The notes under the pieces are model-generated. The model was given only the letters and a program-made list of their open reading frames with translations. It was not told the origin of the DNA and made no database searches. This document shows, one piece after another, positions 1-64,000 of a DNA stretch of 64,000 nucleotides. Source of the DNA: Flavobacterium sp. MDT1-60. GTDB taxonomy: Bacteria > Bacteroidota > Bacteroidia > Flavobacteriales > Flavobacteriaceae. Where the stretch lies: the NCBI RefSeq assembly GCF_014844035.1, contig NZ_CP062159.1, positions 1,798,001 through 1,862,000 on the forward strand, given 5' to 3'. Position 1 is the first letter of the stretch, and the number at the start of each line of letters is the position of its first letter. A program made the translations under genes and the position numbers.

Positions 1-1077
1 CTTTTTGGCGTAATTGTTTTGGCAAAGCCAATAATGGAATTACTACATCAACCGGCTGATGTAATTGCATTGGCAAAACCTTATCTTGATTGGGTTGCTT
101 TTTCATTAATTCCGCTAATTATGTATCAGGGATACAAACAATTTGCTGACGGAATGTCGATGACAAAATATTCGATGTACGCCATGATTATGGCAAATGT
201 GCTGCATGTCGGTATCAATTACATGCTGATTTATGGTATTTGGATTTTTCCAAAAATGGGAATTATCGGAGCAGCTCTTGGTACTGTAATTTCAAGGATA
301 TTTTTAGTGATGTTCATGCACATAATGCTGTCAAGAAGAAATGATTTAAAGCGCTTTTTTAAGGATTTTAGTTTTCAGGAAATTAAAAAAGAAACCATAA
401 AAAAAATAATAAACATTGGTTTTCCTTCTGCAATGCAAATGCTTTTTGAAGTAGTGTTGTTTACAGCCTCTATATGGCTTTGTGGAAATATTGGAAAAAC
501 CAGTCAGGCAGCCAATCAAATTGCACTGAGTCTGGCATCGATGACTTTTATGTTTGCCATGGGATTAAGTGTAACTTCAATGATTAGAGTAAGTAATCAA
601 AGAGGTTTGCAGGATTTTAAAAAATTGGTGGTTGTTGCGCGTTCAATTTTTTTATTGGCGATTATACTCGAAACCATTTTTGCTATACTATTTGTTGCCT
701 TCCATAATTACTTACCCTATATCTTTTTGAATATGGAAAATGGAGGACAGCTTCTGGACAATAATGAAGTAATCAGTATTGCATCAAAATTACTTTTGAT
801 AGCGGCTATTTTTCAAATTTCTGATGGAATACAGGTTGTGGTTTTAGGAGCACTTCGCGGTTTGCAGGATGTAAAAGTGCCAATGTATATTACTTTTGTT
901 GCTTATTGGGTAATTGGTTTTCCGATTTCTTATTATTTAGCAGAATATACTTCGTGGAAAGCAGAGGGAGTATGGATTGGGCTTTTGGCAGGATTAACTT
1001 CTGCAGCCATATTTCTGTACATTCGTTTTCATTACTTAACCAAAAAATTAATCAATAATTCAGTTTCAAATAGTTAA
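1..1077 (+). CDS. MATE-family multidrug/cation efflux transporter, 5' end missing
   Basis: The reading frame is open from the first base, so the true start lies upstream and at least 358 residues are visible. The product is a polytopic inner-membrane protein with repeated hydrophobic helices and the layout of the MATE (NorM/DinF) fold. A loop with basic residues separates the two halves, and the C-terminal half has the phrase LGALRGLQDVKVPMYI that is typical of the second MATE repeat. MATE proteins export drugs or organic cations using a Na+ or H+ gradient. The substrate cannot be read from the sequence. It ends 27 bp before the next gene and may be cotranscribed with it. Confidence 0.85.
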   Translation, partial: LFGVIVLAKPIMELLHQPADVIALAKPYLDWVAFSLIPLIMYQGYKQFADGMSMTKYSMYAMIMANVLHVGINYMLIYGIWIFPKMGIIGAALGTVISRIFLVMFMHIMLSRRNDLKRFFKDFSFQEIKKETIKKIINIGFPSAMQMLFEVVLFTASIWLCGNIGKTSQAANQIALSLASMTFMFAMGLSVTSMIRVSNQRGLQDFKKLVVVARSIFLLAIILETIFAILFVAFHNYLPYIFLNMENGGQLLDNNEVISIASKLLLIAAIFQISDGIQVVVLGALRGLQDVKVPMYITFVAYWVIGFPISYYLAEYTSWKAEGVWIGLLAGLTSAAIFLYIRFHYLTKKLINNSVSNS

Positions 1078-1104
1078 ATTTGAAGCATATAAAACAATAA
1101 TAAA

Positions 1105-1332
1105 ATGGAATTACCTAAATTTTTACTTGGAGACAATACTGATTTTCCGGATGATATTTTCATCGTTCACCTTGATTACCCAAGATTTATTATCAATTTA
1201 AAAGATGATGAGGTTGAATTTTTAGAAGAAGCAGAAGATCTTGATGAAGCTGAATTAAATGCTGAAATGGAAGGCCTGATCGAAAAAGCAAATGAATTTT
1301 ATGACAGAGAAATAAATCGTTACGAAGAGTAG
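1105..1332 (+). CDS. small acidic conserved hypothetical protein (75 aa)
   Basis: A 75-residue, strongly acidic soluble protein with no signal peptide or membrane segment. The second half is mostly Glu, Asp, Leu and Ala and likely forms a helix (about residues 36-70). It starts 27 bp after the MATE gene. I do not recognise a named domain; my impression is that short proteins like this are common in Flavobacteriia, but that is memory. The length, clean ATG and tight spacing support a real gene. Function unknown. Confidence 0.7.
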   Translation: MELPKFLLGDNTDFPDDIFIVHLDYPRFIINLKDDEVEFLEEAEDLDEAELNAEMEGLIEKANEFYDREINRYEE

Positions 1333-1391
1333 AGACCCGATGCGTCTTTACTTAATTTTGAAGTTATTTTTTTACGTTCTAAATCTTTATA

Positions 1392-3329
1392 ATGAAAAAA
1401 TTAAGTTTTTTAAAACCCATTTTTAATTTTATAGCAATCGGATTGCTAATTACTACTTTAAGTCGAATATTTTTATTTTTTCTTTTTAAAGATAGAGTTG
1501 TCGAAACACCAAATTTCTGGTACATTTTTCCAATCGGTCTTCGAATGGATTTGATTTTACTATGTTATTTGTCTTTTCTACCGGCTGTTTTAATTACTTT
1601 TCTGCCGAATAAATGGCTGAAGTTCACCAATAAATTTCTCGTAATTTATAGTTTCTTATTCTTGTTTCTGATTCTGTTTGTAGAATTGGCTTCTCCGGAT
1701 TTTGTGAAACAATACGACACGCGACCGAATAAAATTTTCTTAGATTATCTTATTTATCCTAAGGAAGTTGTCGGAATGCTTTTAAAAAGTTATCTGACTT
1801 CGATTATTGTTACTTTCCTGATTTTGGGAGCTGTTATCTATTTTGCCTTCAAAAAAGGAAAAAAATATTTTTATACATCACTTGCAGATTATAAATTCAA
1901 ATTGCTGATTTTTCCGTTAGTCGCTTTTTTATTGTTTTTTGGAGCGCGTTCAAGTCTTACTTCAAAACGTCCAATTAATGCCAGTAATGCTGTTTTCTCT
2001 ACAGATCAACTAACAAATACTTTAGGGTTAAATTCGTTTTATACCGTAGCTTTTGCAGCGTATTCTATCAAAAATGAAGGAAACACCAAGATGTACGGTA
2101 AAATGGACGAAGCCGAAGCTATTGCGCGTGTAAAAAAATACATGATTGCCGGTCCAAATGATTTTACAGATGTGGAAATTCCGTTTCTACATGTGCAACA
2201 ACCAGACTCTGTTAATAAGAAGCCTTATAATTTGGTTATTTTTCTACAAGAAAGTTTAGGTGCAGAATATGTTGGAATTTTAGGTGGAAAACCATTGACG
2301 CCAGAATTTGATAAATTATCAAAAGAAGGTTTATTGTTTACCAATTTATATTGTACCGGAACACGAAGCGTACGTGGAATTGAAGCGGTTGTGACCGGAT
2401 TTTTACCATCGCCTTCTGAAAGTGTAGTGAAATTAGGAAATTCTCAACAAGGATTTTTTACACTTGCTGATGCCTTGAGACAAAAAGGGTATGACACCAG
2501 CTTTATTTATGGCGGAATGGCCAATTTTGATAACATGGCTTCATTTTTCAACGGAAATGGTTTTCAGGATATTGTCGATCAGGAAGATTTTGAATCAGAT
2601 GGAAACAAATACGCTTTCAAAGGAACCTGGGGTTATTCAGATGAAGATTTGGTGACCAAAGCAAATAATTATTTTAAGACAAAGGGAGATAAACCTTTCT
2701 TTTCTTTAATGTTTTCGACTTCAAATCACGAACCTTTTGAATATCCGGCAGGAAGAATCAAGCCTTTTGATAAGACACCTGCAACTGTAAATAATGCGAT
2801 GAAATACGCCGATTTTTCTATTGGGAAATTCTTCGAAATGGCTAAAAAAGAAGCGTATTTTAAAAACACAATTTTCATTGTTATCGCAGATCATAACACT
2901 AGAACATACGGTAAAAACTTAGTACCAATTAATAAATTCCATATTCCTGCTTTAATTATGGGGCCAGGAGTGAAGAAAGGTACTGTTTACAGTAATTTGG
3001 CAAGCCAGATAGATATTCCGCCAACCTTATTAGGTTATTTAGGAATTCCGTTTGAAACCCCAATGGTTGGTAGAAATTTAAATAAGTTAGATGCCAAAAC
3101 GCAAGGAAGATCAATTATGCAGTTTAATGATATCAATGCATTCAGAGTAGAAAATCAGGTTGTAATTATGCAGCCTAATTTGAAACCATTGCAGTTTGAA
3201 ATCAAAAATGACACAACTTTAATTCCAGTGAAATTAAATGAAGAATTAGCCAAAGACGCTTTGGCACATGTAATTACAGCTGGAAATTTGTACAAGGAAA
3301 ACAAATACAAGTTAAGAGGAACTAAATAG
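1392..3329 (+). CDS. LTA synthase/phosphoglycerol transferase-type sulfatase-fold membrane enzyme
   Basis: A 645-residue protein with about five N-terminal transmembrane segments (residues 10-190) and a large extracytoplasmic sulfatase/alkaline-phosphatase-fold domain (from about residue 278). The likely metal ligand Glu287 (FLQES) and nucleophile Thr324 (CTGTRSVRG) are visible. So are the SNHEPF histidine and the late ADHN metal-binding motif. The family includes LtaS, MdoB/OpgB and phosphoethanolamine transferases, which move a phospho-alcohol group onto an envelope glycan or lipid. The acceptor in this Gram-negative is unknown. The gene converges on meaB, and a strong inverted repeat lies between them. 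Confidence 0.85.
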   Translation: MKKLSFLKPIFNFIAIGLLITTLSRIFLFFLFKDRVVETPNFWYIFPIGLRMDLILLCYLSFLPAVLITFLPNKWLKFTNKFLVIYSFLFLFLILFVELASPDFVKQYDTRPNKIFLDYLIYPKEVVGMLLKSYLTSIIVTFLILGAVIYFAFKKGKKYFYTSLADYKFKLLIFPLVAFLLFFGARSSLTSKRPINASNAVFSTDQLTNTLGLNSFYTVAFAAYSIKNEGNTKMYGKMDEAEAIARVKKYMIAGPNDFTDVEIPFLHVQQPDSVNKKPYNLVIFLQESLGAEYVGILGGKPLTPEFDKLSKEGLLFTNLYCTGTRSVRGIEAVVTGFLPSPSESVVKLGNSQQGFFTLADALRQKGYDTSFIYGGMANFDNMASFFNGNGFQDIVDQEDFESDGNKYAFKGTWGYSDEDLVTKANNYFKTKGDKPFFSLMFSTSNHEPFEYPAGRIKPFDKTPATVNNAMKYADFSIGKFFEMAKKEAYFKNTIFIVIADHNTRTYGKNLVPINKFHIPALIMGPGVKKGTVYSNLASQIDIPPTLLGYLGIPFETPMVGRNLNKLDAKTQGRSIMQFNDINAFRVENQVVIMQPNLKPLQFEIKNDTTLIPVKLNEELAKDALAHVITAGNLYKENKYKLRGTK

Positions 3330-3332
3330 GAC

Positions 3333-3395
3333 CAAAGTAGCAAAGGTTCAAAGCGACAAAGGTTTTACTCTGTCCCTTTGAACCTTGCTACTTTG
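3333..3395. terminator. bidirectional terminator-like inverted repeat between sulfatase gene and meaB
   Basis: Arms 3333-3353 and 3376-3395 are reverse complements with a single-base indel, separated by a 22-nt loop. The right arm overlaps the meaB stop codon. The arms are built from repeated words (CAAAG, AAGGTTC). The position between convergent genes suggests a two-way terminator. Confidence 0.65.
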
Positions 3396-4485
3396 AACCT
3401 TTGTTAAAATAAAGTTTTAATAAAAGCTGAGCAGCTGCAAAAGGTGAAATTTCATCATTTTGCACTGCTTTTTTGTTTTGTTCTAATAGCGAAATAATTT
3501 CAGGCTCATTATAGAAGTTGAGTTTCAATTGTTCGTTGATGGTTTCCATCATCCAAAAATGATTCTGTTCTTTTCGCTTTTCAGAAAAGAAACCAGTTTG
3601 ATTTGTCATTTCAACATAATCAGAAATAGTGTTCCAAATCTCTGAAATGCCTTCTTTGGTGATAGCACTGCAAGTCGTAACTTTTGGTTGCCAGTTTGAT
3701 TTTTTTGGAGGAAATAAATGCAAAGCTTTATTGAATTCCAGTTTTGCCTGATTTGCTTTTTTGATATTGTCACCATCAGCTTTGTTGATGACGATGGCAT
3801 CAGCCATTTCCATGATGCCGCGTTTGATGCCCTGAAGTTCATCTCCCGCACCGGAAATTTTTAGTAATAAGAAAAAATCTACCATGCTATGAACGGCGGT
3901 TTCACTTTGACCGACGCCTACCGTTTCAATAATGATGGTGTCATAACCAGCCGCTTCACACAAAATAATCGATTCACGTGTTTTTCTTGCTACGCCGCCT
4001 AAAGTATCTCCGGAAGCACTTGGTCTGATAAAAGCATTTTCGTCTTTTACCAGTTCTTCCATACGGGTTTTGTCGCCTAAAATACTCCCATGTGAAAGTG
4101 AACTACTCGGATCAACCGCCAATACAGCCACCTTTTTGCCAAGCTGTGTTAGAAAAGTTCCAAAAGCTTCAATAAAAGTACTCTTTCCAACGCCGGGAAC
4201 GCCAGTAATTCCAATTCGGATTGATTTATTGGCATGTGGCAAACATCCTTTAATAACTTCATTTGCTTTTTCAGCATGTTCGGGATTGGTACTTTCGGCC
4301 AAAGTAATGGCACGGCTCAAAGCAGTTCTGTTTCCATTCAGAATTCCGGCTATTAATTCTTCTGAAGAAGGTTGTTTTCGCCTGTTTTTCTGAATTTGAC
4401 TGATAGCCGATACATTGATAATTTCAGGAGGTGAAATTCCAGCTTTTTCTTGTAAACTGCTTGATTGTTTATTTGGACTTGACAA
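3388..4485 (-). CDS. meaB: MeaB, methylmalonyl-CoA mutase-associated GTPase
   Basis: A 365-residue SIMIBI-class GTPase. The P-loop is GVPGVGKST at about residues 95-103, followed by VDPSSSLSHGSILGDKTRM and the ETVGVGQSE switch region. The guanine-specificity motif is NKAD. This order is diagnostic of MeaB/ArgK. MeaB chaperones adenosylcobalamin into methylmalonyl-CoA mutase and protects the mutase during turnover. No mutase gene lies in the window, but a PduO-type cobalamin adenosyltransferase is encoded at 24164-24733. The first 40 residues are variable and low-complexity, so the start is less certain than the body. Confidence 0.93.
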   Translation of the reverse strand: MSSPNKQSSSLQEKAGISPPEIINVSAISQIQKNRRKQPSSEELIAGILNGNRTALSRAITLAESTNPEHAEKANEVIKGCLPHANKSIRIGITGVPGVGKSTFIEAFGTFLTQLGKKVAVLAVDPSSSLSHGSILGDKTRMEELVKDENAFIRPSASGDTLGGVARKTRESIILCEAAGYDTIIIETVGVGQSETAVHSMVDFFLLLKISGAGDELQGIKRGIMEMADAIVINKADGDNIKKANQAKLEFNKALHLFPPKKSNWQPKVTTCSAITKEGISEIWNTISDYVEMTNQTGFFSEKRKEQNHFWMMETINEQLKLNFYNEPEIISLLEQNKKAVQNDEISPFAAAQLLLKLYFNKGSK

Positions 4486-4562
4486 AATACTTTTTTTGGT
4501 ATTGTAAAAGTACAGAAAACAAAAACAGTTTCAAAAAAGGATTTTCTTTGAAACTGTTTTAG

Positions 4563-4639
4563 GATAGAACACTAATTTACACGAATTAAAATATTTTGGA
4601 AGTTTACAATTAGTGTTAATTAGTGAAATTCGTGTTTAA
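4563..4639. repeat. imperfect inverted repeat upstream of meaB
   Basis: AACACTAATTTACACGAATT near 4567 pairs imperfectly with AATTAGTGAAATTCGTGTTT at about 4618-4637, which runs into the last codons of the minus-strand oxidoreductase gene. It probably ends that transcript. Related words occur again at 11680-11790. Confidence 0.45.
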
Positions 4640-5277
4640 TAAGCTGCAGTAAAACGAACTTGGTGGTGTTTTGCGTTTTCGGCTTCATCAGCAATTACAA
4701 CAGCCAAATCTTCTACAGAAAGAATGCTTCTTTGTTCATCATTGAATACAGGGTTTTCTAAACCTAAACGGTATTTTCCAGTTCTTCCGGTTGTGATACC
4801 CTGGTGCATTTCGAAGGCTGGACTGAAAAATGCCCAATCTAAATCTTTCTCTTCTTTTATGATGTTAAGGTAATCACGTGCAGCAGTCGCAGCAACATAA
4901 TATTCTTTTGGGAAATCCGGTGTATCTACAGCTTGTAGACCTGGAGCTACAAATAAACTTCCGCCTCCGCCAATAACGATAAAACGATTTACACCTGATT
5001 TTTTTACGGCGCTCTGAACAGATTTTGAACCAGCGATAAAATCGTCGTAAATATTTGGGTTGGACCACCCTGAATTATACGCACTGATCACTAAATCATT
5101 TCCTTTTAGAATTGCGGCTAATTCATCTGAGTTAAAAATATCAGCTGCTACCCAATTCACATTTGCTGTTTCTTTTGGCGTTCTTGCAATGGCTGTAATT
5201 TCATGATTTCTGCTTGTTAATTCATTTAAGATGGCTGAGCCAACAAATCCTGTTGCTCCAATAAGTGCGATTTTCAT
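4636..5277 (-). CDS. NAD(P)-binding Rossmann protein (YwnB-like, atypical SDR)
   Basis: A 213-residue protein with the N-terminal dinucleotide motif IGATGFVGSAI (residues 5-15), followed by the usual Rossmann pattern and the VIGGGGSL segment. It resembles the NAD(P)H-binding, NmrA-like atypical SDR group that includes Bacillus YwnB. These are redox or NAD(P)H-sensing proteins with poorly known substrates. It lies 55 bp downstream of an Rrf2 regulator on the same strand. The gap holds a 17-bp site that is almost identical to one in front of the regulator, so the pair is probably coregulated. Confidence 0.8.
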   Translation of the reverse strand: MKIALIGATGFVGSAILNELTSRNHEITAIARTPKETANVNWVAADIFNSDELAAILKGNDLVISAYNSGWSNPNIYDDFIAGSKSVQSAVKKSGVNRFIVIGGGGSLFVAPGLQAVDTPDFPKEYYVAATAARDYLNIIKEEKDLDWAFFSPAFEMHQGITTGRTGKYRLGLENPVFNDEQRSILSVEDLAVVIADEAENAKHHQVRFTAAY

Positions 5278-5295
5278 AGTATATAATTTTAATTA

Positions 5296-5312
5296 GTAAT
5301 AAAAAATGTTAC
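5296..5312. promoter_or_regulatory. candidate Rrf2-family operator, copy 1
   Basis: GTAATAAAAAATGTTAC lies 19 bp before the start codon of the minus-strand oxidoreductase gene. It matches a second copy at 5744-5760 in 16 of 17 bases and has dyad ends (GTAA-N9-TTAC). Two copies in front of a regulator and its neighbour suggest a shared operator. The binding protein is inferred. Confidence 0.55.
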
Positions 5313-5332
5313 AGTTTTATGTAAAAAAAAGT

Positions 5333-5740
5333 TTAGAATTGATTCGAAAAATCTTCTAAGGAGATGTCATTCAATTGCAAACTAATTTTTTGATTCATAT
5401 CCGCATATAAAGCGGTTAAATTTTGATTGATTTTTTTTCCAACAGGACAATCCGGATTGGGCTGATTTTTGGCATATCCCAGATTAATAGTTTCAAAAGT
5501 CATTTCAAATATTTCTTTCAAAGTAAGATTTGATGGATCTACGGCTAATTTTGTTCCGCCATTTTTACCTTCTTTACTTTCTACAATATGATGTGCTTTT
5601 AAATTGGCAATTTCTTTTCGCACCAAAACAGGGTTCAGGTTAATACTTCCTGCAATATATTCAGATGATAAATAATCATTTGGATATTTAGTGAGTAAAG
5701 TAAGAATGTGAATCGTTATGGCAAATTTACCTGAAAGCAT
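5333..5740 (-). CDS. Rrf2-family transcriptional regulator (YwnA-like)
   Basis: A 135-residue winged-helix protein starting MLSGKFAITIHILTLL, the usual start of this family. The frame stays open 15 codons further upstream (to 5785), but that extension would cover the operator-like site and the -7 box, so I chose the internal ATG. The DNA-binding region (YIAGSINLNPVLVRKEI) and the wing (ESKEGKNGGTKLA) are visible. Only one Cys, in NPDCPVGKKI, is present, so the three-Cys iron-sulfur site of IscR/NsrR is absent. Bacillus ywnA and ywnB are, as I recall, a similar neighbouring pair. It likely regulates itself and the downstream oxidoreductase. Confidence 0.85.
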   Translation of the reverse strand: MLSGKFAITIHILTLLTKYPNDYLSSEYIAGSINLNPVLVRKEIANLKAHHIVESKEGKNGGTKLAVDPSNLTLKEIFEMTFETINLGYAKNQPNPDCPVGKKINQNLTALYADMNQKISLQLNDISLEDFSNQF

Positions 5741-5743
5741 ACT

Positions 5744-5760
5744 GTAATAAAATATGTTAC
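5744..5760. promoter_or_regulatory. candidate Rrf2-family operator, copy 2 (autoregulatory)
   Basis: GTAATAAAATATGTTAC lies immediately before the regulator start and touches its predicted -7 box, so a bound protein would block transcription. It differs from copy 1 by one base. Confidence 0.55.
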
Positions 5761-5767
5761 AAATATA
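5760..5767 (-). promoter_or_regulatory. -7 promoter box of the Rrf2 regulator
   Basis: CAAATATA on the plus strand is TATATTTG on the minus strand, a match to the Bacteroidota -7 consensus TAnnTTTG, 20 bp before the chosen ATG. No clear -33 TTG at the standard spacing was seen. Confidence 0.5.
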
Positions 5768-5812
5768 ATGAGTTTTATAATGCAAAAAATAATTTTAACT
5801 TTTTTTTAGTTC

Positions 5813-5949
5813 TTGGTAATTAGTTCTTAGTACTTAGCCTAGTGAGTTTCTTTAAAGATCATTTCATTAAGTTTTCAAAAGAATCAGACAATTACTTATT
5901 CATAATAACTAAGACTATTTACTAATGACTAAGCACTAATTACTAAATT
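5813..5949. repeat. reiterated-word inverted repeat before the AEC transporter gene
   Basis: The left part is built from TTCTTGG, TTAGTTC and TTAGTACTTAG words, the right part from ACTAAG, ACTAATG and ACTAATTACTAAATT. The two halves are roughly complementary. It lies between divergent genes, so its role as a terminator is doubtful here. Confidence 0.4.
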
Positions 5950-5981
5950 ATAAATCCTTATTTTTGTCCTGAACCTACGCT

Positions 5982-6893
5982 ATGAACAACTTTATTCAGA
6001 TATTCTTCTTTTTGTTTTTAGGATTGCTTTTGCAAAATGTAAAGCGGTTTCCAACCCATATTTATAAAAGCATTAATAAAATTGTCATTTACGTATGCTT
6101 ACCCGCTATCACTTTATACCACATTCCGAAAATAAAATGGAACAATGATTTGTTGTTTCCAATAGGAGCAGGCTGGATTAGTTTTTTCCTGGCTTTTATT
6201 TTCTTTCATTTTTTAGGGCGACGATTAGGTTGGTCTAATAAACTCATTGGTTGTCTGGTTCTAACAGCCGGATTAAGTAACTCCTCTTTTTTGGGTTACC
6301 CTATAGTGGAAGCTTTATTTGGAAAAAAAGGCTTAGAAACGGCTATTTTGGTGGATCAACCGGGTACTTTTGTTGTCGTTTCAACTTTGGGTGTTTTTGT
6401 TGCCGCATTTTATTCTAAAGGAAGTCCGGATGCGTGGAGTATTATTAAAAAAGTACTTTTCTTTCCGCCTTTTATTACGTTTGTAGTGGCCTGCTCTTTA
6501 AATGTTTTTCAATATGATTTAGACTTAAATGTTCAATCTGTTTTATTGAAAGTGGGTACTTTGGTTACGCCATTGGCTTTATTTTCTGTCGGATTGCAAT
6601 TAAATTTTGATCGAAAAAGCCAGCATTGGCGATTTTTACGATTAGGGCTTTTCTTCAGACTTGTCGTCACGCCTTTTATTATTATGGTTTTATATGTTTT
6701 TATTTTCAATCAGCATTCTGAAGCGATTAAAATAACGATTATAGAAATAGCAATGGCACCGATGATCACCGGTGCGATTTTAGCCTCAACTTATGGTTTA
6801 AAACCAAAATTAAGCAGTATGATGATTGGTTTCGGAATCCCGATATCTTTTATTACCCTTGCTATTTGGTACTTTATTGTTGGCTTCATATAA
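5982..6893 (+). CDS. AEC-family (auxin efflux carrier-like) transporter
   Basis: A 303-residue integral membrane protein with about ten hydrophobic segments arranged as two five-helix halves. The broken-helix signatures are recognisable: CLPAITLYHIP and the LSNSSFLGYPIVEALFG segment, the latter typical of AEC/Membrane_trans proteins. Bacterial members carry malate, malonate or other small organic anions, and the substrate cannot be called. A TATTTTTG box at 5959-5966 could serve as its promoter. Confidence 0.85.
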   Translation: MNNFIQIFFFLFLGLLLQNVKRFPTHIYKSINKIVIYVCLPAITLYHIPKIKWNNDLLFPIGAGWISFFLAFIFFHFLGRRLGWSNKLIGCLVLTAGLSNSSFLGYPIVEALFGKKGLETAILVDQPGTFVVVSTLGVFVAAFYSKGSPDAWSIIKKVLFFPPFITFVVACSLNVFQYDLDLNVQSVLLKVGTLVTPLALFSVGLQLNFDRKSQHWRFLRLGLFFRLVVTPFIIMVLYVFIFNQHSEAIKITIIEIAMAPMITGAILASTYGLKPKLSSMMIGFGIPISFITLAIWYFIVGFI

Positions 6894-7003
6894 TATGTTT
6901 TGAGCTGTTTTAGTGGGTTAGAATAAAATTGATAGAAAAAGTAGAGTTTAGTTTTTTTAATTATATTTTTTAGTAATTTTAGAGGAACTAAAAAAATATA
7001 ATT

Positions 7004-7642
7004 ATGTCAACATTAAGATTAGGCGATATAGCTCCGGATTTTTATGCAGAAACCACTGAAGGACCAATCAATTTTCATGAATGGTTAGGAGATTCATGGG
7101 GTGTTTTATTTTCGCATCCATCAGATTTCACTCCCGTTTGTACAACAGAACTGGGAACAGTAGCCAATTATCTTCCTGAATTTACAAAGAGAAATACAAA
7201 GGTTATAGCTTTGAGTGTAGATGGTTTAGAGTCACACAAAGAATGGATTAAAGATATTAATGAAACTCAAAATACAACCGTAAATTTCCCGATAATTGCA
7301 GATGAAGATAAAAAAATAGCAACATTATATGATATGCTGCATCCAAATGCAAGTGATAAATTTACAGTGCGTTCTGTTTTTGTAATTGGTGCCGATAAAA
7401 AAATCAAACTGACTTTAACGTACCCGGCATCAACAGGAAGAAATTTTGACGAATTGCTTCGCGTTATTGATAGTTTGCAATTAACTGCAAATTACAGCGT
7501 AGCAACTCCTGCAAATTGGAAAGATGGTGAAGATGTAGTAATTACACCAGCGGTTCCGGATAGTGATATTCCGGCGAAATTCCCAAAAGGGCATACGCCA
7601 ATAAAACCGTATTTGCGTATGACACCGCAACCCAACAAGTAA
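7004..7642 (+). CDS. 1-Cys peroxiredoxin (Prx6-type)
   Basis: A 212-residue peroxiredoxin with the active-site motif HPSDFTPVCTTELG. Cys46 is the peroxidatic residue and the only Cys in the protein, so it must be recycled by an external thiol. The extended C-terminal half (VATPANWKDGEDVVITPAV, then KPYLRMTPQ) is characteristic of the Prx6 group. It reduces H2O2 and alkyl hydroperoxides in the cytoplasm. It stands alone, ending at a long inverted repeat that separates it from the convergent antiporter gene. Confidence 0.93.
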   Translation: MSTLRLGDIAPDFYAETTEGPINFHEWLGDSWGVLFSHPSDFTPVCTTELGTVANYLPEFTKRNTKVIALSVDGLESHKEWIKDINETQNTTVNFPIIADEDKKIATLYDMLHPNASDKFTVRSVFVIGADKKIKLTLTYPASTGRNFDELLRVIDSLQLTANYSVATPANWKDGEDVVITPAVPDSDIPAKFPKGHTPIKPYLRMTPQPNK

Positions 7643-7731
7643 GGTTCTAAGATACTAAGGTTCTGAGATTCTAAGATTTCTTAAAGAGGTAAAACCTTAG
7701 GACCTTAGTATCTCAGAATCTTAGAACTTTT
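7641..7731. terminator. long reiterated-word inverted repeat between convergent genes
   Basis: The left half (7641-7675) and right half (7695-7730) are made of the same short words, GGTTCTAAG, ATACTAAGG and TTCTGAGATT, and their complements, in a partly shuffled order. A long hairpin in either transcript is likely, so it would act as a two-way terminator. Confidence 0.6.
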
Positions 7732-7732
7732 A

Positions 7733-9970
7733 CTAAGTTCTCTTCATCAACTCACTCATTCTTTTTTTGTCTCCGACTACCCAGATAATATCATTTTTTC
7801 CTAACACGATATTCGATTCCGGGTTTAAGATTCGATTTCCGTTTCTTTCAATTCCAACAACCATTCCACCCGTTTTTCCTCTAAACTGACCGATGCTTTT
7901 ATCAATAAACTCCTCTTGAGAAACTTCAAGCTGACGCAATACAATTTGAGATTCTTCAACTGATGCCGGCGCTTCAAGTTCGTTGTGATTTAAATATTTT
8001 GCAAACTCAGTTACTTGTGCATCCGTACCAATTACACATACTTCATCACCAGGGAATAAACGTTCATTTTTAGTTGGGATAGAAATCATAACATCACCTC
8101 GTTTTATATACGCGATATTAATTCCCATTTGCTCACGAATACGCAGTTCTTCCAATGTTTTTCCAGCCAGATTAGATTCTTTTCCAATATCAAAAAACGA
8201 CATGTGACCGTCCCAGGGCATTAAGTTGGCGTAACGTCTGTCTATTTTTTTGTTTTCACGATCGTTTAGGTTCTTTAAAAAATGACTTTCAATTCTATGA
8301 TATTGTTCATTTAGTTTTTTAGGGAATATTTGGTAAACCGCAATCGCGATTATCAGGGCAACAAAAGCAACCAATGGTGAAAAGAAAATATTCAGTAAGA
8401 AACCAATAAAAAACAATCCTAAACTCATCCTGATCAAAATCATCATCAACAGTGCTCCACGGTATTTACGCTCTTCCCAAAGTAATTCTACTTCTTCATC
8501 GGCTATGCGTCGGAGTGAAAGAGCCCACAGAAAAGGAGCAATAATAACCAATGTTATCAGTGCTGCTAATGTATTTCCAAATCTGGTGTCAGCCACTAAA
8601 GGTGCTACAAATTTTGATGATAATAAAATGACAGCAGCAATTATAATTGTATGTAAAACGATTTGTATAATATAAGCATTTAGAACTTTCTGCCAGATAC
8701 TAACCGATTTTATGGCTTGTGCATTGACGCTATAACGGTTAATATTTTTTACCCATTTTCGAGGTAATTTGTGCTCCAGAAAATTTGAAAAAGGAACGGC
8801 ATATTTTACCATAAAAGGCGTGGTAAATGTTGTTATAGCAGAAACTGCTACCACAACCGGATATAAAAATGAACTCGTAACATTTAAAGTCATTCCTAAC
8901 GTGGCAATGATAAACGAGAATTCCCCAATTTGAGACAAACTCATTCCGGTTTGTACGGATTGCTTCAGAGGCTGTCCGGCAAGTAAAGCTCCAATTGTAG
9001 AACTTACAGATTGACCAACAATAGTAACAAGTGTTAAAATAGCAACGGGAAGCGCATGTGTATATAACATTTTAGGATCTATTAACATTCCAACCGATAC
9101 GAAGAAAATCGCCCCAAATAAATCTTTTACAGGTTTTATTAAATGCTCAATATGTTCTGCTTGTGTGGTTTCAGCAATAATAGATCCCATGATGAAAGCG
9201 CCTAAAGCCGGCGAAAAGCCAACATTCGAAGCAAAACTAACCATCATTAAACATAAGGCTAACGAAATAATCAGCAACATCTCATCCGTTAACAAGTGCT
9301 TTGTTTTTTTTAGCAATGTCGGGATAAAAAAGATTCCGCCTAAAAACCAAACGGTTAAAAAGAAAACCAGTTTTAATACAGACATCATCAGTTCGCTTCC
9401 GGAAAATTGCTGACTTACTGCAATAGTAGAAAGTAAAACCATCATTAAAATGGCCACAATATCCTGAACAATAAGCGATCCGATAACAATTCCGGCAAAC
9501 TTTTGTGCCTTAACACCCAATTCATCAAAGGTTTTTAGAATAATTGTTGTTGATGAAATAGATAAAATAACGCCAAGAAAAATACTATCCATAGAGGCCC
9601 ATCCCATCCATTGTCCGACGAGATAACCAATAATGACCATGGTAATAATTTGGGTAATAGCGGTAATAGAAGCCGTACCGCCGACCTTCATTAATTTTTT
9701 AAAGCTAAATTCGAGTCCCAAACTAAACAACAAAATGATCACACCAATCTCGGCCCAAACTTCCACACTTTTCATTTCAGTAATTGATGGGAAAAAATCA
9801 AAATGATTTCCTGCTAAAAAACCAGCAATCAAATACCCTAAAACCAAAGGCTGCTTCATTTTTTTAAAAATTAAAACAGCAATTCCGGCAGTGATAAGGA
9901 TTAATCCCAAATCACTAATTAATGGTTTCAAATGGTGTGTAGTTTCAGCAGCAGCGTATAAGGCAATCAT
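7733..9970 (-). CDS. monovalent cation:proton antiporter-2 family protein with two C-terminal RCK_C (TrkA_C) domains
   Basis: A 745-residue protein. Residues from about 20 to 400 form a Kef-type Na+/H+ exchanger membrane domain (FSLGLEFSFKKLMKVGG, then LGAFIMGSIIAETTQ). A second membrane stretch follows at roughly 430-560. The C-terminal cytoplasmic part contains two RCK_C-like modules (LFPGDEVCVIGTDAQVTEFAKYL and LGKNDIIWVVGDKKRMSELM). No NAD-binding RCK_N motif is visible between membrane and RCK_C parts, unlike classical KefB/KefC. The likely role is K+ or Na+ efflux coupled to H+ uptake. The ion is not determinable. Confidence 0.87.
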   Translation of the reverse strand: MIALYAAAETTHHLKPLISDLGLILITAGIAVLIFKKMKQPLVLGYLIAGFLAGNHFDFFPSITEMKSVEVWAEIGVIILLFSLGLEFSFKKLMKVGGTASITAITQIITMVIIGYLVGQWMGWASMDSIFLGVILSISSTTIILKTFDELGVKAQKFAGIVIGSLIVQDIVAILMMVLLSTIAVSQQFSGSELMMSVLKLVFFLTVWFLGGIFFIPTLLKKTKHLLTDEMLLIISLALCLMMVSFASNVGFSPALGAFIMGSIIAETTQAEHIEHLIKPVKDLFGAIFFVSVGMLIDPKMLYTHALPVAILTLVTIVGQSVSSTIGALLAGQPLKQSVQTGMSLSQIGEFSFIIATLGMTLNVTSSFLYPVVVAVSAITTFTTPFMVKYAVPFSNFLEHKLPRKWVKNINRYSVNAQAIKSVSIWQKVLNAYIIQIVLHTIIIAAVILLSSKFVAPLVADTRFGNTLAALITLVIIAPFLWALSLRRIADEEVELLWEERKYRGALLMMILIRMSLGLFFIGFLLNIFFSPLVAFVALIIAIAVYQIFPKKLNEQYHRIESHFLKNLNDRENKKIDRRYANLMPWDGHMSFFDIGKESNLAGKTLEELRIREQMGINIAYIKRGDVMISIPTKNERLFPGDEVCVIGTDAQVTEFAKYLNHNELEAPASVEESQIVLRQLEVSQEEFIDKSIGQFRGKTGGMVVGIERNGNRILNPESNIVLGKNDIIWVVGDKKRMSELMKRT

Positions 9971-9988
9971 AAAGTGGTATTTTTTGTT

Positions 9989-10200
9989 CAGGAGCTAATC
10001 CAGCTTTCCATTTCAAGCTTTTATTCAAAAAACATATTTTAAAGTAGTTACAGGAGCTTCCGTTGGTCGCTCTGTACCTACAAAAAAATATAGTTTTTTT
10101 CACAAAAGGCTTTTCATTGCAAATGAAATTCACTGAACTCCTATGAAAATAAAAGTTAAGTGAAGTAATCTGGGCTAGTTCCCAATCGGATTTATAGGGA
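9989..10200. repeat. possible degraded copy of a Flavobacterium intergenic repeat
   Basis: The spacer contains GGAGCTAATCCAGC, later CAGGAGCTTCCG, then ACTGAACTCCTATG and GGGCTAGTTCCC. From memory, elements starting AGGAGCTA and ending GGGCTAGTTC are dispersed in Flavobacterium genomes. No ORF or RNA gene is seen here. Confidence 0.3.
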
Positions 10201-10202
10201 AT

Positions 10203-10234
10203 AAAAAAAGCTATCGTTAAAGATAGCTTTTTTT
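10203..10234 (-). terminator. intrinsic terminator of purB
   Basis: AAAAAAGCTATC and GATAGCTTTTTT are complementary arms with a short loop, 23 bp past the purB stop. Read on the minus strand, the stem ends in a T run. Confidence 0.8.
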
Positions 10235-10256
10235 GGTAAAATATTTTAGGGTTTCT

Positions 10257-11603
10257 TTAAATTCCTGTGAAATTTGCAGGTGTTATCTGCATCAATTCTG
10301 CTTTAATTGCATCAGAAACTTCTAAAGTCGCAATAAAATTATGAATTGCTTTTTTGTCAATCGCTTCATTTGTTCTTGTCAAACCTTTCAAAGCTTCGTA
10401 TGGGTTTGGATACGCTTCACGACGTAAGATCGTCTGAATTGCCTCAGCAACAACTGCCCAGTTTTTCTCTAAATCTTCAGCAAATTTTGCCTCGTTTAAT
10501 AACAATTTGTTTAAACCTTTCAATGACGCTTCAAAAGCTATAATAGTGTGCCCTATCGGAACACCAATATTACGTAAAACGGTACTGTCAGTCAAATCAC
10601 GCTGTAATCTTGAAACTGGTAATTTAGCTGCTAAATGCTCAAAAATAGCATTTGCAATTCCTAAGTTTCCTTCAGAATTTTCAAAATCAATTGGGTTCAC
10701 TTTATGTGGCATTGCAGAAGATCCAATTTCGCCTGCTTTGATTTTTTGTTTAAAGTAATCCATTGAAACATACGTCCAGATATCACGATCTAAATCGATA
10801 ATGATAGTGTTGATTCTTTTTAAAGCATCAAAAAATGCTGCAAAATGATCGTAATGTTCAATTTGAGTGGTTGGAAAAGAGTGGTGTAAACCAAGATCTG
10901 TTTCTACAAATTTATTTCCGAATTGTTTCCAGTCAATCTGTGGATAAGCAACATGGTGTGCATTATAGTTTCCTGTTGCACCACCAAATTTAGCGGCAAA
11001 CGGAATGTTGAATAACAAACGCATTTGCTCTTCTAAACGCTCTACAAAAACAAGTATTTCTTTACCCAAACGAGTAGGAGAAGCCGGCTGTCCGTGCGTA
11101 CGCGCCAACATCGGAATATCCTTCCATTCCACGCTTAATTCTTTTAATTTAGAAATTAAAGTAATTAAAGATGGCATATAAACCTGCTCAAAAGCTTCTT
11201 TTGTAGAAAGCGGAATTGCAGTGTTGTTAATGTCCTGAGATGTTAATCCGAAGTGAATGAACTCTTTGTATTGAGACAAACCTAATTTTTCAAAAGCATC
11301 TTTGATAAAGTATTCTACCGCTTTTACGTCGTGGTTGGTAACTTTTTCCGTTTCTTTAATCCAAAGCGCGTCTTCAGTTGAGAATTTTTTATAAATGTCA
11401 CGTAAACTGTCAAATAAATTTGGGTTTACACCTGAAAGTTGTGGCAATGGCACTTCGCATAAAGCAATAAAGTACTCGATTTCAACCAATACTCGATATT
11501 TGATTAAAGCTTCTTCAGAGAAAAAAGGCGCTAATGAAAGGGTTTTGCTTCTATATCTTCCGTCAATTGGTGATATAGCATTCAATTCGTTTAAAGTAGT
11601 CAT
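10257..11603 (-). CDS. purB: adenylosuccinate lyase
   Basis: A 448-residue member of the fumarase/aspartase superfamily, starting TTLNELNAISPIDGRYRSKT as PurB does. The superfamily signature GSSAMPHKVNPIDFEN is present with its catalytic Ser in the flexible loop, and ARTHGQPASPTRLG carries a conserved active-site His. It catalyses two fumarate-releasing steps: SAICAR to AICAR in IMP synthesis and adenylosuccinate to AMP. It is monocistronic here, with its own terminator and a -7 box. Confidence 0.96.
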   Translation of the reverse strand: MTTLNELNAISPIDGRYRSKTLSLAPFFSEEALIKYRVLVEIEYFIALCEVPLPQLSGVNPNLFDSLRDIYKKFSTEDALWIKETEKVTNHDVKAVEYFIKDAFEKLGLSQYKEFIHFGLTSQDINNTAIPLSTKEAFEQVYMPSLITLISKLKELSVEWKDIPMLARTHGQPASPTRLGKEILVFVERLEEQMRLLFNIPFAAKFGGATGNYNAHHVAYPQIDWKQFGNKFVETDLGLHHSFPTTQIEHYDHFAAFFDALKRINTIIIDLDRDIWTYVSMDYFKQKIKAGEIGSSAMPHKVNPIDFENSEGNLGIANAIFEHLAAKLPVSRLQRDLTDSTVLRNIGVPIGHTIIAFEASLKGLNKLLLNEAKFAEDLEKNWAVVAEAIQTILRREAYPNPYEALKGLTRTNEAIDKKAIHNFIATLEVSDAIKAELMQITPANFTGI

Positions 11604-11628
11604 TGTTATGTTGTTTGTTCGAAAGGTG

Positions 11629-11636
11629 CAAATATA
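11629..11636 (-). promoter_or_regulatory. -7 promoter box of purB
   Basis: CAAATATA on the plus strand gives TATATTTG on the coding strand, 26 bp before the purB ATG and matching TAnnTTTG. A possible -33 TTG lies 24 bp further out, which is slightly long. Confidence 0.5.
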
Positions 11637-11675
11637 AACAGAATTTGCGGATTAAACAGACAAAAGATCAAACAC

Positions 11676-11794
11676 AAATTTCACTAATTGTCACGAAAAA
11701 ATGCTGTTGTGGCACTGTAAACAACATTAAGACAATGAAAGTATTCAATTTTGTGAATAATAAAATTAGTGTAATCCGTGAAATTAGTGTTCAC
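11676..11794. repeat. imperfect inverted repeat upstream of purB, downstream of sirtuin gene
   Basis: CACAAATTTCACTAATTGTC pairs imperfectly with GAAATTAGTGTTCACC, and AAAATTAGTGTAATCCGTG lies beside it. The same words build the repeat at 4563-4639. It probably ends the minus-strand sirtuin transcript. Confidence 0.45.
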
Positions 11795-12476
11795 CTTTTA
11801 ATCGTTCTCTTAATTCGGCAACTCCTTCCGAAGCAACCTTTGCAATAACTTCAACTTTATTTTGAATATTCGGAATCGCAATTGGCTTTGGATCAATATA
11901 GAAAACCGGTGTAATACTATAAGTATAGGATATCAGTCCAGCCGCAGGATAAACTTGCAATGACGTTCCGATGACAGCAAAATAATCTGCTGTTTCTGTA
12001 ATTTCGATTGCTTCTTCAAGCGCTGGAACATCTTCGCCAAACCAAACAATATGGGGTCGCAACTGATGTCCGTTTTGGTCTAAATCTCCAGTATATAAAT
12101 CTTCGGTCCAATCGAGAATATGATTTCTGTTTTGAACACTTCGTACTTTTAATAATTCGCCATGTAAATGCAAAACCTTTGTGCTGCCGGCACGTTCGTG
12201 CAAATCATCAACATTTTGAGTAATAATATGAACGTCAAAATCCTGTTCTAATTCGACTAAAATTTTGTGACCTAAATTCGGTTCTACTTCTTTAAGCTGT
12301 TGACGTCTTTTATTATAAAAATCCAAAACTAATTCCTGATTTTTGCGCCAACCCTCAGGAGTTGCTACTTCCATTACATCATGTCCTTCCCACAAACCAT
12401 CGCTGTCACGAAAGGTTTTAATGCCACTTTCTGCGCTGATTCCCGCTCCGGTTAAAACAACTAATTTCTTTTTCAT
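11784..12476 (-). CDS. cobB: NAD+-dependent protein deacylase of the Sir2 family, without zinc-site cysteines
   Basis: A 230-residue sirtuin. The NAD motif LTGAGISAESGIKTFRD (from residue 8), TQNVDDLHERAG (86-97) and HLHGE with catalytic His105 are intact. Tyr54 and Arg57 (FYNKR) form the Y-x-x-R pair that in CobB and SIRT5 recognises succinyl or malonyl lysine. The four zinc-binding Cys expected between HGE and RPHIVWFGE are missing, and the protein contains no Cys at all. It should remove acyl groups from lysines with NAD+ consumption. It is divergent from the APS-kinase cassette. Confidence 0.9.
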   Translation of the reverse strand: MKKKLVVLTGAGISAESGIKTFRDSDGLWEGHDVMEVATPEGWRKNQELVLDFYNKRRQQLKEVEPNLGHKILVELEQDFDVHIITQNVDDLHERAGSTKVLHLHGELLKVRSVQNRNHILDWTEDLYTGDLDQNGHQLRPHIVWFGEDVPALEEAIEITETADYFAVIGTSLQVYPAAGLISYTYSITPVFYIDPKPIAIPNIQNKVEVIAKVASEGVAELRERLKGEH

Positions 12477-12652
12477 CTTATTTAATTAAAAGATAAAAAT
12501 AGTAATTTACATATCCAATTCTTCGAAAAAACGGAGTTTATAACACAATTTCTTTTAGTATTTGGGATGCTGATAAAAGCGTATTTCTACTTATTGTGCC
12601 AGTCTTATAAATTATTTAGCTTTAATGGGAATAAAAATAAAGCCAATTTTCG

Positions 12653-13177
12653 ATGATTTTAATTCAATTTACAGGATTATCAGGTTCGGGTAAAACGACA
12701 TTAGCAGAAAATGTTCGGCATTTGTTAATTGAAAAAGGTTATAAAGTTGAAATAATTGATGGTGATGTTTACAGAAAGACCATTTGTAAAGATTTAGGTT
12801 TTTCTAAAGAGGACAGATGCGAAAATGTCAGACGCCTTTTTAATTTAGGACAAAATTTTATTAGTAAGGATACAATTGTCTTGATGTCAGTAATAAATCC
12901 TTATGAAAACCTGAGAAATGAATTGCGGTCCTATGAATTTGTCAGAACGGTTTTTCTGGATTGTTCCATAAATAATTTGATAAAAAGAGATCCAAAAGGA
13001 TTGTATAAAAAAGCATTATTACCAGATCACGATAGCAACAAAATAAATAATTTCACAGGAATAAGTGATGTGTTTGAGACTCCCTCACGAGCAGATTTGG
13101 TGCTAAAAACAGATTTTGAAACAGTGCCTTCTTCAACTGATAAATTATACAAATTTATTATTACCAATTTATCTTAA
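12653..13177 (+). CDS. adenylyl-sulfate kinase (CysC)-family P-loop kinase
   Basis: A 174-residue protein with close APS-kinase landmarks: P-loop GLSGSGKT (residues 8-15), DGD at 36-38, DLGFSKEDRCENVRR (47-61), RDPKGLYKKA (112-121) and FTGISD (134-139) followed by FETPSRADL. APS kinase phosphorylates adenosine 5'-phosphosulfate to PAPS. No ATP sulfurylase is near. The sulfotransferase two genes on would need PAPS, so local donor supply is a sensible reading. A kinase acting on another small molecule remains possible. It is first of three genes spaced by 14 and 9 bp. Confidence 0.85.
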   Translation: MILIQFTGLSGSGKTTLAENVRHLLIEKGYKVEIIDGDVYRKTICKDLGFSKEDRCENVRRLFNLGQNFISKDTIVLMSVINPYENLRNELRSYEFVRTVFLDCSINNLIKRDPKGLYKKALLPDHDSNKINNFTGISDVFETPSRADLVLKTDFETVPSSTDKLYKFIITNLS

Positions 13178-13191
13178 CTTATAAAAAGTAT

Positions 13192-13875
13192 ATGAATCCT
13201 TCTTTCAGCAAACTTCCGATTTCCTTTTCAATAGATAAATTACAAAAAGAACTTGCTAAATGCGAAACGGATTTATGGACTCCTCATTTTAATACCAATC
13301 GATATGAGGGCAATTGGACAAGCGTTTCTTTAAGATCGCAATCCGGTTTGGTAAATGACATTACCTCTTTTGCAAATAAAGCCTATATAAATACAGATTT
13401 GCTTGATCGTTGTCCATATTTTAAGAAAATAATGGATTGGTTTCAATGTGAAAAAGAAGCAGTGCGATTACTTAGATTAGGTCCACAAAGTGAAATAAAA
13501 GAACATGTTGACAATGATACTTCTTATGAAGATGGATTTTTTAGAATTCATATTCCCATTATAACAAATGCAGAAGTTTTCTTTTATGTGGATAAAAAAC
13601 AGGTTCCAATGCAAATGGGGGAGTGTTGGTACGCCAATTTTCAGCTTCCGCATAGCATAGAAAACAAAAGCGCTGAACCGCGTATTCATCTTACACTTGA
13701 TTGTATTAGAAATGGCTGGTCTGATACATTATTTACAGAAATGGGTTTTGACATACAATACTCTAATGAAAAAGCACAATATTCAGATGAAGTAAAACAA
13801 CAAATTATTGCTGAACTTTCTCGAAATCCATCAGAAGTTAACGCTAAAATTATTGCTGATTTATTAGCAGAATAA
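13192..13875 (+). CDS. aspartyl/asparaginyl beta-hydroxylase-family 2-oxoglutarate dioxygenase
   Basis: A 227-residue soluble protein with the AspH fold. His105 and Asp107 (EHVDND) with His154 (LPHSIENKS) form the likely Fe(II) facial triad. Arg164 (EPRIHLTLD) is placed to bind 2-oxoglutarate, and RIHIPI at 118-123 is another family landmark. The last 40 residues add a tail (SDEVKQQIIAELSRN) of unknown role. The family hydroxylates Asp/Asn side chains or small substrates. It sits between the APS-kinase and sulfotransferase genes, so the hydroxyl it installs could be the site sulfated next. Confidence 0.85.
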   Translation: MNPSFSKLPISFSIDKLQKELAKCETDLWTPHFNTNRYEGNWTSVSLRSQSGLVNDITSFANKAYINTDLLDRCPYFKKIMDWFQCEKEAVRLLRLGPQSEIKEHVDNDTSYEDGFFRIHIPIITNAEVFFYVDKKQVPMQMGECWYANFQLPHSIENKSAEPRIHLTLDCIRNGWSDTLFTEMGFDIQYSNEKAQYSDEVKQQIIAELSRNPSEVNAKIIADLLAE

Positions 13876-13884
13876 ATAGAAAAA

Positions 13885-14853
13885 ATGGAAAATAGAAATC
13901 ACCCTCTTTCAAACTGGATTCCGTATAAGTTAATCGAAAAAGATAACGAGGTTTATTTTGAATGGATTTATCTGGGAGATCTAAAATATGCTGACCCTTT
14001 TTTTGAAGAAACAATTTCAAAATGCTGGAAACATTCATATAACTCAAAGCCATTTAAGGTCATTACAACTGCAGAAAATCTTATTGATTGGTCTAATCAA
14101 TTAATTTCTGTTGAGCTCAAGTCACTAATATTTCATGTATCACGTTGCGGTTCTACCATGTTGAGTCAGTCTTTGGCAACTTCTTCGGATAATGTTATGA
14201 TTTCTGAGGCCCCCATTATAGATGAGATTCTGAGATGTAATCGTTTTGATTTAGGTAAAAAAGGTATTCTTTTAAAATCGGTACTTGCATTATTGGGACA
14301 AAAACGATTTCCGGAACAAAAGAATTTAATTATAAAGTTGGATGCCTGGCATATCTTTAATGCCAATTTTTTGAGATCAATTTTTCCTGAAATACCTTTT
14401 GCATTGCTTTACAGAAATCCGGATGAAGTTTTAAGATCACATCAAAAAAAGACAGGAATGCATATGATTCCTAATGTATTACCACCTGCTATTTTTGGAA
14501 TTAAAGCTAAAGAAATTAATGAAATTAATTTTCAACAATATGGAGCTTTGGTTTTAGAAAAATATTTCCAGGGCTTTCTCGATTTTTATCAAAAAGATCA
14601 GAATGTTATCAAGCTTAATTACAATGAAGGAATGCAAAGTGTTATAGAAAATTTCCTTTCTTTTATTGATGCCAATTATCCTGTGGGCGAACTTGATAAA
14701 ATGTATTCACGTTTAAAAAGGCATTCTAAAGATGAAAGTGCCATTTTTAAAGGCGATATTTATAAAGAAGAAAAATTACAAATAGATTTTACCAATGTTA
14801 ATAGGTTACATGAAAAATTGAACAATACTTTTGTTGAACATGTTGTACGTTGA
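13885..14853 (+). CDS. PAPS-dependent sulfotransferase-family protein
   Basis: A 322-residue protein. After an unfamiliar 75-residue N-terminal part comes the 5'-phosphosulfate loop FHVSRCGSTMLSQSL (residues 83-97). The 3'-phosphate binding segment YRNPDEVLRSH (176-186) has the expected Arg177 and Ser185. There is no signal peptide, so it should act in the cytoplasm. It would transfer sulfate from PAPS to a hydroxyl or amine. The acceptor is unknown. It begins 9 bp after the hydroxylase gene and closes the cassette. Confidence 0.82.
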   Translation: MENRNHPLSNWIPYKLIEKDNEVYFEWIYLGDLKYADPFFEETISKCWKHSYNSKPFKVITTAENLIDWSNQLISVELKSLIFHVSRCGSTMLSQSLATSSDNVMISEAPIIDEILRCNRFDLGKKGILLKSVLALLGQKRFPEQKNLIIKLDAWHIFNANFLRSIFPEIPFALLYRNPDEVLRSHQKKTGMHMIPNVLPPAIFGIKAKEINEINFQQYGALVLEKYFQGFLDFYQKDQNVIKLNYNEGMQSVIENFLSFIDANYPVGELDKMYSRLKRHSKDESAIFKGDIYKEEKLQIDFTNVNRLHEKLNNTFVEHVVR

Positions 14854-14892
14854 AAATACGAATGAATTTTTCTTTCTATTTTATTTATAATG

Positions 14893-14900
14893 TATTTTTG
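14893..14900 (+). promoter_or_regulatory. -7 promoter box of the TrmH-family gene
   Basis: TATTTTTG matches TAnnTTTG and ends 17 bp before the ATG at 14918. It separates this gene from the preceding cassette. No -33 TTG at 17-23 bp is evident. Confidence 0.5.
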
Positions 14901-14917
14901 CGCCAAACTCAAATAAA

Positions 14918-15580
14918 ATGATTGATTTAGATTACCTGGCATTTCTTGAAAATATATTAACAGACAATCGCAAAGAAAGATTTTTGAATGTACTGGGAAA
15001 CCGCACAAAGCATTTTACAATTGTGGTCGAAGATGTTTTTCAGATGCACAATACAAGTGCCGTAATGCGCAGTTGCGAAGTTTTCGGAATTCAGGAATTG
15101 AATGTAATCGAACAACGTTACGGAAAAAAAATCGACAAAGAAATTGCAATGGGCGCTCAAAAATGGGTGGATATCAATCAGTTTGATTCCATTACAAAAT
15201 GCGTTTCTACTTTAAAAAATCAGGGCTATCAAATTATTGCTACAACACCGCACGAAAATGATTGTTTGTTGGAAGATTTTGATATTACAAAACCAAGTGC
15301 CTTATTCTTCGGAACAGAAAGAGACGGATTGTCGGAAGAAATTCTGGAAAAAGCCGATGGTTTTCTTAAAATCCCGATGGTTGGTTTTACAGAGAGTTTG
15401 AATATTTCGGTTTCAGCTGCAATCATCATTCAAAATTTAACCAACAGATTGCGAAATTCAGATATCAAATGGCAATTATCAGAAGAAGAAATTCTGGAGA
15501 AACGTTTGGCTTGGGCCAAGAATTCAATCAAGGATATTAAACGAATTGAGGCACGTTATTACGAGGAAAATCCCAGATAA
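14918..15580 (+). CDS. TrmH/SpoU-family RNA 2'-O-methyltransferase
   Basis: A 220-residue SPOUT methyltransferase. The three family motifs are clear: NTSAVMRSCEVFG, LFFGTERDGLSEE and IPMVGFTESLNISVSAAII. Its length and C-terminal extension are like TrmH, which methylates the 2'-OH of G18 in tRNA using S-adenosylmethionine. The rRNA-modifying RlmB branch usually has an extra N-terminal domain that is missing here, so TrmH is the better guess. It ends at a perfect inverted repeat. Confidence 0.88.
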   Translation: MIDLDYLAFLENILTDNRKERFLNVLGNRTKHFTIVVEDVFQMHNTSAVMRSCEVFGIQELNVIEQRYGKKIDKEIAMGAQKWVDINQFDSITKCVSTLKNQGYQIIATTPHENDCLLEDFDITKPSALFFGTERDGLSEEILEKADGFLKIPMVGFTESLNISVSAAIIIQNLTNRLRNSDIKWQLSEEEILEKRLAWAKNSIKDIKRIEARYYEENPR

Positions 15581-15596
15581 TATTGTTTATGAGTTT

Positions 15597-15675
15597 CCTG
15601 CAAGGTTTCCAAAACCTTGTAGGTATTTTTGAAAGCCTATAATTTAAACCTACAAGGTTTTGGAAACCTTGCAGG
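15597..15675. terminator. perfect 28-bp inverted repeat between convergent genes
   Basis: 15597-15624 and 15648-15675 are exact reverse complements with a 23-nt loop. Each arm contains its own near-palindrome (AAGGTTTCCAAAACCTT). It lies between the trmH-type and PepSY genes, which converge, so a two-way terminator is likely. Confidence 0.7.
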
Positions 15676-15693
15676 TTGTAAAAGTGATTTTTT

Positions 15694-17289
15694 CTATTTT
15701 TTCAAAAATAAAATAAATCCTAAAACACTAACAATCAAAATGGTCAAAGCTGCCAAAACCATTGCCAGGTCCCGAATATTTTTTCCTGCCCAATCCATAA
15801 ATAAAAATTTGTGGAGAATAGCAAACGAATAACCTTCAATCCTATCTGAGCTCTTAATTTTAGCTGCCAATCTGGAAGTTGAGGTCTCGATGAAATAAGT
15901 TGTTTTTTCTGGAGTATCATAGGCCAATTTTACAACAGGCAATCTTTTATTTACAAAGCCATATTCTCTGCTTTCAAAATCCGTTAGAACTTTAGATTCT
16001 AAAAGTTTTGCATTTTCTAATGAAGCTTCCGGTTCGTCTGAACTTTCCACCATTTCGCAACAAGCCGCTTTTGGCGCTCCATCTGTAAAATAGTACGCCA
16101 GAAACTCGGCATATTGAAGATCAATATTTGGAACAATTTTATTAGTTGTAGCGTTGATATAAACCACTTCCGATTTTTTATCGTCTTTTTTATTCCATTT
16201 CGAATTAGAATCGGTTTTTGGTTTTTTGAATTTTTCTTTTTCTAATAGTTGACAACGGAAATAGGTCGTGTCGTTTAACGTAATAATACTTGCGTTTTGA
16301 AAACGACTCCAGTCTAAAATCAAAGTAGTATTGGCTAAAGGAATTTCTTTGGTTTCAAATGTTGGTTCATAAACCATTTGCGATAAAGTGTACGGAGTCC
16401 ATTTTGTAGTGGCATGATAAGCGCCGCTAAAAGCAAATGTTAAAGTGAAAAGTGAAACCCAAATCCCAATTTGACGGTGATATTTTCGAAGTCCTTTTTT
16501 TGGTTGTAAATTATCTGTCTTTTTGAATTGTTTCCACAATAAACCATAAATTATAATTCCGCTCAGGGCAGAAAATCCAATGATTGATAATAAGAAAATC
16601 ATTGTAATGATTCGGATACTATTATTTGAGATAGCATCTACAAAAGACCAATTATGAAAAGTATCGAAAAACCAAATAAACCATTGTCTTGAAGCTGGAT
16701 TATAAGTCGCCAGTTTATCGGATGAAGTTTCAACATAAACTTCCATAGTATCAGGACGATCAAAACTCAGTTTGTAAACCGGTAAATAACGGTTTACATA
16801 TTTGTATTGTGAGGTGAATTCGGTCACCACTTCGCTCTTTTTTACAGCACTTTTTTGATCCTCTAAAAAATAGCGTGAAAGCCATTCCGCATATTTTTGA
16901 TCTCCATTTTCTAGTTTTTCAGCTGTTGAAGTATCATAATACCATAATTCGCCAATTATAGTTTTAAGCTGATAATAAGTTTTATTATTGAAGGCAACTA
17001 TTCTGAAATTTTTGAATTGCGTTAGTTCATTTTTCTGTAAAACTTCCTGTATCGAAAATTTTAATTGATTTTTATCAATAATTTGCTGTTCCAGTTTATC
17101 ATGTGCAATTTCCGGTTTGAAAAAATGTGCCATAAACGGATGCATCAAACCAGATAATGTCCAAAAAATTACTGGAATAATAGTAATTAATCCAATAACA
17201 CGATGCCATTTGTACATATGTTGCTTGGTTTTCTTGACAAGCTTAGAATCTTTCTTTTTAGACTTTTTCTCTTTTATTTCTTTGCTCAT
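15694..17289 (-). CDS. PepSY-associated TM (PepSY_TM) family protein
   Basis: A 531-residue membrane protein. After a lysine-rich N-terminus, a first helix holds the typical KWHRVIGLITIIPVIFWTLSG. Periplasmic PepSY-like segments follow (VNRYLPVYKLSFD; VNKRLPVVKLAYD), then a second KYHRQIGIWVSLFTLTFAFSG helix and a C-terminal hydrophobic pair. The duplicated HR-x-I-G helices are the PepSY_TM hallmark. Such proteins often accompany TonB-dependent siderophore or metal receptors and some reduce ferric iron in the periplasm. The receptor at 17431-19590 lies just upstream on the same strand, so a role in metal uptake is inferred. Confidence 0.85.
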   Translation of the reverse strand: MSKEIKEKKSKKKDSKLVKKTKQHMYKWHRVIGLITIIPVIFWTLSGLMHPFMAHFFKPEIAHDKLEQQIIDKNQLKFSIQEVLQKNELTQFKNFRIVAFNNKTYYQLKTIIGELWYYDTSTAEKLENGDQKYAEWLSRYFLEDQKSAVKKSEVVTEFTSQYKYVNRYLPVYKLSFDRPDTMEVYVETSSDKLATYNPASRQWFIWFFDTFHNWSFVDAISNNSIRIITMIFLLSIIGFSALSGIIIYGLLWKQFKKTDNLQPKKGLRKYHRQIGIWVSLFTLTFAFSGAYHATTKWTPYTLSQMVYEPTFETKEIPLANTTLILDWSRFQNASIITLNDTTYFRCQLLEKEKFKKPKTDSNSKWNKKDDKKSEVVYINATTNKIVPNIDLQYAEFLAYYFTDGAPKAACCEMVESSDEPEASLENAKLLESKVLTDFESREYGFVNKRLPVVKLAYDTPEKTTYFIETSTSRLAAKIKSSDRIEGYSFAILHKFLFMDWAGKNIRDLAMVLAALTILIVSVLGFILFLKK

Positions 17290-17324
17290 AATTTGAGTTG
17301 TTTTTATTTGCCTAATTGTTTTTT

Positions 17325-17424
17325 TGCCACAGATTTCACAGATTAAAAAGATTTTTTACCACTTAAAAATTAAGTTCAATTTCCTTGTTTTTAATAATCT
17401 ATTTAATCTATTTAATCTGTGGCA
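17325..17424. repeat. inverted repeat between TonB receptor and PepSY genes
   Basis: TGCCACAGATT (17325-17335) is complementary to AATCTGTGGCA (17414-17424), and further ATTAAAAAGATT/AATCTATTTAAT words extend the pairing. It may attenuate transcription between receptor and PepSY genes. Confidence 0.5.
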
Positions 17425-17430
17425 TTAACT

Positions 17431-19590
17431 TTATTTTTTTAATGAAAAATTATACTGAATTCCGAAAACAAAAGTTCTTGGTGCTGCTGCCGTATAGGTT
17501 GGCTGAGCATTTGTTGTATTAGCTCTCGAAACGTTATAAGCGTATAATTTGTCTGTTAAGTTGAGCACATTTCCATATACTTCAATGCTTTTCCATTGGT
17601 AACCGATTCGGGCATTGAAAATATTATAACCATCATATTTTACGGTATTAATCTGATCCTGGTAATAACTTCCGACAAGCTGCCATTCGATAGAAGTTCT
17701 TAGATTTGGAAGCCAGTTTGGATAATAACTCAACTCCGAATTCCCAGACCATTTTGGTGCTGATGGCATTTCTTTTCCATTTAAGTTTTGAACCGGATCA
17801 GATGGTTTATCCGAAAGTTTAAAATCGATATAAGTGTGTTGGGCATAAGTTCCGCCAAGACGAAAGTTAATTTGTTTTGAAGGACGATAAGAAGCTCCAA
17901 ATTCGATTCCTTTATGGCGCGTTTCACCAGCTGAACGATAATCAGTTGAATTATCTGCAAGTTTGATATTTAAAAGCTCATTTTTTCCTTCCATATAATA
18001 GAACGCATAATCAAAATTTAATTTATTTTGAAGGAAAGAAAACCATCCGCCAACTTCGTAATTATTGAAAGTAGCAGGTTCTAAGTTATAATAGAAATCA
18101 GCTGGAACACCAGTTGTTCCTCCAGTTCCGGGTTTTGTTCTGAAAATAGAAGTGATTCCCGGAGGCGCAAATCCCTGGGAATAATTGCCATAAAAACCGG
18201 CAAATTCAAACGGATTGTAATTTGCACCAGCTTTAAAAGTCATTTTGTCATAAACTTTGCTCCCTGTAGATTTGTCCAATGCATTGTCGTAATTGATTTT
18301 CATGTTGTCATAACGCCCGCCAACAGTAACAACTAGTTTTTCTATCGGATTAAAACTTACTTGTGCATAACCAGCCGTATTGAAAATATCAGCTGTATAA
18401 TCTGCTAATTTAGAATCCGGATGTTCTGCAATAATTTCATAAGAATCTACAGTTTGTTTCCCAGCTTCTCCCGGATTTAAATTTGCTTTCAAATCAATCA
18501 CATAAGACCAATACGTAACCGGAGAATAATCATATAATGCTCCGGCAACAATTTTAGTATTTAAGAAATCAAATTTTTGAGTATGCTGACCAATTGCGCC
18601 GTAACTTTTGAAATTGTTCGAATTTACTTCGCCTTTTGCCGTTGTCGGATTTACAGTCGAACTCCATTTGATTCCGTAAGAAGGATTTTGGCCTAATTTA
18701 TTGTCACGTAAATAAGCAGTAATATAACTACTTGAATTACCGTTCCAATCGTGTTCTAATGTTAAACGGGTTCTTAAAGCATCAGATTTTCTGTAGGTAA
18801 AATCGGTAGTGCTTTTATAAGTTCTATTGTTAAAAGCGTCCTCGTTTACACTTCCACTCATGTCAGAATAATATTTTCCATACATGGTATTACTGATCAA
18901 TCGGGTAGAAGGAGAGATATTATAATCGATCCTTGCATTCAAGTTATCTTTGTTGTAATCAGAATACGTCATCCAGCCATTTTCCTGCAAACTTGAAATT
19001 CCGGCAATATGAAAACCTACCTTTCCGATAGTTGCCCCACCGGCAGCCTGAAATCTTCGGTAACCGTAATTATCGGCCTGAACGCCAAATTTAAATTCAG
19101 GATCAACAGGCGGTTTTAGTGAAATTAAATTGATCGTTCCGCCAACAGCTTCCGGGCCATATAAAGAAGAAACAGGGCCTTTTACAACCTCAATACTTTG
19201 TAAATTATATTGATTGATTTCTAATAAAGCATTGTGATTAAAGATTCCCATTGGGCGAATTGGTAAGCCATCTTCCAAATACAAATAATACGCATTGGTT
19301 GTCATTGGCTGACGAATCGACATCATATGCTGTTCATTTCCTAAATTAACCATTAAAACGCCGGGCGTTTTATTAATGATTTCGTAGACTGCGGTTGCCT
19401 TGGTTTCGTTGATCGTTTTTGCTGTTATTTTACTAATAGCAACAGGGGTTTCTTTTCGTAAAGTTGCAGTACGATTAGCAGTTATAAAAACGTTTTCTAA
19501 TTCATGAGATTTTGATGTGTCTTGCTTCACTTCATTTTGAGCAAAGACACATTGCCCTATGATTAGTAGGGTAAAGTATATTTTTTTCAT
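17431..19590 (-). CDS. TonB-dependent outer-membrane receptor
   Basis: A 719-residue receptor with an N-terminal signal peptide (about 17 residues, ending in FAQ). The plug domain (about 30-155) includes PVAISKITAKTI, IRQPMTTNAYYLYLEDG and the SIEVVKGPVSSLYGPEAVGG box. A 22-strand barrel should follow, ending YNFSLKK. It lacks the carboxypeptidase-like N-terminal domain and the SusC features of polysaccharide systems. Its size and the PepSY neighbour suggest import of iron-siderophore, haem or another metal chelate. The ligand is not readable. Confidence 0.92.
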   Translation of the reverse strand: MKKIYFTLLIIGQCVFAQNEVKQDTSKSHELENVFITANRTATLRKETPVAISKITAKTINETKATAVYEIINKTPGVLMVNLGNEQHMMSIRQPMTTNAYYLYLEDGLPIRPMGIFNHNALLEINQYNLQSIEVVKGPVSSLYGPEAVGGTINLISLKPPVDPEFKFGVQADNYGYRRFQAAGGATIGKVGFHIAGISSLQENGWMTYSDYNKDNLNARIDYNISPSTRLISNTMYGKYYSDMSGSVNEDAFNNRTYKSTTDFTYRKSDALRTRLTLEHDWNGNSSSYITAYLRDNKLGQNPSYGIKWSSTVNPTTAKGEVNSNNFKSYGAIGQHTQKFDFLNTKIVAGALYDYSPVTYWSYVIDLKANLNPGEAGKQTVDSYEIIAEHPDSKLADYTADIFNTAGYAQVSFNPIEKLVVTVGGRYDNMKINYDNALDKSTGSKVYDKMTFKAGANYNPFEFAGFYGNYSQGFAPPGITSIFRTKPGTGGTTGVPADFYYNLEPATFNNYEVGGWFSFLQNKLNFDYAFYYMEGKNELLNIKLADNSTDYRSAGETRHKGIEFGASYRPSKQINFRLGGTYAQHTYIDFKLSDKPSDPVQNLNGKEMPSAPKWSGNSELSYYPNWLPNLRTSIEWQLVGSYYQDQINTVKYDGYNIFNARIGYQWKSIEVYGNVLNLTDKLYAYNVSRANTTNAQPTYTAAAPRTFVFGIQYNFSLKK

Positions 19591-19689
19591 TTTAAATTAT
19601 ATAAATTTTAAAAAGTAACATGTCTTTTTCCCTGACTTAAAGCCAGAAAAAAATCTTTTCAATTTTGAATCGAAAAGTGCAGCTAAAAT

Positions 19690-20067
19690 TTATATAAAAT
19701 AGGATGGAGGGTGGAAAGTACTGTTTGAAACCGAAATTGGTTTCTCATCAAAAGAAGCAAAAAGTTTTGCTGCAGATTCGATAGGAGTTACTAATTTAAA
19801 ATTAGCGGTTGCTGTGTTTTGAATGTAAACTACCTCTGCTTTTTCTTTCAGATTGTTTTGCATCTTTTTTTCGTTGTCGGCATATTTCTTCAAACTTTTT
19901 TGAAGTTCACATCGACCATTACAAGAATTAAAAACCATTTTTCGTTGCACACAGATGGTTTTTGAAATTTCTTCCTGATTTAATTTGAAAGAAGTATAAA
20001 CAAAGAAACTGCCAAATGATGGCACTAAAAGCATGCAGGAAAGAAGTGTGATTAAAATTCGCTTCAA
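19690..20067 (-). CDS. small exported protein with CxxxC-type motif, metal-locus associated
   Basis: A 125-residue protein with an N-terminal hydrophobic segment (about residues 4-25) and a mature part containing Cys39, then CNGRC (49-53) and a run of basic residues. The C-terminus is FHPPSYFI. I do not recognise a named domain, but similar short proteins with CNGKC-like motifs near TonB receptors seem common in Flavobacteriia. It lies 99 bp upstream of the receptor gene on the same strand. The Cys residues suggest metal binding or thiol chemistry in the periplasm. That is inference. Confidence 0.65.
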   Translation of the reverse strand: MKRILITLLSCMLLVPSFGSFFVYTSFKLNQEEISKTICVQRKMVFNSCNGRCELQKSLKKYADNEKKMQNNLKEKAEVVYIQNTATANFKLVTPIESAAKLFASFDEKPISVSNSTFHPPSYFI

Positions 20068-20091
20068 AGCTTTATTTGTTGTTTACGATTG

Positions 20092-20099
20092 CAAAAGTA
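20092..20099 (-). promoter_or_regulatory. -7 promoter box for the metal-uptake group
   Basis: CAAAAGTA on the plus strand is TACTTTTG on the minus strand, fitting TAnnTTTG, 25 bp before the ATG of the small Cys-containing protein. Confidence 0.45.
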
Positions 20100-20185
20100 C
20101 AGTTTATTCGATTTAGAAGGAATTTATTTTTAAGTTTTCCGAAAAAAAGTTTTCAGTCACAGACTGTAAACTGTTTTAAAAGACA

Positions 20186-20218
20186 AAACCCGACAGGTTT
20201 TTATAACCTGTCGGGTTT
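20186..20218 (-). terminator. intrinsic terminator of secA
   Basis: AAACCCGACAGGTT pairs with AACCTGTCGGGTTT around a short loop; on the minus strand T-rich sequence follows. Outer words (GTCACAGACTGTAAACTG near 20157 and TCAGTCTGTAAACTGAGAC near 20238) add partial pairing. Confidence 0.8.
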
Positions 20219-20270
20219 GATGTATATAATTTAGAGTGTCAGTCTGTAAACTGAGACTAAAAACTGTGAC

Positions 20271-23200
20271 TTATTTAACAAGAACCCATTCGCCATTGGC
20301 AATTAAAGATTCTGCTTTTTTAAATTTCATCGTTTCCGTTTTACCTGTTGCAACTTCCTGAACTGTAACAGTATCATTACGGTTGATTTTTGGCATATCT
20401 CTCACAATCGTTTCAGTAACCTGACGTTGCTGAGTTTCTCCGGCTTCACGATTGATATCTTCGCTGTTTGGAATTTCATCTTTGCTCAATTTGAAGTTTT
20501 CTTTCTGACGAACTTCTCTTGCTTCGTGAATTTCCGGAACATTTTGAGCTGGTAAATCACCTTTGAATAAGAATGAAATAACTTCTTTGTTAACGTTGTC
20601 CAACATTCCTCTAAACAAGTTGAAAGCTTCTAATTTGTAGATAAGCAATGGATCTTTTTGTTCGTGAACGGCCAATTGAACAGATTGTTTCAATTCGTCC
20701 ATTTTACGTAAATGTTTTTTCCAGGCTTCATCAACAATAGAAAGCGTGATGTTTTTCTCGAAATCAGCAATTAACTGAGCTCCTTCGCTATCGTAAGCTT
20801 TTTTAAGGTCAGTTACCACATTCAAAGTTTTGATTCCGTCAGTAAATGGAACTACAATACGCTCAAAATGATTGTTTGGCTCTTCGTAAACTCCTTTAAT
20901 GATTGGAAAAGCTTCTCTTGCACTTCTTTCTGTTTTCTCCGTATAGAAAGCTAAAGTTTCCTTATATATTTTTCCTGTGATTTCGATATCAGTTAATTTC
21001 AGGAAGTCAGCTTCAGAAATTGGTGAAGTGATAGAGAAATAACGAATTAAATCGAATTCGAAATTTTTGAAATCGTTAATTGGTTTAGTTTGACTTACGA
21101 TTAATTCGCAAGTATCATAAAGCATATTAGCGATATCCAGTTTCAAACGCTCACCAAACAAGGCGTGACGACGACGTTTGTAAACAACTTCACGTTGCGA
21201 GTTCATAACGTCATCATATTCTAATAAACGTTTACGAACACCAAAGTTGTTTTCTTCTACTTTTTTCTGAGCACGCTCAATAGATTTAGTCATCATAGAA
21301 TGCTGAATAACTTCACCTTCCTGAAGTCCCATTCTGTCCATTACTTTGGCAACTCTTTCAGAACCAAATAAACGCATTAAGTTATCTTCAAGAGAAACAT
21401 AAAATTGAGAACTTCCCGGATCTCCCTGACGTCCTGCACGACCACGTAACTGTCTGTCAACACGACGAGAATCATGACGTTCTGTACCCACGATTGCTAA
21501 ACCTCCGGCAGCTTTTACTTCTGGAGATAATTTAATATCGGTACCACGACCAGCCATATTTGTTGCAATAGTTACAACTCCGGCTTTACCTGCTTCTTCT
21601 ACAATTTGCGCCTCTTGTTTGTGCATTTTAGCATTCAAAACGTTATGTGTAACGCCTCTCATTTTCAACATTCGGCTTAATAATTCTGAAATCTCTACGG
21701 AAGTTGTTCCAATCAATACTGGTCTTCCTGCATTTGACAGCTGTGTTACATCTTCAATTACAGCGTTGAATTTCTCACGTGTAGTTTTGTAGATATAATC
21801 TTCTTTGTCTTGTCTTGACATTGGACGGTTGGTTGGAATTTCAACAACATCCAATTTATAAATCTGCCATAACTCTCCAGCTTCAGTAACCGCTGTACCC
21901 GTCATACCACCTAATTTGCTATACATTCTGAAATAATTCTGTAATGTAACAGTTGCAAAAGTTTGAGTAGCAGCTTCGATTTTTACATTTTCTTTGGCTT
22001 CAATCGCCTGGTGTAATCCGTCAGAATAACGACGACCATCCATGATACGGCCTGTTTGCTCATCGACAATCATAATTTTGTTGTCCATGATCACATATTC
22101 TACATCTTTTTCAAAAAGTGCATACGCTTTTAAAAGCTGAGTAAGGGTGTGAATACGTTCACTTTTTACTCCAAAATCCTGGAATAATCTTTCTTTAGCT
22201 TCTGCTTCAGCATCTTTATCTAATTTTTGTTTTTCGATAGCTGCAATTTCAGTTCCAATGTCCGGAAGTACGAAAAAGTCAGCATCAGTATCACCTGAAA
22301 GGTATTGGATACCATTATCAGTCAATTCAACCTGATTGTTTTTCTCTTCAATAACAAAATACAAAGCTTCATCCACTTTATGCATTTCGCGATTGTTATC
22401 CTGCATGTATTGATTTTCAGTTTTTTGAAGCAATTGTTTAATTCCTTCTTCACTCAAAAATTTAATTAATGCTTTGTTTTTAGGTAAACTTCTGTACGCT
22501 CTTAATAATAAGAATCCGCCTTCTTTAGTGTTTCCTTCTTTGATTAATTTTTTAGCTTCTGCTAAGAAACCATTTGCCAATTGACGTTGTTGAGAAACTA
22601 AGTTTTCAATTTTCGGTTTTAACTCATTAAATTCATGACGATCTCCTTGTGGAACTGGTCCTGAAATAATAAGTGGTGTTCTTGCATCATCAATCAATAC
22701 AGAATCTACCTCATCGACAATAGCGTAATTGTGTTTTCTTTGTACTAAATCGCCTGGAGAATGTGCCATATTATCTCTTAAGTAGTCAAAACCAAATTCG
22801 TTGTTGGTTCCGTAAGTGATATCAGCGTCGTATGCTTTTTTTCTTTGTTCTGTACTTGGCTGGTGATTATCAATACAATCAACAGTTAAACCGTGGAATT
22901 CAAATAAAGGTGCTTTCCATGTACTATCACGTTTCGCCAAATAATCATTCACCGTTACTAAGTGAACTCCATTTCCAGTCAATGCATTCAAGTAAAGTGG
23001 AAGTGTAGCAACTAAAGTTTTACCTTCACCTGTTTGCATTTCGGCAACTTTACCTTCGTGCAAAACCATACCACCAATTAACTGAACATCATAATGAATC
23101 ATGTCCCAGGTAATTTCCTTACCTGCGGCATTCCATTTATTAGCCCATGTAGCTTTGTCACCTTCAATAGTAACGTATGTTTTTGTTGCTGAAAATTCGC

Positions 23201-23612
23201 GGTCTTTTGGAGTTGCAGTAACTTCAATAAAAGAATTGTCTTTAAAACGACGCGCTGTTTCTTTAACTACAGAAAATGCTTCCGGAAGAATTTCCAATAA
23301 AGTTTTCTCTGAAATTTCGTAAGCTTCTTTTTCAAGAGCATCAATAGCATCATAAAGATCTTCTCTTTTGTCAATGTCTTCGATGTTTTCTACTTCCGCT
23401 TTAAGCGAAGCAATTTTAGCATCTTTATCAGCTCTGGCTTCTTTTATTTTTTCTTTAAAATATACGGTTCTGGCTCTCAATTCGTCGTGAGACAAACTCA
23501 TTAAGCTAGTTTCGAATGTTTTAATTTTGTTTAAATAAGGTTGTAAAGCTTTGACATCTTTCTGTGATTTATCACCTACAAAGACTTTAATAATACTGTT
23601 TATAAAACTCAT
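20271..23612 (-). CDS. secA: preprotein translocase ATPase SecA
   Basis: A 1113-residue SecA, longer than the E. coli protein (901) as is usual in Bacteroidota. Visible are the Walker A region [30 protein letters not shown] (Walker B and following), the [12 protein letters not shown] motif and [13 protein letters not shown]. An insertion rich in Lys and Gln (about residues 335-410) follows the DEAD motor start. The C-terminal zinc-binding CxCxSG tail is absent, and the protein ends EWVLVK. It drives Sec-dependent export with SecYEG. A small acidic DUF2795 gene lies 89 bp upstream. Confidence 0.97.
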
Positions 23613-23653
23613 GATTTATTGTATTTCTATTATATGTAAATGTTGTATTTTGA

Positions 23654-23685
23654 ACCAAAAAAAAAGCCTCTGTGATGAGACTTTT
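23654..23685 (-). terminator. weak hairpin between DUF2795 gene and secA
   Basis: AACCAAAAAAAAAGCCTC and GAGACTTTTTCCTTTGG can pair imperfectly in the 89-bp gap. It could reduce read-through into secA. The pairing has mismatches, so the call is weak. Confidence 0.35.
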
Positions 23686-23701
23686 TCCTTTGGTTTATTT
23701 T

Positions 23702-23923
23702 TTAATATTCATCCTCATTCCAAAGATAATCTTCGTCTGTTGGATAATCAGGCCAAATTTCTTCCATTGATTCATATATCTCGCCTTCGTCTTCGATTGA
23801 CTGAAGGTTTTCTACTACTTCTAACGGAGCACCAGCTCTAATAGCGTAGTCAATAAGTTCGTCTTTGTTAGCAGGCCATGGCGCATCACTTAAATAAGAT
23901 GCTAATTCTAATGTCCAATACAT
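23702..23923 (-). CDS. DUF2795 domain-containing small acidic protein
   Basis: A 73-residue protein beginning MYWTLELASYLSDAPWPANKDELIDYAIRAGAP, which matches the DUF2795 pattern (a short helical domain starting near a Leu-Asp pair with a conserved W-P and DY-A--G-P). The last 30 residues are very acidic and end YLWNEDEY. Function unknown. It lies upstream of secA on the same strand and has its own -7 box. Confidence 0.82.
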   Translation of the reverse strand: MYWTLELASYLSDAPWPANKDELIDYAIRAGAPLEVVENLQSIEDEGEIYESMEEIWPDYPTDEDYLWNEDEY

Positions 23924-23944
23924 CTGTTATCTGTTTAGTTTGTG

Positions 23945-23952
23945 CAAAAATA
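23945..23952 (-). promoter_or_regulatory. -7 promoter box of the DUF2795 gene
   Basis: CAAAAATA on the plus strand (TATTTTTG on the coding strand) fits TAnnTTTG, 22 bp before the ATG; it may also serve secA. Confidence 0.45.
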
Positions 23953-24013
23953 AATTTTTTACTGAAAAAGACAAGTAAATTTTGATTTATTTTAATAAAA
24001 TTTAAGAACGTCT

Positions 24014-24155
24014 CTTGTTAAATTCCAATTTTTAAATTTTAAATTCCAAAAAAGGAACATAAAACCTGTAAATACAGGAAATTTTGTATGTTATTTAAAT
24101 TCGCAGAATTTTTAATATTTTCCTGGAATTTGGGATTTCAAAAATTTGGAATTTA
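24014..24155. repeat. imperfect inverted repeat in the gap before DUF2795 gene
   Basis: TTAAATTCCAATTTTTAAAT and AAATTCCAAAAAAGG on the left pair loosely with TTTCCTGGAATTTGGG and AAATTTGGAATTTATAG on the right; ACCTGTAAATACAGG forms a small internal hairpin. It probably ends the adenosyltransferase transcript. Confidence 0.4.
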
Positions 24156-24163
24156 TAGAAAAT

Positions 24164-24733
24164 TTATTTTCTGGGTATCCATTTCACTTCCTCCGCTTTT
24201 AAGTCTGAGGACAACTTCCGTGCCAAGACAAAAAGGTAGTCAGAAAGTCGGTTTAAGTACATGATTGCGATTTCAGGAACATGTTCATTATGACTTAAAT
24301 GTACTGCCAAACGCTCGGCACGACGGCATACACAGCGTGCAATATGACAATATGACACAGTTTGATGGCCTCCTGGTAAAACAAAATGAGTCATTGGCGG
24401 AAGGCTTTCCTCCATCTTATCAATTTCATTCTCTAGTAATTCAATATCAGTATCAATGATGCCCAAATTTTTCAATCGAAGCTCGCCGTTTTTTAAAATT
24501 TCTTTTTCTTGTGGCGTTGCCAAAATTGCTCCAACAGTAAAAAGGCGATCCTGAATTTCAATTAAAATAGTTTTGTAGTGCGAATCCATTTCCTGGTCAC
24601 GAATCAGTCCTATATAAGAGTTCAATTCGTCAACAGTTCCGTAACTGTCTATGCGAATATGATCTTTAGGAACACGTGTGCCTCCAAAAAGAGCGGTTGT
24701 TCCTTTATCTCCGGTTTTTGTATATACTTTCAT
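24164..24733 (-). CDS. cob(I)yrinic acid a,c-diamide adenosyltransferase, PduO type
   Basis: A 189-residue PduO-family protein. The N-terminal ATP-binding motif KVYTKTGDKGTTALFGGTRVPK, the SYGTVDELNSYIGL segment, and the late ARCVCRRAERLA helix with the conserved RxxxR pattern are all present. It transfers the adenosyl group of ATP to cob(I)alamin and so makes adenosylcobalamin. With MeaB at 3388-4485 it points to a functional methylmalonyl-CoA mutase elsewhere in the genome. It is followed on the minus strand by the DUF2795 and secA genes. Confidence 0.93.
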   Translation of the reverse strand: MKVYTKTGDKGTTALFGGTRVPKDHIRIDSYGTVDELNSYIGLIRDQEMDSHYKTILIEIQDRLFTVGAILATPQEKEILKNGELRLKNLGIIDTDIELLENEIDKMEESLPPMTHFVLPGGHQTVSYCHIARCVCRRAERLAVHLSHNEHVPEIAIMYLNRLSDYLFVLARKLSSDLKAEEVKWIPRK

Positions 24734-24747
24734 TTTTGTGATTTTAG

Positions 24748-24831
24748 ATTTTAGATTTCTGATTTTAGATTGAAATGTTGTAATCTAAAATTTAAGATTT
24801 AGAAAATAATCTAAAATCAGAAATCTAAAAT
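24748..24831. terminator. perfect 24-bp inverted repeat after the ABC ATPase gene
   Basis: 24748-24771 and 24808-24831 are exact reverse complements, made of the reiterated word ATTTTAGATT and a TTCTG centre, with a 36-nt loop. It sits at the stop codon of the ABC gene and before the adenosyltransferase ATG. Confidence 0.6.
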
Positions 24832-25517
24832 TATTTAGTCGTGTCACTTTCAATCAATCCGTCTCTTAAACGAATTACACGATGCGCATAAGCTGCGATA
24901 TCTTCTTCGTGAGTTACCAGAATTACGGTGTTTCCCAATGCATGAATGTCGCCGAAAAGCTTCATAATTTCCACAGAAGTTTTACTGTCCAGGTTTCCTG
25001 TTGGTTCATCGGCTAAAATAATGGAAGGTTTATTAACCAAAGCTCGGGCAATAGCAACACGCTGACGTTGTCCTCCGGAAAGCTGATTCGGCTGGTGATC
25101 CATTCTATCAGCAAGATTTACTTGTGTTAAAACTTCTTTGGCACGTGTATTTCGGTCCGATTTAGAATATCCTGCATAAATCATTGGTAAAGCAACGTTG
25201 TCTAAAGCGGTTGTTCTTGGCAAAAGATTAAAAGTCTGAAATACAAAACCAATTTCCTTATTTCGAATTCCTGCCAATTCATCATCTTTCATTTGGCTGA
25301 CATCTTTTCCATTTAATATGTAGTGTCCGGAAGTTGGCGTATCCAAACAACCTAATAAATTCATTAAAGTCGATTTTCCGGATCCTGATGGGCCCATTAA
25401 AGCTACGTATTCTCCTTTATTGATTTTTAAATCTATTCCTTTTAAGACATAAACGATTTCATTACCAAGTACAAAATCTCGTTTAATGTTAGTTATTTTA
25501 ATTAATGGATTTGCCAT
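24831..25517 (-). CDS. ABC transporter ATP-binding protein of the LolD/MacB type
   Basis: I start at the internal ATG ([15 protein letters not shown]), giving 228 residues; a longer frame back to 25553 adds an unfamiliar basic stretch. The Walker [11 protein letters not shown]-loop FQTFNLLPR, signature [15 protein letters not shown] and Walker [13 protein letters not shown] are complete. Its length and PTGNLDS-x-T pattern belong to the MacB/LolD/FtsE subgroup, which works with FtsX-type permeases. No permease gene is adjacent, so the partner lies elsewhere. The substrate could be lipoproteins, peptides or macrolides. Confidence 0.9.
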
Positions 25518-25772
25518 TCGATTTACAATTTTGGATTTAAAAGTACGAAACACTTTTCAATAAACGATAAGTAGCCAATAATTGGTTTTTGTTACAAAAA
25601 CATCTTTAGTTTGCAGTTATATCAAATACTAAATAATATATTTTTTAAAATAGTTATATCTTTTTTATTTTGCCTTATATAATTATCATTGTTTTGCATT
25701 CTTTATAGATTTAATACCTTATTACTCTTAAAAACATGGTAATAATGTAATTTTAGATAATGAATTAGTAGG

Positions 25773-25780
25773 TACATTTG
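25773..25780 (+). promoter_or_regulatory. -7 promoter box of the lipoprotein gene
   Basis: TACATTTG fits TAnnTTTG and ends 28 bp before the ATG at 25809. The rest of the gap 25518-25772 shows only AT-rich sequence. Confidence 0.5.
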
Positions 25781-25808
25781 TTAATGTATTAATTAAACAA
25801 TCATTATT

Positions 25809-26468
25809 ATGAAGAACATACAACTATTATCGGGAATTGCATTAATTGCATTGAGTCTTACATCGTGTAAAGACGAAAAACAAGAAAAAGCTCAAAAAAC
25901 AATTGACGCTTATGTAACCTACGTTGACTCAGTAAAAAATGTCAAAGCTGATGATTTGAAAGCGGATTGGGCAACTGTTGAAGCTGAGTACGATAGAAGA
26001 GCCGAAAATGCTCAGTTAGCTTTGGCAGATATTAAAGACAATACTGCTGAGAGTGAAAAAATAAATGCAAGTAAAGTTAAATACGAAGAATTTAAAAAAG
26101 AAATGACCACAGTTCTTGCCCCACCTGCTCCAAGTCCGAAACAACAATTGCGTAATGCTTTGTTTGGTGAAGGAAAAATTGGAGACGATATGAGTTTTGC
26201 CTGGGTAAATGCCCAAAATATTCATAACGTATATCAACAATTTGTACATACAGTAGAAGATAATAAAGACAGTTATTCTCGTGAAGACTGGGATGAAATC
26301 AAATTGATGTATGAAGCATTAGATAGCCGTAAAAACACTGTTGAAAAAGAAGGTTTGTCTTCTGAAGATAATAGAAAAATTGCAGGTTTAAAAGTGAAAT
26401 TTGGTCCAATGTATACTTTAAACAGAATGGGAGCTAAATCTGATGAAAATAAAGAAGCTAAAAAATAA
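25809..26468 (+). CDS. predicted lipoprotein, helical, unknown function
   Basis: A 219-residue protein with a lipoprotein signal (hydrophobic run, then SLTSC with Cys20). The mature part is rich in Lys, Glu, Asp and Ala and looks entirely helical, with the phrase DAYVTYVDSVKNVKADDLKADW near the start. A proline stretch (APPAPSP) breaks it in the middle. I recognise no named family. It would be anchored in the periplasm or outer membrane. It stands alone between a promoter-like box and a clear terminator. Confidence 0.78.
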   Translation: MKNIQLLSGIALIALSLTSCKDEKQEKAQKTIDAYVTYVDSVKNVKADDLKADWATVEAEYDRRAENAQLALADIKDNTAESEKINASKVKYEEFKKEMTTVLAPPAPSPKQQLRNALFGEGKIGDDMSFAWVNAQNIHNVYQQFVHTVEDNKDSYSREDWDEIKLMYEALDSRKNTVEKEGLSSEDNRKIAGLKVKFGPMYTLNRMGAKSDENKEAKK

Positions 26469-26484
26469 AAGTAATTGAATTACT

Positions 26485-26520
26485 AAAAAAAATGACAATC
26501 AGAAATGGTTGTCATTTTTT
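26485..26520. terminator. intrinsic terminator between lipoprotein and methyltransferase genes
   Basis: AAAAAAATGACAA and TTGTCATTTTTTTT form a strong stem around a short loop, with T runs on both strands, between convergent genes. Confidence 0.8.
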
Positions 26521-27300
26521 TTATGTTCGAATTGTAAAATGCTCTTTTTTCTGTTCGTATCTAAAAAATACAAATCCCCATTGAAAAGTATCGATTGTAA
26601 CAGTAACTTTTGGATGGTTTTTAATAATTTCCCATGCTTCTTCCATTTCTGAAGACCAGTGAATGTCATCAAAAATCCAAACGGAGTCATTGTCGATAGT
26701 TGGTAATAAAAGATCAAAATAGGCTAATGTGGCTTTTTTTGAATGATTGCCGTCAAAATATATTAAATTGTAGATTGTAGATTGTAGATTATTCGATTTT
26801 AAGAAAGCTTCGAATTCAGTTATAATCGAATCCACATTATTGCAATCAAATTGATTTAATTGATTTTTAGCAATATTTGCTGTTTCAGGACAACCTTCTA
26901 ATGTGATTACATTTGCATTTAGATTACCTAATGCGAGGGCAGAAGTAGCTAATCCCAATGAAGTTCCTATTTCAAGAATGTTTTTTGGCTGAAAATAATG
27001 GGTTACCCGAAATAATAATTCAGCACGTTTTGGAGAAATTCCGGCTGTTGATGCAATCTTCGAAATTTGTCTTCTGTTTGATTTAAAAACTTTTGAGCCT
27101 GCACCAAAATCAGTTACTTCTATAAAGTTTTTATTCTGAAGTAATGATCTTCGGTAATTTTTCAGAATTGCATATTCCGGTTTGGACTTTTTATCGTAAA
27201 AACATTTTGTTAGTAAACTAAAAACAAACGGGGAATGTACTCCGTGTTCGTTTTTTGAATTCCACAGGAACTTTAAATAAGCTTTTATTTGAAATAGCAT
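26521..27300 (-). CDS. class I SAM-dependent methyltransferase (O-methyltransferase-like)
   Basis: A 259-residue protein. After an N-terminal helical part (NEHGVHSPFVFSLLTKCF), the Rossmann-like motif I is NILEIGTSLGLATSALALG, then ITLEGCPETANIAKNQL, YFDGNHSKKATLAYFDLLLP and the late WIFDDIHWSSEMEEAW. This order fits the Methyltransf_24/O-methyltransferase group. The substrate is unknown. It stands alone, convergent with the lipoprotein gene. Confidence 0.82.
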   Translation of the reverse strand: MLFQIKAYLKFLWNSKNEHGVHSPFVFSLLTKCFYDKKSKPEYAILKNYRRSLLQNKNFIEVTDFGAGSKVFKSNRRQISKIASTAGISPKRAELLFRVTHYFQPKNILEIGTSLGLATSALALGNLNANVITLEGCPETANIAKNQLNQFDCNNVDSIITEFEAFLKSNNLQSTIYNLIYFDGNHSKKATLAYFDLLLPTIDNDSVWIFDDIHWSSEMEEAWEIIKNHPKVTVTIDTFQWGFVFFRYEQKKEHFTIRT

Positions 27301-27402
27301 ATAAAATAATTATATCAGGGTACGAAGATAGTAAGATAATATAATTGTCAAAAGGGAAGGAGCAGTCAATTTGACTTAGAATTATTCCGATTTCAAAAAG
27401 AC

Positions 27403-27410
27403 TATATTTG
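27403..27410 (+). promoter_or_regulatory. -7 promoter box of the SDR gene
   Basis: TATATTTG fits TAnnTTTG and ends 36 bp before the ATG at 27447. It contains the TTG at 27408 that could otherwise be taken as a start codon, which argues for the downstream ATG. Confidence 0.5.
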
Positions 27411-27446
27411 CTGACTTTAAATAAAGCTAATAGTAATACATTTTTC

Positions 27447-29000
27447 ATGATATTGAAGGAAGAAAGAGAAGATAACAGCATAATATCTTCTGAAGAGATT
27501 AATCGATGCATTGCTATTTTGGCACAATTGAATACCAATACAGATCAAATATTTGATATCCCAAAAGAACAACGGATAGCTTTAATTAAAGAGGCAGGAA
27601 TGTTTTCCAGACCGGATAGAGGTGAGTTTTCCAGAAGAATTAAAGATGGATTACAGGCAGCTAAACGAAAAAAGGAAAAGAAGGACAAAACGGCACGTAA
27701 GGAAACCGGAATTAGGCATGCACGTGAAGCAAGCATATTTGTTGCTCCTAAATTATTAGCTTTTAATGATCTGGCTCACAAAGAACAATTAGAACTTGAA
27801 ACGCCCAGAAACTGTTACGTTTGTAAATCAGAATTTACTAAAATGCATCACTTTTATGACACAATGTGTACGGACTGTGGCGATTTTAATTACGCAAAAC
27901 GCTTTCAAACGGCAGATGTAAAAGGGCAAATTGCTATTATTACGGGTTCTCGTTTAAAAATTGGCTATCATATTACTTTGATGCTTTTGCGTGGAGGAGC
28001 AACTGTAATTGCTACCACTCGCTTTCCTGTTGATTCAGCTTTACGTTTTGCTAAAGAAGAGGATTTTATGGATTGGGGGCATCGGTTGAAAATTCACGGT
28101 TTAGACTTAAGACATATTCCGAGCGTAGAGATTTTCTGTAATTTCATTGAGCAAAAATATGAACGTCTTGATGTTTTAATTAATAACGCGGCACAAACAG
28201 TTAGACGACCTGCAGGATTCTATTCGCATTTGATGGAGAATGAAGAGTTGCCAATAAGTGCACTTCCTCAAAAGGCGCAAGAATTATTATTGGATCATAT
28301 CAATTGTCTGGATGAATTAAAAATGCTGACAACTGGAGCTTCTTCAAACGAAAATATGCCAGTTACCTGGCACGGACCCGAACCTGGAATTGGTTTACGT
28401 GCTTCGGCTCAATTATCTCAAATTCCATATTCTTTCGATAATGCGTTAGTCGCCAATGAAGTTTTTCCGGAAGGAGAACTCGATGCCGATTTACAGCAAG
28501 TCGATTTGCGAAAAACAAACAGTTGGCGTTTGCGACTGGGCCAGATAGAAACCACTGAAATGATTGAAGTACAATTGGTAAATTCAGTTGCACCTTTTGT
28601 ATTGTGTAACCGACTTTCAGAAGTAATGAAGAAAGATAATACGGGACAAAAACACATCATCAATGTTTCGGCGATGGAGGGGAAATTTCATCGTTTTTTT
28701 AAAGAAGATCGTCATCCACATACCAATATGGCAAAAGCAGCTTTAAATATGTTAACCCATACTTCTTCAGGAACGCTGGCGAAATATGGTATATTTATGA
28801 ATGCAGTAGACACAGGTTGGGTAACAGATGAAGATCCTGCTGAATTGGCAAAGAAAAAGCAGGAGTTAGAAGATTTTCAACCACCATTGGATATAGTGGA
28901 TGGTGCGGCGAGAGTTATGGATCCTTTGTTTGACGGAATCAATACTGGAAAACATTGGTGCGGAAAATTTCTGAAAGATTACAATCCGATCCCGTGGTAG
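27447..29000 (+). CDS. atypical SDR-family protein with zinc-knuckle-like N-terminal region
   Basis: A 517-residue protein counted from ATG 27447. Residues 1-120 are helical and basic; Cys123, Cys126, Cys141 and Cys144 form a CxxC-14-CxxC zinc-knuckle-like pair. The SDR fold begins at about 158 ([17 protein letters not shown]), with NNAAQ later and Ser408 in NVSAMEG. The expected catalytic Tyr of YxxxK is Thr426 (TNMAK430). An insertion of about 110 residues lies between NNAAQ and the catalytic part. It is much longer than the usual 250-residue SDR. The reaction cannot be predicted. Confidence 0.8.
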
Positions 29001-29129
29001 GATTTAGTTTTCACTTTACAGTCTCTTCTCAGTCTATAACTGATTGGATACAGATTTAAACATTAATTTCACAAACAAACTTAACCATCAGATTTGTAAA
29101 AATTCGTAAAATCAGTGTTTTTAAAAATA

Positions 29130-29170
29130 AAAAAACCACAACAAAATTTAATTCTGTTGCGGTTTTTTTA
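29130..29170. terminator. intrinsic terminator between SDR gene and stress-protein gene
   Basis: AAAAAACCACAACA and TGTTGCGGTTTTTT pair (one G-T-type mismatch) around an AT-rich loop, with T runs both ways, between convergent genes. Confidence 0.75.
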
Positions 29171-29186
29171 TAGAAAAATAAAGAAT

Positions 29187-29729
29187 TTATCTGTAGATAT
29201 TTACACCGTTATTTGCTCTCCATTGTTGTTCAAAATATTCAGCATCTTCGCTATTGCGAGGATGAACTCCTAAAACAACATGACCGTCCTTAATTCCATC
29301 TTCATAAACTTTTGCTCTGTCCTCAGGAATCCCTGATCCTACTAAGGCTCCAATTAAACCTCCTGTAATTCCTCCAGCACCAGCACCAGCTAATCCTGCG
29401 GCAAGCGGACCAGCAATAATTAATCCTAATCCGGGGATAACAAGACTTGTTCCTAAAGCTGCGATAACACCAGCAATAGCACCAATTGTTCCTCCAATTG
29501 CAGAACCTGTTCCGGCACCTTCAGCAGCTTTTGTTCCAAGTTCAGAATGATCGTCTTTGTCTGAATAATGTTTTTTTCTGGTTTCGTCTGACATGATAAG
29601 GTTAATTTCATCTTTTGTATAACCTCTGTCGCTTAAAGTATCGTACGCTCTTTCTATGCTGTCGCGATCTGAAAACATTCCTGTTAAAACCTCACGTTTT
29701 GTTCCATCCGGATTATGTAAATTTTCCAT
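29187..29729 (-). CDS. general stress protein, YflT-like domain plus glycine-zipper segment
   Basis: A 180-residue protein. The first 50 residues (VLTGMFSDRDSIERAYDTLSDRGYTKDEINLIMSDE) match the heat-induced stress protein YflT pattern. Residues about 68-125 form a hydrophobic Gly/Ala-rich stretch with glycine-zipper spacing (GAGTGSAIGGTIGAIAG), able to insert in or line a membrane. The end (IPEDRAKVYEDGIKDGHVVLGVHP) is a ferredoxin-like tail seen in the same family. Likely a stress-induced envelope protein; the exact role is unknown. Confidence 0.8.
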   Translation of the reverse strand: MENLHNPDGTKREVLTGMFSDRDSIERAYDTLSDRGYTKDEINLIMSDETRKKHYSDKDDHSELGTKAAEGAGTGSAIGGTIGAIAGVIAALGTSLVIPGLGLIIAGPLAAGLAGAGAGGITGGLIGALVGSGIPEDRAKVYEDGIKDGHVVLGVHPRNSEDAEYFEQQWRANNGVNIYR

Positions 29730-29902
29730 TTTATATATGTTTATATTGTGAATTCATTTTCACTTAAACAAAGCTCGGAAAACAGATTTATTATTATTTA
29801 CACAATTTTTATTAATCATTACATAATGAAATTCAGACTTTTATAAAATAGATGGTGCTTTTATGTTATTACTTTAATTATTACTGTATTTATTTGATAT
29901 GA

Positions 29903-29938
29903 TAAGACCACAATAAAATAGATTTTATTGTGGTCTTT
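29903..29938 (-). terminator. intrinsic terminator of the FKBP lipoprotein gene
   Basis: AAGACCACAATAAAAT and ATTTTATTGTGGTCTT form a perfect 16-bp stem with a 2-3 nt loop, 24 bp past the FKBP stop on the minus strand. Confidence 0.8.
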
Positions 29939-29962
29939 CATATTAAGGATAATTTGGTGTGA

Positions 29963-30427
29963 CTAATTTACTGAAATTAATTTCACATCAAAGATAAGTA
30001 CTGAACCTCCAGGAATACCACTATAATCGAAAGGTCCATAACCTAAATGTGAAGGAACTAACAATATTCCACTTCCTCCAACTTTAAAATAAGGAATACC
30101 TTCTGTCCAGCCTTTAATTACCTGATTTAACCCAAAGGAAATCCCTGCAGCTTTGCTCTGGTCAAAAATACTTCCATTAGAATAATAACCTTTATAAGCT
30201 ACAGTAACATTAGAACTTGCAGTTGGTTGAGCTCCGTCTCCGGCTTCATTGATTACATAATACAAACCAGAATCAGTTTTTTGAGCTGTCAGTTTATTTT
30301 TGGCAATATAATCAACTATCTCTTTTTCGTTTTCAACAGTATAATCTGTTTTTGTAGGTTGAGTATCACTAGGATTACAAGAGATAAAAAGTGTTAATGC
30401 TAATAATGAAGTTAAGATGTATTTCAT
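29963..30427 (-). CDS. FKBP-type peptidyl-prolyl cis-trans isomerase lipoprotein
   Basis: A 154-residue lipoprotein (signal ending LFISC, Cys17). The mature domain is FKBP: VTVAYKGYYSNGSIFDQSK, FGLNQVIKGWTEGIPYFKVGGSGILLVPSHLGYG and SVLIFDVKLISV, with the tyrosine, aspartate, phenylalanine and tryptophan of the proline pocket in place. One change is GI where many family members have GL at the start of the loop. It would assist folding in the periplasm or at the outer membrane. Confidence 0.9.
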   Translation of the reverse strand: MKYILTSLLALTLFISCNPSDTQPTKTDYTVENEKEIVDYIAKNKLTAQKTDSGLYYVINEAGDGAQPTASSNVTVAYKGYYSNGSIFDQSKAAGISFGLNQVIKGWTEGIPYFKVGGSGILLVPSHLGYGPFDYSGIPGGSVLIFDVKLISVN

Positions 30428-30484
30428 GATATTTTAAAAATATATTTTTAATGGGGTTAATATAATAAAATGTATTTTTTGTTT

Positions 30485-30564
30485 CACAGAGATTCACAAA
30501 GAAAAAACAAAGATTCACAAAAAAAACTTAGTGTAACTCTGCGTTTTCTTTGTGAATCTCTGTG
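30485..30564. terminator. perfect 21-bp inverted repeat before the FKBP gene
   Basis: 30485-30505 and 30544-30564 are exact reverse complements built from the words CACAGAGATTCAC and AAAGAAAA, with a 38-nt loop. It follows the minus-strand ABC-F gene and is its probable terminator. Confidence 0.6.
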
Positions 30565-30572
30565 TAATAACT

Positions 30573-32435
30573 CTATCCTTCAATTTTAGCCGAAAGCTCA
30601 AACCAACGTTCTTCTTTCTGATCTATTTTATTAATAATATTTTGTAATTCATTTGCTTTTTTCTCGATATCAGCATCGGCAACTTTTCCATCAGAAAATA
30701 ATTGTTCGATTTTAGTTTTATCAATTTCCAGATCTTTAATTTCTCTTTCTAGTTTTTGATATTCTTTTTGCTCATTGAAAGTTAAGTTTCCAGTCGGATT
30801 ATTTTGTTTCCAATCTTTCTTTTCTGCTTTGTTTTCCTCTTTTTGAGCAACATCGGCACTATCTTCGTAGGCTCTGAAGTCAGAATAATTTCCTGGGAAG
30901 CTTTCTATTTCACCTTTTCCTCTAAAGATAAATAGGTGATCGACAATTTTATCCATGAAATAACGGTCGTGAGAAACGACTAAAAGACATCCGGGATAAT
31001 CTAAAAGGAAGCTCTCCAAAACATTTAGCGTTACAATATCCAAATCATTTGTTGGCTCATCAAGAATCAAAAAGTTAGGATTCTGAATCAAAACGGTACA
31101 TAAATACAAACGTTTCAATTCTCCACCGCTTAATTTTTCGACAAAATCATATTGTTTCTTAGCATCAAAAAGAAAACGCTCTAACAGTTGTGAAGCTGAA
31201 ATCATTCTGCCTTTTGCCAATGGAATAAACTCTCCGTATTCTTTAATAATATCAATTACACGCTGATTTGGTTTCGGATTGATTCCGCTTTGCGTATAAT
31301 ATCCTATTTTAATAGTATCACCTTTTACCACACGTCCGCTATCAAGTGGAATTGTTCCGGTAAGAAGATTTAAAAAAGTAGATTTACCGGTTCCGTTTTT
31401 ACCAATAATTCCGATACGTTCTCCACGCTGAAAATCAAAACTAAAGTTGTCCAGAATAACATGATCTTTGAATTTTTTTGAAATTTTGTGAAGCTCAATA
31501 ATCTTGCTTCCCATACGTTCCATATTAATTTCAAGTTCTACCTTGTTTTCAAGACGACGACTTTGTGCTTTTTCTTTAATTACGTAAAAATCATCCTGAC
31601 GCGATTTCGATTTGGTAGTTCTCGCTTTTGGCTGACGGCGCATCCATTCCAATTCTTTTACAAATAAGTTTTTTGCTTTGTCAACGCTGGCATTTTCAGA
31701 GGTAATTCGTTCTTCTTTTTTCTCTAAATAATAAGAATAATTTCCTTTGTATTGGTATAATTTTCCGTTGTCCAATTCGATGATTTCATTACAAACACGC
31801 TCTAAGAAGAAACGATCGTGCGTCACCATAAACAACGTAATATTTTCTTTGGCAAAATAACTTTCTAACCATTCGATCATTTCAAGATCTAAGTGATTGG
31901 TTGGCTCATCCAAAATCAATAAATCCGGACGATTGATTAAGATAATAGCCAATGAAAGACGTTTTTTTTGTCCACCTGAAAGATTTTTTACTTTAAGTTT
32001 AAAATCTTCCAGTTTTAATTTAAATAAAATCTGTTTGTATTGTGTTTCAAAATCCCAGGCGTTATGCTGATCCATTCCGTCAAAAGCTTTTTGATAAGCT
32101 TCTTCGTCGTCCGGATTCTCAAGTGCTTTTTCGTAGGCTTCAATTACTTTAAGAGTTTCATTATCAGAAGCAAAAATGCTTTCTTCAATAGTTAACTCTT
32201 CCTGTAGATTATTGTCCTGAGAAAGAAAAGCCATACGGATTCCTTTTCTCAAAACTACTTGTCCTGTGTCAGGCTCATCTAAACCATTAATAATACTCAT
32301 AATGGTGGTTTTTCCAGACCCGTTTTTAGCGATAAAAGCGATTTTTTGGTCTTTATTGATTCCGAATGAGATGTTGTCAAAAAGCGTTCTTTCGCCAAAA
32401 GACTTCGATATATTTTCTACAGATAAGTAATTCAC
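30573..32435 (-). CDS. ABC-F family ATPase (Uup-like)
   Basis: A 620-residue soluble protein with two ABC domains and no membrane segment. First domain: Walker A FIAKNGSGKTT and signature NLSGGQKKRLSLA, with LDEPTNHLD. Second domain: GIIGKNGTGKST, KLSGGELKRLYL and LDEPTNDLD. A linker of about 80 residues rich in Arg and Lys follows the first domain, and the C-terminus (about 535-620) is a coiled coil (EQKEYQKLEREIKDLEID), typical of Uup. ABC-F proteins act on the ribosome or, for Uup, on stalled complexes and DNA. A -7 box lies 62 bp upstream. Confidence 0.92.
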   Translation of the reverse strand: MNYLSVENISKSFGERTLFDNISFGINKDQKIAFIAKNGSGKTTIMSIINGLDEPDTGQVVLRKGIRMAFLSQDNNLQEELTIEESIFASDNETLKVIEAYEKALENPDDEEAYQKAFDGMDQHNAWDFETQYKQILFKLKLEDFKLKVKNLSGGQKKRLSLAIILINRPDLLILDEPTNHLDLEMIEWLESYFAKENITLFMVTHDRFFLERVCNEIIELDNGKLYQYKGNYSYYLEKKEERITSENASVDKAKNLFVKELEWMRRQPKARTTKSKSRQDDFYVIKEKAQSRRLENKVELEINMERMGSKIIELHKISKKFKDHVILDNFSFDFQRGERIGIIGKNGTGKSTFLNLLTGTIPLDSGRVVKGDTIKIGYYTQSGINPKPNQRVIDIIKEYGEFIPLAKGRMISASQLLERFLFDAKKQYDFVEKLSGGELKRLYLCTVLIQNPNFLILDEPTNDLDIVTLNVLESFLLDYPGCLLVVSHDRYFMDKIVDHLFIFRGKGEIESFPGNYSDFRAYEDSADVAQKEENKAEKKDWKQNNPTGNLTFNEQKEYQKLEREIKDLEIDKTKIEQLFSDGKVADADIEKKANELQNIINKIDQKEERWFELSAKIEG

Positions 32436-32496
32436 TTTATGAAATATGAGTTATAAATTATAAGTTATGAAGGTTTTACAAAACACAACTTTTTTG

Positions 32497-32504
32497 CAAA
32501 AGTA
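32497..32504 (-). promoter_or_regulatory. -7 promoter box of the ABC-F gene
   Basis: CAAAAGTA on the plus strand (TACTTTTG on the coding strand) fits TAnnTTTG, 61 bp before the ATG. Confidence 0.45.
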
Positions 32505-32528
32505 AACTATTATATTACGATTTGCGAA

Positions 32529-33494
32529 TTATTTATGGAGATAGGAATTCAGAATCGGACTTAAATCAAAATAATGAATTTGCTGATGAACATTCAAAAC
32601 AGGTTTTCGAACCAAAGCTTCATTTGTGAGATAATAATGCAAACCATCATTCGTAGCAATGCCTTCTATTTGATGAAAAGAAAGCTGAAGATCAATTCTT
32701 CGTTTATTTCCGGACAGGAAATCATGATCTTTAAAATCATACAATAAATATAAAAAAGGTTTTCCGTGTTTAGAATATCCGCAGAGTACAATAAGTTTTT
32801 TTTCTTCTAAATAAGTCGCACCAGTAACCAGGCCTTTTGTATCAAGTGATTCCTTAAACTTAGCAATATGATTCCCGCTTTGATTTGGTAAAGCATAAAT
32901 ATTGGTTTGAGATGATTTCCATTGTTTGGTAAACAGATAAATACTGTCTTTTGAAACGATAAAAGCTTCACAATCAAAATCGGTACTGTTTGGTTTTTGG
33001 GGAGAAAAATCAATTTGATCAGCATAGGTAAAAGAAATAGTTTCAATAATAGGATTTCCTTCTAAGAATGATTTTTTCTCGATTTTTAAAATTTGTAAGT
33101 CGGTTCGGTTGCCAGCAAAATTATTTCCGAAATCTCCAATATATAGGTAAGAACTGTCTTGTGTAATTTCTTCCCAGTCACGATTTATTACTTTATCGAG
33201 AATAATTTTTTTCTGAATTTTCCCTAAAGTATCTAATCCGTAAATCGTTCTATCATGATCGTCATTGTGTGTCCATAGTAAATTATCAAATGATAGCAGT
33301 CCTGAGGTTTCTTTGATAGAATCGCTTAATCTTTTTGAATATTTTGGCTTAACTTTCTTAACGTCGTAGAAACAGCTTCCATCATTTATAGTTGCTTTCG
33401 AATTGTAGTTTTTCGCCATTGGATCTGTACAATTATAAGTTTGTGCGTTAGTTTGGCAGAAGGTGATAAAGAAAAAAAACAATACTTGTTTCAT
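32529..33494 (-). CDS. secreted protein with N-terminal CTDP...DGSC motif and a propeller-like domain
   Basis: A 321-residue protein with a signal peptide (about 17 residues, ending NAQ). Residues 20-43 contain YNCTDPMAKNYN then DGSCFY, a disulfide-type motif that, from memory, recurs in Bacteroidota secreted proteins (C-x-D-P/x-A-x-N-Y ... DDGSC). The rest has repeated strand-turn units (LLWTHNDDHDRTIYGLD; YLYIGDFGNNFAG; LIVLCGYSKHGKPFLYLL), suggesting a beta-propeller like those of SdiA-regulated or WD-like proteins. Substrate and function unknown. Confidence 0.72.
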   Translation of the reverse strand: MKQVLFFFFITFCQTNAQTYNCTDPMAKNYNSKATINDGSCFYDVKKVKPKYSKRLSDSIKETSGLLSFDNLLWTHNDDHDRTIYGLDTLGKIQKKIILDKVINRDWEEITQDSSYLYIGDFGNNFAGNRTDLQILKIEKKSFLEGNPIIETISFTYADQIDFSPQKPNSTDFDCEAFIVSKDSIYLFTKQWKSSQTNIYALPNQSGNHIAKFKESLDTKGLVTGATYLEEKKLIVLCGYSKHGKPFLYLLYDFKDHDFLSGNKRRIDLQLSFHQIEGIATNDGLHYYLTNEALVRKPVLNVHQQIHYFDLSPILNSYLHK

Positions 33495-33519
33495 AATTAT
33501 TTTATAGATGCTGCTGAAT

Positions 33520-33561
33520 CTTAATTGTTTAAAATATTTTTGTTGTTGTTAAACAATTAAG
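33520..33561. repeat. 12-bp perfect inverted repeat upstream of the secreted-protein gene
   Basis: CTTAATTGTTTA and TAAACAATTAAG are exact complements with an 18-bp centre, 26 bp before the start of the minus-strand gene. It could be an operator or a leader hairpin. Confidence 0.5.
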
Positions 33562-33932
33562 AGATTAAAGATACGTTAAGTTTTTAAAATGTTTTATAAT
33601 TCCTCAGGTTATTTCTGCTTAATAAAGTCATAAGTTTTTAAAGTATTATAATAAGGTATTTCTGGGTTTATGTGTTTTTCTACATATTCCTAAGCATTAT
33701 TTTTGCAAAAATATAAATGAATTCTTTCAAAGAAAAAACGTATCTGTTTGATATTGAGTTTTATACTGTATGTTGTTAATTTTGAAACAATTAGTGCATT
33801 TTTTTGTCTTAAAAGTCTAAAAATTGTCGATATATTTGCAGCCAATATGAATTTTTCTGATTTCTAATAAATGGGAGTTGGAAGAGCGAAGCTGTGTTTT
33901 GTTGTTAAATATTAAATTTACGGTACTATTAG

Positions 33933-33961
33933 TTGAAGTGCTATTAATAGAATTATTTTTG
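33933..33961 (+). promoter_or_regulatory. candidate promoter of the polysaccharide operon
   Basis: TTG at 33933-33935 is followed after 18 bp by TATTTTTG at 33954-33961, the best -33/-7 pair in the window for the Bacteroidota consensus (TTG-N17-23-TAnnTTTG). Transcription would begin near 33968, leaving a leader of about 145 nt. The upstream box at 33831 would give a longer one. Confidence 0.55.
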
Positions 33962-34111
33962 TTGTTGAGTTAACAAAAAAGCTTATATTAAATAGAAAAA
34001 TAAGATTTAAAGTTTTTATATAAATTGTTTAAGAGAATAGCTAACAGCTAATCAATAAGAAGTTGAAAAGTGTTTTTAATCAACTGTTGAATTTAAAAGT
34101 AAAATATACAT

Positions 34112-35647
34112 ATGAAAATATTAGACTGTACATTACGAGATGGAGGGTATTATACAAATTGGGATTTTGATAAAAATTTAGTTGATACTTATTTAACAGC
34201 AATGAATGATTTACCTGTAGAGTATTTAGAGGTAGGTTATAGAAGCCCAAAATTAAATGGGTATTATGGCGAGTATTTTTACTGCCCTGATTTTGTTTTA
34301 AAAAAGTTATCTCTTTTATCAAATAAGAAATTAGTAATCATATTAGATGAAAAAAATATAAAACTAGAGACCGTAGAAGAGCTATTAAAGCCATGTTTAG
34401 GTGTAATAACGATGGTTAGAATTGCCATTGATCCTGAACAATTGTTGAGGGCAATTGATTTGGCTAAAAAAGTTAAATCAATGGGATTCGAAGTTGGATT
34501 CAATGTTATGTACATGTCAAAATGGAAAAGTCTACCTGAATTTTTATCTAATTTAAAACATGTAGATGGAGTAGCAGATTATTTTTATATGGTAGATTCA
34601 TATGGAGGTGTTTATCCTGAGGATGTAAAAGAAATTTTTTCTCTGGTTCGTTCTCAAATGAAAACTAAGATTGGTTTTCATGGTCATAATAATTTAGAAC
34701 TTGCCCTTGTAAATACTTTGACTGCAATTGAATGTGGTGCAGATATGGTTGATGCAACTATTACAGGAATGGGAAGAGGTGCCGGAAATTTAAAAACAGA
34801 ACTTTTGTTGACAGCCTTAAATCAGAGAAATAATATAGAAGTTGATTTCAATGCTTTGTCTGCAGTTACAGATGCTTTTTTTCAATTACAAAAAGAATAT
34901 GAATGGGGTACAAATTTACCTTATATGGTATCAGGAGCAAATTCACTTCCTCAAAAGGATGTTATGGAATGGGTTTCTAAAAGATATTATTCCATAAATA
35001 GTATTGTAAGAGCACTGCATCAGCAAAAAAATAAAGAAGTAAACAAGTTTCCTTTTTTTAACACTAATAAACATAAACAATACAAGTATGCATTGATAAT
35101 AGGAGGAGGGCCTACAGCTGTTCAGAAATCAGATGCAATAATTGAGTTTATTAATAAATTTGGTAATGATATTGTGGTTATACATGCAAGTTCAAAAAAC
35201 TCTATAGCATATAAAAATGTTAATTGTCAAAATTTTTATTGTTTAGTAGGTAATGAAGGAAATAGATTAACTTCGGTTTTTAAAAAGATTGAGGAATTTA
35301 AAGGTATTTGCGTTTTACCTCCATCACCCAGAAAAATGGGAACGTTTGTACCTGAAAAATTGATTAGTGAGACGACAGAATTATCTGAGGTAAATTTTAC
35401 AAATTTATTAAATGATTCGCATACTGCAATTGCTTTACAAATTGCAATTAACCTAAATGTGAAGGAGTGTTTTATAGTTGGATATGATGGTTACTCAAAT
35501 GCAAACGTTGGGAATAAGGAGCAAGAACTTTTCTTAGAGAATGAAGCTTTATTTGCTCATTCACAAGAAAACGGAATTGATTTAATATCATTAACACCAA
35601 CAAGATATAAAAACCTAACAATAGATTCAATCTATTCAAAAATTTAG
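34112..35647 (+). CDS. DRE-TIM aldolase (HMGL-like/DmpG-like) fused to a C-terminal nucleotide-sugar-type domain
   Basis: A 511-residue two-domain protein. Residues 1-300 are an HMG-CoA-lyase-like aldolase: LDCTLRDGG (4-12), HGHNN metal site (His190, His192) and GMGRGAGN (219-226), as in 4-hydroxy-2-oxovalerate aldolase. Such enzymes join or split pyruvate and an aldehyde. The C-terminal domain (from about 325) begins KYALIIGGGPTA and contains CFIVGYDGYSNANVG, resembling the DUF115/GT42-like pattern of the protein at 39784-40653. It opens the polysaccharide operon and is followed after 5 bp by a KdsB-like gene, so I infer synthesis of a 3-deoxy-ulosonic acid. Confidence 0.78.
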   Translation: MKILDCTLRDGGYYTNWDFDKNLVDTYLTAMNDLPVEYLEVGYRSPKLNGYYGEYFYCPDFVLKKLSLLSNKKLVIILDEKNIKLETVEELLKPCLGVITMVRIAIDPEQLLRAIDLAKKVKSMGFEVGFNVMYMSKWKSLPEFLSNLKHVDGVADYFYMVDSYGGVYPEDVKEIFSLVRSQMKTKIGFHGHNNLELALVNTLTAIECGADMVDATITGMGRGAGNLKTELLLTALNQRNNIEVDFNALSAVTDAFFQLQKEYEWGTNLPYMVSGANSLPQKDVMEWVSKRYYSINSIVRALHQQKNKEVNKFPFFNTNKHKQYKYALIIGGGPTAVQKSDAIIEFINKFGNDIVVIHASSKNSIAYKNVNCQNFYCLVGNEGNRLTSVFKKIEEFKGICVLPPSPRKMGTFVPEKLISETTELSEVNFTNLLNDSHTAIALQIAINLNVKECFIVGYDGYSNANVGNKEQELFLENEALFAHSQENGIDLISLTPTRYKNLTIDSIYSKI

Positions 35648-35652
35648 TTCTC

Positions 35653-36378
35653 ATGAAAACTGTACTTATCATACCAGCGAGATATAAATCGTCTAGATTT
35701 CCAGGTAAACCACTTATTGTTTTAAATGGTAAAACGATGATTCAAAGAGTTTGGGAACAATGTAGTAAAGCTTTTGATCCTAATTTAATTTTTATAGCTA
35801 CTGAAAATGAAAAAATCCTAGAACATTGTCTTGAAAATGGAATGCAATGTATTATGACATCTGATAATTGTTTAACTGGTACAGATCGTGTTGCTGAAGC
35901 TGCCAAGAAAATAAATGCAGATTATTATATTAATGTTCAAGGTGATGAGCCAGTAATAAATCCAAATGATATAACTAAAATTGTAGAATTATTATCTAAA
36001 TCAAATGGTGAAATTTTAAATGGCTTTTGCGAAATTGATAATGCAGATGATTATTTGAGCGTCTCAGTTCCAAAAGTAGTTATGAGGCAGGACAATAGAT
36101 TACTTTATATGTCAAGAGCACCAATACCGGGTAATAAAAATAATATTTTCCAGAAAGGCTTTCGACAAGTATGCATTTATGCATTTCCAAAAGAGGCATT
36201 GGATGTATTTAGTAAGACAACAGAAAAAACACCAATGGAATTGGAAGAAGATATTGAAATTTTACGTTTTTTAGAAATGGGTTATGAAGTGAAAATGGTA
36301 AAAATGTCTAAAGAATCTATTCCAATAGACAATCCTGAAGATGTTGATAAAGTTCTTAAAAGATTAAATAATGTTTAA
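35653..36378 (+). CDS. KdsB-like CMP-ulosonate cytidylyltransferase
   Basis: A 241-residue protein matching 3-deoxy-manno-octulosonate cytidylyltransferase: IPARYKSSRFPGKPL (residues 6-20), TGTDRVAEAAKK, the metal-binding NVQGDEPVIN, MSRAPIPGN and the end SIPIDNPEDVDKVLKR. KdsB activates Kdo as CMP-Kdo for lipid A core. The position inside this operon, next to an aldolase and a HAD phosphatase, suggests a paralogue for a different ulosonic acid or for a variable surface glycan. The housekeeping kdsB would be elsewhere. It overlaps the HAD gene by 8 bp. Confidence 0.85.
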   Translation: MKTVLIIPARYKSSRFPGKPLIVLNGKTMIQRVWEQCSKAFDPNLIFIATENEKILEHCLENGMQCIMTSDNCLTGTDRVAEAAKKINADYYINVQGDEPVINPNDITKIVELLSKSNGEILNGFCEIDNADDYLSVSVPKVVMRQDNRLLYMSRAPIPGNKNNIFQKGFRQVCIYAFPKEALDVFSKTTEKTPMELEEDIEILRFLEMGYEVKMVKMSKESIPIDNPEDVDKVLKRLNNV

Positions 36379-36994
36379 TAATTATAAAATTATTCTTTGG
36401 GATTTTGATGGAGTAATAATGGATTCCATGCCTGTACGCGATAAAGGTTTTGAAATTGTTTTGAAAAATTATCCGAAGGATCAAGTATCACTTTTAATGG
36501 AATATCATAGAAGTAATGGCGGACTCTCCAGATATAATAAATTTAGATATTTTTTTGAAGAGATAAGGAAAGAATCAGTTAACGATTCGGACATCAAATT
36601 ATTGGCGGAAGAATTTTCAGTCGTAATGCTTGAAAATCTTTTAGATTCCAGTTTATTGATTCAAGATTCATTAAACTTTATTAAAGAGAATTATTTAAAA
36701 TATAATATGCATATTGTGTCCGGTTCAGATGGAGTTGAATTGAGATATATTTGTGAAACCTTAGGTTTATCTAAATACTTTATTTCTATTAACGGTTCTC
36801 CAACTCCTAAGAATCAACTAGTAATGAATTTGTTAATTGAGAATAAATATAAAAATGAGCAAACATGCTTAATAGGCGATTCATTTAATGATTTAGAAGC
36901 AGCCACAGTTAATGATATTGTTTTTTATGGATATAATAATGAGTTGTTGCTAGCTAAGTCTAAAAGATACATTCAGACTTTTTCAAATATTTAA
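36371..36994 (+). CDS. HAD-superfamily phosphatase
   Basis: A 207-residue HAD hydrolase with a C1-type cap. Motif I is DFDGVIMDS (Asp11 and Asp13), motif II is VSGSD, and motifs III/IV end with GDSFNDLEAA. It resembles phosphoglycolate-phosphatase-type enzymes rather than the short KdsC family. By position it may remove phosphate from a sugar acid between aldolase and cytidylyltransferase steps, the role KdsC or NeuC-pathway phosphatases play. That assignment is inferred from the 8-bp overlap with the cytidylyltransferase gene. Confidence 0.82.
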   Translation: MFNNYKIILWDFDGVIMDSMPVRDKGFEIVLKNYPKDQVSLLMEYHRSNGGLSRYNKFRYFFEEIRKESVNDSDIKLLAEEFSVVMLENLLDSSLLIQDSLNFIKENYLKYNMHIVSGSDGVELRYICETLGLSKYFISINGSPTPKNQLVMNLLIENKYKNEQTCLIGDSFNDLEAATVNDIVFYGYNNELLLAKSKRYIQTFSNI

Positions 36995-37036
36995 TCGCCT
37001 TATAACTAATTGATAATTAACTAAAAATAATTACAC

Positions 37037-38292
37037 ATGAAAAAGAAATACTTTCCAATTTTATCTATTCTATTTGTTTTTGTTTTTACATTTTGTAGTT
37101 CTGATAAAGATGCTTTTACAGAGAAGACACCAATTGATCTTGACTTGACTAGTAAACCAACCAATTATTTTGGACAGGATTTTACATTGCTGCCCCAAGA
37201 TAATGTCTCGAATTCCGACCTAAATATTGAAGGAGGGATTCTTCAAGATCAAAACTCTAATCCAAAGTATAATCAAACCAAAAGAACCTGGCAGGGTATA
37301 CCATCTATTGGTAAGGATCGATGGGGAACTTTATATGCTACATGGATAAGTGGAGGAAAATGGGAAGGCAATGATAATTATATAACAGTTTCTTTAAGTA
37401 AGGACAAAGGTAAAACTTGGAAACATGATAAATTAGTTATTTATGTTAATCCGGAAGATTCAACAAGAGTGATGGACCCTAGTTTGTTTAATGATAAATT
37501 TGGTAATTTATATATAGCTTGGGCAAAGCACATAGAAAGAAAAAAGGTTGTAAATAAACAATGGGCTGATGCTTGGTATTCTAAGTTAAAATTGTCAGAA
37601 ACAGGCACTATAGAATATAGTTCCCCAAGAAAAATGGCTTCTGGTATCATGATAAACAAACCTTTTACTTCTACAATTACTGATCAGATGATTTTCCCTA
37701 TAGCTGTTTGGTATGCAGGTAATCCTATTTTGCAGCAGCCTTTTATGTATAAAGGCGATTATGGTACAGATAATTTGGTCAATTTTAATAAAGTTGGGGG
37801 AATTACAATGAATGTGACAAAACAACATATGATATATGAACATATGTTTGTAGAATTAAAAGACTCAACCTATTTAGGAATGACGAGAGCAATTGATGGT
37901 ATATATTATTCAAAAGCAAAGATGGAAAAACTTGGGATGTAGGAAAAAAATTCACTGATCTTGGTGAAACCAATTCTTCACGATTCCATTTGGCAAAATT
38001 AAAATCTGGTCGCTTGATTCTTATTTTTAATAATGCTTCCACTAGAACTAATATGACAATTTTCCTTTCAAATGATGATGGGGCCACTTGGCCATATAAA
38101 ATGGTTATTGATACAGATAATGATGTTTCTTACCCAGATATGATCGAAAGTGATCCAGGGATATTAAATATCGTATACGATTATGCAAGAGCAACTGCAG
38201 GAACCATTAACTTTGTAACAATAAAAGAAAGTGATATTATTGTGAATAGTAAAACTGAAGTTTTTAGAACAAAAATAAGTTCACTTCAATAA
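37037..38292 (+). pseudogene. sialidase-like (BNR/Asp-box) lipoprotein gene broken by a one-base deletion
   Basis: Frame one (37037-37942) encodes a lipoprotein (Cys20 after FTF) with an Asp-box SKDKGKTW and the BNR-type phrase TWQGIPSIGKDRWGTLYATW. It stops after YYSKAKMEKLGM. The other frame continues YYSKSKDGKTWDVGKKF from the same spot to 38292, with further Asp-boxes SKDGKTW and SNDDGATW. Restoring one A in the run at 37912-37915 joins them into one protein of about 418 residues. The Arg of the usual sialidase RIP motif is not evident (QGIP). A true mutation, sequencing error or phase-variable A-run are all possible. Confidence 0.8.
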
Positions 38293-38343
38293 TATTTCAT
38301 TACATACCTTTAATTTTGAAGAAAAAGAAGCAGCATTAAAAAC

Positions 38344-39777
38344 ATGAGTAAATATAAACAGTTAGGTAAGAATACAGCTCTGGTTTTTATTGGTAATATT
38401 GGAAGTAAGATGATTGCTTTTTTAATGCTACCCTTTTATACAAAATGGTTAAGTGTTGAAGATTACGGTACCTCGGATAATGCTTTAATTTACGTTAGTC
38501 TTTTAATTGGAATTGTAACACTTAGTATTTCAGAATCAATTTTTATTTTTCCTAAAGACCAGGACTTTAAAGTACAAAAAAGATTTTTTACTTCAGGATT
38601 AGTTTATTCGGGATTATTGCTTATCATAACAGGATTTGTATTATATGGGGTAAGAGGGCTTTTACTTAAAGGAAATCTTCTTAAAAGCATCACGGATAAT
38701 ATGGGTTATATTTATTTACTGGTAGTATCCTTATTTTTTCAGACCTTTTTACAGCAGTTTTCTCGCAGTATAAACAGTATCAAAGTCTATGCAATTTCAG
38801 GAGTTGTATTGACACTACTAACGACAATTCTATCTCTTATACTTATTCCTGAATATAAGCTTGATGGGTTTTTTATAGCACAAATACTTTCTTTTTTGAT
38901 TTCAGCGGCTTATACTTTAGTTCACTCAAAATCTTATCAGTATTTTTCTCTGAAAGAATTAAACTTTGAAAAATATGGAGAAATGGCAAAATATTCCATT
39001 CCATTGATTCCAAATGCAATTATGTGGTGGTTAGTAGGTTCTTTAAATAGGCCTCTAATGGAAGAATATTTAGGGATGCATGCAATTGGTCTATTTGCAG
39101 TTTCTAATAAATTCCCTTCTCTGATAAATGTTCTTTTTTCGGTTTTCATGGTTTCCTGGCAAATTTCAGTAATTGAAGAGTATAAAAAAGAAAATTATAA
39201 AGAATTTTATAATCACATTTTTAAGTTGGTTTTTGCCTTTTTACTTTTGTGTGTTATGATGATAAGTGTATTAAGTAAGACATTGACTGGTTTAGTTGCC
39301 GATGCCAAATTTATCGAATCGTGGAAATACATACCTATACTTTCATTATCTGTGTTATTTTCATCAATTTCAGGCTTTGTTGGGTGTAATTTCTCTGCCA
39401 CAAGGGAAAGTAGATATTATTTTTATTCTAGTGTTTGGGGAGCAGTAATAGCTGTTGTATTTAATTTAATATTAATTCCAATTTGGGGTTTATATGGAGC
39501 AGTTACTGCAATTGTATTTTCTCATTTAATTATGGCGCTTTCAAGAATTATATATTCATGGAAAATTGTAAAAATTGAAAAGATTCATCTTTATTTATTG
39601 ATGCTGGTAATTTGTCTTGCAGTCGTTTTGGTTTCAAGCTTTATTCAAAATAATTTTATAATAATTATTACGATGTTTACCGGTTTTATTTTACTTGGTT
39701 TATTGATGAAAAAGGATGTAGTTCTAGGATTACAGATGATTAAATTAAAATTAAAAAATAATAATGAGTTTAAATAG
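38344..39777 (+). CDS. Wzx-type polysaccharide flippase
   Basis: A 477-residue protein with about 12-14 membrane helices, N-terminal GKNTALVFIGNIGSKMIAFLMLPFYTKWLSVEDYG typical of the Polysacc_synt (MOP) flippases. It would turn the undecaprenyl-linked repeat unit from the cytoplasmic to the periplasmic side. It follows the sialidase pseudogene by 51 bp and precedes the DUF115-like gene by 6 bp. The specificity for the repeat unit is not readable. Confidence 0.88.
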   Translation: MSKYKQLGKNTALVFIGNIGSKMIAFLMLPFYTKWLSVEDYGTSDNALIYVSLLIGIVTLSISESIFIFPKDQDFKVQKRFFTSGLVYSGLLLIITGFVLYGVRGLLLKGNLLKSITDNMGYIYLLVVSLFFQTFLQQFSRSINSIKVYAISGVVLTLLTTILSLILIPEYKLDGFFIAQILSFLISAAYTLVHSKSYQYFSLKELNFEKYGEMAKYSIPLIPNAIMWWLVGSLNRPLMEEYLGMHAIGLFAVSNKFPSLINVLFSVFMVSWQISVIEEYKKENYKEFYNHIFKLVFAFLLLCVMMISVLSKTLTGLVADAKFIESWKYIPILSLSVLFSSISGFVGCNFSATRESRYYFYSSVWGAVIAVVFNLILIPIWGLYGAVTAIVFSHLIMALSRIIYSWKIVKIEKIHLYLLMLVICLAVVLVSSFIQNNFIIIITMFTGFILLGLLMKKDVVLGLQMIKLKLKNNNEFK

Positions 39778-39783
39778 AATAAT

Positions 39784-40653
39784 ATGTCAATAAAAAAACA
39801 ACTAAAACCAATTTTCTTTTTTATTGTTAACATTTTTATAGACAATAAATCGATATTAGATGTTAGAAAAAATCGCAATTACTTAGATCATATTTGGTAT
39901 ACAATTCGGTTTAGGCTTGCAGGATTAGGTTTTGTTTTTACTGAAAATGAAAAAAAAATACAATCTTTTAAAGACAAACACAAAGGTGAAAGGTGCTTTA
40001 TTATAGGCAATGGCCCTTCTTTAAATAAACTTGATTTGATATTGGTTAAAAATGAAATAACATTTGGTGTTAATGGGATTTATTTAAATAAAGAAAAAAT
40101 GGGATTTCTCCCTACTTATTATGTTATAGAAGATTATTTAATTGCAGAAGATCGCCGTTCTGAAATAAATGCTTTGAAAGTTGAGGCAAAATTTGTTCCA
40201 ACTTATTTGGATTATTGTCTTACGAAAGATGACAACACAGTAAATTTTAATGGATATTTAAATTACTCAGATAAAATTTTTAACCCTAATTTTTCGAACA
40301 ATTGTTTAAGAAGAATAGGAGTAGGTGGTAGTGTAACCTTTATGTGTTTGCAATTGGCTTATTATATGGGTTTTGAAGAAGTTTATATGATCGGTTTTGA
40401 TCATAATTATGCTAAAGTGGATAAGCATGAAGCTGGAATCATAGTCACTAAAGAGAATGATGAAAATCACTTTGTGCCAAACTATTACACAAAAGGGGAA
40501 AGATGGCATGATCCAAATGTAGAAAGAATGGAAAAAGGTTTTTCAGTAGCTAATGAGTTTTTTCTAAAAAATAACAGACAAGTATTTAATGCAACTTATG
40601 GAGGGCATTTGGAGGTTTTTAAGCGAAAAGACTTTAATGAAATTTTTAAATAA
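39784..40653 (+). CDS. DUF115/GT42-like Rossmann protein, possible ulosonate or sialyl-type transferase
   Basis: A 289-residue protein with an N-terminal basic, partly hydrophobic segment. The core begins CFIIGNGPSLNKLDLI (residues 71-86) and has GVGGSVTFMCLQLAYYMG (179-196) and EVYMIGFDHNY (199-209). This pattern is seen in DUF115 (MptE-like) proteins and, from memory, in GT42 sialyltransferases such as Campylobacter CstII (GNGPSL, then GxY-GID). It is therefore a candidate for transferring the CMP-activated acid made by the operon's first genes. The C-terminal domain of the fused aldolase has a related pattern. Function is inferred. Confidence 0.68.
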   Translation: MSIKKQLKPIFFFIVNIFIDNKSILDVRKNRNYLDHIWYTIRFRLAGLGFVFTENEKKIQSFKDKHKGERCFIIGNGPSLNKLDLILVKNEITFGVNGIYLNKEKMGFLPTYYVIEDYLIAEDRRSEINALKVEAKFVPTYLDYCLTKDDNTVNFNGYLNYSDKIFNPNFSNNCLRRIGVGGSVTFMCLQLAYYMGFEEVYMIGFDHNYAKVDKHEAGIIVTKENDENHFVPNYYTKGERWHDPNVERMEKGFSVANEFFLKNNRQVFNATYGGHLEVFKRKDFNEIFK

Positions 40654-40658
40654 ATAAG

Positions 40659-41810
40659 GTGGACGATATTAATACTTATATATTTTACACATTTTTTTTA
40701 CTATTGTGTTTATTCTTATCACAAAAAATAGTTCTAAAAAAGAATTTTGTAAACAAATCTTTAGAAATTGATTTTGCGAGACCAAGTTTATATGTTTTAA
40801 TGCTCATATATTCGCTGATTATTGGATTAAGATATAATGTTGGAAGAGATTATTATGGTTATACAGAATGGTTTAAAGAACTTAGACATACTGGTCGTTT
40901 CCCTGTTGATAATGATTTTGGTTTTATCTGGCTTAACGAATTTCTGGTACATTTTGATTTTGAAAGTTATGCATTGTTTATTGTTTTAGCATTTTTACAA
41001 ATTCTATTTCTTCTCTTGTTTCTTAAAAGAATTCCTTTTCTTCGAGCATGGTATTTTTATTTCTTTTTTACTAGTTTGCTTTTTTTTATTAGTATGAACG
41101 CTATGAGACAAACTCTTGCATTTTTAATATTTGCATATTGTCTTCAGCTTTTCTATGACAAAAAGTATTATCACACTCTTTTTATAGCAATTTTAGCATT
41201 TTCTATTCATAAAACTGTTATAGTTCCTTTTATTTTGCTTCCTTTTTTGAGGGTCGAATGGTTTAAGAGTGTTAAAAGTCAGCTTGTTTTACTTTTTTTA
41301 TCTGTTTTTGTTCTGCCTGCTTTTTTTACAATTCTTCTCGATTTTGCAACTCCATTTATAAATCTTCTCGGCTATAATTATTATATAGAAAATTTAGACT
41401 ATATGAAAGAAATTACGGATGAAAACAAGAGAGGTGAAGGTTTGGCTATTTTTTTATTCTTTTTTGTTGACCTGTTTATTATCTTATTTTATGAGAAATT
41501 AAAAACAGCTTTTCAAGAACTTTACTTTGTAAAGTTCTACAATCTATATTTTATTGGATTAATGTTATCTAGAATTTTTGCAGAAAATTTTATTTTATCT
41601 CGAATTGCTGATTATTTTATTAGTTTCAGAATTATAATTTTATCATTTTTAATGTTTTACATTTTTAATAGTTCAAAAATCCAAAAAAATAAAATTATTA
41701 AAGCAATTGCTATATTAACATGTTTTGTAATGCTGTTATTTTATTATAAGGCTATTTATAATAATGCAGGTGATATAGCACCATTTCAATTTATTTTCAA
41801 TCATGATTAA
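40659..41810 (+). CDS. EpsG/Wzy-type polysaccharide polymerase
   Basis: A 383-residue membrane protein with about ten hydrophobic segments and the EpsG-like phrase NVGRDYYGYTEWFKEL after the second helix. Start is a GTG 5 bp after the preceding stop. Such proteins join lipid-linked repeats in the periplasm. The SIHKTVIVPFILLPFL segment with its His is typical of EpsG. It overlaps the next glycosyltransferase by 8 bp. Confidence 0.8.
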   Translation: MDDINTYIFYTFFLLLCLFLSQKIVLKKNFVNKSLEIDFARPSLYVLMLIYSLIIGLRYNVGRDYYGYTEWFKELRHTGRFPVDNDFGFIWLNEFLVHFDFESYALFIVLAFLQILFLLLFLKRIPFLRAWYFYFFFTSLLFFISMNAMRQTLAFLIFAYCLQLFYDKKYYHTLFIAILAFSIHKTVIVPFILLPFLRVEWFKSVKSQLVLLFLSVFVLPAFFTILLDFATPFINLLGYNYYIENLDYMKEITDENKRGEGLAIFLFFFVDLFIILFYEKLKTAFQELYFVKFYNLYFIGLMLSRIFAENFILSRIADYFISFRIIILSFLMFYIFNSSKIQKNKIIKAIAILTCFVMLLFYYKAIYNNAGDIAPFQFIFNHD

Positions 41811-42672
41811 ATATAGCATTATTATTTGTTCTTATAATAGATTTCAATTATTGGAAGAGACAGTTATTTCGATAATAAATGTTCTCAAAGATAAAGATTA
41901 CTTTGAGTTACTCATAATAGATAATAATTCTACAGACTGTACTCCAACTCTTAAGCAAAAATATGGTCATAATAAAAAAATTAAATATTTTCTAGAGTTA
42001 CAACAGGGATTGTCACATGCAAGAAATAGAGGACTAAAGGAGGCAAAAGGTGAAATTTTAGTATATTTAGATGACGATATTGAATTAGTTGAAGATTATT
42101 TTGAAGTTTGTGATCAAATATTTTCTGATGAATCTATTTTAATATCAGGTGGTAAAGTAATACCATATAAGGTAGATATACCAAAGTGGCTTCCTGAAAA
42201 GTATTATTTTTTGGTAAGTGTTTATGACTTAGGTGATCATCCTAAGTTTGTTAAATATCTTATGGGGGGTAATTTTGCGATAAGAAGTGAAATAGCCTTG
42301 GAAATTGGTCTTTATAATGTTGAGTTAGGGCGAAATGGGAAGATACTTGCAGGAGGAGAAGAAATTGATTACCAAAATAGAGCAACTGCGATGGGATATA
42401 AAATGTACTATCATCCAAATCAAAACATACTGCATAAAATAAATGAAAAATTGAACGAAAATTATGTTCTAAATTATTCGAAAGAACTTGGTAAATCAGA
42501 AAGAATTATAGATGAAGCAGGTTCTGGATGTAGGGTCTTATTAAAGATATTAAAGTGTTATTCTGCAGAGATGTTATTTAATTTGTTTATTAGATTAATA
42601 AGGGAGGAAAAGAAAAAAAACTATTTAAAGATTATTAAAAAATATTCTGAGGGATATCTAATTAAATTATAA
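41803..42672 (+). CDS. family 2 glycosyltransferase
   Basis: A 289-residue GT-A enzyme: IIICSYNRFQLLEETVISI, the IDNNSTD motif, GLSHARNRGLKEAKGEILVYLDDDIEL with the metal-binding DDD, and GGEEIDYQNRA as the acceptor-side motif. It adds one sugar from a nucleotide donor to the growing lipid-linked unit on the cytoplasmic side. Donor and linkage are unknown. It overlaps the polymerase gene by 8 bp. Confidence 0.87.
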   Translation: MIKYSIIICSYNRFQLLEETVISIINVLKDKDYFELLIIDNNSTDCTPTLKQKYGHNKKIKYFLELQQGLSHARNRGLKEAKGEILVYLDDDIELVEDYFEVCDQIFSDESILISGGKVIPYKVDIPKWLPEKYYFLVSVYDLGDHPKFVKYLMGGNFAIRSEIALEIGLYNVELGRNGKILAGGEEIDYQNRATAMGYKMYYHPNQNILHKINEKLNENYVLNYSKELGKSERIIDEAGSGCRVLLKILKCYSAEMLFNLFIRLIREEKKKNYLKIIKKYSEGYLIKL

Positions 42673-42682
42673 TACTCTAACA

Positions 42683-43747
42683 ATGAATAAATGTTTAAGT
42701 GATAAAATTAAAATTGTTTCTTTTTTTTCTATGATTTTGGTTGTATATCTTCATTCTTATAATTTACTAATAAATATAGGTGAAAATTCTAGGACTATTA
42801 ATAAGGGGTATAATTCCTTTATTCAAGAATTTGTTTCTAAGGGAGTAACAAATATTGCCGTTCCCTTTTTTTTTGTCATATCTGGATATTTATTTTTTTT
42901 AAATGTAGATGGATATTGGAATGAATTTTTATTAAAGTATAAAAAAAGAATTTCGACACTTTTGGTTCCATATTTATTATGGTCGATGTTTGGCATTTTG
43001 TTTTACTTTACTTTACAATCAGTTCCTATTTCAAAACCTTTTTTTACAAAACAACTTATTTCTAATTATTCTATCATAGAATTATTAAATGTGCTTTTTT
43101 TAAAACCTATTCCATATCAATTATGGTTTATAAGAGATTTAATTATTTTAATTCTTTTTTCTCCACTCATATATCGGTTGGTAAAATTATCAAACTATTT
43201 TATTCTTCTATTACTTTCAATTTTATGGTTAGCTCGTATTGATTATTTTCTTTTCTCTAATGAAGCTTTTTTCTTTTTTATAATTGGAGCTTTTATAAGT
43301 ATTAAATCAACAAAACTTGAAGAAAAAATTAATAAATCATTTTTTTTTTACTTTCTTATATGGCTATCGTTAGTTTTGTTCAAAACAATTCTAAATAATA
43401 CCGCTTTAAGATCTGACTATTTTCTATACTTTTTAAATAAAATAAGTATTCTTTTTGGAATTATAGCAGTTTGGTCGGGTTATGATGTTTATTTTAAGAA
43501 AAGAGAAATGTCAGAAGTTAAAATTGCCCCCATATTTCAATATTCTTTTTTTATATATGTAGCACATGAGCCTATGCTTACTATCTACAAGAAAGTTTTA
43601 TATGTAATCCTTGGTCAGAATGAAATGGTATCATTTGTAATTTATGTAGTAGCACCTATTTTAACTATAAGTAGTTCTTTAATTATAGGTTTTTTTTTAA
43701 AAAAACATCTGTCAAAGTTGTATTCTTTACTAACAGGAAATCGCTAA
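42683..43747 (+). CDS. acyltransferase-3 family membrane protein
   Basis: A 354-residue protein with about ten membrane helices. The first helix contains FFSMILVVYLHSYN with the family His, and IAVPFFFVISGYLFF matches the second helix of AT3 proteins. These O-acylate surface sugars (usually acetyl) at the inner membrane. A reading as a modification of the repeat unit fits its place among the glycosyltransferases. It is one of two likely acyltransferases here. Confidence 0.85.
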   Translation: MNKCLSDKIKIVSFFSMILVVYLHSYNLLINIGENSRTINKGYNSFIQEFVSKGVTNIAVPFFFVISGYLFFLNVDGYWNEFLLKYKKRISTLLVPYLLWSMFGILFYFTLQSVPISKPFFTKQLISNYSIIELLNVLFLKPIPYQLWFIRDLIILILFSPLIYRLVKLSNYFILLLLSILWLARIDYFLFSNEAFFFFIIGAFISIKSTKLEEKINKSFFFYFLIWLSLVLFKTILNNTALRSDYFLYFLNKISILFGIIAVWSGYDVYFKKREMSEVKIAPIFQYSFFIYVAHEPMLTIYKKVLYVILGQNEMVSFVIYVVAPILTISSSLIIGFFLKKHLSKLYSLLTGNR

Positions 43748-43848
43748 TTATTTTATGAGACTAGATACATTTTTTTAAAGCAAATGTATATTGAAGTTGA
43801 AGTGTCGCTCTTTACTGGTATTAAAAAATATTAATAGTATAAAAATAT

Positions 43849-44961
43849 ATGAATGTGAAAATAGGAATTGATGCAAAATGGTATTTTGAGGGGCCAGCAA
43901 GTGGGAAAATGGTTATTCGTAATTTAGTAAATGAAATTTGTAAAGCAAATAGTAAATTAAATTTCTACATAATATTGGATAAGAAATGTGAAAATTTGCA
44001 ATTAGATTCTGAAAATACGAAAGTAAAAAAAGTGTATGTTTGGAATGGAAATAATTTATTATCAAATGTGTTTTTTGTTCCGTTTGTTGCAAAAAAATAT
44101 GACTTAGATATTGTGCTTTACCAAACATCAGTATCTCTTTTCGGTAAGCATAAAAAGATTGCTTACATTCATGATTTAATTTATATATCGCACCCTCAAT
44201 ATTATACTTTTTTAGAAAGAATTTATTTAAAACCATTAAAGTTTTTAACTAAATTTTCTGATTTTGTCATCACTGTTTCTAATTCTGAAAAAAATAGATT
44301 TCAGAATTTGGCGTTTACCAATAAAGATATTAAGGTATTGCATCATGGTTATGATTCTCTTTTTAAGGTAATTGATGGGCGTGATGATGAGGATAACTCT
44401 GAAATAAAGTCCAGATTACAATTAAATGAAAAGTATATACTGTATGTCGGAAGGATAAATACACGTAAAAATATTCCTAATTTGCTTAAGGCATTTCAAA
44501 GTTTAGAAGATAAACAAATTAAATTAATTCTTGTTGGTAAACGTGAATGGAAAACGGATGATTTAAATTCATTATTAGATGATCCTTCAATTTCTGATAG
44601 GGTAATATTAACAGGATCTGTTTCAAATGAAGAATTATCAATAATATACTCTAATGCTTATATTTTTTGTTTTCCATCATTTGAAGAAGCATTTGGGCTT
44701 CCTCCACTTGAAGCTATGGCGTCAGGAATTCCTGTCGTAGTATCTAATTCTTCATCCCTGCCTGAAGTTTGTGGTGATGCGGCTATTTACGTAAATGCTA
44801 GTGAGCCAAATGAAATTGCAGAAGCGATTACAAGATTATTGTCTGATACAGACCTTTATAATAAATATAAGCAATTATCAGTTGAACGTGCGAAGGCATT
44901 TTCGTGGACAAATACAACTCAAAATTTGATTGATATTTTAGAAAAAAGATATGTTAAGTGA
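43849..44961 (+). CDS. family 4 (GT-B) glycosyltransferase
   Basis: A 370-residue GT-B protein: [15 protein letters not shown] at the N-terminus, [41 protein letters not shown] and the donor-site [19 protein letters not shown] (the two Glu of the E-x7-E motif). It resembles mannosyl- or glucosyltransferases, but the donor cannot be fixed. The stop overlaps the next gene's GTG start. Confidence 0.88.
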
Positions 44962-45659
44962 AAATGATAAATAGTATAATTAAGAAGTTAAAAAAATCAG
45001 ATAATTATTCTGTAGATGAAAATCTTACAATTATGGACTTATCACTGATTTTAAAACAGAGAATATTTCAGGTTTTTCGTGGTTTATTTGTTAAACCTTT
45101 TTTTAAAAAAAGCGATGGGCTTATTTTTAAAGGTAAAAATGTTAAAATGCAACACTTAAATAAGGTCTCTTGTGGCAAAAATCTAATCATTGAAGATAAC
45201 GTGTATATTAATGCACTATCAAAGTCAGGAATTGAGTTGGGATCAAATGTGACAATACAAAGAGATTCTATTCTAATTTGTACAGGAGTTATTAGAAATA
45301 TGGGAATAGGTATTAAAATTGGAAGCAATGTTGGTTTGAATGCACGAGTTTATCTTGGTGGTCAAGGAGGAATTGAAATTGGAGAGGATGTGATAATTGG
45401 ACCAGATGTAAAGATATTTAGTGAAAATCATAATTTCAAAAAAACAGATAGTATAATTAAAGACCAAGGAGAAACAAGAATAGGTGTAAAAATTGGAAAT
45501 GATTGCTGGATTGGATCGGGTTCAATTATTCTTGATGGAGTAAATCTTGGCCATGGTTCTGTTGTTGCAGCAGGTTCTGTAGTGACAAAATCATTTGAAG
45601 CATTTTCGGTAATCGGTGGTGTTCCGGCAAAGCTCATTAAATTTAGAGAAAGTTCATGA
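44958..45659 (+). CDS. left-handed beta-helix (hexapeptide) O-acyltransferase
   Basis: A 233-residue protein with hexapeptide repeats ([34 protein letters not shown]) and the catalytic-type SENHNF His. The end [12 protein letters not shown] is typical of the WbbJ/LbH acetyltransferases that O-acetylate surface sugars. The start could be the GTG at 44958 or ATG at 44964. It overlaps both neighbours by 4 bp, so it is translationally coupled. With the AT3 protein it suggests an acylated glycan. Confidence 0.85.
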
Positions 45660-46762
45660 AAATAGCAATAATAGGAACAAGGGGAATTCCGAATCATTAT
45701 GGTGGTTTTGAACAATGTGCCGAGTATCTCGCTTTCGGATTAGTAAAAAGAGGATTTGAAGTTATTGTTTATAATTCACATAACCATCCTTATCAGGAAA
45801 AGGTGTGGAATGGCGTGCAAATAGTACATTGTTATGATCCGGAACATAAATTAGGAACTGCAGGTCAGTTTATTTATGATTTGAATTGTATTTTAGATGT
45901 TAGGAAACGTAATTGCGATATTGTATTGCAATTAGGATATACCAGTAGTTCTATCTGGGGTTGGTTAATGCCTAAAAAAGCTGTAGTAACTACGAATATG
46001 GATGGCTTGGAATGGAAAAGAACGAAGTATTCTGAAAAAGTAAAAAAGTTTTTGAGATATGCGGAATCATTAGGGGTAAAATACAGTGATCATTTAATTT
46101 CAGATTCTATCGGCATTCAAAATTATTTACAGGAAACTTATAAAGCAGACTCTACGTACATCGCTTACGGTGCAACTCTTTTTGAAAAGAATAATGCAGA
46201 GGTTCTTGTTAATTATAATTTAGAAGCATATAATTTCGACATGTTGATTGCCAGATTAGAACCTGAAAACAGTATAGAAATTATTTTGGATGGCGTTGCC
46301 AAAGCAAATCTTTCTCGTCCTTTTTTGGTAGTTGGTAATCACGAAACGGCATATGGTAATTATTTGAAAAATAAATTTTCTGTCTCTTCCCAAATTCAGT
46401 TTATAGGCGGAATTTATAATATTGAAGTATTAAATAATTTACGCTATTATTCTAATATCTATTTTCACGGTCATACCGTTGGAGGAACTAATCCTTCTTT
46501 GTTAGAAGCAATGGCATCAAACAGTTTAATCTGTGCAAATGGTAATGACTTCAATCAATACATTTTAGGTAATGATGCGATTTATTTTAAAGACGCAAAT
46601 GATGTCGTAAATCATTTGTTACATGCAAAATGTACTGATGATAGTTTCCAATCAATGTTAATTGAAAACAAAAGAAAAATAGAAAACATATACGATTGGG
46701 AAATTATTGTAGAGCAATATTCGAAGCATTTTAAAGATATCTTTAAAATGAATATCAATTAA
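45656..46762 (+). CDS. DUF1972-type glycosyltransferase (rhamnosyltransferase-like)
   Basis: A 368-residue GT-B protein. The N-terminal block [24 protein letters not shown] is the DUF1972 hallmark, and the C-terminal GT4 domain carries [15 protein letters not shown] and [18 protein letters not shown]. Related proteins act as rhamnosyl- or galactosyltransferases in polysaccharide loci. The ATG overlaps the preceding stop by 4 bp. Confidence 0.87.
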
Positions 46763-46763
46763 T

Positions 46764-48182
46764 ATGAAAATTTTAAAAGAATTATCTCGATTTCATTTCT
46801 CCCGTTATTTTAAACTGCTGTTTGTAATATGGGATATTATATTGCTTAATATCTCTATTATCTTTTCAGCTTTTTTAAGATTTGGGGCTTTGGATAAGCT
46901 ATTTTTAAAAGAAGTGCAAACTATTTCTTTACTTGGTAATTTAGTCTGGATTGCTTTGCTTCTTTATAGAGATTCCTATAGGATTATAAGGATAGAGCCA
47001 ATTGAATCTATAGTAGCCAGAACTATAAAAAAAGTACTTATTCATGCAGCAATAACAGCTATTTTTGTTGTGTTCTTAAAATATTCGGACATTTCTCGAC
47101 TTCGATTAGTTTATTTTTATTTTTGTTTTTTTGGGTTATTGATGATTTCTCGTTATTTATCGATGAAACTTCTGAAATACATAAGGACTAAAGGATATAA
47201 TTTTAGAAATTTTATTATTGTTGGAGCAAATGACGCGGGAGAACGCATACGAAAAACGTTAGCAAAAGATTTAACATATGGTTATCGATTTTTAGGCTTT
47301 TTTGATGAGAAGTTAGATCCATTTGCTTTTATTTCTTCTCCCCTACTCGGTGGATTCGATGATATAGAACAATTTATTATAAATGAAGAGGTAGATGAGA
47401 TGTATGTGGCACTGCATATTGACAATATTGAGGTAATTAATAAAATAATTCAGATCTGTGAACATCATATGGTAAGGGTTAAGTTTATTCCAGATTTTCA
47501 ATTGTATACAAAATCAAACAAGGTGGAACTTTCATTTTACGAAAATACACCGGTATTAATGTTCCGTCCGGAACCTCTTGAGTTTACGGTAAATCGATTA
47601 TTAAAAAAGGCTTTTGATGTTGTTTTTTCTTCTCTGGTTATTGTATTGATTTTTCCATGGTTATTTCCAATAATTATGTTACTAATAAAATTGGAATCTC
47701 CAGGCCCGATTCTTTTTAAACAGGAGCGTTCCGGAAGAGATAATCGTTCCTTTACCTGTTGGAAATTTAGAAGTATGCGTCTTAACGGTGCCGCCGATAA
47801 AAAACAGGCAAAAAAGGGAGATAGCCGTGTGACAAAATTTGGAGCTTTTATGCGTAAAACAAGTATCGATGAGTTGCCACAGTTTTTTAATGTTTTTTTT
47901 GGTGATATGTCCGTTGTGGGGCCGCGACCTCATATGGTAAATCATACCAAACAATATAGTGAACTTATCAATAATTATTTAGTACGTCAGTATGCTAAAC
48001 CAGGTATTACGGGATGGGCTCAGGTAAATGGTTATCGCGGAGAAACGAAAGAATTAATTGATATGGAAAACAGAGTGGAATATGATATCTGGTATATCGA
48101 AAATTGGAGTTTGCTCCTGGATATAAAAATAATAATAAAAACAGTTATCAATGTTGTTGGCGGAGAAGAAAATGCATATTGA
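46764..48182 (+). CDS. initiating undecaprenyl-phosphate sugar phosphotransferase (WbaP/WcaJ type)
   Basis: A 472-residue protein with about four N-terminal helices, a CoA-binding-like Rossmann part (NFIIVGANDAGERIR), one more helix (near 285-315) and the catalytic domain KQERSGRDNRSFTCWKFRSMR, DELPQFFNVFFGDMSVVGPRPH and KPGITGWAQVNGYRGET. It places the first sugar-1-phosphate on undecaprenyl phosphate to start the repeat unit. It begins 1 bp after the DUF1972 gene. The sugar, glucose or galactose in most homologues, is not determined. Confidence 0.92.
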   Translation: MKILKELSRFHFSRYFKLLFVIWDIILLNISIIFSAFLRFGALDKLFLKEVQTISLLGNLVWIALLLYRDSYRIIRIEPIESIVARTIKKVLIHAAITAIFVVFLKYSDISRLRLVYFYFCFFGLLMISRYLSMKLLKYIRTKGYNFRNFIIVGANDAGERIRKTLAKDLTYGYRFLGFFDEKLDPFAFISSPLLGGFDDIEQFIINEEVDEMYVALHIDNIEVINKIIQICEHHMVRVKFIPDFQLYTKSNKVELSFYENTPVLMFRPEPLEFTVNRLLKKAFDVVFSSLVIVLIFPWLFPIIMLLIKLESPGPILFKQERSGRDNRSFTCWKFRSMRLNGAADKKQAKKGDSRVTKFGAFMRKTSIDELPQFFNVFFGDMSVVGPRPHMVNHTKQYSELINNYLVRQYAKPGITGWAQVNGYRGETKELIDMENRVEYDIWYIENWSLLLDIKIIIKTVINVVGGEENAY

Positions 48183-48291
48183 TCGTTTATAAAACATAAT
48201 TTAAATAAAATAAATTGTTGTGATGTTAAAGCTTACAACGTGAAACTTAAAACAGAAATAAAAAATTAGCAGAATTCAATCCGTTAATTCT

Positions 48292-48299
48292 TATATTTG
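48292..48299 (+). promoter_or_regulatory. -7 promoter box before the wza-like gene
   Basis: TATATTTG fits TAnnTTTG, 22 bp before the ATG at 48322, so the export genes may also be transcribed on their own. No standard -33 TTG is evident. Confidence 0.5.
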
Positions 48300-48321
48300 C
48301 CGTCTTAAAATTATACCCTGA

Positions 48322-49110
48322 ATGAAATCTAAAACTTCCTTTATAAAAATAAGTTCAATTGTATTGCTTTTATTTTTATTCTTTTCTTGTGGATCAAAAC
48401 AAGATGTGGTGTATTATCAAAATATTGATAGCATGACTGCACAGCAAAATAGTAATTCATACGAAATTAAAATTCAACCAGATGATTTGCTGATGATTAT
48501 AGTTTCAGCTGATGATCCTGAAGTAGCACTTCCCTTTAATTTAAGAACCTATAGCACTTCAACAAATAACAGACTAGATGTTGCCCAAGGTCAGCAAACG
48601 GTTCAATTGTATTTAGTAGATCAGAGCGGAAATATAGAGTTTCCCATTCTGGGAAAATTAAAGATTGGAGGTTTGACACGAACTGAAGCACTTCAGTTGC
48701 TTCAAACAAAAATAAGTGTTTATATAAAAAATCCAATTGTCAATCTTCGTATTATGAATTTTAAAATTTCGTTGCAAGGTGAAGTAAATTTACCAGGAAC
48801 CTATCCTATTGCTTCAGAAAGAGTTACTTTGGTTGAAGCATTAAGTATGGCAAAGGATTTAACTATATATGGTAAACGTGATAACATTTTAGTGATTAGA
48901 GAGATTAATGGGGTTAAATCCTATAATCGAGTGGATATTACCAAATCAGATTTCATTAATTCACCCTTTTATTATCTTGCTCAAAATGATGTAGTATATG
49001 TTGAGCCTAATAAAACAAGAATAAATTCGTCTGCAGTTGGTCCAAATACTTCTGTAATTATATCAGCGATCTCTATTTTGGTATCGCTTTCTGTCCTAAT
49101 CTTTAAATAA
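48322..49110 (+). CDS. Wza-like outer-membrane polysaccharide export lipoprotein
   Basis: A 262-residue lipoprotein with Cys23 after a hydrophobic signal (LFFSCGSK). The mature part has the polysaccharide export domain (IQPDDLLMIIVSADDPE, then IEFPILGKLKIGGLTRTEALQLL) and an SLBB domain (KISLQGEVNLPGTYPI). The C-terminal hydrophobic segment (ISAISILVSLSVLIF) could span the membrane. It forms the export channel together with the Wzc-like kinase encoded 15 bp downstream. Confidence 0.93.
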   Translation: MKSKTSFIKISSIVLLLFLFFSCGSKQDVVYYQNIDSMTAQQNSNSYEIKIQPDDLLMIIVSADDPEVALPFNLRTYSTSTNNRLDVAQGQQTVQLYLVDQSGNIEFPILGKLKIGGLTRTEALQLLQTKISVYIKNPIVNLRIMNFKISLQGEVNLPGTYPIASERVTLVEALSMAKDLTIYGKRDNILVIREINGVKSYNRVDITKSDFINSPFYYLAQNDVVYVEPNKTRINSSAVGPNTSVIISAISILVSLSVLIFK

Positions 49111-49125
49111 AATTGAAATAAGAAA

Positions 49126-51522
49126 ATGCAAAAGCAAAATTTTTATAATGATGTTATAGATGATGAAATCGAAGACGTTAACCTTAGAGAGCAATTAGAG
49201 AAGTATTTAGTGCAATGGCGCTGGTTTTTAGTAAGCGTAACTATAGGTTTAATTCTCGCATTTCTATATTTACGCTATACAACTCCAAGTTACGAAGCCA
49301 CAACTACGATCTTAGTAAAAGATGAGAAAAAAGGAGGAATGTTGTCTGAGTTATCTGCTTTTGCCGATTTAGGCATGGGCGGAAGCATGAAAAGTAATGT
49401 TGATAATGAAATTGAAATTTTAAAATCGAGAACATTAGTTGAAAGTACAATTAAGGAATTGGATCTTAATATTGGTTTATTTGTTGAAGGAAAGGTTGTC
49501 GATAGAGATGTTTATGCGGAAACTCCAATTCATGTTTATTTTTACAATAAAAATAATTTATTTGATGAAGCTAAGTTTGTTTTAAATTGTGAACTTTTGA
49601 ATTCGAATTCTTTCCGTTTAGAAGAAGAAAATCAAGGAAATGCAAAAGATGATTTTATTTTAGCATCTAAAAATGAATTTAAATATGGTGAAAAAGTAGC
49701 GACTAGAGTTGGAACTCTCGTAATTACCAAAACTTCATTTTATGGAAAAAATCATACAGGACGTTTCAAATCGGTTAGGATTGTAATAAACCCATTAGAT
49801 GTTGTAACAGAGGGATTTAGAAAAGGATTAAAAGTTGAACCAGTAAGCAAAACTAGTAGTGTCGTTAATATTTCAATCTCTGATCCTGTATCTAAAAAAG
49901 CAGAGAATTTTTTAGATACTATGATTGAAATTTATAATGAAAATGCAGCTGAAGATAAAAATTATATTTCAGAAAACACTTCTAAATTTATTGCAAGCCG
50001 ATTAGCTTTAATTGCTCAGGAATTGGATGGTGTAGAACAGGATGTAGAAAGTTTCAAGAAAGCAAATAAATTAACGGATATCGAATCTGAGGCAAAACTT
50101 TTTATTGAAGGTTCTAGTGAGTATGATAAAAAAGGAGTAGAAACTGAAATTCAAATGAGTGTTGTTTCTTCGATGTTGGATTTTATGAAAAAGAGTACTA
50201 ACTCCGATTTGTTACCATCTAACCTAATTACTAGTGATAATGGCGATGCATCAGGATTAATTAGTTCATACAATCAGTTAGTTTTAGATCGAAATAGAAT
50301 TTTGAAATCGGCTACAGTGGAGAATCCTTCAGTAGTGAAACTAGATCAACAGATTTCATCTTTAAAATCTAATGTTGCTGCCAGTTTAAGACGTATGCAG
50401 GCTAATTTGCAAATTCAAAATCGTGACATAAAAAGCCAGGAAGGAATTTTAAATAGCAAAATTGGTAAGATTCCGGTTCAGGAACGTCAATTTAGAGTAA
50501 TCGCTAGACAGCAAAAAGTAAAGGAAGAACTATATTTGTATTTGCTTCAAAAACGTGAAGAAACTGCTATTTCATTAGCAGCAACAGAACCAAATGCACG
50601 TGTGATAGATGCTGCTAAAGCTGAAAAAGCGCCAATTAGTCCCAAAAAAAAAATAATTTATTTGGCAGGAATGTTACTTGGTTTACTAGTTCCTTTCGGA
50701 ATCATTTATGCGGATGATTTATTAGATACAAAAATCAAGAGTAAGCTAGATTTAGAAGGTAAAACACAAATCCCATTTATTGGAGATGTGCCAACTTCTG
50801 ATGATATTGCTGAGTTAATAAAATCGGAAAGCAGAACTAGTTCTGCCGAGGCTATACGTATTGTGAGAACCAATCTGGAGTTTATGTTAAATAAAGTCCC
50901 TGAAGGACTTGCAAAGACAGTATTTGTTACTTCTACTTTTCCATCAGAAGGTAAAACATTTATATCTGTTAATCTTGCGGCTACTTTTGCTTTATCAGGA
51001 AGACGTGTATTATTAATTGGTGCGGATATTAGAAACCCAAAATTTGGTGAATATATTGATGTTCCTAGTTTAGGGTTAACGAATTATTTATCTTCAAATG
51101 ATAAAAATGTTCAGGATTATATCATTAAACATAAAGGATATGAGAATTTCTTTATTTTGCCATCAGGTGTAATTCCACCAAATCCGGCTGAGTTATTAAT
51201 GAGTAAAAGGGTGGATCAGCTTTTTGAAGAACTTAAAAAAGAGTATGACTACATTATTGTAGATACAGCTCCTGTAAGTTTGGTTACTGATACCTTATTA
51301 ATAGCCAAAAATGCAGATACCTTTGTTTATGTAATGCGTGCAAATGTATTAGAAAAGCGTATGCTCTCAATTGCAAATACTTTTTATAAAGAAAAGAAAT
51401 TACCAAATATGTGTATCGTTCTTAATGATACCGATTCGACAAAAGGTTATGGCTATGGTTATGGTTATGGTGTGAGAGAAGAGAAAAAAGCGTGGTACAA
51501 AAAGTTATTTCTTAGAAAATAA
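49126..51522 (+). CDS. Wzc-like polysaccharide co-polymerase and tyrosine kinase
   Basis: A 798-residue protein: N-terminal Wzz domain with a first membrane helix (about 33-52), a long coiled-coil region to about residue 490 and a second helix (about 505-525). The BY-kinase domain follows, with the Walker A-type FPSEGKT (Lys610), the A' motif ILLIGADIRNPK and the Walker B IIVDTAPV. The C-terminus has a GYGYGYGYG repeat followed by EEKKAWYKKLF, providing the Tyr cluster that is autophosphorylated. It controls chain length and export with the Wza-like lipoprotein. The convergent PHP phosphatase at 51593-52336 is the likely counterpart. Confidence 0.94.
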   Translation: MQKQNFYNDVIDDEIEDVNLREQLEKYLVQWRWFLVSVTIGLILAFLYLRYTTPSYEATTTILVKDEKKGGMLSELSAFADLGMGGSMKSNVDNEIEILKSRTLVESTIKELDLNIGLFVEGKVVDRDVYAETPIHVYFYNKNNLFDEAKFVLNCELLNSNSFRLEEENQGNAKDDFILASKNEFKYGEKVATRVGTLVITKTSFYGKNHTGRFKSVRIVINPLDVVTEGFRKGLKVEPVSKTSSVVNISISDPVSKKAENFLDTMIEIYNENAAEDKNYISENTSKFIASRLALIAQELDGVEQDVESFKKANKLTDIESEAKLFIEGSSEYDKKGVETEIQMSVVSSMLDFMKKSTNSDLLPSNLITSDNGDASGLISSYNQLVLDRNRILKSATVENPSVVKLDQQISSLKSNVAASLRRMQANLQIQNRDIKSQEGILNSKIGKIPVQERQFRVIARQQKVKEELYLYLLQKREETAISLAATEPNARVIDAAKAEKAPISPKKKIIYLAGMLLGLLVPFGIIYADDLLDTKIKSKLDLEGKTQIPFIGDVPTSDDIAELIKSESRTSSAEAIRIVRTNLEFMLNKVPEGLAKTVFVTSTFPSEGKTFISVNLAATFALSGRRVLLIGADIRNPKFGEYIDVPSLGLTNYLSSNDKNVQDYIIKHKGYENFFILPSGVIPPNPAELLMSKRVDQLFEELKKEYDYIIVDTAPVSLVTDTLLIAKNADTFVYVMRANVLEKRMLSIANTFYKEKKLPNMCIVLNDTDSTKGYGYGYGYGVREEKKAWYKKLFLRK

Positions 51523-51529
51523 AGTAAAA

Positions 51530-51573
51530 GCACAAAAAAAAGGGATCAATTAATTGATCCCTTTTTTTTGTGC
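51530..51573. terminator. 44-bp perfect palindrome between kinase and phosphatase genes
   Basis: 51530-51573 reads the same on both strands: GCAC, eight A, GGGATCAATT, then the complement. It gives a hairpin followed by T runs in both directions, so it is a two-way terminator between the convergent Wzc-like and PHP-type genes. Confidence 0.85.
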
Positions 51574-51592
51574 TTTATAGTTTTAAAAAAAA

Positions 51593-52336
51593 TTAGAATT
51601 TGAAAAATTGATTATTTGCAATAATTTCGTTTAAGGCAGTAACGTTATTATTATCAATTTTTATTTTTTGATTAAATGATGCGATGTGGTTGTTATGATG
51701 CACATCAGTACCAACAAAATCATACATTCCTTTTTTTAGAAGCTCTTCAGCTACTTTAGTAATTTCGCTTCCGTAATAGCCAACGACTGCCAATAAGTTT
51801 AATTGAAACATACATCCGGCTTTTTTTAGTTTATTATATTCATTAAAGTTTTTATGATAAAATAAATATCTTTCCGGATGTGCTAATACTGGAATATATC
51901 CTGCAACCTGCAAATCGAAAAGGATTTTATACAATTGAACAGGAGCATTCATATACGACATTTCAACCAAGACGTAATTATCTTTTAAGGTCAATAGTTT
52001 TTCATTTTGAAAATGGGTTTCAAACCAATCATCCATGAAATATTCTGCGGCAGCCTGAAATGGAATTTTAATATTTTCTTCTTCTAATAAAAGTTTTGTT
52101 TCTTCATGTTTGGCAATAATACCTTCTGGGGAGTTATTCCAAATGTAGTGGCTAATATGGGGCGTTGTGATAAATTGAGATACACCAATTTCCTGAAAAG
52201 AATTGGCAAGCTTAATAGTATCTGCTATTGTTTTGGCACCATCATCAATACCTGGTAATAAATGTGAATGAATATCAACATAATTTCCAGTAAGAAGATC
52301 TTTTAAGTACGGTTTTGATTTTAAGAATGATAACAT
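51593..52336 (-). CDS. CpsB/CapB-type tyrosine-protein phosphatase (PHP family)
   Basis: A 247-residue PHP-domain protein with the metal-binding DIHSHLLPGIDDGAKTI near the N-terminus, TTPHISHYIW, a Glu-containing AAAEYFMDD, AHPERYLF and FVGTDVHHNN motifs. It removes phosphate from the tyrosine cluster of BY-kinases such as the Wzc-like protein encoded on the other side of the palindrome. This makes a kinase/phosphatase pair that cycles polysaccharide export. A TATTTTTG-type box lies only 6 bp before the ATG (52342-52349), so the message may be nearly leaderless. Confidence 0.9.
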   Translation of the reverse strand: MLSFLKSKPYLKDLLTGNYVDIHSHLLPGIDDGAKTIADTIKLANSFQEIGVSQFITTPHISHYIWNNSPEGIIAKHEETKLLLEEENIKIPFQAAAEYFMDDWFETHFQNEKLLTLKDNYVLVEMSYMNAPVQLYKILFDLQVAGYIPVLAHPERYLFYHKNFNEYNKLKKAGCMFQLNLLAVVGYYGSEITKVAEELLKKGMYDFVGTDVHHNNHIASFNQKIKIDNNNVTALNEIIANNQFFKF

Positions 52337-52485
52337 GGATGCAAAAATAAAGAATTAGATAGTATTTTTAATGGTTAATTGTAATGATTTTATGATACAA
52401 TTATTACAATGGATTTATTATTTAAATCAAATCCCATATTTCGTCTATTATTCTATATTTGTTACTATCTATAATGTAACATTTT

Positions 52486-53676
52486 ATGAGAATTAAGGAG
52501 AACTTGTATAATAAAAGAATTATTTCAATTGACGCTTTACGAGGAATTACCATTTTTGTAATGATTTTTGTGAATGAACTTGCCAGCGTCAAAAATGTAC
52601 CACAATGGATGAAGCACATGCCGGCAGATGCAGATGCCATGACTTTTGTCGATGTTGTTTTTCCATCTTTCTTATTTATTGTCGGAATGTCTATTCCGTT
52701 TGCGTTTAATGCAAGATTGCTTAAAGGCGATACTACCAGAACGATTTGGACTCATACTTTAAAACGAGCAATGGCATTAATTATTATTGGTGTTTTTATG
52801 GTAAATGCCGAGTATGGTTACGATGCTTCAAAAATGTTAATTGCACCTGCTTTTTGGGGACTTTTAGCTTATGCAATGCCAATTCCGATCTGGAATAAAT
52901 ATCCTAAAGATTTTCCGCTTTGGTTAAAAAACACATTGCAATATGGCGGAATATTAGTTTTAATAGCTCTTTATTTTTTATATGTTCAGGATACTGGAGA
53001 AATCGGAATGACACCTAAATGGTGGGGAATTCTCGGTTTAATTGGTTGGGCATATCTTTTTACAGTAGTTTATTATTGGCTGGTTTCCGGAAAATTGTGG
53101 GCAATGATTGCTTTTTTATTAATTTGTATAACAGCAAATTCTATGAATTCAATTGAGGGTTCTATGATACAGCAATCTTCTATGTTTAGTTTTATAGCCG
53201 GACATTTAACTCATGCAGCTGTAGTAACCGCTGGCGCAATTATTTCGTTATTATTTTTCGATCGAAATGTAGCACCTAAAATCAATTGGTCTGTAATTGG
53301 TTTTGCTGTTTTCTTTTTTGCTGTAGGTTATTTTCTTCGTCCTTATTTTGGAATTTCAAAAATAAAAGGAACTCCTTCGTGGACGATGTTTTCTGCTGGA
53401 ATTTGTACTGTGTTGTTTTACTTTTTGTATTGGTTAATGGAAATCAAAAAACAAACAAAGTGGAGTGATTTTTTTATGCCTGCAGCTGCAAATCCATTAT
53501 TGATTTATATTTTACCAGGCGTAATTTATTATTTCAATTTAGCTTTTAAAATAGAAATTATACCTGAATATTTCAGAGAAGGAATTCCAGGGATAATCTG
53601 GAGTTTGATTTTTTCAACGGTTATGCTATTTGTTATGAAAATCTGCAATAAACATAAAATACAATTACACCTGTAG
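52486..53676 (+). CDS. DUF5009/HGSNAT-like membrane acyltransferase
   Basis: A 396-residue polytopic membrane protein starting IISIDALRGITIFVMIFVNELASV, the signature of the DUF5009/NagX family related to human heparan-alpha-glucosaminide N-acetyltransferase. About ten helices are visible, with a predicted His-type active site not resolved. It likely acetylates an amino sugar using acetyl-CoA across the membrane. In Bacteroidetes such genes often sit with sugar-metabolism genes. It is divergent from the phosphatase gene. Confidence 0.85.
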   Translation: MRIKENLYNKRIISIDALRGITIFVMIFVNELASVKNVPQWMKHMPADADAMTFVDVVFPSFLFIVGMSIPFAFNARLLKGDTTRTIWTHTLKRAMALIIIGVFMVNAEYGYDASKMLIAPAFWGLLAYAMPIPIWNKYPKDFPLWLKNTLQYGGILVLIALYFLYVQDTGEIGMTPKWWGILGLIGWAYLFTVVYYWLVSGKLWAMIAFLLICITANSMNSIEGSMIQQSSMFSFIAGHLTHAAVVTAGAIISLLFFDRNVAPKINWSVIGFAVFFFAVGYFLRPYFGISKIKGTPSWTMFSAGICTVLFYFLYWLMEIKKQTKWSDFFMPAAANPLLIYILPGVIYYFNLAFKIEIIPEYFREGIPGIIWSLIFSTVMLFVMKICNKHKIQLHL

Positions 53677-53702
53677 AAGTTTTGATTGTTTCAAGTTTAA
53701 TG

Positions 53703-53739
53703 TTTCAGGTTTCAAGTTCAGCAAATTTGAAACCTGAAA
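53703..53739. terminator. 13-bp inverted repeat between convergent genes
   Basis: TTTCAGGTTTCAA (53703-53715) and TTGAAACCTGAAA (53727-53739) are exact complements, with T- and A-rich flanks, between the DUF5009 gene and the minus-strand secreted-protein gene. Confidence 0.65.
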
Positions 53740-53751
53740 ATTGAATCTTTT

Positions 53752-54330
53752 TTAAATTTGAACGATAACTGATTTTATTTCTAAAAACGCTCCAGAAACT
53801 GGATTGTAATTCACAAAATTAAATTTACATAGATTATGAATATTCAATGGTTTTCCGTCAGGTAATCCATCTTGTTTAAAATGGGACCATGGAATTTTAA
53901 TGGTAGTAAATTTTTTAGGAGATGCTGGTAAATCAGCTCTTGGATGCGAACCTCCATGCAGGCAGCCTGTTCCTGCTTCGTTTCCTTCTCGAGCCTGAAT
54001 TTTGATAAGATGCGATGATTTATAAGTTATACTTACATATTTTGAATCATTTGATAAATTTTTCGGAATACCATCATTCGATTCTGATGGCGTAATGGCT
54101 ACATTCAATTCAATTTCTCCAACAGGGTTATCTTTTGCATTAACTTTAATAATGCCCATTTTTAAACGAACAGCATTTATAGTTTCCTGATTTTCTCTAA
54201 CAGGTCCGGCAATAAACCATGTATTCGATTTGACAAGATTTATCTCTTTTTCTGAAACACTTTTACCGTCAAAATTAAGAGTGAAAACGACAATTGCTGA
54301 TAGTAAAAAATACAAACGAATCATAATCAC
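53752..54330 (-). CDS. secreted protein of unknown function, possible galactose-binding-like fold
   Basis: A 192-residue protein with an N-terminal signal peptide (about 20 residues). The start may be MIRLYFLL at 54324, two codons in. The rest looks like a beta-sandwich: YVSITYKSSHLIKIQAREGN in the middle, an odd TGCLHGGSHPRADLP loop, then FTTIKIPWSHFK and FNFVNYNPVSGAFLEIKSVIV near the end. Similar IPWSHF and LEIKSVIV patterns occur in carbohydrate-binding or CIA30-like modules. I do not recognise the family with confidence. It lies downstream of the polysaccharide locus. Confidence 0.6.
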   Translation of the reverse strand: MIMIRLYFLLSAIVVFTLNFDGKSVSEKEINLVKSNTWFIAGPVRENQETINAVRLKMGIIKVNAKDNPVGEIELNVAITPSESNDGIPKNLSNDSKYVSITYKSSHLIKIQAREGNEAGTGCLHGGSHPRADLPASPKKFTTIKIPWSHFKQDGLPDGKPLNIHNLCKFNFVNYNPVSGAFLEIKSVIVQI

Positions 54331-54473
54331 AAACTGGTTTTATATTAAAATTCTACCTTTCAAATATACCCTTTCTAAATGATTTTGATTTCTTTCTTTA
54401 ATTCTTTTCAAAATCAGGTATTTGTCTTGATAAAATTTTAAATTTGTAAGAATATATTCTTAAAAGCTTTTTA

Positions 54474-55652
54474 ATGAGTAGGTTAAAAATCAAATTTATA
54501 TGGTTTGTATTTTTTGTCTCGCCATTTTGTTATTCGCAAAATGACAGTACTACTGTGGAAAGCAAAGATATTTTAGACGTCATTCGAAAGATTTTCAAAA
54601 AAGATGATTCAATAAGTAAACAAAGAAAATTAGCTTTTTCGTTATTGCCTGTTCCAGTTGGTGCCAATAATTCCAATGGATTGGTGGTTTCTTTTTTAAC
54701 GACTTTTTATCTAGATGAAAATCATGAAACAACCAATATGTCGCAGGTTTCTTTTTCGCCTTATTTTAGTTTTAGTAATCAATACGTTTTCCCTATCCAA
54801 TCTTATGTTTATACAAAAGACAATAAATGGAATTTTATTGGAGATTATCGCTATCTCATTTATCCGCAGCTAACTTACGGATTAGGTGATCATAATTCAA
54901 AAGAAGAAATGTCTATTTTAGATTATCAACAATGGCGTTTTTATCAATTTGTGACCCGAAAAGTAGTAGGTAATTACAGATTAGGAATCGGTTTTCTGTA
55001 TGATAATTATCAAAATATCTCTGAGGACTCTTATATTGATGAAGAAACAGATTACGTAAAATATATGAATGGCGATTTCTCAGATGAAACTTCTTTTGGT
55101 TTTGCTTTTCAGGGTCTGTTTGATTCCAGAAAGAATATCGTTAATCCGGAACAAGGGTTGTACGTTGAGGTTGATTTAAGAATAAACACAAGTGGAGTCG
55201 ACGGAAATAAATGGAAATCCTTGTATTTTGATGCCAGAAAATACCATTCCTTCAGTAAAACGAAACATCGGGTTTGGGCTTCGCGTGCTTTTTATTGGTC
55301 TACTTTTGGAGGTAAACCACATTATCTTGATTTACCAAGTATAGGCTGGGATCGCGACGGAAAAACAGGCCGCGGTTTTACCAAAAACAGATATCGAAGC
55401 AATGCATTGATTTACTTAGAAACTGAATACAGAACGGATATTACCAGAAATGGTTTTTTAGGAGCGGTATTTTTTGGTAATATTTCGTCAGTTTCAAAGT
55501 TAGAAACATATCAATTTGATAAATGGCATCCGGCTATCGGAACCGGAATCCGAATTAAGTGGAACAAAAAAAACAATAGTAATCTGGCCTTAGATTACGG
55601 AGTCAGTAAAAACGATTGGTCTTTACGGTTGGGATTAACAGAAAATTTCTAA
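54474..55652 (+). CDS. BamA/TamA-family outer-membrane beta-barrel (Omp85, no POTRA)
   Basis: A 392-residue protein with a signal peptide (ending FCYSQ) and a C-terminal barrel domain like the surface-antigen (D15) family: FQGLFDSRKNIVNPEQGLYVEVDLRINTSG, WASRAFYWSTFGGKPHYLDLP, RSNALIYLETEYRTDI and the terminal Phe of GLTENF. It has no POTRA domain, so it is a short Omp85 member and not BamA itself. Patatin-like or lipid-scrambling relatives have this layout. Its role in this strain is unknown. Confidence 0.82.
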   Translation: MSRLKIKFIWFVFFVSPFCYSQNDSTTVESKDILDVIRKIFKKDDSISKQRKLAFSLLPVPVGANNSNGLVVSFLTTFYLDENHETTNMSQVSFSPYFSFSNQYVFPIQSYVYTKDNKWNFIGDYRYLIYPQLTYGLGDHNSKEEMSILDYQQWRFYQFVTRKVVGNYRLGIGFLYDNYQNISEDSYIDEETDYVKYMNGDFSDETSFGFAFQGLFDSRKNIVNPEQGLYVEVDLRINTSGVDGNKWKSLYFDARKYHSFSKTKHRVWASRAFYWSTFGGKPHYLDLPSIGWDRDGKTGRGFTKNRYRSNALIYLETEYRTDITRNGFLGAVFFGNISSVSKLETYQFDKWHPAIGTGIRIKWNKKNNSNLALDYGVSKNDWSLRLGLTENF

Positions 55653-55682
55653 CTTTCCAAAAAATCAACAGCCCAATTTTTC

Positions 55683-56846
55683 ATGCAATTATCTGTAATT
55701 ATCCTTAATTATAATGTGCGTTACTTTCTGGAACAATGTGTTTTAAGTGTTCAGGAAGCAATTGCAACGCTTGATGCTGAAATTATTGTCATTGATAATA
55801 ATTCAACAGATGACAGCTGTTTGATGATGGAGGAACGCTTTCCATCTGTAAAATTGATTCAAAACAGAGAAAATTTTGGATTTCCAAAAGGGAATAATAT
55901 TGGGATTTCGCAAGCAAAAGGAAAATACATTTGTATTCTGAATCCCGATACAGTTGTTGCAGAAGATACTTTTATTAAAATTTTAGCTTTCGCCGAACGA
56001 CAGGCAAATCTCGGAATTATCGGCTGTAAATTAATTGACGGAACAGGGAATTTTCTACCAGAAAGCAAACGTGGAATTCCAACACCCTGGGTCGCTCTTA
56101 CAAAAGTTTTTGGTTTGTATAAAGTTTTTCCAAAATGGAAACTTTTTAATCAATATTACGCCCAGCATATAAAAGAAAATGAAACCGGAAAAGTAGAAAT
56201 ACTTGTGGGTGCTTTTATGTTTATACAACGGGATTTGTATCTTGAACTCGGTGGTTTTGACGAAGATTGCTTTATGTATGCTGATGATATCGATTTGTCT
56301 TATCGTGCTTTACAAAAACAAAAATCAAATTATTACTTTCATGAAGTCACAGTGTTACATTATAAAGGAGAAAGCACTATAAAAGATGAAAAATACATGA
56401 ATCGTTTTCAGGAAGCGATGAATTTCTTTTATAAGAAACATTTTAGGAAATCATGGTTTTTTACATTTTTTATTAAGATAGGAATTATAGTTTTCTCGTT
56501 CATCAAAATGTTTCAGGGGAAATCGAAGGCAAAAGCGTTACCTGAAAGGTATATTTTTTACTCTTCAAATAAAATTTTGTCTGAAAAATTGCCTTCTATT
56601 TTAAAAAATAAAGTGGTCTTTTTGGATTTCAAAAAAGAAAAAATGGTAAATTCGTGCCTGATTTTAAAGGATGCTAAGGCTGAGATAATTTTAGATAATC
56701 AGTATGTTTCATTTAAAAAATGTATCAAAATCATAGAAACTCTTAAAGATAAGAACATTACTTTTAAGATTTTCCCCAAAAATGCAAGTTTTATTATTGG
56801 AAGTGATTCGCGAGATGACAGAGGTCAAATTATAAAAATTGAGTAA
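55683..56846 (+). CDS. family 2 glycosyltransferase (WbbL-like)
   Basis: A 387-residue protein. The first 270 residues match rhamnosyltransferase-like GT2: VIILNYNVRYFLEQCVLSVQ, IVIDNNSTDDSC, NFGFPKGNNIGISQAKG, ILNPDTVV and FDEDCFMYADDIDLSYRA with its metal-binding Asp pair. A C-terminal addition of about 110 residues (KNKVVFLDFKKEKMVNSCL; FKIFPKNASFIIGSDSRDDRG) is not part of the GT2 fold and is unrecognised. It is 31 bp after the barrel gene and lies outside the main polysaccharide locus. Confidence 0.85.
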   Translation: MQLSVIILNYNVRYFLEQCVLSVQEAIATLDAEIIVIDNNSTDDSCLMMEERFPSVKLIQNRENFGFPKGNNIGISQAKGKYICILNPDTVVAEDTFIKILAFAERQANLGIIGCKLIDGTGNFLPESKRGIPTPWVALTKVFGLYKVFPKWKLFNQYYAQHIKENETGKVEILVGAFMFIQRDLYLELGGFDEDCFMYADDIDLSYRALQKQKSNYYFHEVTVLHYKGESTIKDEKYMNRFQEAMNFFYKKHFRKSWFFTFFIKIGIIVFSFIKMFQGKSKAKALPERYIFYSSNKILSEKLPSILKNKVVFLDFKKEKMVNSCLILKDAKAEIILDNQYVSFKKCIKIIETLKDKNITFKIFPKNASFIIGSDSRDDRGQIIKIE

Positions 56847-56930
56847 AAAATTATATTAAATGTAATTTATGTTTAAAATATTCAGTAATTTCGCAATCAG
56901 AAAATCAAAATCACCCTTGAGGTTAACAAT

Positions 56931-58256
56931 ATGGCAAGATTTGAATTAAAGCTTCCTAAAATGGGAGAGAGTGTCGCTGAAGCAACTATTACCAACTGGT
57001 TGAAAGAAGTAGGAGACAAAATTGAAGCTGATGAAGCGGTACTTGAAATTGCAACTGATAAAGTTGATAGTGAGGTACCAAGCGAAGTATCAGGAATCTT
57101 AGTTGAACAATTATTTGGTAAAGATGATTTGGTTCAGGTAGGGCAAACCATTGCGATTATTGAAACTGAAGGTGATGCCCCGGCAGTAAAAGCAGTTGAA
57201 GAAGCAGCATTTGCTGCAGAAGTGACTGAAATTGAGAATACCATCGAGGCAGTTAAAGAAACAATGAGTATTCCTCAGGATTTTACTACCTCTGATAAAT
57301 TCTTTTCTCCATTAGTAAAAAACATTGCTAAAGAAGAAGGGATTTCTATTGCTGAACTTGAGGGAATGCAAGGCTCAGGAAAAGATGGACGCGTTACAAA
57401 AGAAGATATTTTAAAATATATTGAAGATCGTAAATCTGGCGTAGTAACTCCAAAAGTTACTGAACCTGCAAAAACGGTTGAACCAGTAAAAGCTGCGGAG
57501 TCAGTGGTTCAAAAAAGTCAGCAAGCCGTTCCGGTTTCTGTAAATGGGGGTGACGAAATCATCGAAATGGACAGAATGCGTAAACTGATTTCAGGATACA
57601 TGGTTGCTTCTGTGCAAACTTCAGCTCACGTACAATCTTTTATTGAGGTTGATGTAACAAACATTGTAAAATGGAGAGATAAAGTTAAAACCGCTTTCGA
57701 AAAAAGAGAAGGCGAGAAGTTGACTTTTACGCCAATTATGATGGAAGCAGTTGCAAAAGCATTGAAAGATTTCCCAGGAATGAATATTTCTGTTGATGGT
57801 GATTATATCATCAAAAAGAAAAATATAAATTTAGGAATGGCAGCAGCTCTGCCAAACGGAAACTTAATTGTGCCTGTAATTAAAAATGCAGATCAGTTAA
57901 ACCTGGTTGGAATGGCAAAAGCCGTTAATGATTTAGGAAATCGTGCAAAAACCGGAAAATTAAAACCAGACGATACGCAAGGTGGAACTTATACGGTAAC
58001 AAACGTTGGTACTTTTGGAAGTGTTTTTGGAACCCCAATTATCAATCAGCCTCAGGTTGGAATCCTGGCTCTTGGTGCTATTCGTAAAGTGCCAGCGGTT
58101 ATAGAAACTCCGGAAGGTGATTTTATCGGAATTCGCCAGAAAATGTTCTTGTCGCACTCTTACGATCACAGAGTTGTTGATGGAGCTTTAGGAGGAAGTT
58201 TTGTGAAAAGAGTAGCTGAATATTTAGAGGCTTTTGATGTAGACAGAGATTTCTAA
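56931..58256 (+). CDS. 2-oxo acid dehydrogenase E2 component (dihydrolipoamide acyltransferase)
   Basis: A 441-residue E2: N-terminal lipoyl domain with the lipoylated Lys in EIATDKVDSEVPSE, a peripheral-subunit-binding domain (FFSPLVKNIAKEEGISIAELEGMQGSGKDGRVTK, about residues 123-156) and a catalytic core with FLSHSYDHRVVDGALGG (catalytic His). The linker has Ala/Pro/Lys-rich stretches. It may belong to branched-chain or another 2-oxoacid dehydrogenase; E1 and E3 are not in the window. A partly matching -7 box (TAATTTCG, 56886) lies before it and a terminator after it. Confidence 0.92.
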   Translation: MARFELKLPKMGESVAEATITNWLKEVGDKIEADEAVLEIATDKVDSEVPSEVSGILVEQLFGKDDLVQVGQTIAIIETEGDAPAVKAVEEAAFAAEVTEIENTIEAVKETMSIPQDFTTSDKFFSPLVKNIAKEEGISIAELEGMQGSGKDGRVTKEDILKYIEDRKSGVVTPKVTEPAKTVEPVKAAESVVQKSQQAVPVSVNGGDEIIEMDRMRKLISGYMVASVQTSAHVQSFIEVDVTNIVKWRDKVKTAFEKREGEKLTFTPIMMEAVAKALKDFPGMNISVDGDYIIKKKNINLGMAAALPNGNLIVPVIKNADQLNLVGMAKAVNDLGNRAKTGKLKPDDTQGGTYTVTNVGTFGSVFGTPIINQPQVGILALGAIRKVPAVIETPEGDFIGIRQKMFLSHSYDHRVVDGALGGSFVKRVAEYLEAFDVDRDF

Positions 58257-58277
58257 ATCAATTAATAAATAAAATTG

Positions 58278-58313
58278 AAACCCGGAAAATTTAAAAGTTT
58301 TCCGGGTTTTTTG
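58278..58313 (+). terminator. intrinsic terminator of the E2 gene
   Basis: AAACCCGGAAAA and TTTTCCGGGTTT form a GC-rich stem, followed by a T run, 22 bp past the stop. Confidence 0.85.
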
Positions 58314-58475
58314 TTTTATATGTAAAGAAGGTTTTGTAAAGAAGTGTTTTTATTAAGGAATGATTTTTTAACTTGTAATCGCAGGCAAATGTCCATTTTT
58401 TACTAAAAAAAAATCATGAATAAGAGAAGAAATTCGGCTTTAAAAATTACATTTGTAATCTTATAAAAACTAAAA

Positions 58476-59246
58476 ATGGAACTGAAACTCAACAAACCAA
58501 TCTGCTTTTTTGATCTTGAAACAACCGGAATTGATATCGGAAAAGATCGAATCGTAGAGATTTCAATATTCAAAGTTTTTCCAAACGGAAATAAAGAAAG
58601 TAAAACTTGGTTGGTGAACCCGACAATTCCAATTCCGCCGCAAACGACTGCTGTTCATGGAATTACTGATGAAAAAGTAGCTAATGAACCCACTTTTAAT
58701 GAATTGGCACCACAAATCCATAACATGATTAAGGATAGTGATTTAGGTGGTTTTAATTCAGATCGTTTTGATATTCCGCTTTTGGCTGAAGAATTACTTC
58801 GTGCCGGTGTTGATTTTGATATGAAAAATAAAGTTTCTGTTGATGTGCAGACTATTTTTCATAAAATGGAAGAGCGTACTTTAAGTGCTGCTTTGAAGTT
58901 TTATTGCGGAAAAAGTTTAGAAAATGCCCATTCTGCAGAAGCGGATACAATGGCAACTTACGAAATTCTAAAAGCGCAATTAGACCGTTATCCGGATTTA
59001 GAAAATGATATGAAATCATTATCTGAATTTACAACCAGAAAAAAAATCGCCGATTTTGCAGGGATGATTGCTTTTGATGCAGACAACGAAGAAATTTTTA
59101 CCTTCGGAAAACACAAAGGGGCAAAAGTCGAAAAAGTATTAGAAACAGAGCCGGGATATTTCAGCTGGATCCAAAATGCTGATTTTCCATTGTATACAAA
59201 AAAGGTTTTAACAGCCATTAAATTAAGAAGATTAAATACAAAATAA
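58476..59246 (+). CDS. DEDDh 3'-5' exonuclease with C-terminal DUF3820-like domain
   Basis: A 256-residue protein. The exonuclease domain holds FFDLETTGIDIGKDRIVEIS (Asp and Glu of motif I), GGFNSDRFDIPLL (motif II Asp) and AHSAEADTMATYEIL (motif III His and Asp). The last 55 residues (FTFGKHKGAKVEKVLETEPGYFSWIQNADF) match the small DUF3820/QSregVF domain. It is related to the DNA polymerase III epsilon subunit, and may proofread or process DNA. Inverted-repeat words follow its stop. Confidence 0.88.
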   Translation: MELKLNKPICFFDLETTGIDIGKDRIVEISIFKVFPNGNKESKTWLVNPTIPIPPQTTAVHGITDEKVANEPTFNELAPQIHNMIKDSDLGGFNSDRFDIPLLAEELLRAGVDFDMKNKVSVDVQTIFHKMEERTLSAALKFYCGKSLENAHSAEADTMATYEILKAQLDRYPDLENDMKSLSEFTTRKKIADFAGMIAFDADNEEIFTFGKHKGAKVEKVLETEPGYFSWIQNADFPLYTKKVLTAIKLRRLNTK

Positions 59247-59307
59247 GTTTTCAGTCTCAGTCTTGGTTTTCAGTTCACAACTGCGACTGCGACTGTGACT
59301 GAAAACT
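59246..59307. repeat. reiterated-word inverted repeat after the exonuclease gene
   Basis: AGTTTTCAGTC (59246-59256) pairs with GACTGAAAACT (59297-59307); the middle is built from TCAGTC, TTTTCAGT and CGACTG words. It is probably the exonuclease terminator. Confidence 0.5.
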
Positions 59308-59320
59308 GAAAACTAAGAAG

Positions 59321-59932
59321 ATGAAGATTATCTGTATCGGTAGAAATTATACCAATCATATCGAAGAATTAAAAAACGAACGACCAACGGAACCGGTGAT
59401 TTTTATGAAACCGGATTCAGCGGTTTTATTGAAGCAGCATCCGTTTGTAATCCCTGAATTTTCTGAAGAAATTCATCACGAAATAGAGATAATTGTTAAA
59501 ATTAATAAGGTAGGAAAGTATATCGAGCCTAAATTTGCACATAAGTACTATGATGAAATTAGTGTGGGTATCGATTTTACTGCCAGAGATTTACAGGATA
59601 AATTAAAAGCAAAAGGACTTCCGTGGGAAAAAGCTAAAGCATTTGACGGTTCTGCGGTTATTGGAGATTTTTTGCTAAAAACCGATTTTGTTTCAATGGA
59701 AAACCTTAGTTTTGAATTAACAAATAATTCTCAAACCGTTCAAAAAGGCAATACAGCACTTATGCTCTGGAAAATTGATGAGCTAATCGCCTATGTATCG
59801 CAATATTTTACGCTTAAAATTGGTGATATTATTTTTACGGGAACGCCTGCAGGAGTTGCAGCTGTCAAACCAAACGATGTTTTGGAAGGCTTTTTAGAAG
59901 AAAAAAAATTATTTAGAATACAAGTAAAATAA
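59321..59932 (+). CDS. fumarylacetoacetate hydrolase-family protein
   Basis: A 203-residue FAH-family enzyme: KIICIGRNYTNHIEELKNERPTEPVIFMKP, then HHEIEIIVKINKVGK with the metal-binding Glu pair, SVGIDFTARDLQDKLKAKGLPWEKAKAFDGSAVIG, and the late IGDIIFTGTPAGVAAVKPND. Members cleave or decarboxylate 2-oxo acids (fumarylpyruvate, oxaloacetate). The exact substrate is open. Its stop overlaps the next gene's ATG by one base. Confidence 0.9.
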   Translation: MKIICIGRNYTNHIEELKNERPTEPVIFMKPDSAVLLKQHPFVIPEFSEEIHHEIEIIVKINKVGKYIEPKFAHKYYDEISVGIDFTARDLQDKLKAKGLPWEKAKAFDGSAVIGDFLLKTDFVSMENLSFELTNNSQTVQKGNTALMLWKIDELIAYVSQYFTLKIGDIIFTGTPAGVAAVKPNDVLEGFLEEKKLFRIQVK

Positions 59933-60276
59933 TGGCTTTAAAATACAACCTTTCGAAAGTATATGCGCTTTCAGACAATGATCCGGAATTTGTAAACGAA
60001 ATTCTTAAATTATTTGTTACTGAAGTTCCGGAGGATTTGAAACAAATCAAAGAAGGAATCAAAAAAAAGGATCATAAATATGCTTATGCCTATGCGCATA
60101 AAATAAAACCTACTTTAGACCTAATTGGTTTAAATGTTGCTTTTGAAGAAATTCTGCAAGTGGAAGCCTGGACAAAAGCAGAAGGTAAGAAGAAGGAAAT
60201 TATTGAAACTTTTAAAAGCATAAAAATACAGGTAAAAGAAGCAATCAAGGAAATTAAAAAAGACTTTGACGTATAA
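59932..60276 (+). CDS. Hpt-domain protein (orphan phosphotransfer protein)
   Basis: A 114-residue helical protein with the phosphorylatable His56 in AYAHKIKPTLDLIG, the H-K-x-K-P/S pattern of histidine phosphotransfer domains. It would relay phosphate between a hybrid histidine kinase and a response regulator, neither of which is nearby. The ATG overlaps the FAH-family stop by one base, so they are cotranscribed, which is an unusual pairing. Confidence 0.87.
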   Translation: MALKYNLSKVYALSDNDPEFVNEILKLFVTEVPEDLKQIKEGIKKKDHKYAYAYAHKIKPTLDLIGLNVAFEEILQVEAWTKAEGKKKEIIETFKSIKIQVKEAIKEIKKDFDV

Positions 60277-60283
60277 TTGGGCG

Positions 60284-60335
60284 TGACCCTATTTTTGCCC
60301 TTTTTTAAATTTGGTCAAAAATAGGGTGGGGTCAT
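60284..60335. terminator. inverted repeat after the Hpt gene
   Basis: TGACCCTATTTTTG (about 60284-60297) and CAAAAATAGGG followed by GGTCA pair around an 18-nt T-rich centre. The rest of the gap to 60487 shows nothing recognisable. Confidence 0.55.
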
Positions 60336-60487
60336 CCACTATATCTTTTGTTCCGGAAATTTTGTTTAACGAGTTCTTGTTGTTTGTCACAAAAGGATGC
60401 CGTTTCTATCCCTCACACAAATCGTTCCAACAACAATCTACTTTCTAATAATGACTTACGATCTGGTAAGTAAAAAATAACATTTAC

Positions 60488-61741
60488 ATGAAAGCAACTA
60501 TAATTACAATTGGAGATGAAATTCTAATTGGTCAAATCGTTGATACAAACTCAGGTTTTATTGCTAAATCATTAGATCGTATTGGAGTCGAAATACGTGA
60601 AATGATTTCGATAAGCGATGATAAAAAACATATTTTAGACACGTTTGCACAATTGCAAAACAAAGTCGATGTCGTAATTGTAACGGGAGGTTTAGGTCCA
60701 ACAAAAGACGATGTGACTAAAAAAACTTTTTGCGAATATTTTGACGATGAGTTAGTTGTGAATCCTGAAGTTTTAGCACATGTAACACAATTAATTGAAG
60801 GTTTTTACAAAAGACCAATCTCGCAATTAAATAAAGATCAGGCTCTTGTGCCTTCGACTTGTACTGTCCTGCATAATCAGGTTGGTACAGCGCCGGGGAT
60901 GTGGATGAAGAAAGAAAATACCGTTTTTATTTCGCTTCCCGGAGTTCCTTATGAGATGAAATATTTGGTTGAAGAGGAAATAATTCCAAAGATTGTTCGC
61001 GAATACAAACGCCCTTATATCATTCATAAAACCATTTTAACGTATGGACAAGGCGAGAGTATGGTGGCAGAACGTATTGAAGATTGGGAGAATAATTTAC
61101 CCGATTTCATCAAATTAGCTTATTTGCCGAATCCGGGAAGAGTGCGTTTGCGATTGACCGGAAGAGGAACTAATAAAGAAGAATTAGAAGCAGCAATTGA
61201 AGATAATGTAAAATCTTTAGACGTTATAATTCATGATATTATAGTAGGTTATGAAGAAAATGAAACAATCGAAACGGTAATCGGAAAAATATTAACGAAA
61301 CAAAATAAAACAATTTCGACTGCTGAAAGTTTTACAGGCGGAAAAATTGCATCGCTTTTAGCAGCTGTTCCCGGAGCTTCAAATTATTTTAAAGGAAGTG
61401 TTGTTTCGTATGCGACAGAAGCAAAAGTTAATGTTCTCGGTATCTCGCAAGATATTGTTGATGAGTTTTCGGTGGTAAGTGCAGAGGTTGCTTCGGCTAT
61501 GGCTTTGAATGTGAAAGAGATACTCAAAACAGACTACGCAATAGCGACAACTGGTAACGCCGGACCATCAAAAGGGGATTCAGATGCTGAAATTGGAGCT
61601 GTTTTTATTGCTTTGGCTACCCCAACTGATATAATTGTAGAAGAATTTAACTTTGGCCAACCACGTGAAAAAGTGATAGATAGAGCCACGATTAAGAGTT
61701 TAGAAATATTACAGAAAGAAATTTTAAAAAATGTGCATTAA
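60488..61741 (+). CDS. cinA: CinA, competence/damage-inducible protein A
   Basis: A 417-residue two-domain CinA. The N-terminal MoCF-like domain has [23 protein letters not shown] and [13 protein letters not shown], and the C-terminal CinA domain has [33 protein letters not shown]. Known relatives carry out ADP-ribose pyrophosphatase and nicotinamide mononucleotide deamidase reactions that recycle pyridine nucleotides. It ends 71 bp before rpmB. Confidence 0.95.
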
Positions 61742-61812
61742 TTTTTTGCTACAATGGTTTATTTTTCTTTTCTTTGCACCCTGATTTTGAATAACGATAA
61801 AAGATAAGTATA

Positions 61813-62049
61813 ATGTCAAGAGTTTGTGACCTTACAGGTAAAAGAGCGATGGTAGGAAATAACGTTTCTCACGCTATGAACAAAACTAAGAGAAAGTTTT
61901 CTGTAAACTTAGTTAAAAAGCGTTTTTATCTTCCAGAAGAAGATAGATGGATTACTCTTAGAGTAGCAGCATCTACGATAAAAACAATTAATAAAAATGG
62001 AATTTCTGCAGTTTTGAAAAAAGCGCAGTCAGAAGGATTTATCAAATAA
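61813..62049 (+). CDS. rpmB: 50S ribosomal protein L28
   Basis: A 78-residue L28: [27 protein letters not shown] at the start, [19 protein letters not shown] later. It has a single Cys (Cys5), so it is a zinc-free form. It starts the L28-L33-DUF4295-ftsY cluster characteristic of Bacteroidota. Confidence 0.97.
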
Positions 62050-62076
62050 TCTTTTCCTAAATAAATATATAGCAAG

Positions 62077-62259
62077 ATGGCAAAGAAAGGTAATAGAATC
62101 CAGGTAATTTTAGAATGTACTGAGCACAAGACTTCTGGTGTTCCAGGAACTTCTAGATACATTACAACTAAGAACAAAAAAAATACTCCGGACAGATTAG
62201 AGATTAAAAAATTTAATCCAATCTTGAAACGTGTAACTGTTCACAAAGAAATTAAGTAA
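62077..62259 (+). CDS. rpmG: 50S ribosomal protein L33
   Basis: A 60-residue L33 ([17 protein letters not shown], then [19 protein letters not shown]). Only one Cys is present, so the zinc-binding CxxC pairs are absent and this is the C-minus form. It lies 27 bp after rpmB. Confidence 0.96.
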
Positions 62260-62333
62260 TAATTAGAGATTTTTGTAAATCTCAATGGTTTTGCCATTCG
62301 AGTTTTATAAAAGCTTCAAATAACATTTGAATC

Positions 62334-62486
62334 ATGGCAAAGAAAACCGTAGCATCGTTACAAACATCTTCTAAGAGATTATCAAAAGCCATCAAAATGG
62401 TGAAATCTCCTAAAACTGGTGCATATACATTCGTAGAATCTATTATGGCTCCTGAAGAAGTTGATACTTTCTTGAAAAAGAAATAA
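62334..62486 (+). CDS. DUF4295 domain-containing small basic protein (50 aa)
   Basis: A 50-residue lysine-rich protein, MAKKTVASLQTSSKRLSK at the start and ending KKK. It follows rpmG by 74 bp and matches the DUF4295 family found after L33 in Bacteroidota. Its size and basic charge suggest a ribosome-associated protein, but the function is not known to me. Confidence 0.88.
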   Translation: MAKKTVASLQTSSKRLSKAIKMVKSPKTGAYTFVESIMAPEEVDTFLKKK

Positions 62487-62505
62487 TAACAATCACATTA
62501 TATAG

Positions 62506-62540
62506 AAAAGCTACTTTCATTCGGAAGTAGCTTTTTTATT
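62506..62540 (+). terminator. intrinsic terminator of the L28/L33/DUF4295 operon
   Basis: AAAAGCTACTTT and GAAGTAGCTTTT form a stem followed by a T-rich run, 20 bp past the DUF4295 stop. Confidence 0.85.
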
Positions 62541-62543
62541 TTT

Positions 62544-62551
62544 TATATTTG
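62544..62551 (+). promoter_or_regulatory. -7 promoter box of ftsY
   Basis: TATATTTG fits TAnnTTTG, just after the terminator; the ftsY leader would be about 100 nt. Confidence 0.5.
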
Positions 62552-62654
62552 TGTAAAATTTAAAGAAGCAGGATTAATTTTAGGTTTCTTTAAATATTAA
62601 GGATTATTTAGATTGCAAAATCATATAATCTAAAAAACTAACAACCTATAAAAA

Positions 62655-63608
62655 ATGAGTTTTTTTAAAAAATTATTCTCCACTGATAAAAAAGAGACTT
62701 TAGACAAAAGTCTTGAAAAATCAAAAACTACTTTTTTCTCAAAGTTAAGTAAAGCCGTTGCCGGAAAATCTAAAGTCGATGACGACGTTTTAGATAATCT
62801 GGAAGAAATTCTGGTAGCTTCAGATGTTGGTGTGAATACAACTTTGAAAATTATTTCAAGAATTGAAAAACGCGTTACTGAAGATAAATATTTAGGAACG
62901 GATGAATTAAACCAAATTCTTCGTGATGAAATAGGTGCTTTATTGTCTGAAACCAATAGAGGCGAAGCAACCGAATTCGAAATTCCGAAAGACAAAAAGC
63001 CATATGTTTTAATGGTAGTTGGTGTTAATGGAGTTGGTAAAACTACGACAATCGGTAAATTGGCTTATCAATTTAAAAAAGCTGGTTATAAAGTGGTTTT
63101 AGGTGCTGCAGATACATTTCGTGCCGCTGCAATTGATCAATTACAAGTTTGGGCAGATCGTGTTGATGTGCCAATCGTAAGACAAAATATGGGAAGTGAT
63201 CCGGCTTCTGTAGCTTTTGATACTTTGCAGTCTGCGGTTGCTCAAAATGCTGATGTAGTTATTATTGATACAGCAGGGCGTCTTCATAACAAAATCAACC
63301 TGATGAACGAGCTTACAAAAGTAAAGCGTGTAATGCAGAAGGTTGTTGCGGATGCTCCTCATGATGTACTTTTGGTTTTAGATGGTTCTACAGGTCAGAA
63401 CGCTTTTGAACAAGCTAAGCAATTTACAGCTGCAACTGAAGTAACTTCACTTGCTGTGACTAAATTAGACGGAACGGCAAAAGGCGGGGTTGTTATTGGT
63501 ATTTCAGATCAGTTTCAGATTCCTGTAAAATACATAGGTGTTGGTGAAGGAATTGAAGATTTACAAGTCTTTAATAAATATGAATTTGTAGACAGTTTTT
63601 TCAAATAA
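62655..63608 (+). CDS. ftsY: signal recognition particle receptor FtsY
   Basis: A 317-residue SRP receptor GTPase made of N and G domains, without the long acidic A domain of E. coli FtsY. Motifs: VVGVNGVGKTTTIGKLA (P-loop), GAADTFRAAAIDQL, DTAGRLHNK (Asp-Thr-Ala-Gly-Arg) and TKLDGTAKGG. It docks ribosome-SRP complexes at the membrane for cotranslational insertion. Confidence 0.97.
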   Translation: MSFFKKLFSTDKKETLDKSLEKSKTTFFSKLSKAVAGKSKVDDDVLDNLEEILVASDVGVNTTLKIISRIEKRVTEDKYLGTDELNQILRDEIGALLSETNRGEATEFEIPKDKKPYVLMVVGVNGVGKTTTIGKLAYQFKKAGYKVVLGAADTFRAAAIDQLQVWADRVDVPIVRQNMGSDPASVAFDTLQSAVAQNADVVIIDTAGRLHNKINLMNELTKVKRVMQKVVADAPHDVLLVLDGSTGQNAFEQAKQFTAATEVTSLAVTKLDGTAKGGVVIGISDQFQIPVKYIGVGEGIEDLQVFNKYEFVDSFFK

Positions 63609-63621
63609 ATTTCATAATTCA

Positions 63622-63801
63622 ATGAGTTTTTCTTCTTTAAAAAATATAACGCCTGTTACTTTTTATTTTGCAAGTGTTGTATGTTTTGTTTTTGCCAATG
63701 TCCTAAAGGACAAAAGTCTTTCTTTTTATTATGTTTTATTGGTTTTGGGGCTGGGATTGTTTTTTGCAGGTATGCTAAAAAGAATCCGTACTAAGAAATA
63801 A
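63622..63801 (+). CDS. small two-helix membrane protein (59 aa)
   Basis: A 59-residue protein with two hydrophobic helices (about 13-26 and 36-51) and a basic tail (KRIRTKK). It begins 13 bp after ftsY and ends 8 bp before the next gene, so the three are probably cotranscribed. I do not recognise a named family. Function unknown. Confidence 0.65.
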   Translation: MSFSSLKNITPVTFYFASVVCFVFANVLKDKSLSFYYVLLVLGLGLFFAGMLKRIRTKK

Positions 63802-63809
63802 GTATTACT

Positions 63810-64000
63810 ATGAAATACTATTTTCTTATTCTGCTTTTTAGCTTAATTTCTTGTACAAAAAGGGATAATGAAAATAGTGTAGAAAAAATAGAGGTTCAAA
63901 AGGTTATTGTGATTCAGCCTTTAGGTAATTTTGAATTGAAGAAGTCCAATAAAGTTCTTTCTGAAATCAAGACTATTAACCCAAATGTAGTTTTGAGACA
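63810..64000 (+). CDS. lipoprotein, possibly archaemetzincin-like metalloprotease, 3' end cut by window
   Basis: The first 63 residues are visible. A lipoprotein signal ends LISC (Cys15), then comes VQKVIVIQPLGNFELKKSNKVLSEIKTINPNVVLR. The IVIQPLG-type opening resembles the archaemetzincin family of zinc proteases as found in Bacteroidota, but the HExxH motif would lie beyond the window. The assignment is tentative. Confidence 0.5.
   Translation, partial: MKYYFLILLFSLISCTKRDNENSVEKIEVQKVIVIQPLGNFELKKSNKVLSEIKTINPNVVLR

Follow-up and report, generated by a model that had tools for sequence, protein, structure and literature searches.

Gene pairing, fusion and exchange suggest an aldolase-based route to a CMP-activated ulosonic acid in Bacteroidota and viral contigs

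Three genes that open a surface-polysaccharide locus raise the question of whether a sialic-acid-like sugar can be made and activated through a type of aldolase that has no known role of this kind, and we consider that it probably is. The genes lie in the window, the whole 64,000-nucleotide stretch of Flavobacterium sp. MDT1-60 DNA analysed here, and encode an aldolase, a cytidylyltransferase and a HAD protein (Table 1). A gap of 5 bases separates the first two and the third overlaps the second by 8 bases; these close junctions, together with the aldolase motifs CTLRDGG, HGHN and GRGAGN, had been described in an earlier note on this DNA and are present in the reading frames and their translation. 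That description did not include a second aldolase domain, at about residues 302-511. The HAD protein scores 52.4 bits against PF13419, over the cut-off of 23.8. Downstream, flippase-, polymerase-, glycosyltransferase- and Wza/Wzc-like genes were recognised by eye, and the candidate CMP-sugar transferase among the downstream genes gives only a chance-level match to PDB sequences. The BNR/sialidase-like gene lies directly 3' of the trio, and longer homologues of it occur near trio genes in three related loci (L037, L052 and L069).

Table 1. Features of the trio and the surrounding locus (positions are those of the window).
Feature	Position	Strand	Evidence
Aldolase ORF, 511 aa	34112-35647	+	PF00682 8.3e-25
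Aldolase N-terminal DRE-TIM (HMGL/DmpG-like) domain, residues 1-301	34112-35015	+	
Aldolase C-terminal domain, residues 302-511, candidate Maf/CstII/MptE-like fold	35016-35647	+	
Cytidylyltransferase ORF, 241 aa; KdsB side of PF02348, changed sugar pocket (Q172, C174, D200, I203)	35653-36378	+	PF02348 4.7e-42
HAD protein ORF (HAD_2), 207 aa; phosphatase-like	36371-36994	+	PF13419 9e-14; Pfam/family scans
Exchange unit (aldolase C-domain plus cytidylyltransferase)	35017-36377	+	blastn against four Flavobacterium relatives
BNR/sialidase-like lipoprotein gene, broken across two frames (37037-37942, 37990-38292)	37037-38292	+	
MptE-like/Maf_flag10-type protein, candidate CMP-sugar transferase	39784-40653	+	PF01973 4.9e-16
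Flippase-like, polymerase-like, glycosyltransferases, acyl/acetyltransferases, initiating transferase	38344-48182	+	by eye, ORFs
Wza-, Wzc- and CpsB-phosphatase-like export genes	48322-52336		by eye, ORFs

The routes to Kdo (KdsA, KdsC and KdsB) and to sialic acid (NeuB and NeuA) follow the same logic as we propose here, namely condensation, dephosphorylation and CMP activation, and differ from it in that here a DRE-TIM aldolase stands in the place of KdsA or NeuB. Our main reading, to which we give a probability of about two in three, is that the cassette makes a predicted CMP-activated 3-deoxy-2-ulosonic acid for a surface glycan. Six-frame searches of the genome with PF03102 and TIGR01362 located two NeuB genes and a single KdsA scoring over its cut-off, 0.35-2.3 Mb from the window, and no such domain in the trio or the window, in agreement with the earlier statement that the locus has no KdsA- or NeuB-like gene. 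The proposal that the aldolase replaces KdsA or NeuB does not stand, because the genome retains all three genes; the cassette is an extra system and not a replacement. The genome has four PF02348 genes: a housekeeping-like KdsB, that of the window and two lying about 1.5 and 2.4 kb from NeuB genes. These two NeuB loci, at C1:1434280 and C1:1480708, are outside the window, each with its PF02348 gene nearby. Each of the three PF02348 genes other than that of the window can be matched to one of these synthases (KdsA and both NeuB), the KdsA pairing being made by similarity and not by neighbourhood.

The cassette recurs widely. Scanning the species genomes confirmed 117 relatives, and 80 of these loci (48-72% identical), which we assign to Bacteroidota and Balneolota, were taken in. 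A cytidylyltransferase homologue adjoins the aldolase or lies within 2.5 kb of it in all 79 loci with a called aldolase, and one is also present in the 80th (L078), where the aldolase was missed by ORF picking; these counts are of BLAST homologues, PF02348 having been checked on one protein per subfamily and on that of L002. A HAD homologue is present within 8.5 kb of the aldolase in 64 of the 79 loci and in the window, and is missing from 15, and a contiguous same-strand trio begins at 48 of 80 aldolases, the window included. When linked at 130 bits (n=80, with the window), the cytidylyltransferases fall into subfamilies of 41 NeuA/PseF-like members, 30 KdsB-like members including that of the window, and two rarer groups of 5 and 4; the NeuA/PseF-like enzyme of L001 scores 54.5 against PseF, under the cut-off of 205.7. 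With at least four cytidylyltransferase subfamilies as partners, the aldolase is unlikely to lead to a single fixed product.

An even draw of 296 genomes from the phylum, which overlaps the 80 loci in that one genome (G202) is by its coordinates that of L052, contained eight genomes with an aldolase matched over its full length at no less than 50% identity, with nine copies including that of the window. All eight copies outside the window have a PF02348 place downstream of them, in the same orientation and at most 1.9 kb away. Other matches of the KdsB-like enzyme at E 1e-45 or better occur in five of the 296 genomes: two (59% and 62% identical; G005 and G123) adjoin an aldolase, and the other three (39-41%) are in genomes in which no aldolase was found. 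The locus counts are not independent events, because the source species are related and some of the loci nearly duplicate one another; the pairing of aldolase and cytidylyltransferase is not due to chance. Failure of the trio to co-occur in other genomes, which the earlier note had named as evidence against its idea, was not what this neighbourhood survey found. No description of the aldolase route was found in the literature searched, to which subscription journals contributed little, and none combining a 4-hydroxy-2-oxovalerate aldolase with a cytidylyltransferase and a glycosyltransferase.

In 33 of 42 relatives on viral contigs the aldolase and the cytidylyltransferase are one polypeptide, these 33 forming 18 groups non-redundant at 90% identity, and Pfam confirmed both domains in the two fusion proteins scanned (L121 and L141). 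Five of the nine unfused relatives have a separate, adjacent cytidylyltransferase and in four none was found. We refer to 'viral contigs' and not to proven phages because PHROGs searches of 10 neighbour proteins gave glycosyltransferases and a dehydrogenase and no viral hallmark gene. Searching some 4 kb around the viral copies revealed no HAD of the window's type; of the 33 fused loci, 23 have a gene of roughly 133 aa with HAD-like motifs (by eye, with weak Pfam support) and 20 have an MptE-like gene. Genes of the GT29 sialyltransferase family score over cut-off in L120 and L130, the latter with homologues in L128 and L129. In L128, L129 and L130 the GT29 sialyltransferase-like gene lies two genes upstream of the fused gene, the Pfam scan having been made on the L130 copy. 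Also in L120, two genes upstream of the aldolase relative, a sugar isomerase (SIS)-like domain is apparently fused before a HAD-like one (5581-6555; under the Pfam cut-off).

Other genes are found near the trios of the 79 loci. Sixteen members of the GT29 cluster occur, no more than 8.5 kb away, at 15 of these loci, and directly 3' of the HAD gene in 12 of 65, and all 14 genes tested are over the Pfam cut-off; among the 296 phylum genomes none has GT29 over cut-off and two give weak matches, and the positive control recovered 14 of 14 genomes with known GT29. Polysialyltransferase-like and weak MptE/CST-like genes are present in other trio loci. Of the 79 loci, 15 have NeuB at up to 8.5 kb (four proteins being checked by Pfam); six of these are GT29 loci, and nine GT29 loci have no NeuB there; because six of the 15 GT29 loci also have NeuB, some GT29 enzymes may serve a NeuB sugar. 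Five HAD-less loci (L056, L066, L073, L076 and L077) have a KDG-kinase-like PfkB gene and 11 of the 79 have a second, HpaI/GarL-like aldolase, both under the NCBIfam equivalog cut-offs. In ten loci (L016, L020, L022, L025, L027, L036, L041, L055, L057 and L061) the HpaI/GarL-like gene, in pieces in L041 and partial in L055, is positioned between the aldolase and the cytidylyltransferase; these are all nine loci of the two rarer cytidylyltransferase subfamilies plus L057. The KDG kinase and HpaI/GarL aldolase families handle 2-keto-3-deoxy acids, and these neighbours hint at such acids in general.

These neighbours also bear on the alternative that survives best, in which what the aldolase forms or cleaves is a small 2-oxo acid or some precursor, such as the aldehyde itself or a non-sugar decoration, while a different enzyme supplies the ulosonic acid for CMP activation. 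The HpaI/GarL-like aldolases and the NeuB neighbours speak for such an arrangement, but neither is present within 8.5 kb in 57 of the 79 loci (16 of the 79 contigs end early on a side) or anywhere in the window, and the joining of aldolase and cytidylyltransferase in one polypeptide in the 33 viral-contig loci argues against it. We regard this alternative as unlikely.

A second alternative makes the cytidylyltransferase an additional CMP-Kdo synthetase, KpsU-like and serving a Kdo-containing glycan, and treats the aldolase as an unrelated passenger. The best PDB match of the window enzyme is 1gq9, which we take to be KpsU, and the enzyme passes the broader subfamily cut-offs (PRK13368, 290.6 against 255, and PRK05450.1-5). 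A capsule-specific KpsU has been described (PMC3149649). The window enzyme scores 138.8 bits against the KdsB equivalog TIGR00466, under the cut-off of 155.2. We compared its pocket, in window numbering, between 30 KdsB of the phylum (the best 30 of 49 places, taken as housekeeping) and the 30 KdsB-like partners of the aldolase. R10 is kept in 29/30 and 30/30 respectively, and D98, E202 and R205 are kept in both sets. Four positions differ: F153 (30/30 in the housekeeping set) is M, I or L in the trio enzymes, H172 (30/30) is Q (26) or A (4), G174 (30/30) is C (26) or H (4), and Q203 (25/30) is I (24) or others. All 32 readable domains of the 33 fusions have Q172, C174, K192, D200 and I203.

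The active-site residues of KdsB listed in a table of a modelling paper include His185 and Gln215 of 3DUV (PMC12058783). These align with H172 and Q203, so that with Q172 and I203 the window enzyme lacks the pair, and because this His and Gln are lost the KdsB-like trio enzyme probably does not use Kdo; the argument covers the KdsB-like partners (30 of the 80) and not the other subfamilies. A KpsU-like function is disfavoured, since 1gq9 retains the His, Gly and Gln that the window enzyme has lost, and the fusions and the 80/80 adjacency also speak against a passenger aldolase; we think it improbable.

The main reading places a pyruvate-using enzyme at the first step. The nearest fold to the aldolase N-domain is 3dxi, the N-terminal domain of BVU_2661 from Bacteroides/Phocaeicola vulgatus, a structure with no stated function in whose crystal the C-domain is absent; no publication devoted to 3DXI or BVU_2661 is evident from titles and abstracts in the literature searched. 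The DmpG family follows. With the DmpG types 1nvm, 4lrs, 8ih7 and 4jn6 the aldolase has in common the TIM barrel, an Arg, an Asp and two His, and with 1nvm and 8ih7 a GMGxGAGN-type motif, but it is only 19-22% identical to them, has a different C-terminal domain and lies in a polysaccharide context. In alignment with 1nvm, R9, D10, H190 and H192 are invariant in 39 aldolase rows, presumably as the enolate Arg and the metal ligands Asp, His and His of the DmpG type. What we take to be the catalytic residue of DmpG, His-21, is Tyr13 in the aldolase, invariant in the 39 rows and Tyr in 40 of 42 viral rows, and the acid/base chemistry presumably differs from that of DmpG because of this change.

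The aldolase, HMGL-like by PF00682, differs from a plain DmpG: it scores 100.2 bits against TIGR03217 (4-hydroxy-2-oxovalerate aldolase), under the cut-off of 286, has Tyr for His and has no over-cut-off DmpF partner in its genome. DmpG/DmpF catabolism is rejected, as no DmpF dehydrogenase is over cut-off in the genome (there is one weak match elsewhere in it); one of seven genomes searched has DmpF over cut-off. Tyr13, and the inclusion of Claisen-type synthases in the superfamily, would fit a DRE-TIM domain that uses another donor, acetyl-CoA or another 2-oxo acid, to give a different CMP-activated acid, for which we see little likelihood. A phosphonate pathway, in which a DRE-TIM synthase, CMP activation and a HAD phosphonatase are enzyme classes known to occur, is rejected as very improbable: in this genome PF13714 exceeds its cut-off at a single place (C1:5314524, a 472-aa frame), far outside the window.

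The C-domain of the aldolase is a candidate for a fold like that of the Maf flagellin glycosyltransferase (5mu5) and the CstII sialyltransferase, differing from these in its fusion to an aldolase. Its score against PF01973 (Maf_flag10/MptE-like) is 14.4 bits for the window protein, under the cut-off of 34.6, a profile search against the PDB gave a best E of 0.28, and the Foldseek matches alone are ambiguous. Four Flavobacterium loci with a NeuA-like partner (L001, L003, L004 and L052) are close to the window in the aldolase N-domain (93, 89, 87 and 83% identical, respectively) and the HAD protein (80, 76, 70 and 78%) and distant in the C-domain (38-39%) and the cytidylyltransferase (12-13%). 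By blastn, the DNA matches end at 35013-35016 and restart at 36378-36394, leaving the exchange unit unmatched between flanks of about 79-83% and 75-82% identity, and the breakpoints coincide with domain and gene borders. The four comparisons may reflect one single event.

Among aldolases with N-domains at least 85% identical, the mean C-domain identity is 82.7% for pairs with the same partner type (29 pairs) and 38.2% for pairs with different types (3 pairs, each of which includes the window); in the 75-85% band it is 62.1 for the 38 same-type pairs and 45.0 for the 15 different-type pairs, and below 75% C-domain identity is independent of partner type. On quick trees, the five partner types require a minimum of 23 changes on the N-domain tree and of 15 on the C-domain tree, against an average of 33.7 on both in 200 shuffles; for the 65 rows with HAD, the changes number 18, 12 and 16 on the N-domain, C-domain and HAD trees. 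Together the identity patterns, breakpoints and change counts suggest that C-domain and cytidylyltransferase tend to move together. New here is this candidate Maf/CstII-like domain, which differs between close relatives jointly with the cytidylyltransferase.

From the pairing, fusion, pocket change, exchange unit and neighbours that we observe, we infer the identity of the sugar and each chemical step as follows. The metal-dependent DRE-TIM domain would join a pyruvate enolate to a sugar aldehyde that most likely carries a phosphate; this phosphate would then be taken off by the HAD protein, the cytidylyltransferase would activate the free acid with CTP, and a GT29-, polysialyltransferase- or Maf/CstII-type transferase would hand on the CMP-sugar. 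The Maf/CstII fold binds CMP-sugars in Maf and CstII, and the putative role of the C-domain, as part of one swappable unit with the cytidylyltransferase, would be either to sense or channel the CMP-sugar or to act as the transferase itself. The earlier note was thus mostly right in direction: a dedicated CMP-ulosonate pathway with a DRE-TIM aldolase is favoured by the pairing, the fusions, the changed pocket and the GT29 genes, and the part of that idea that falls away is the replacement of KdsA or NeuB. A broader and more tentative proposal, which we hold to be possible and rather short of even odds, is that Bacteroidota and viral contigs have a third enzyme lineage for 3-deoxy-2-ulosonic acids, in which a shared pyruvate-aldolase and phosphatase are combined with an exchangeable 'identity module'. 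This module, a Maf/CstII-like domain that binds CMP-sugars together with the cytidylyltransferase that matches it, would determine which ulosonic acid, perhaps an undescribed one, reaches the surface.

Host and phage recognition is under the control of sialic-acid-like sugars, and the usual way to predict these is to look for NeuB or KdsA genes. If the cassette makes such sugars, genes named '4-hydroxy 2-oxovalerate aldolase' by one source are misnamed, and genomes scored as lacking these sugars may have them. Viral contigs would then carry the pathway compacted into one gene, and the swap of a domain together with its neighbouring gene would show how recombination may change surface sugars.
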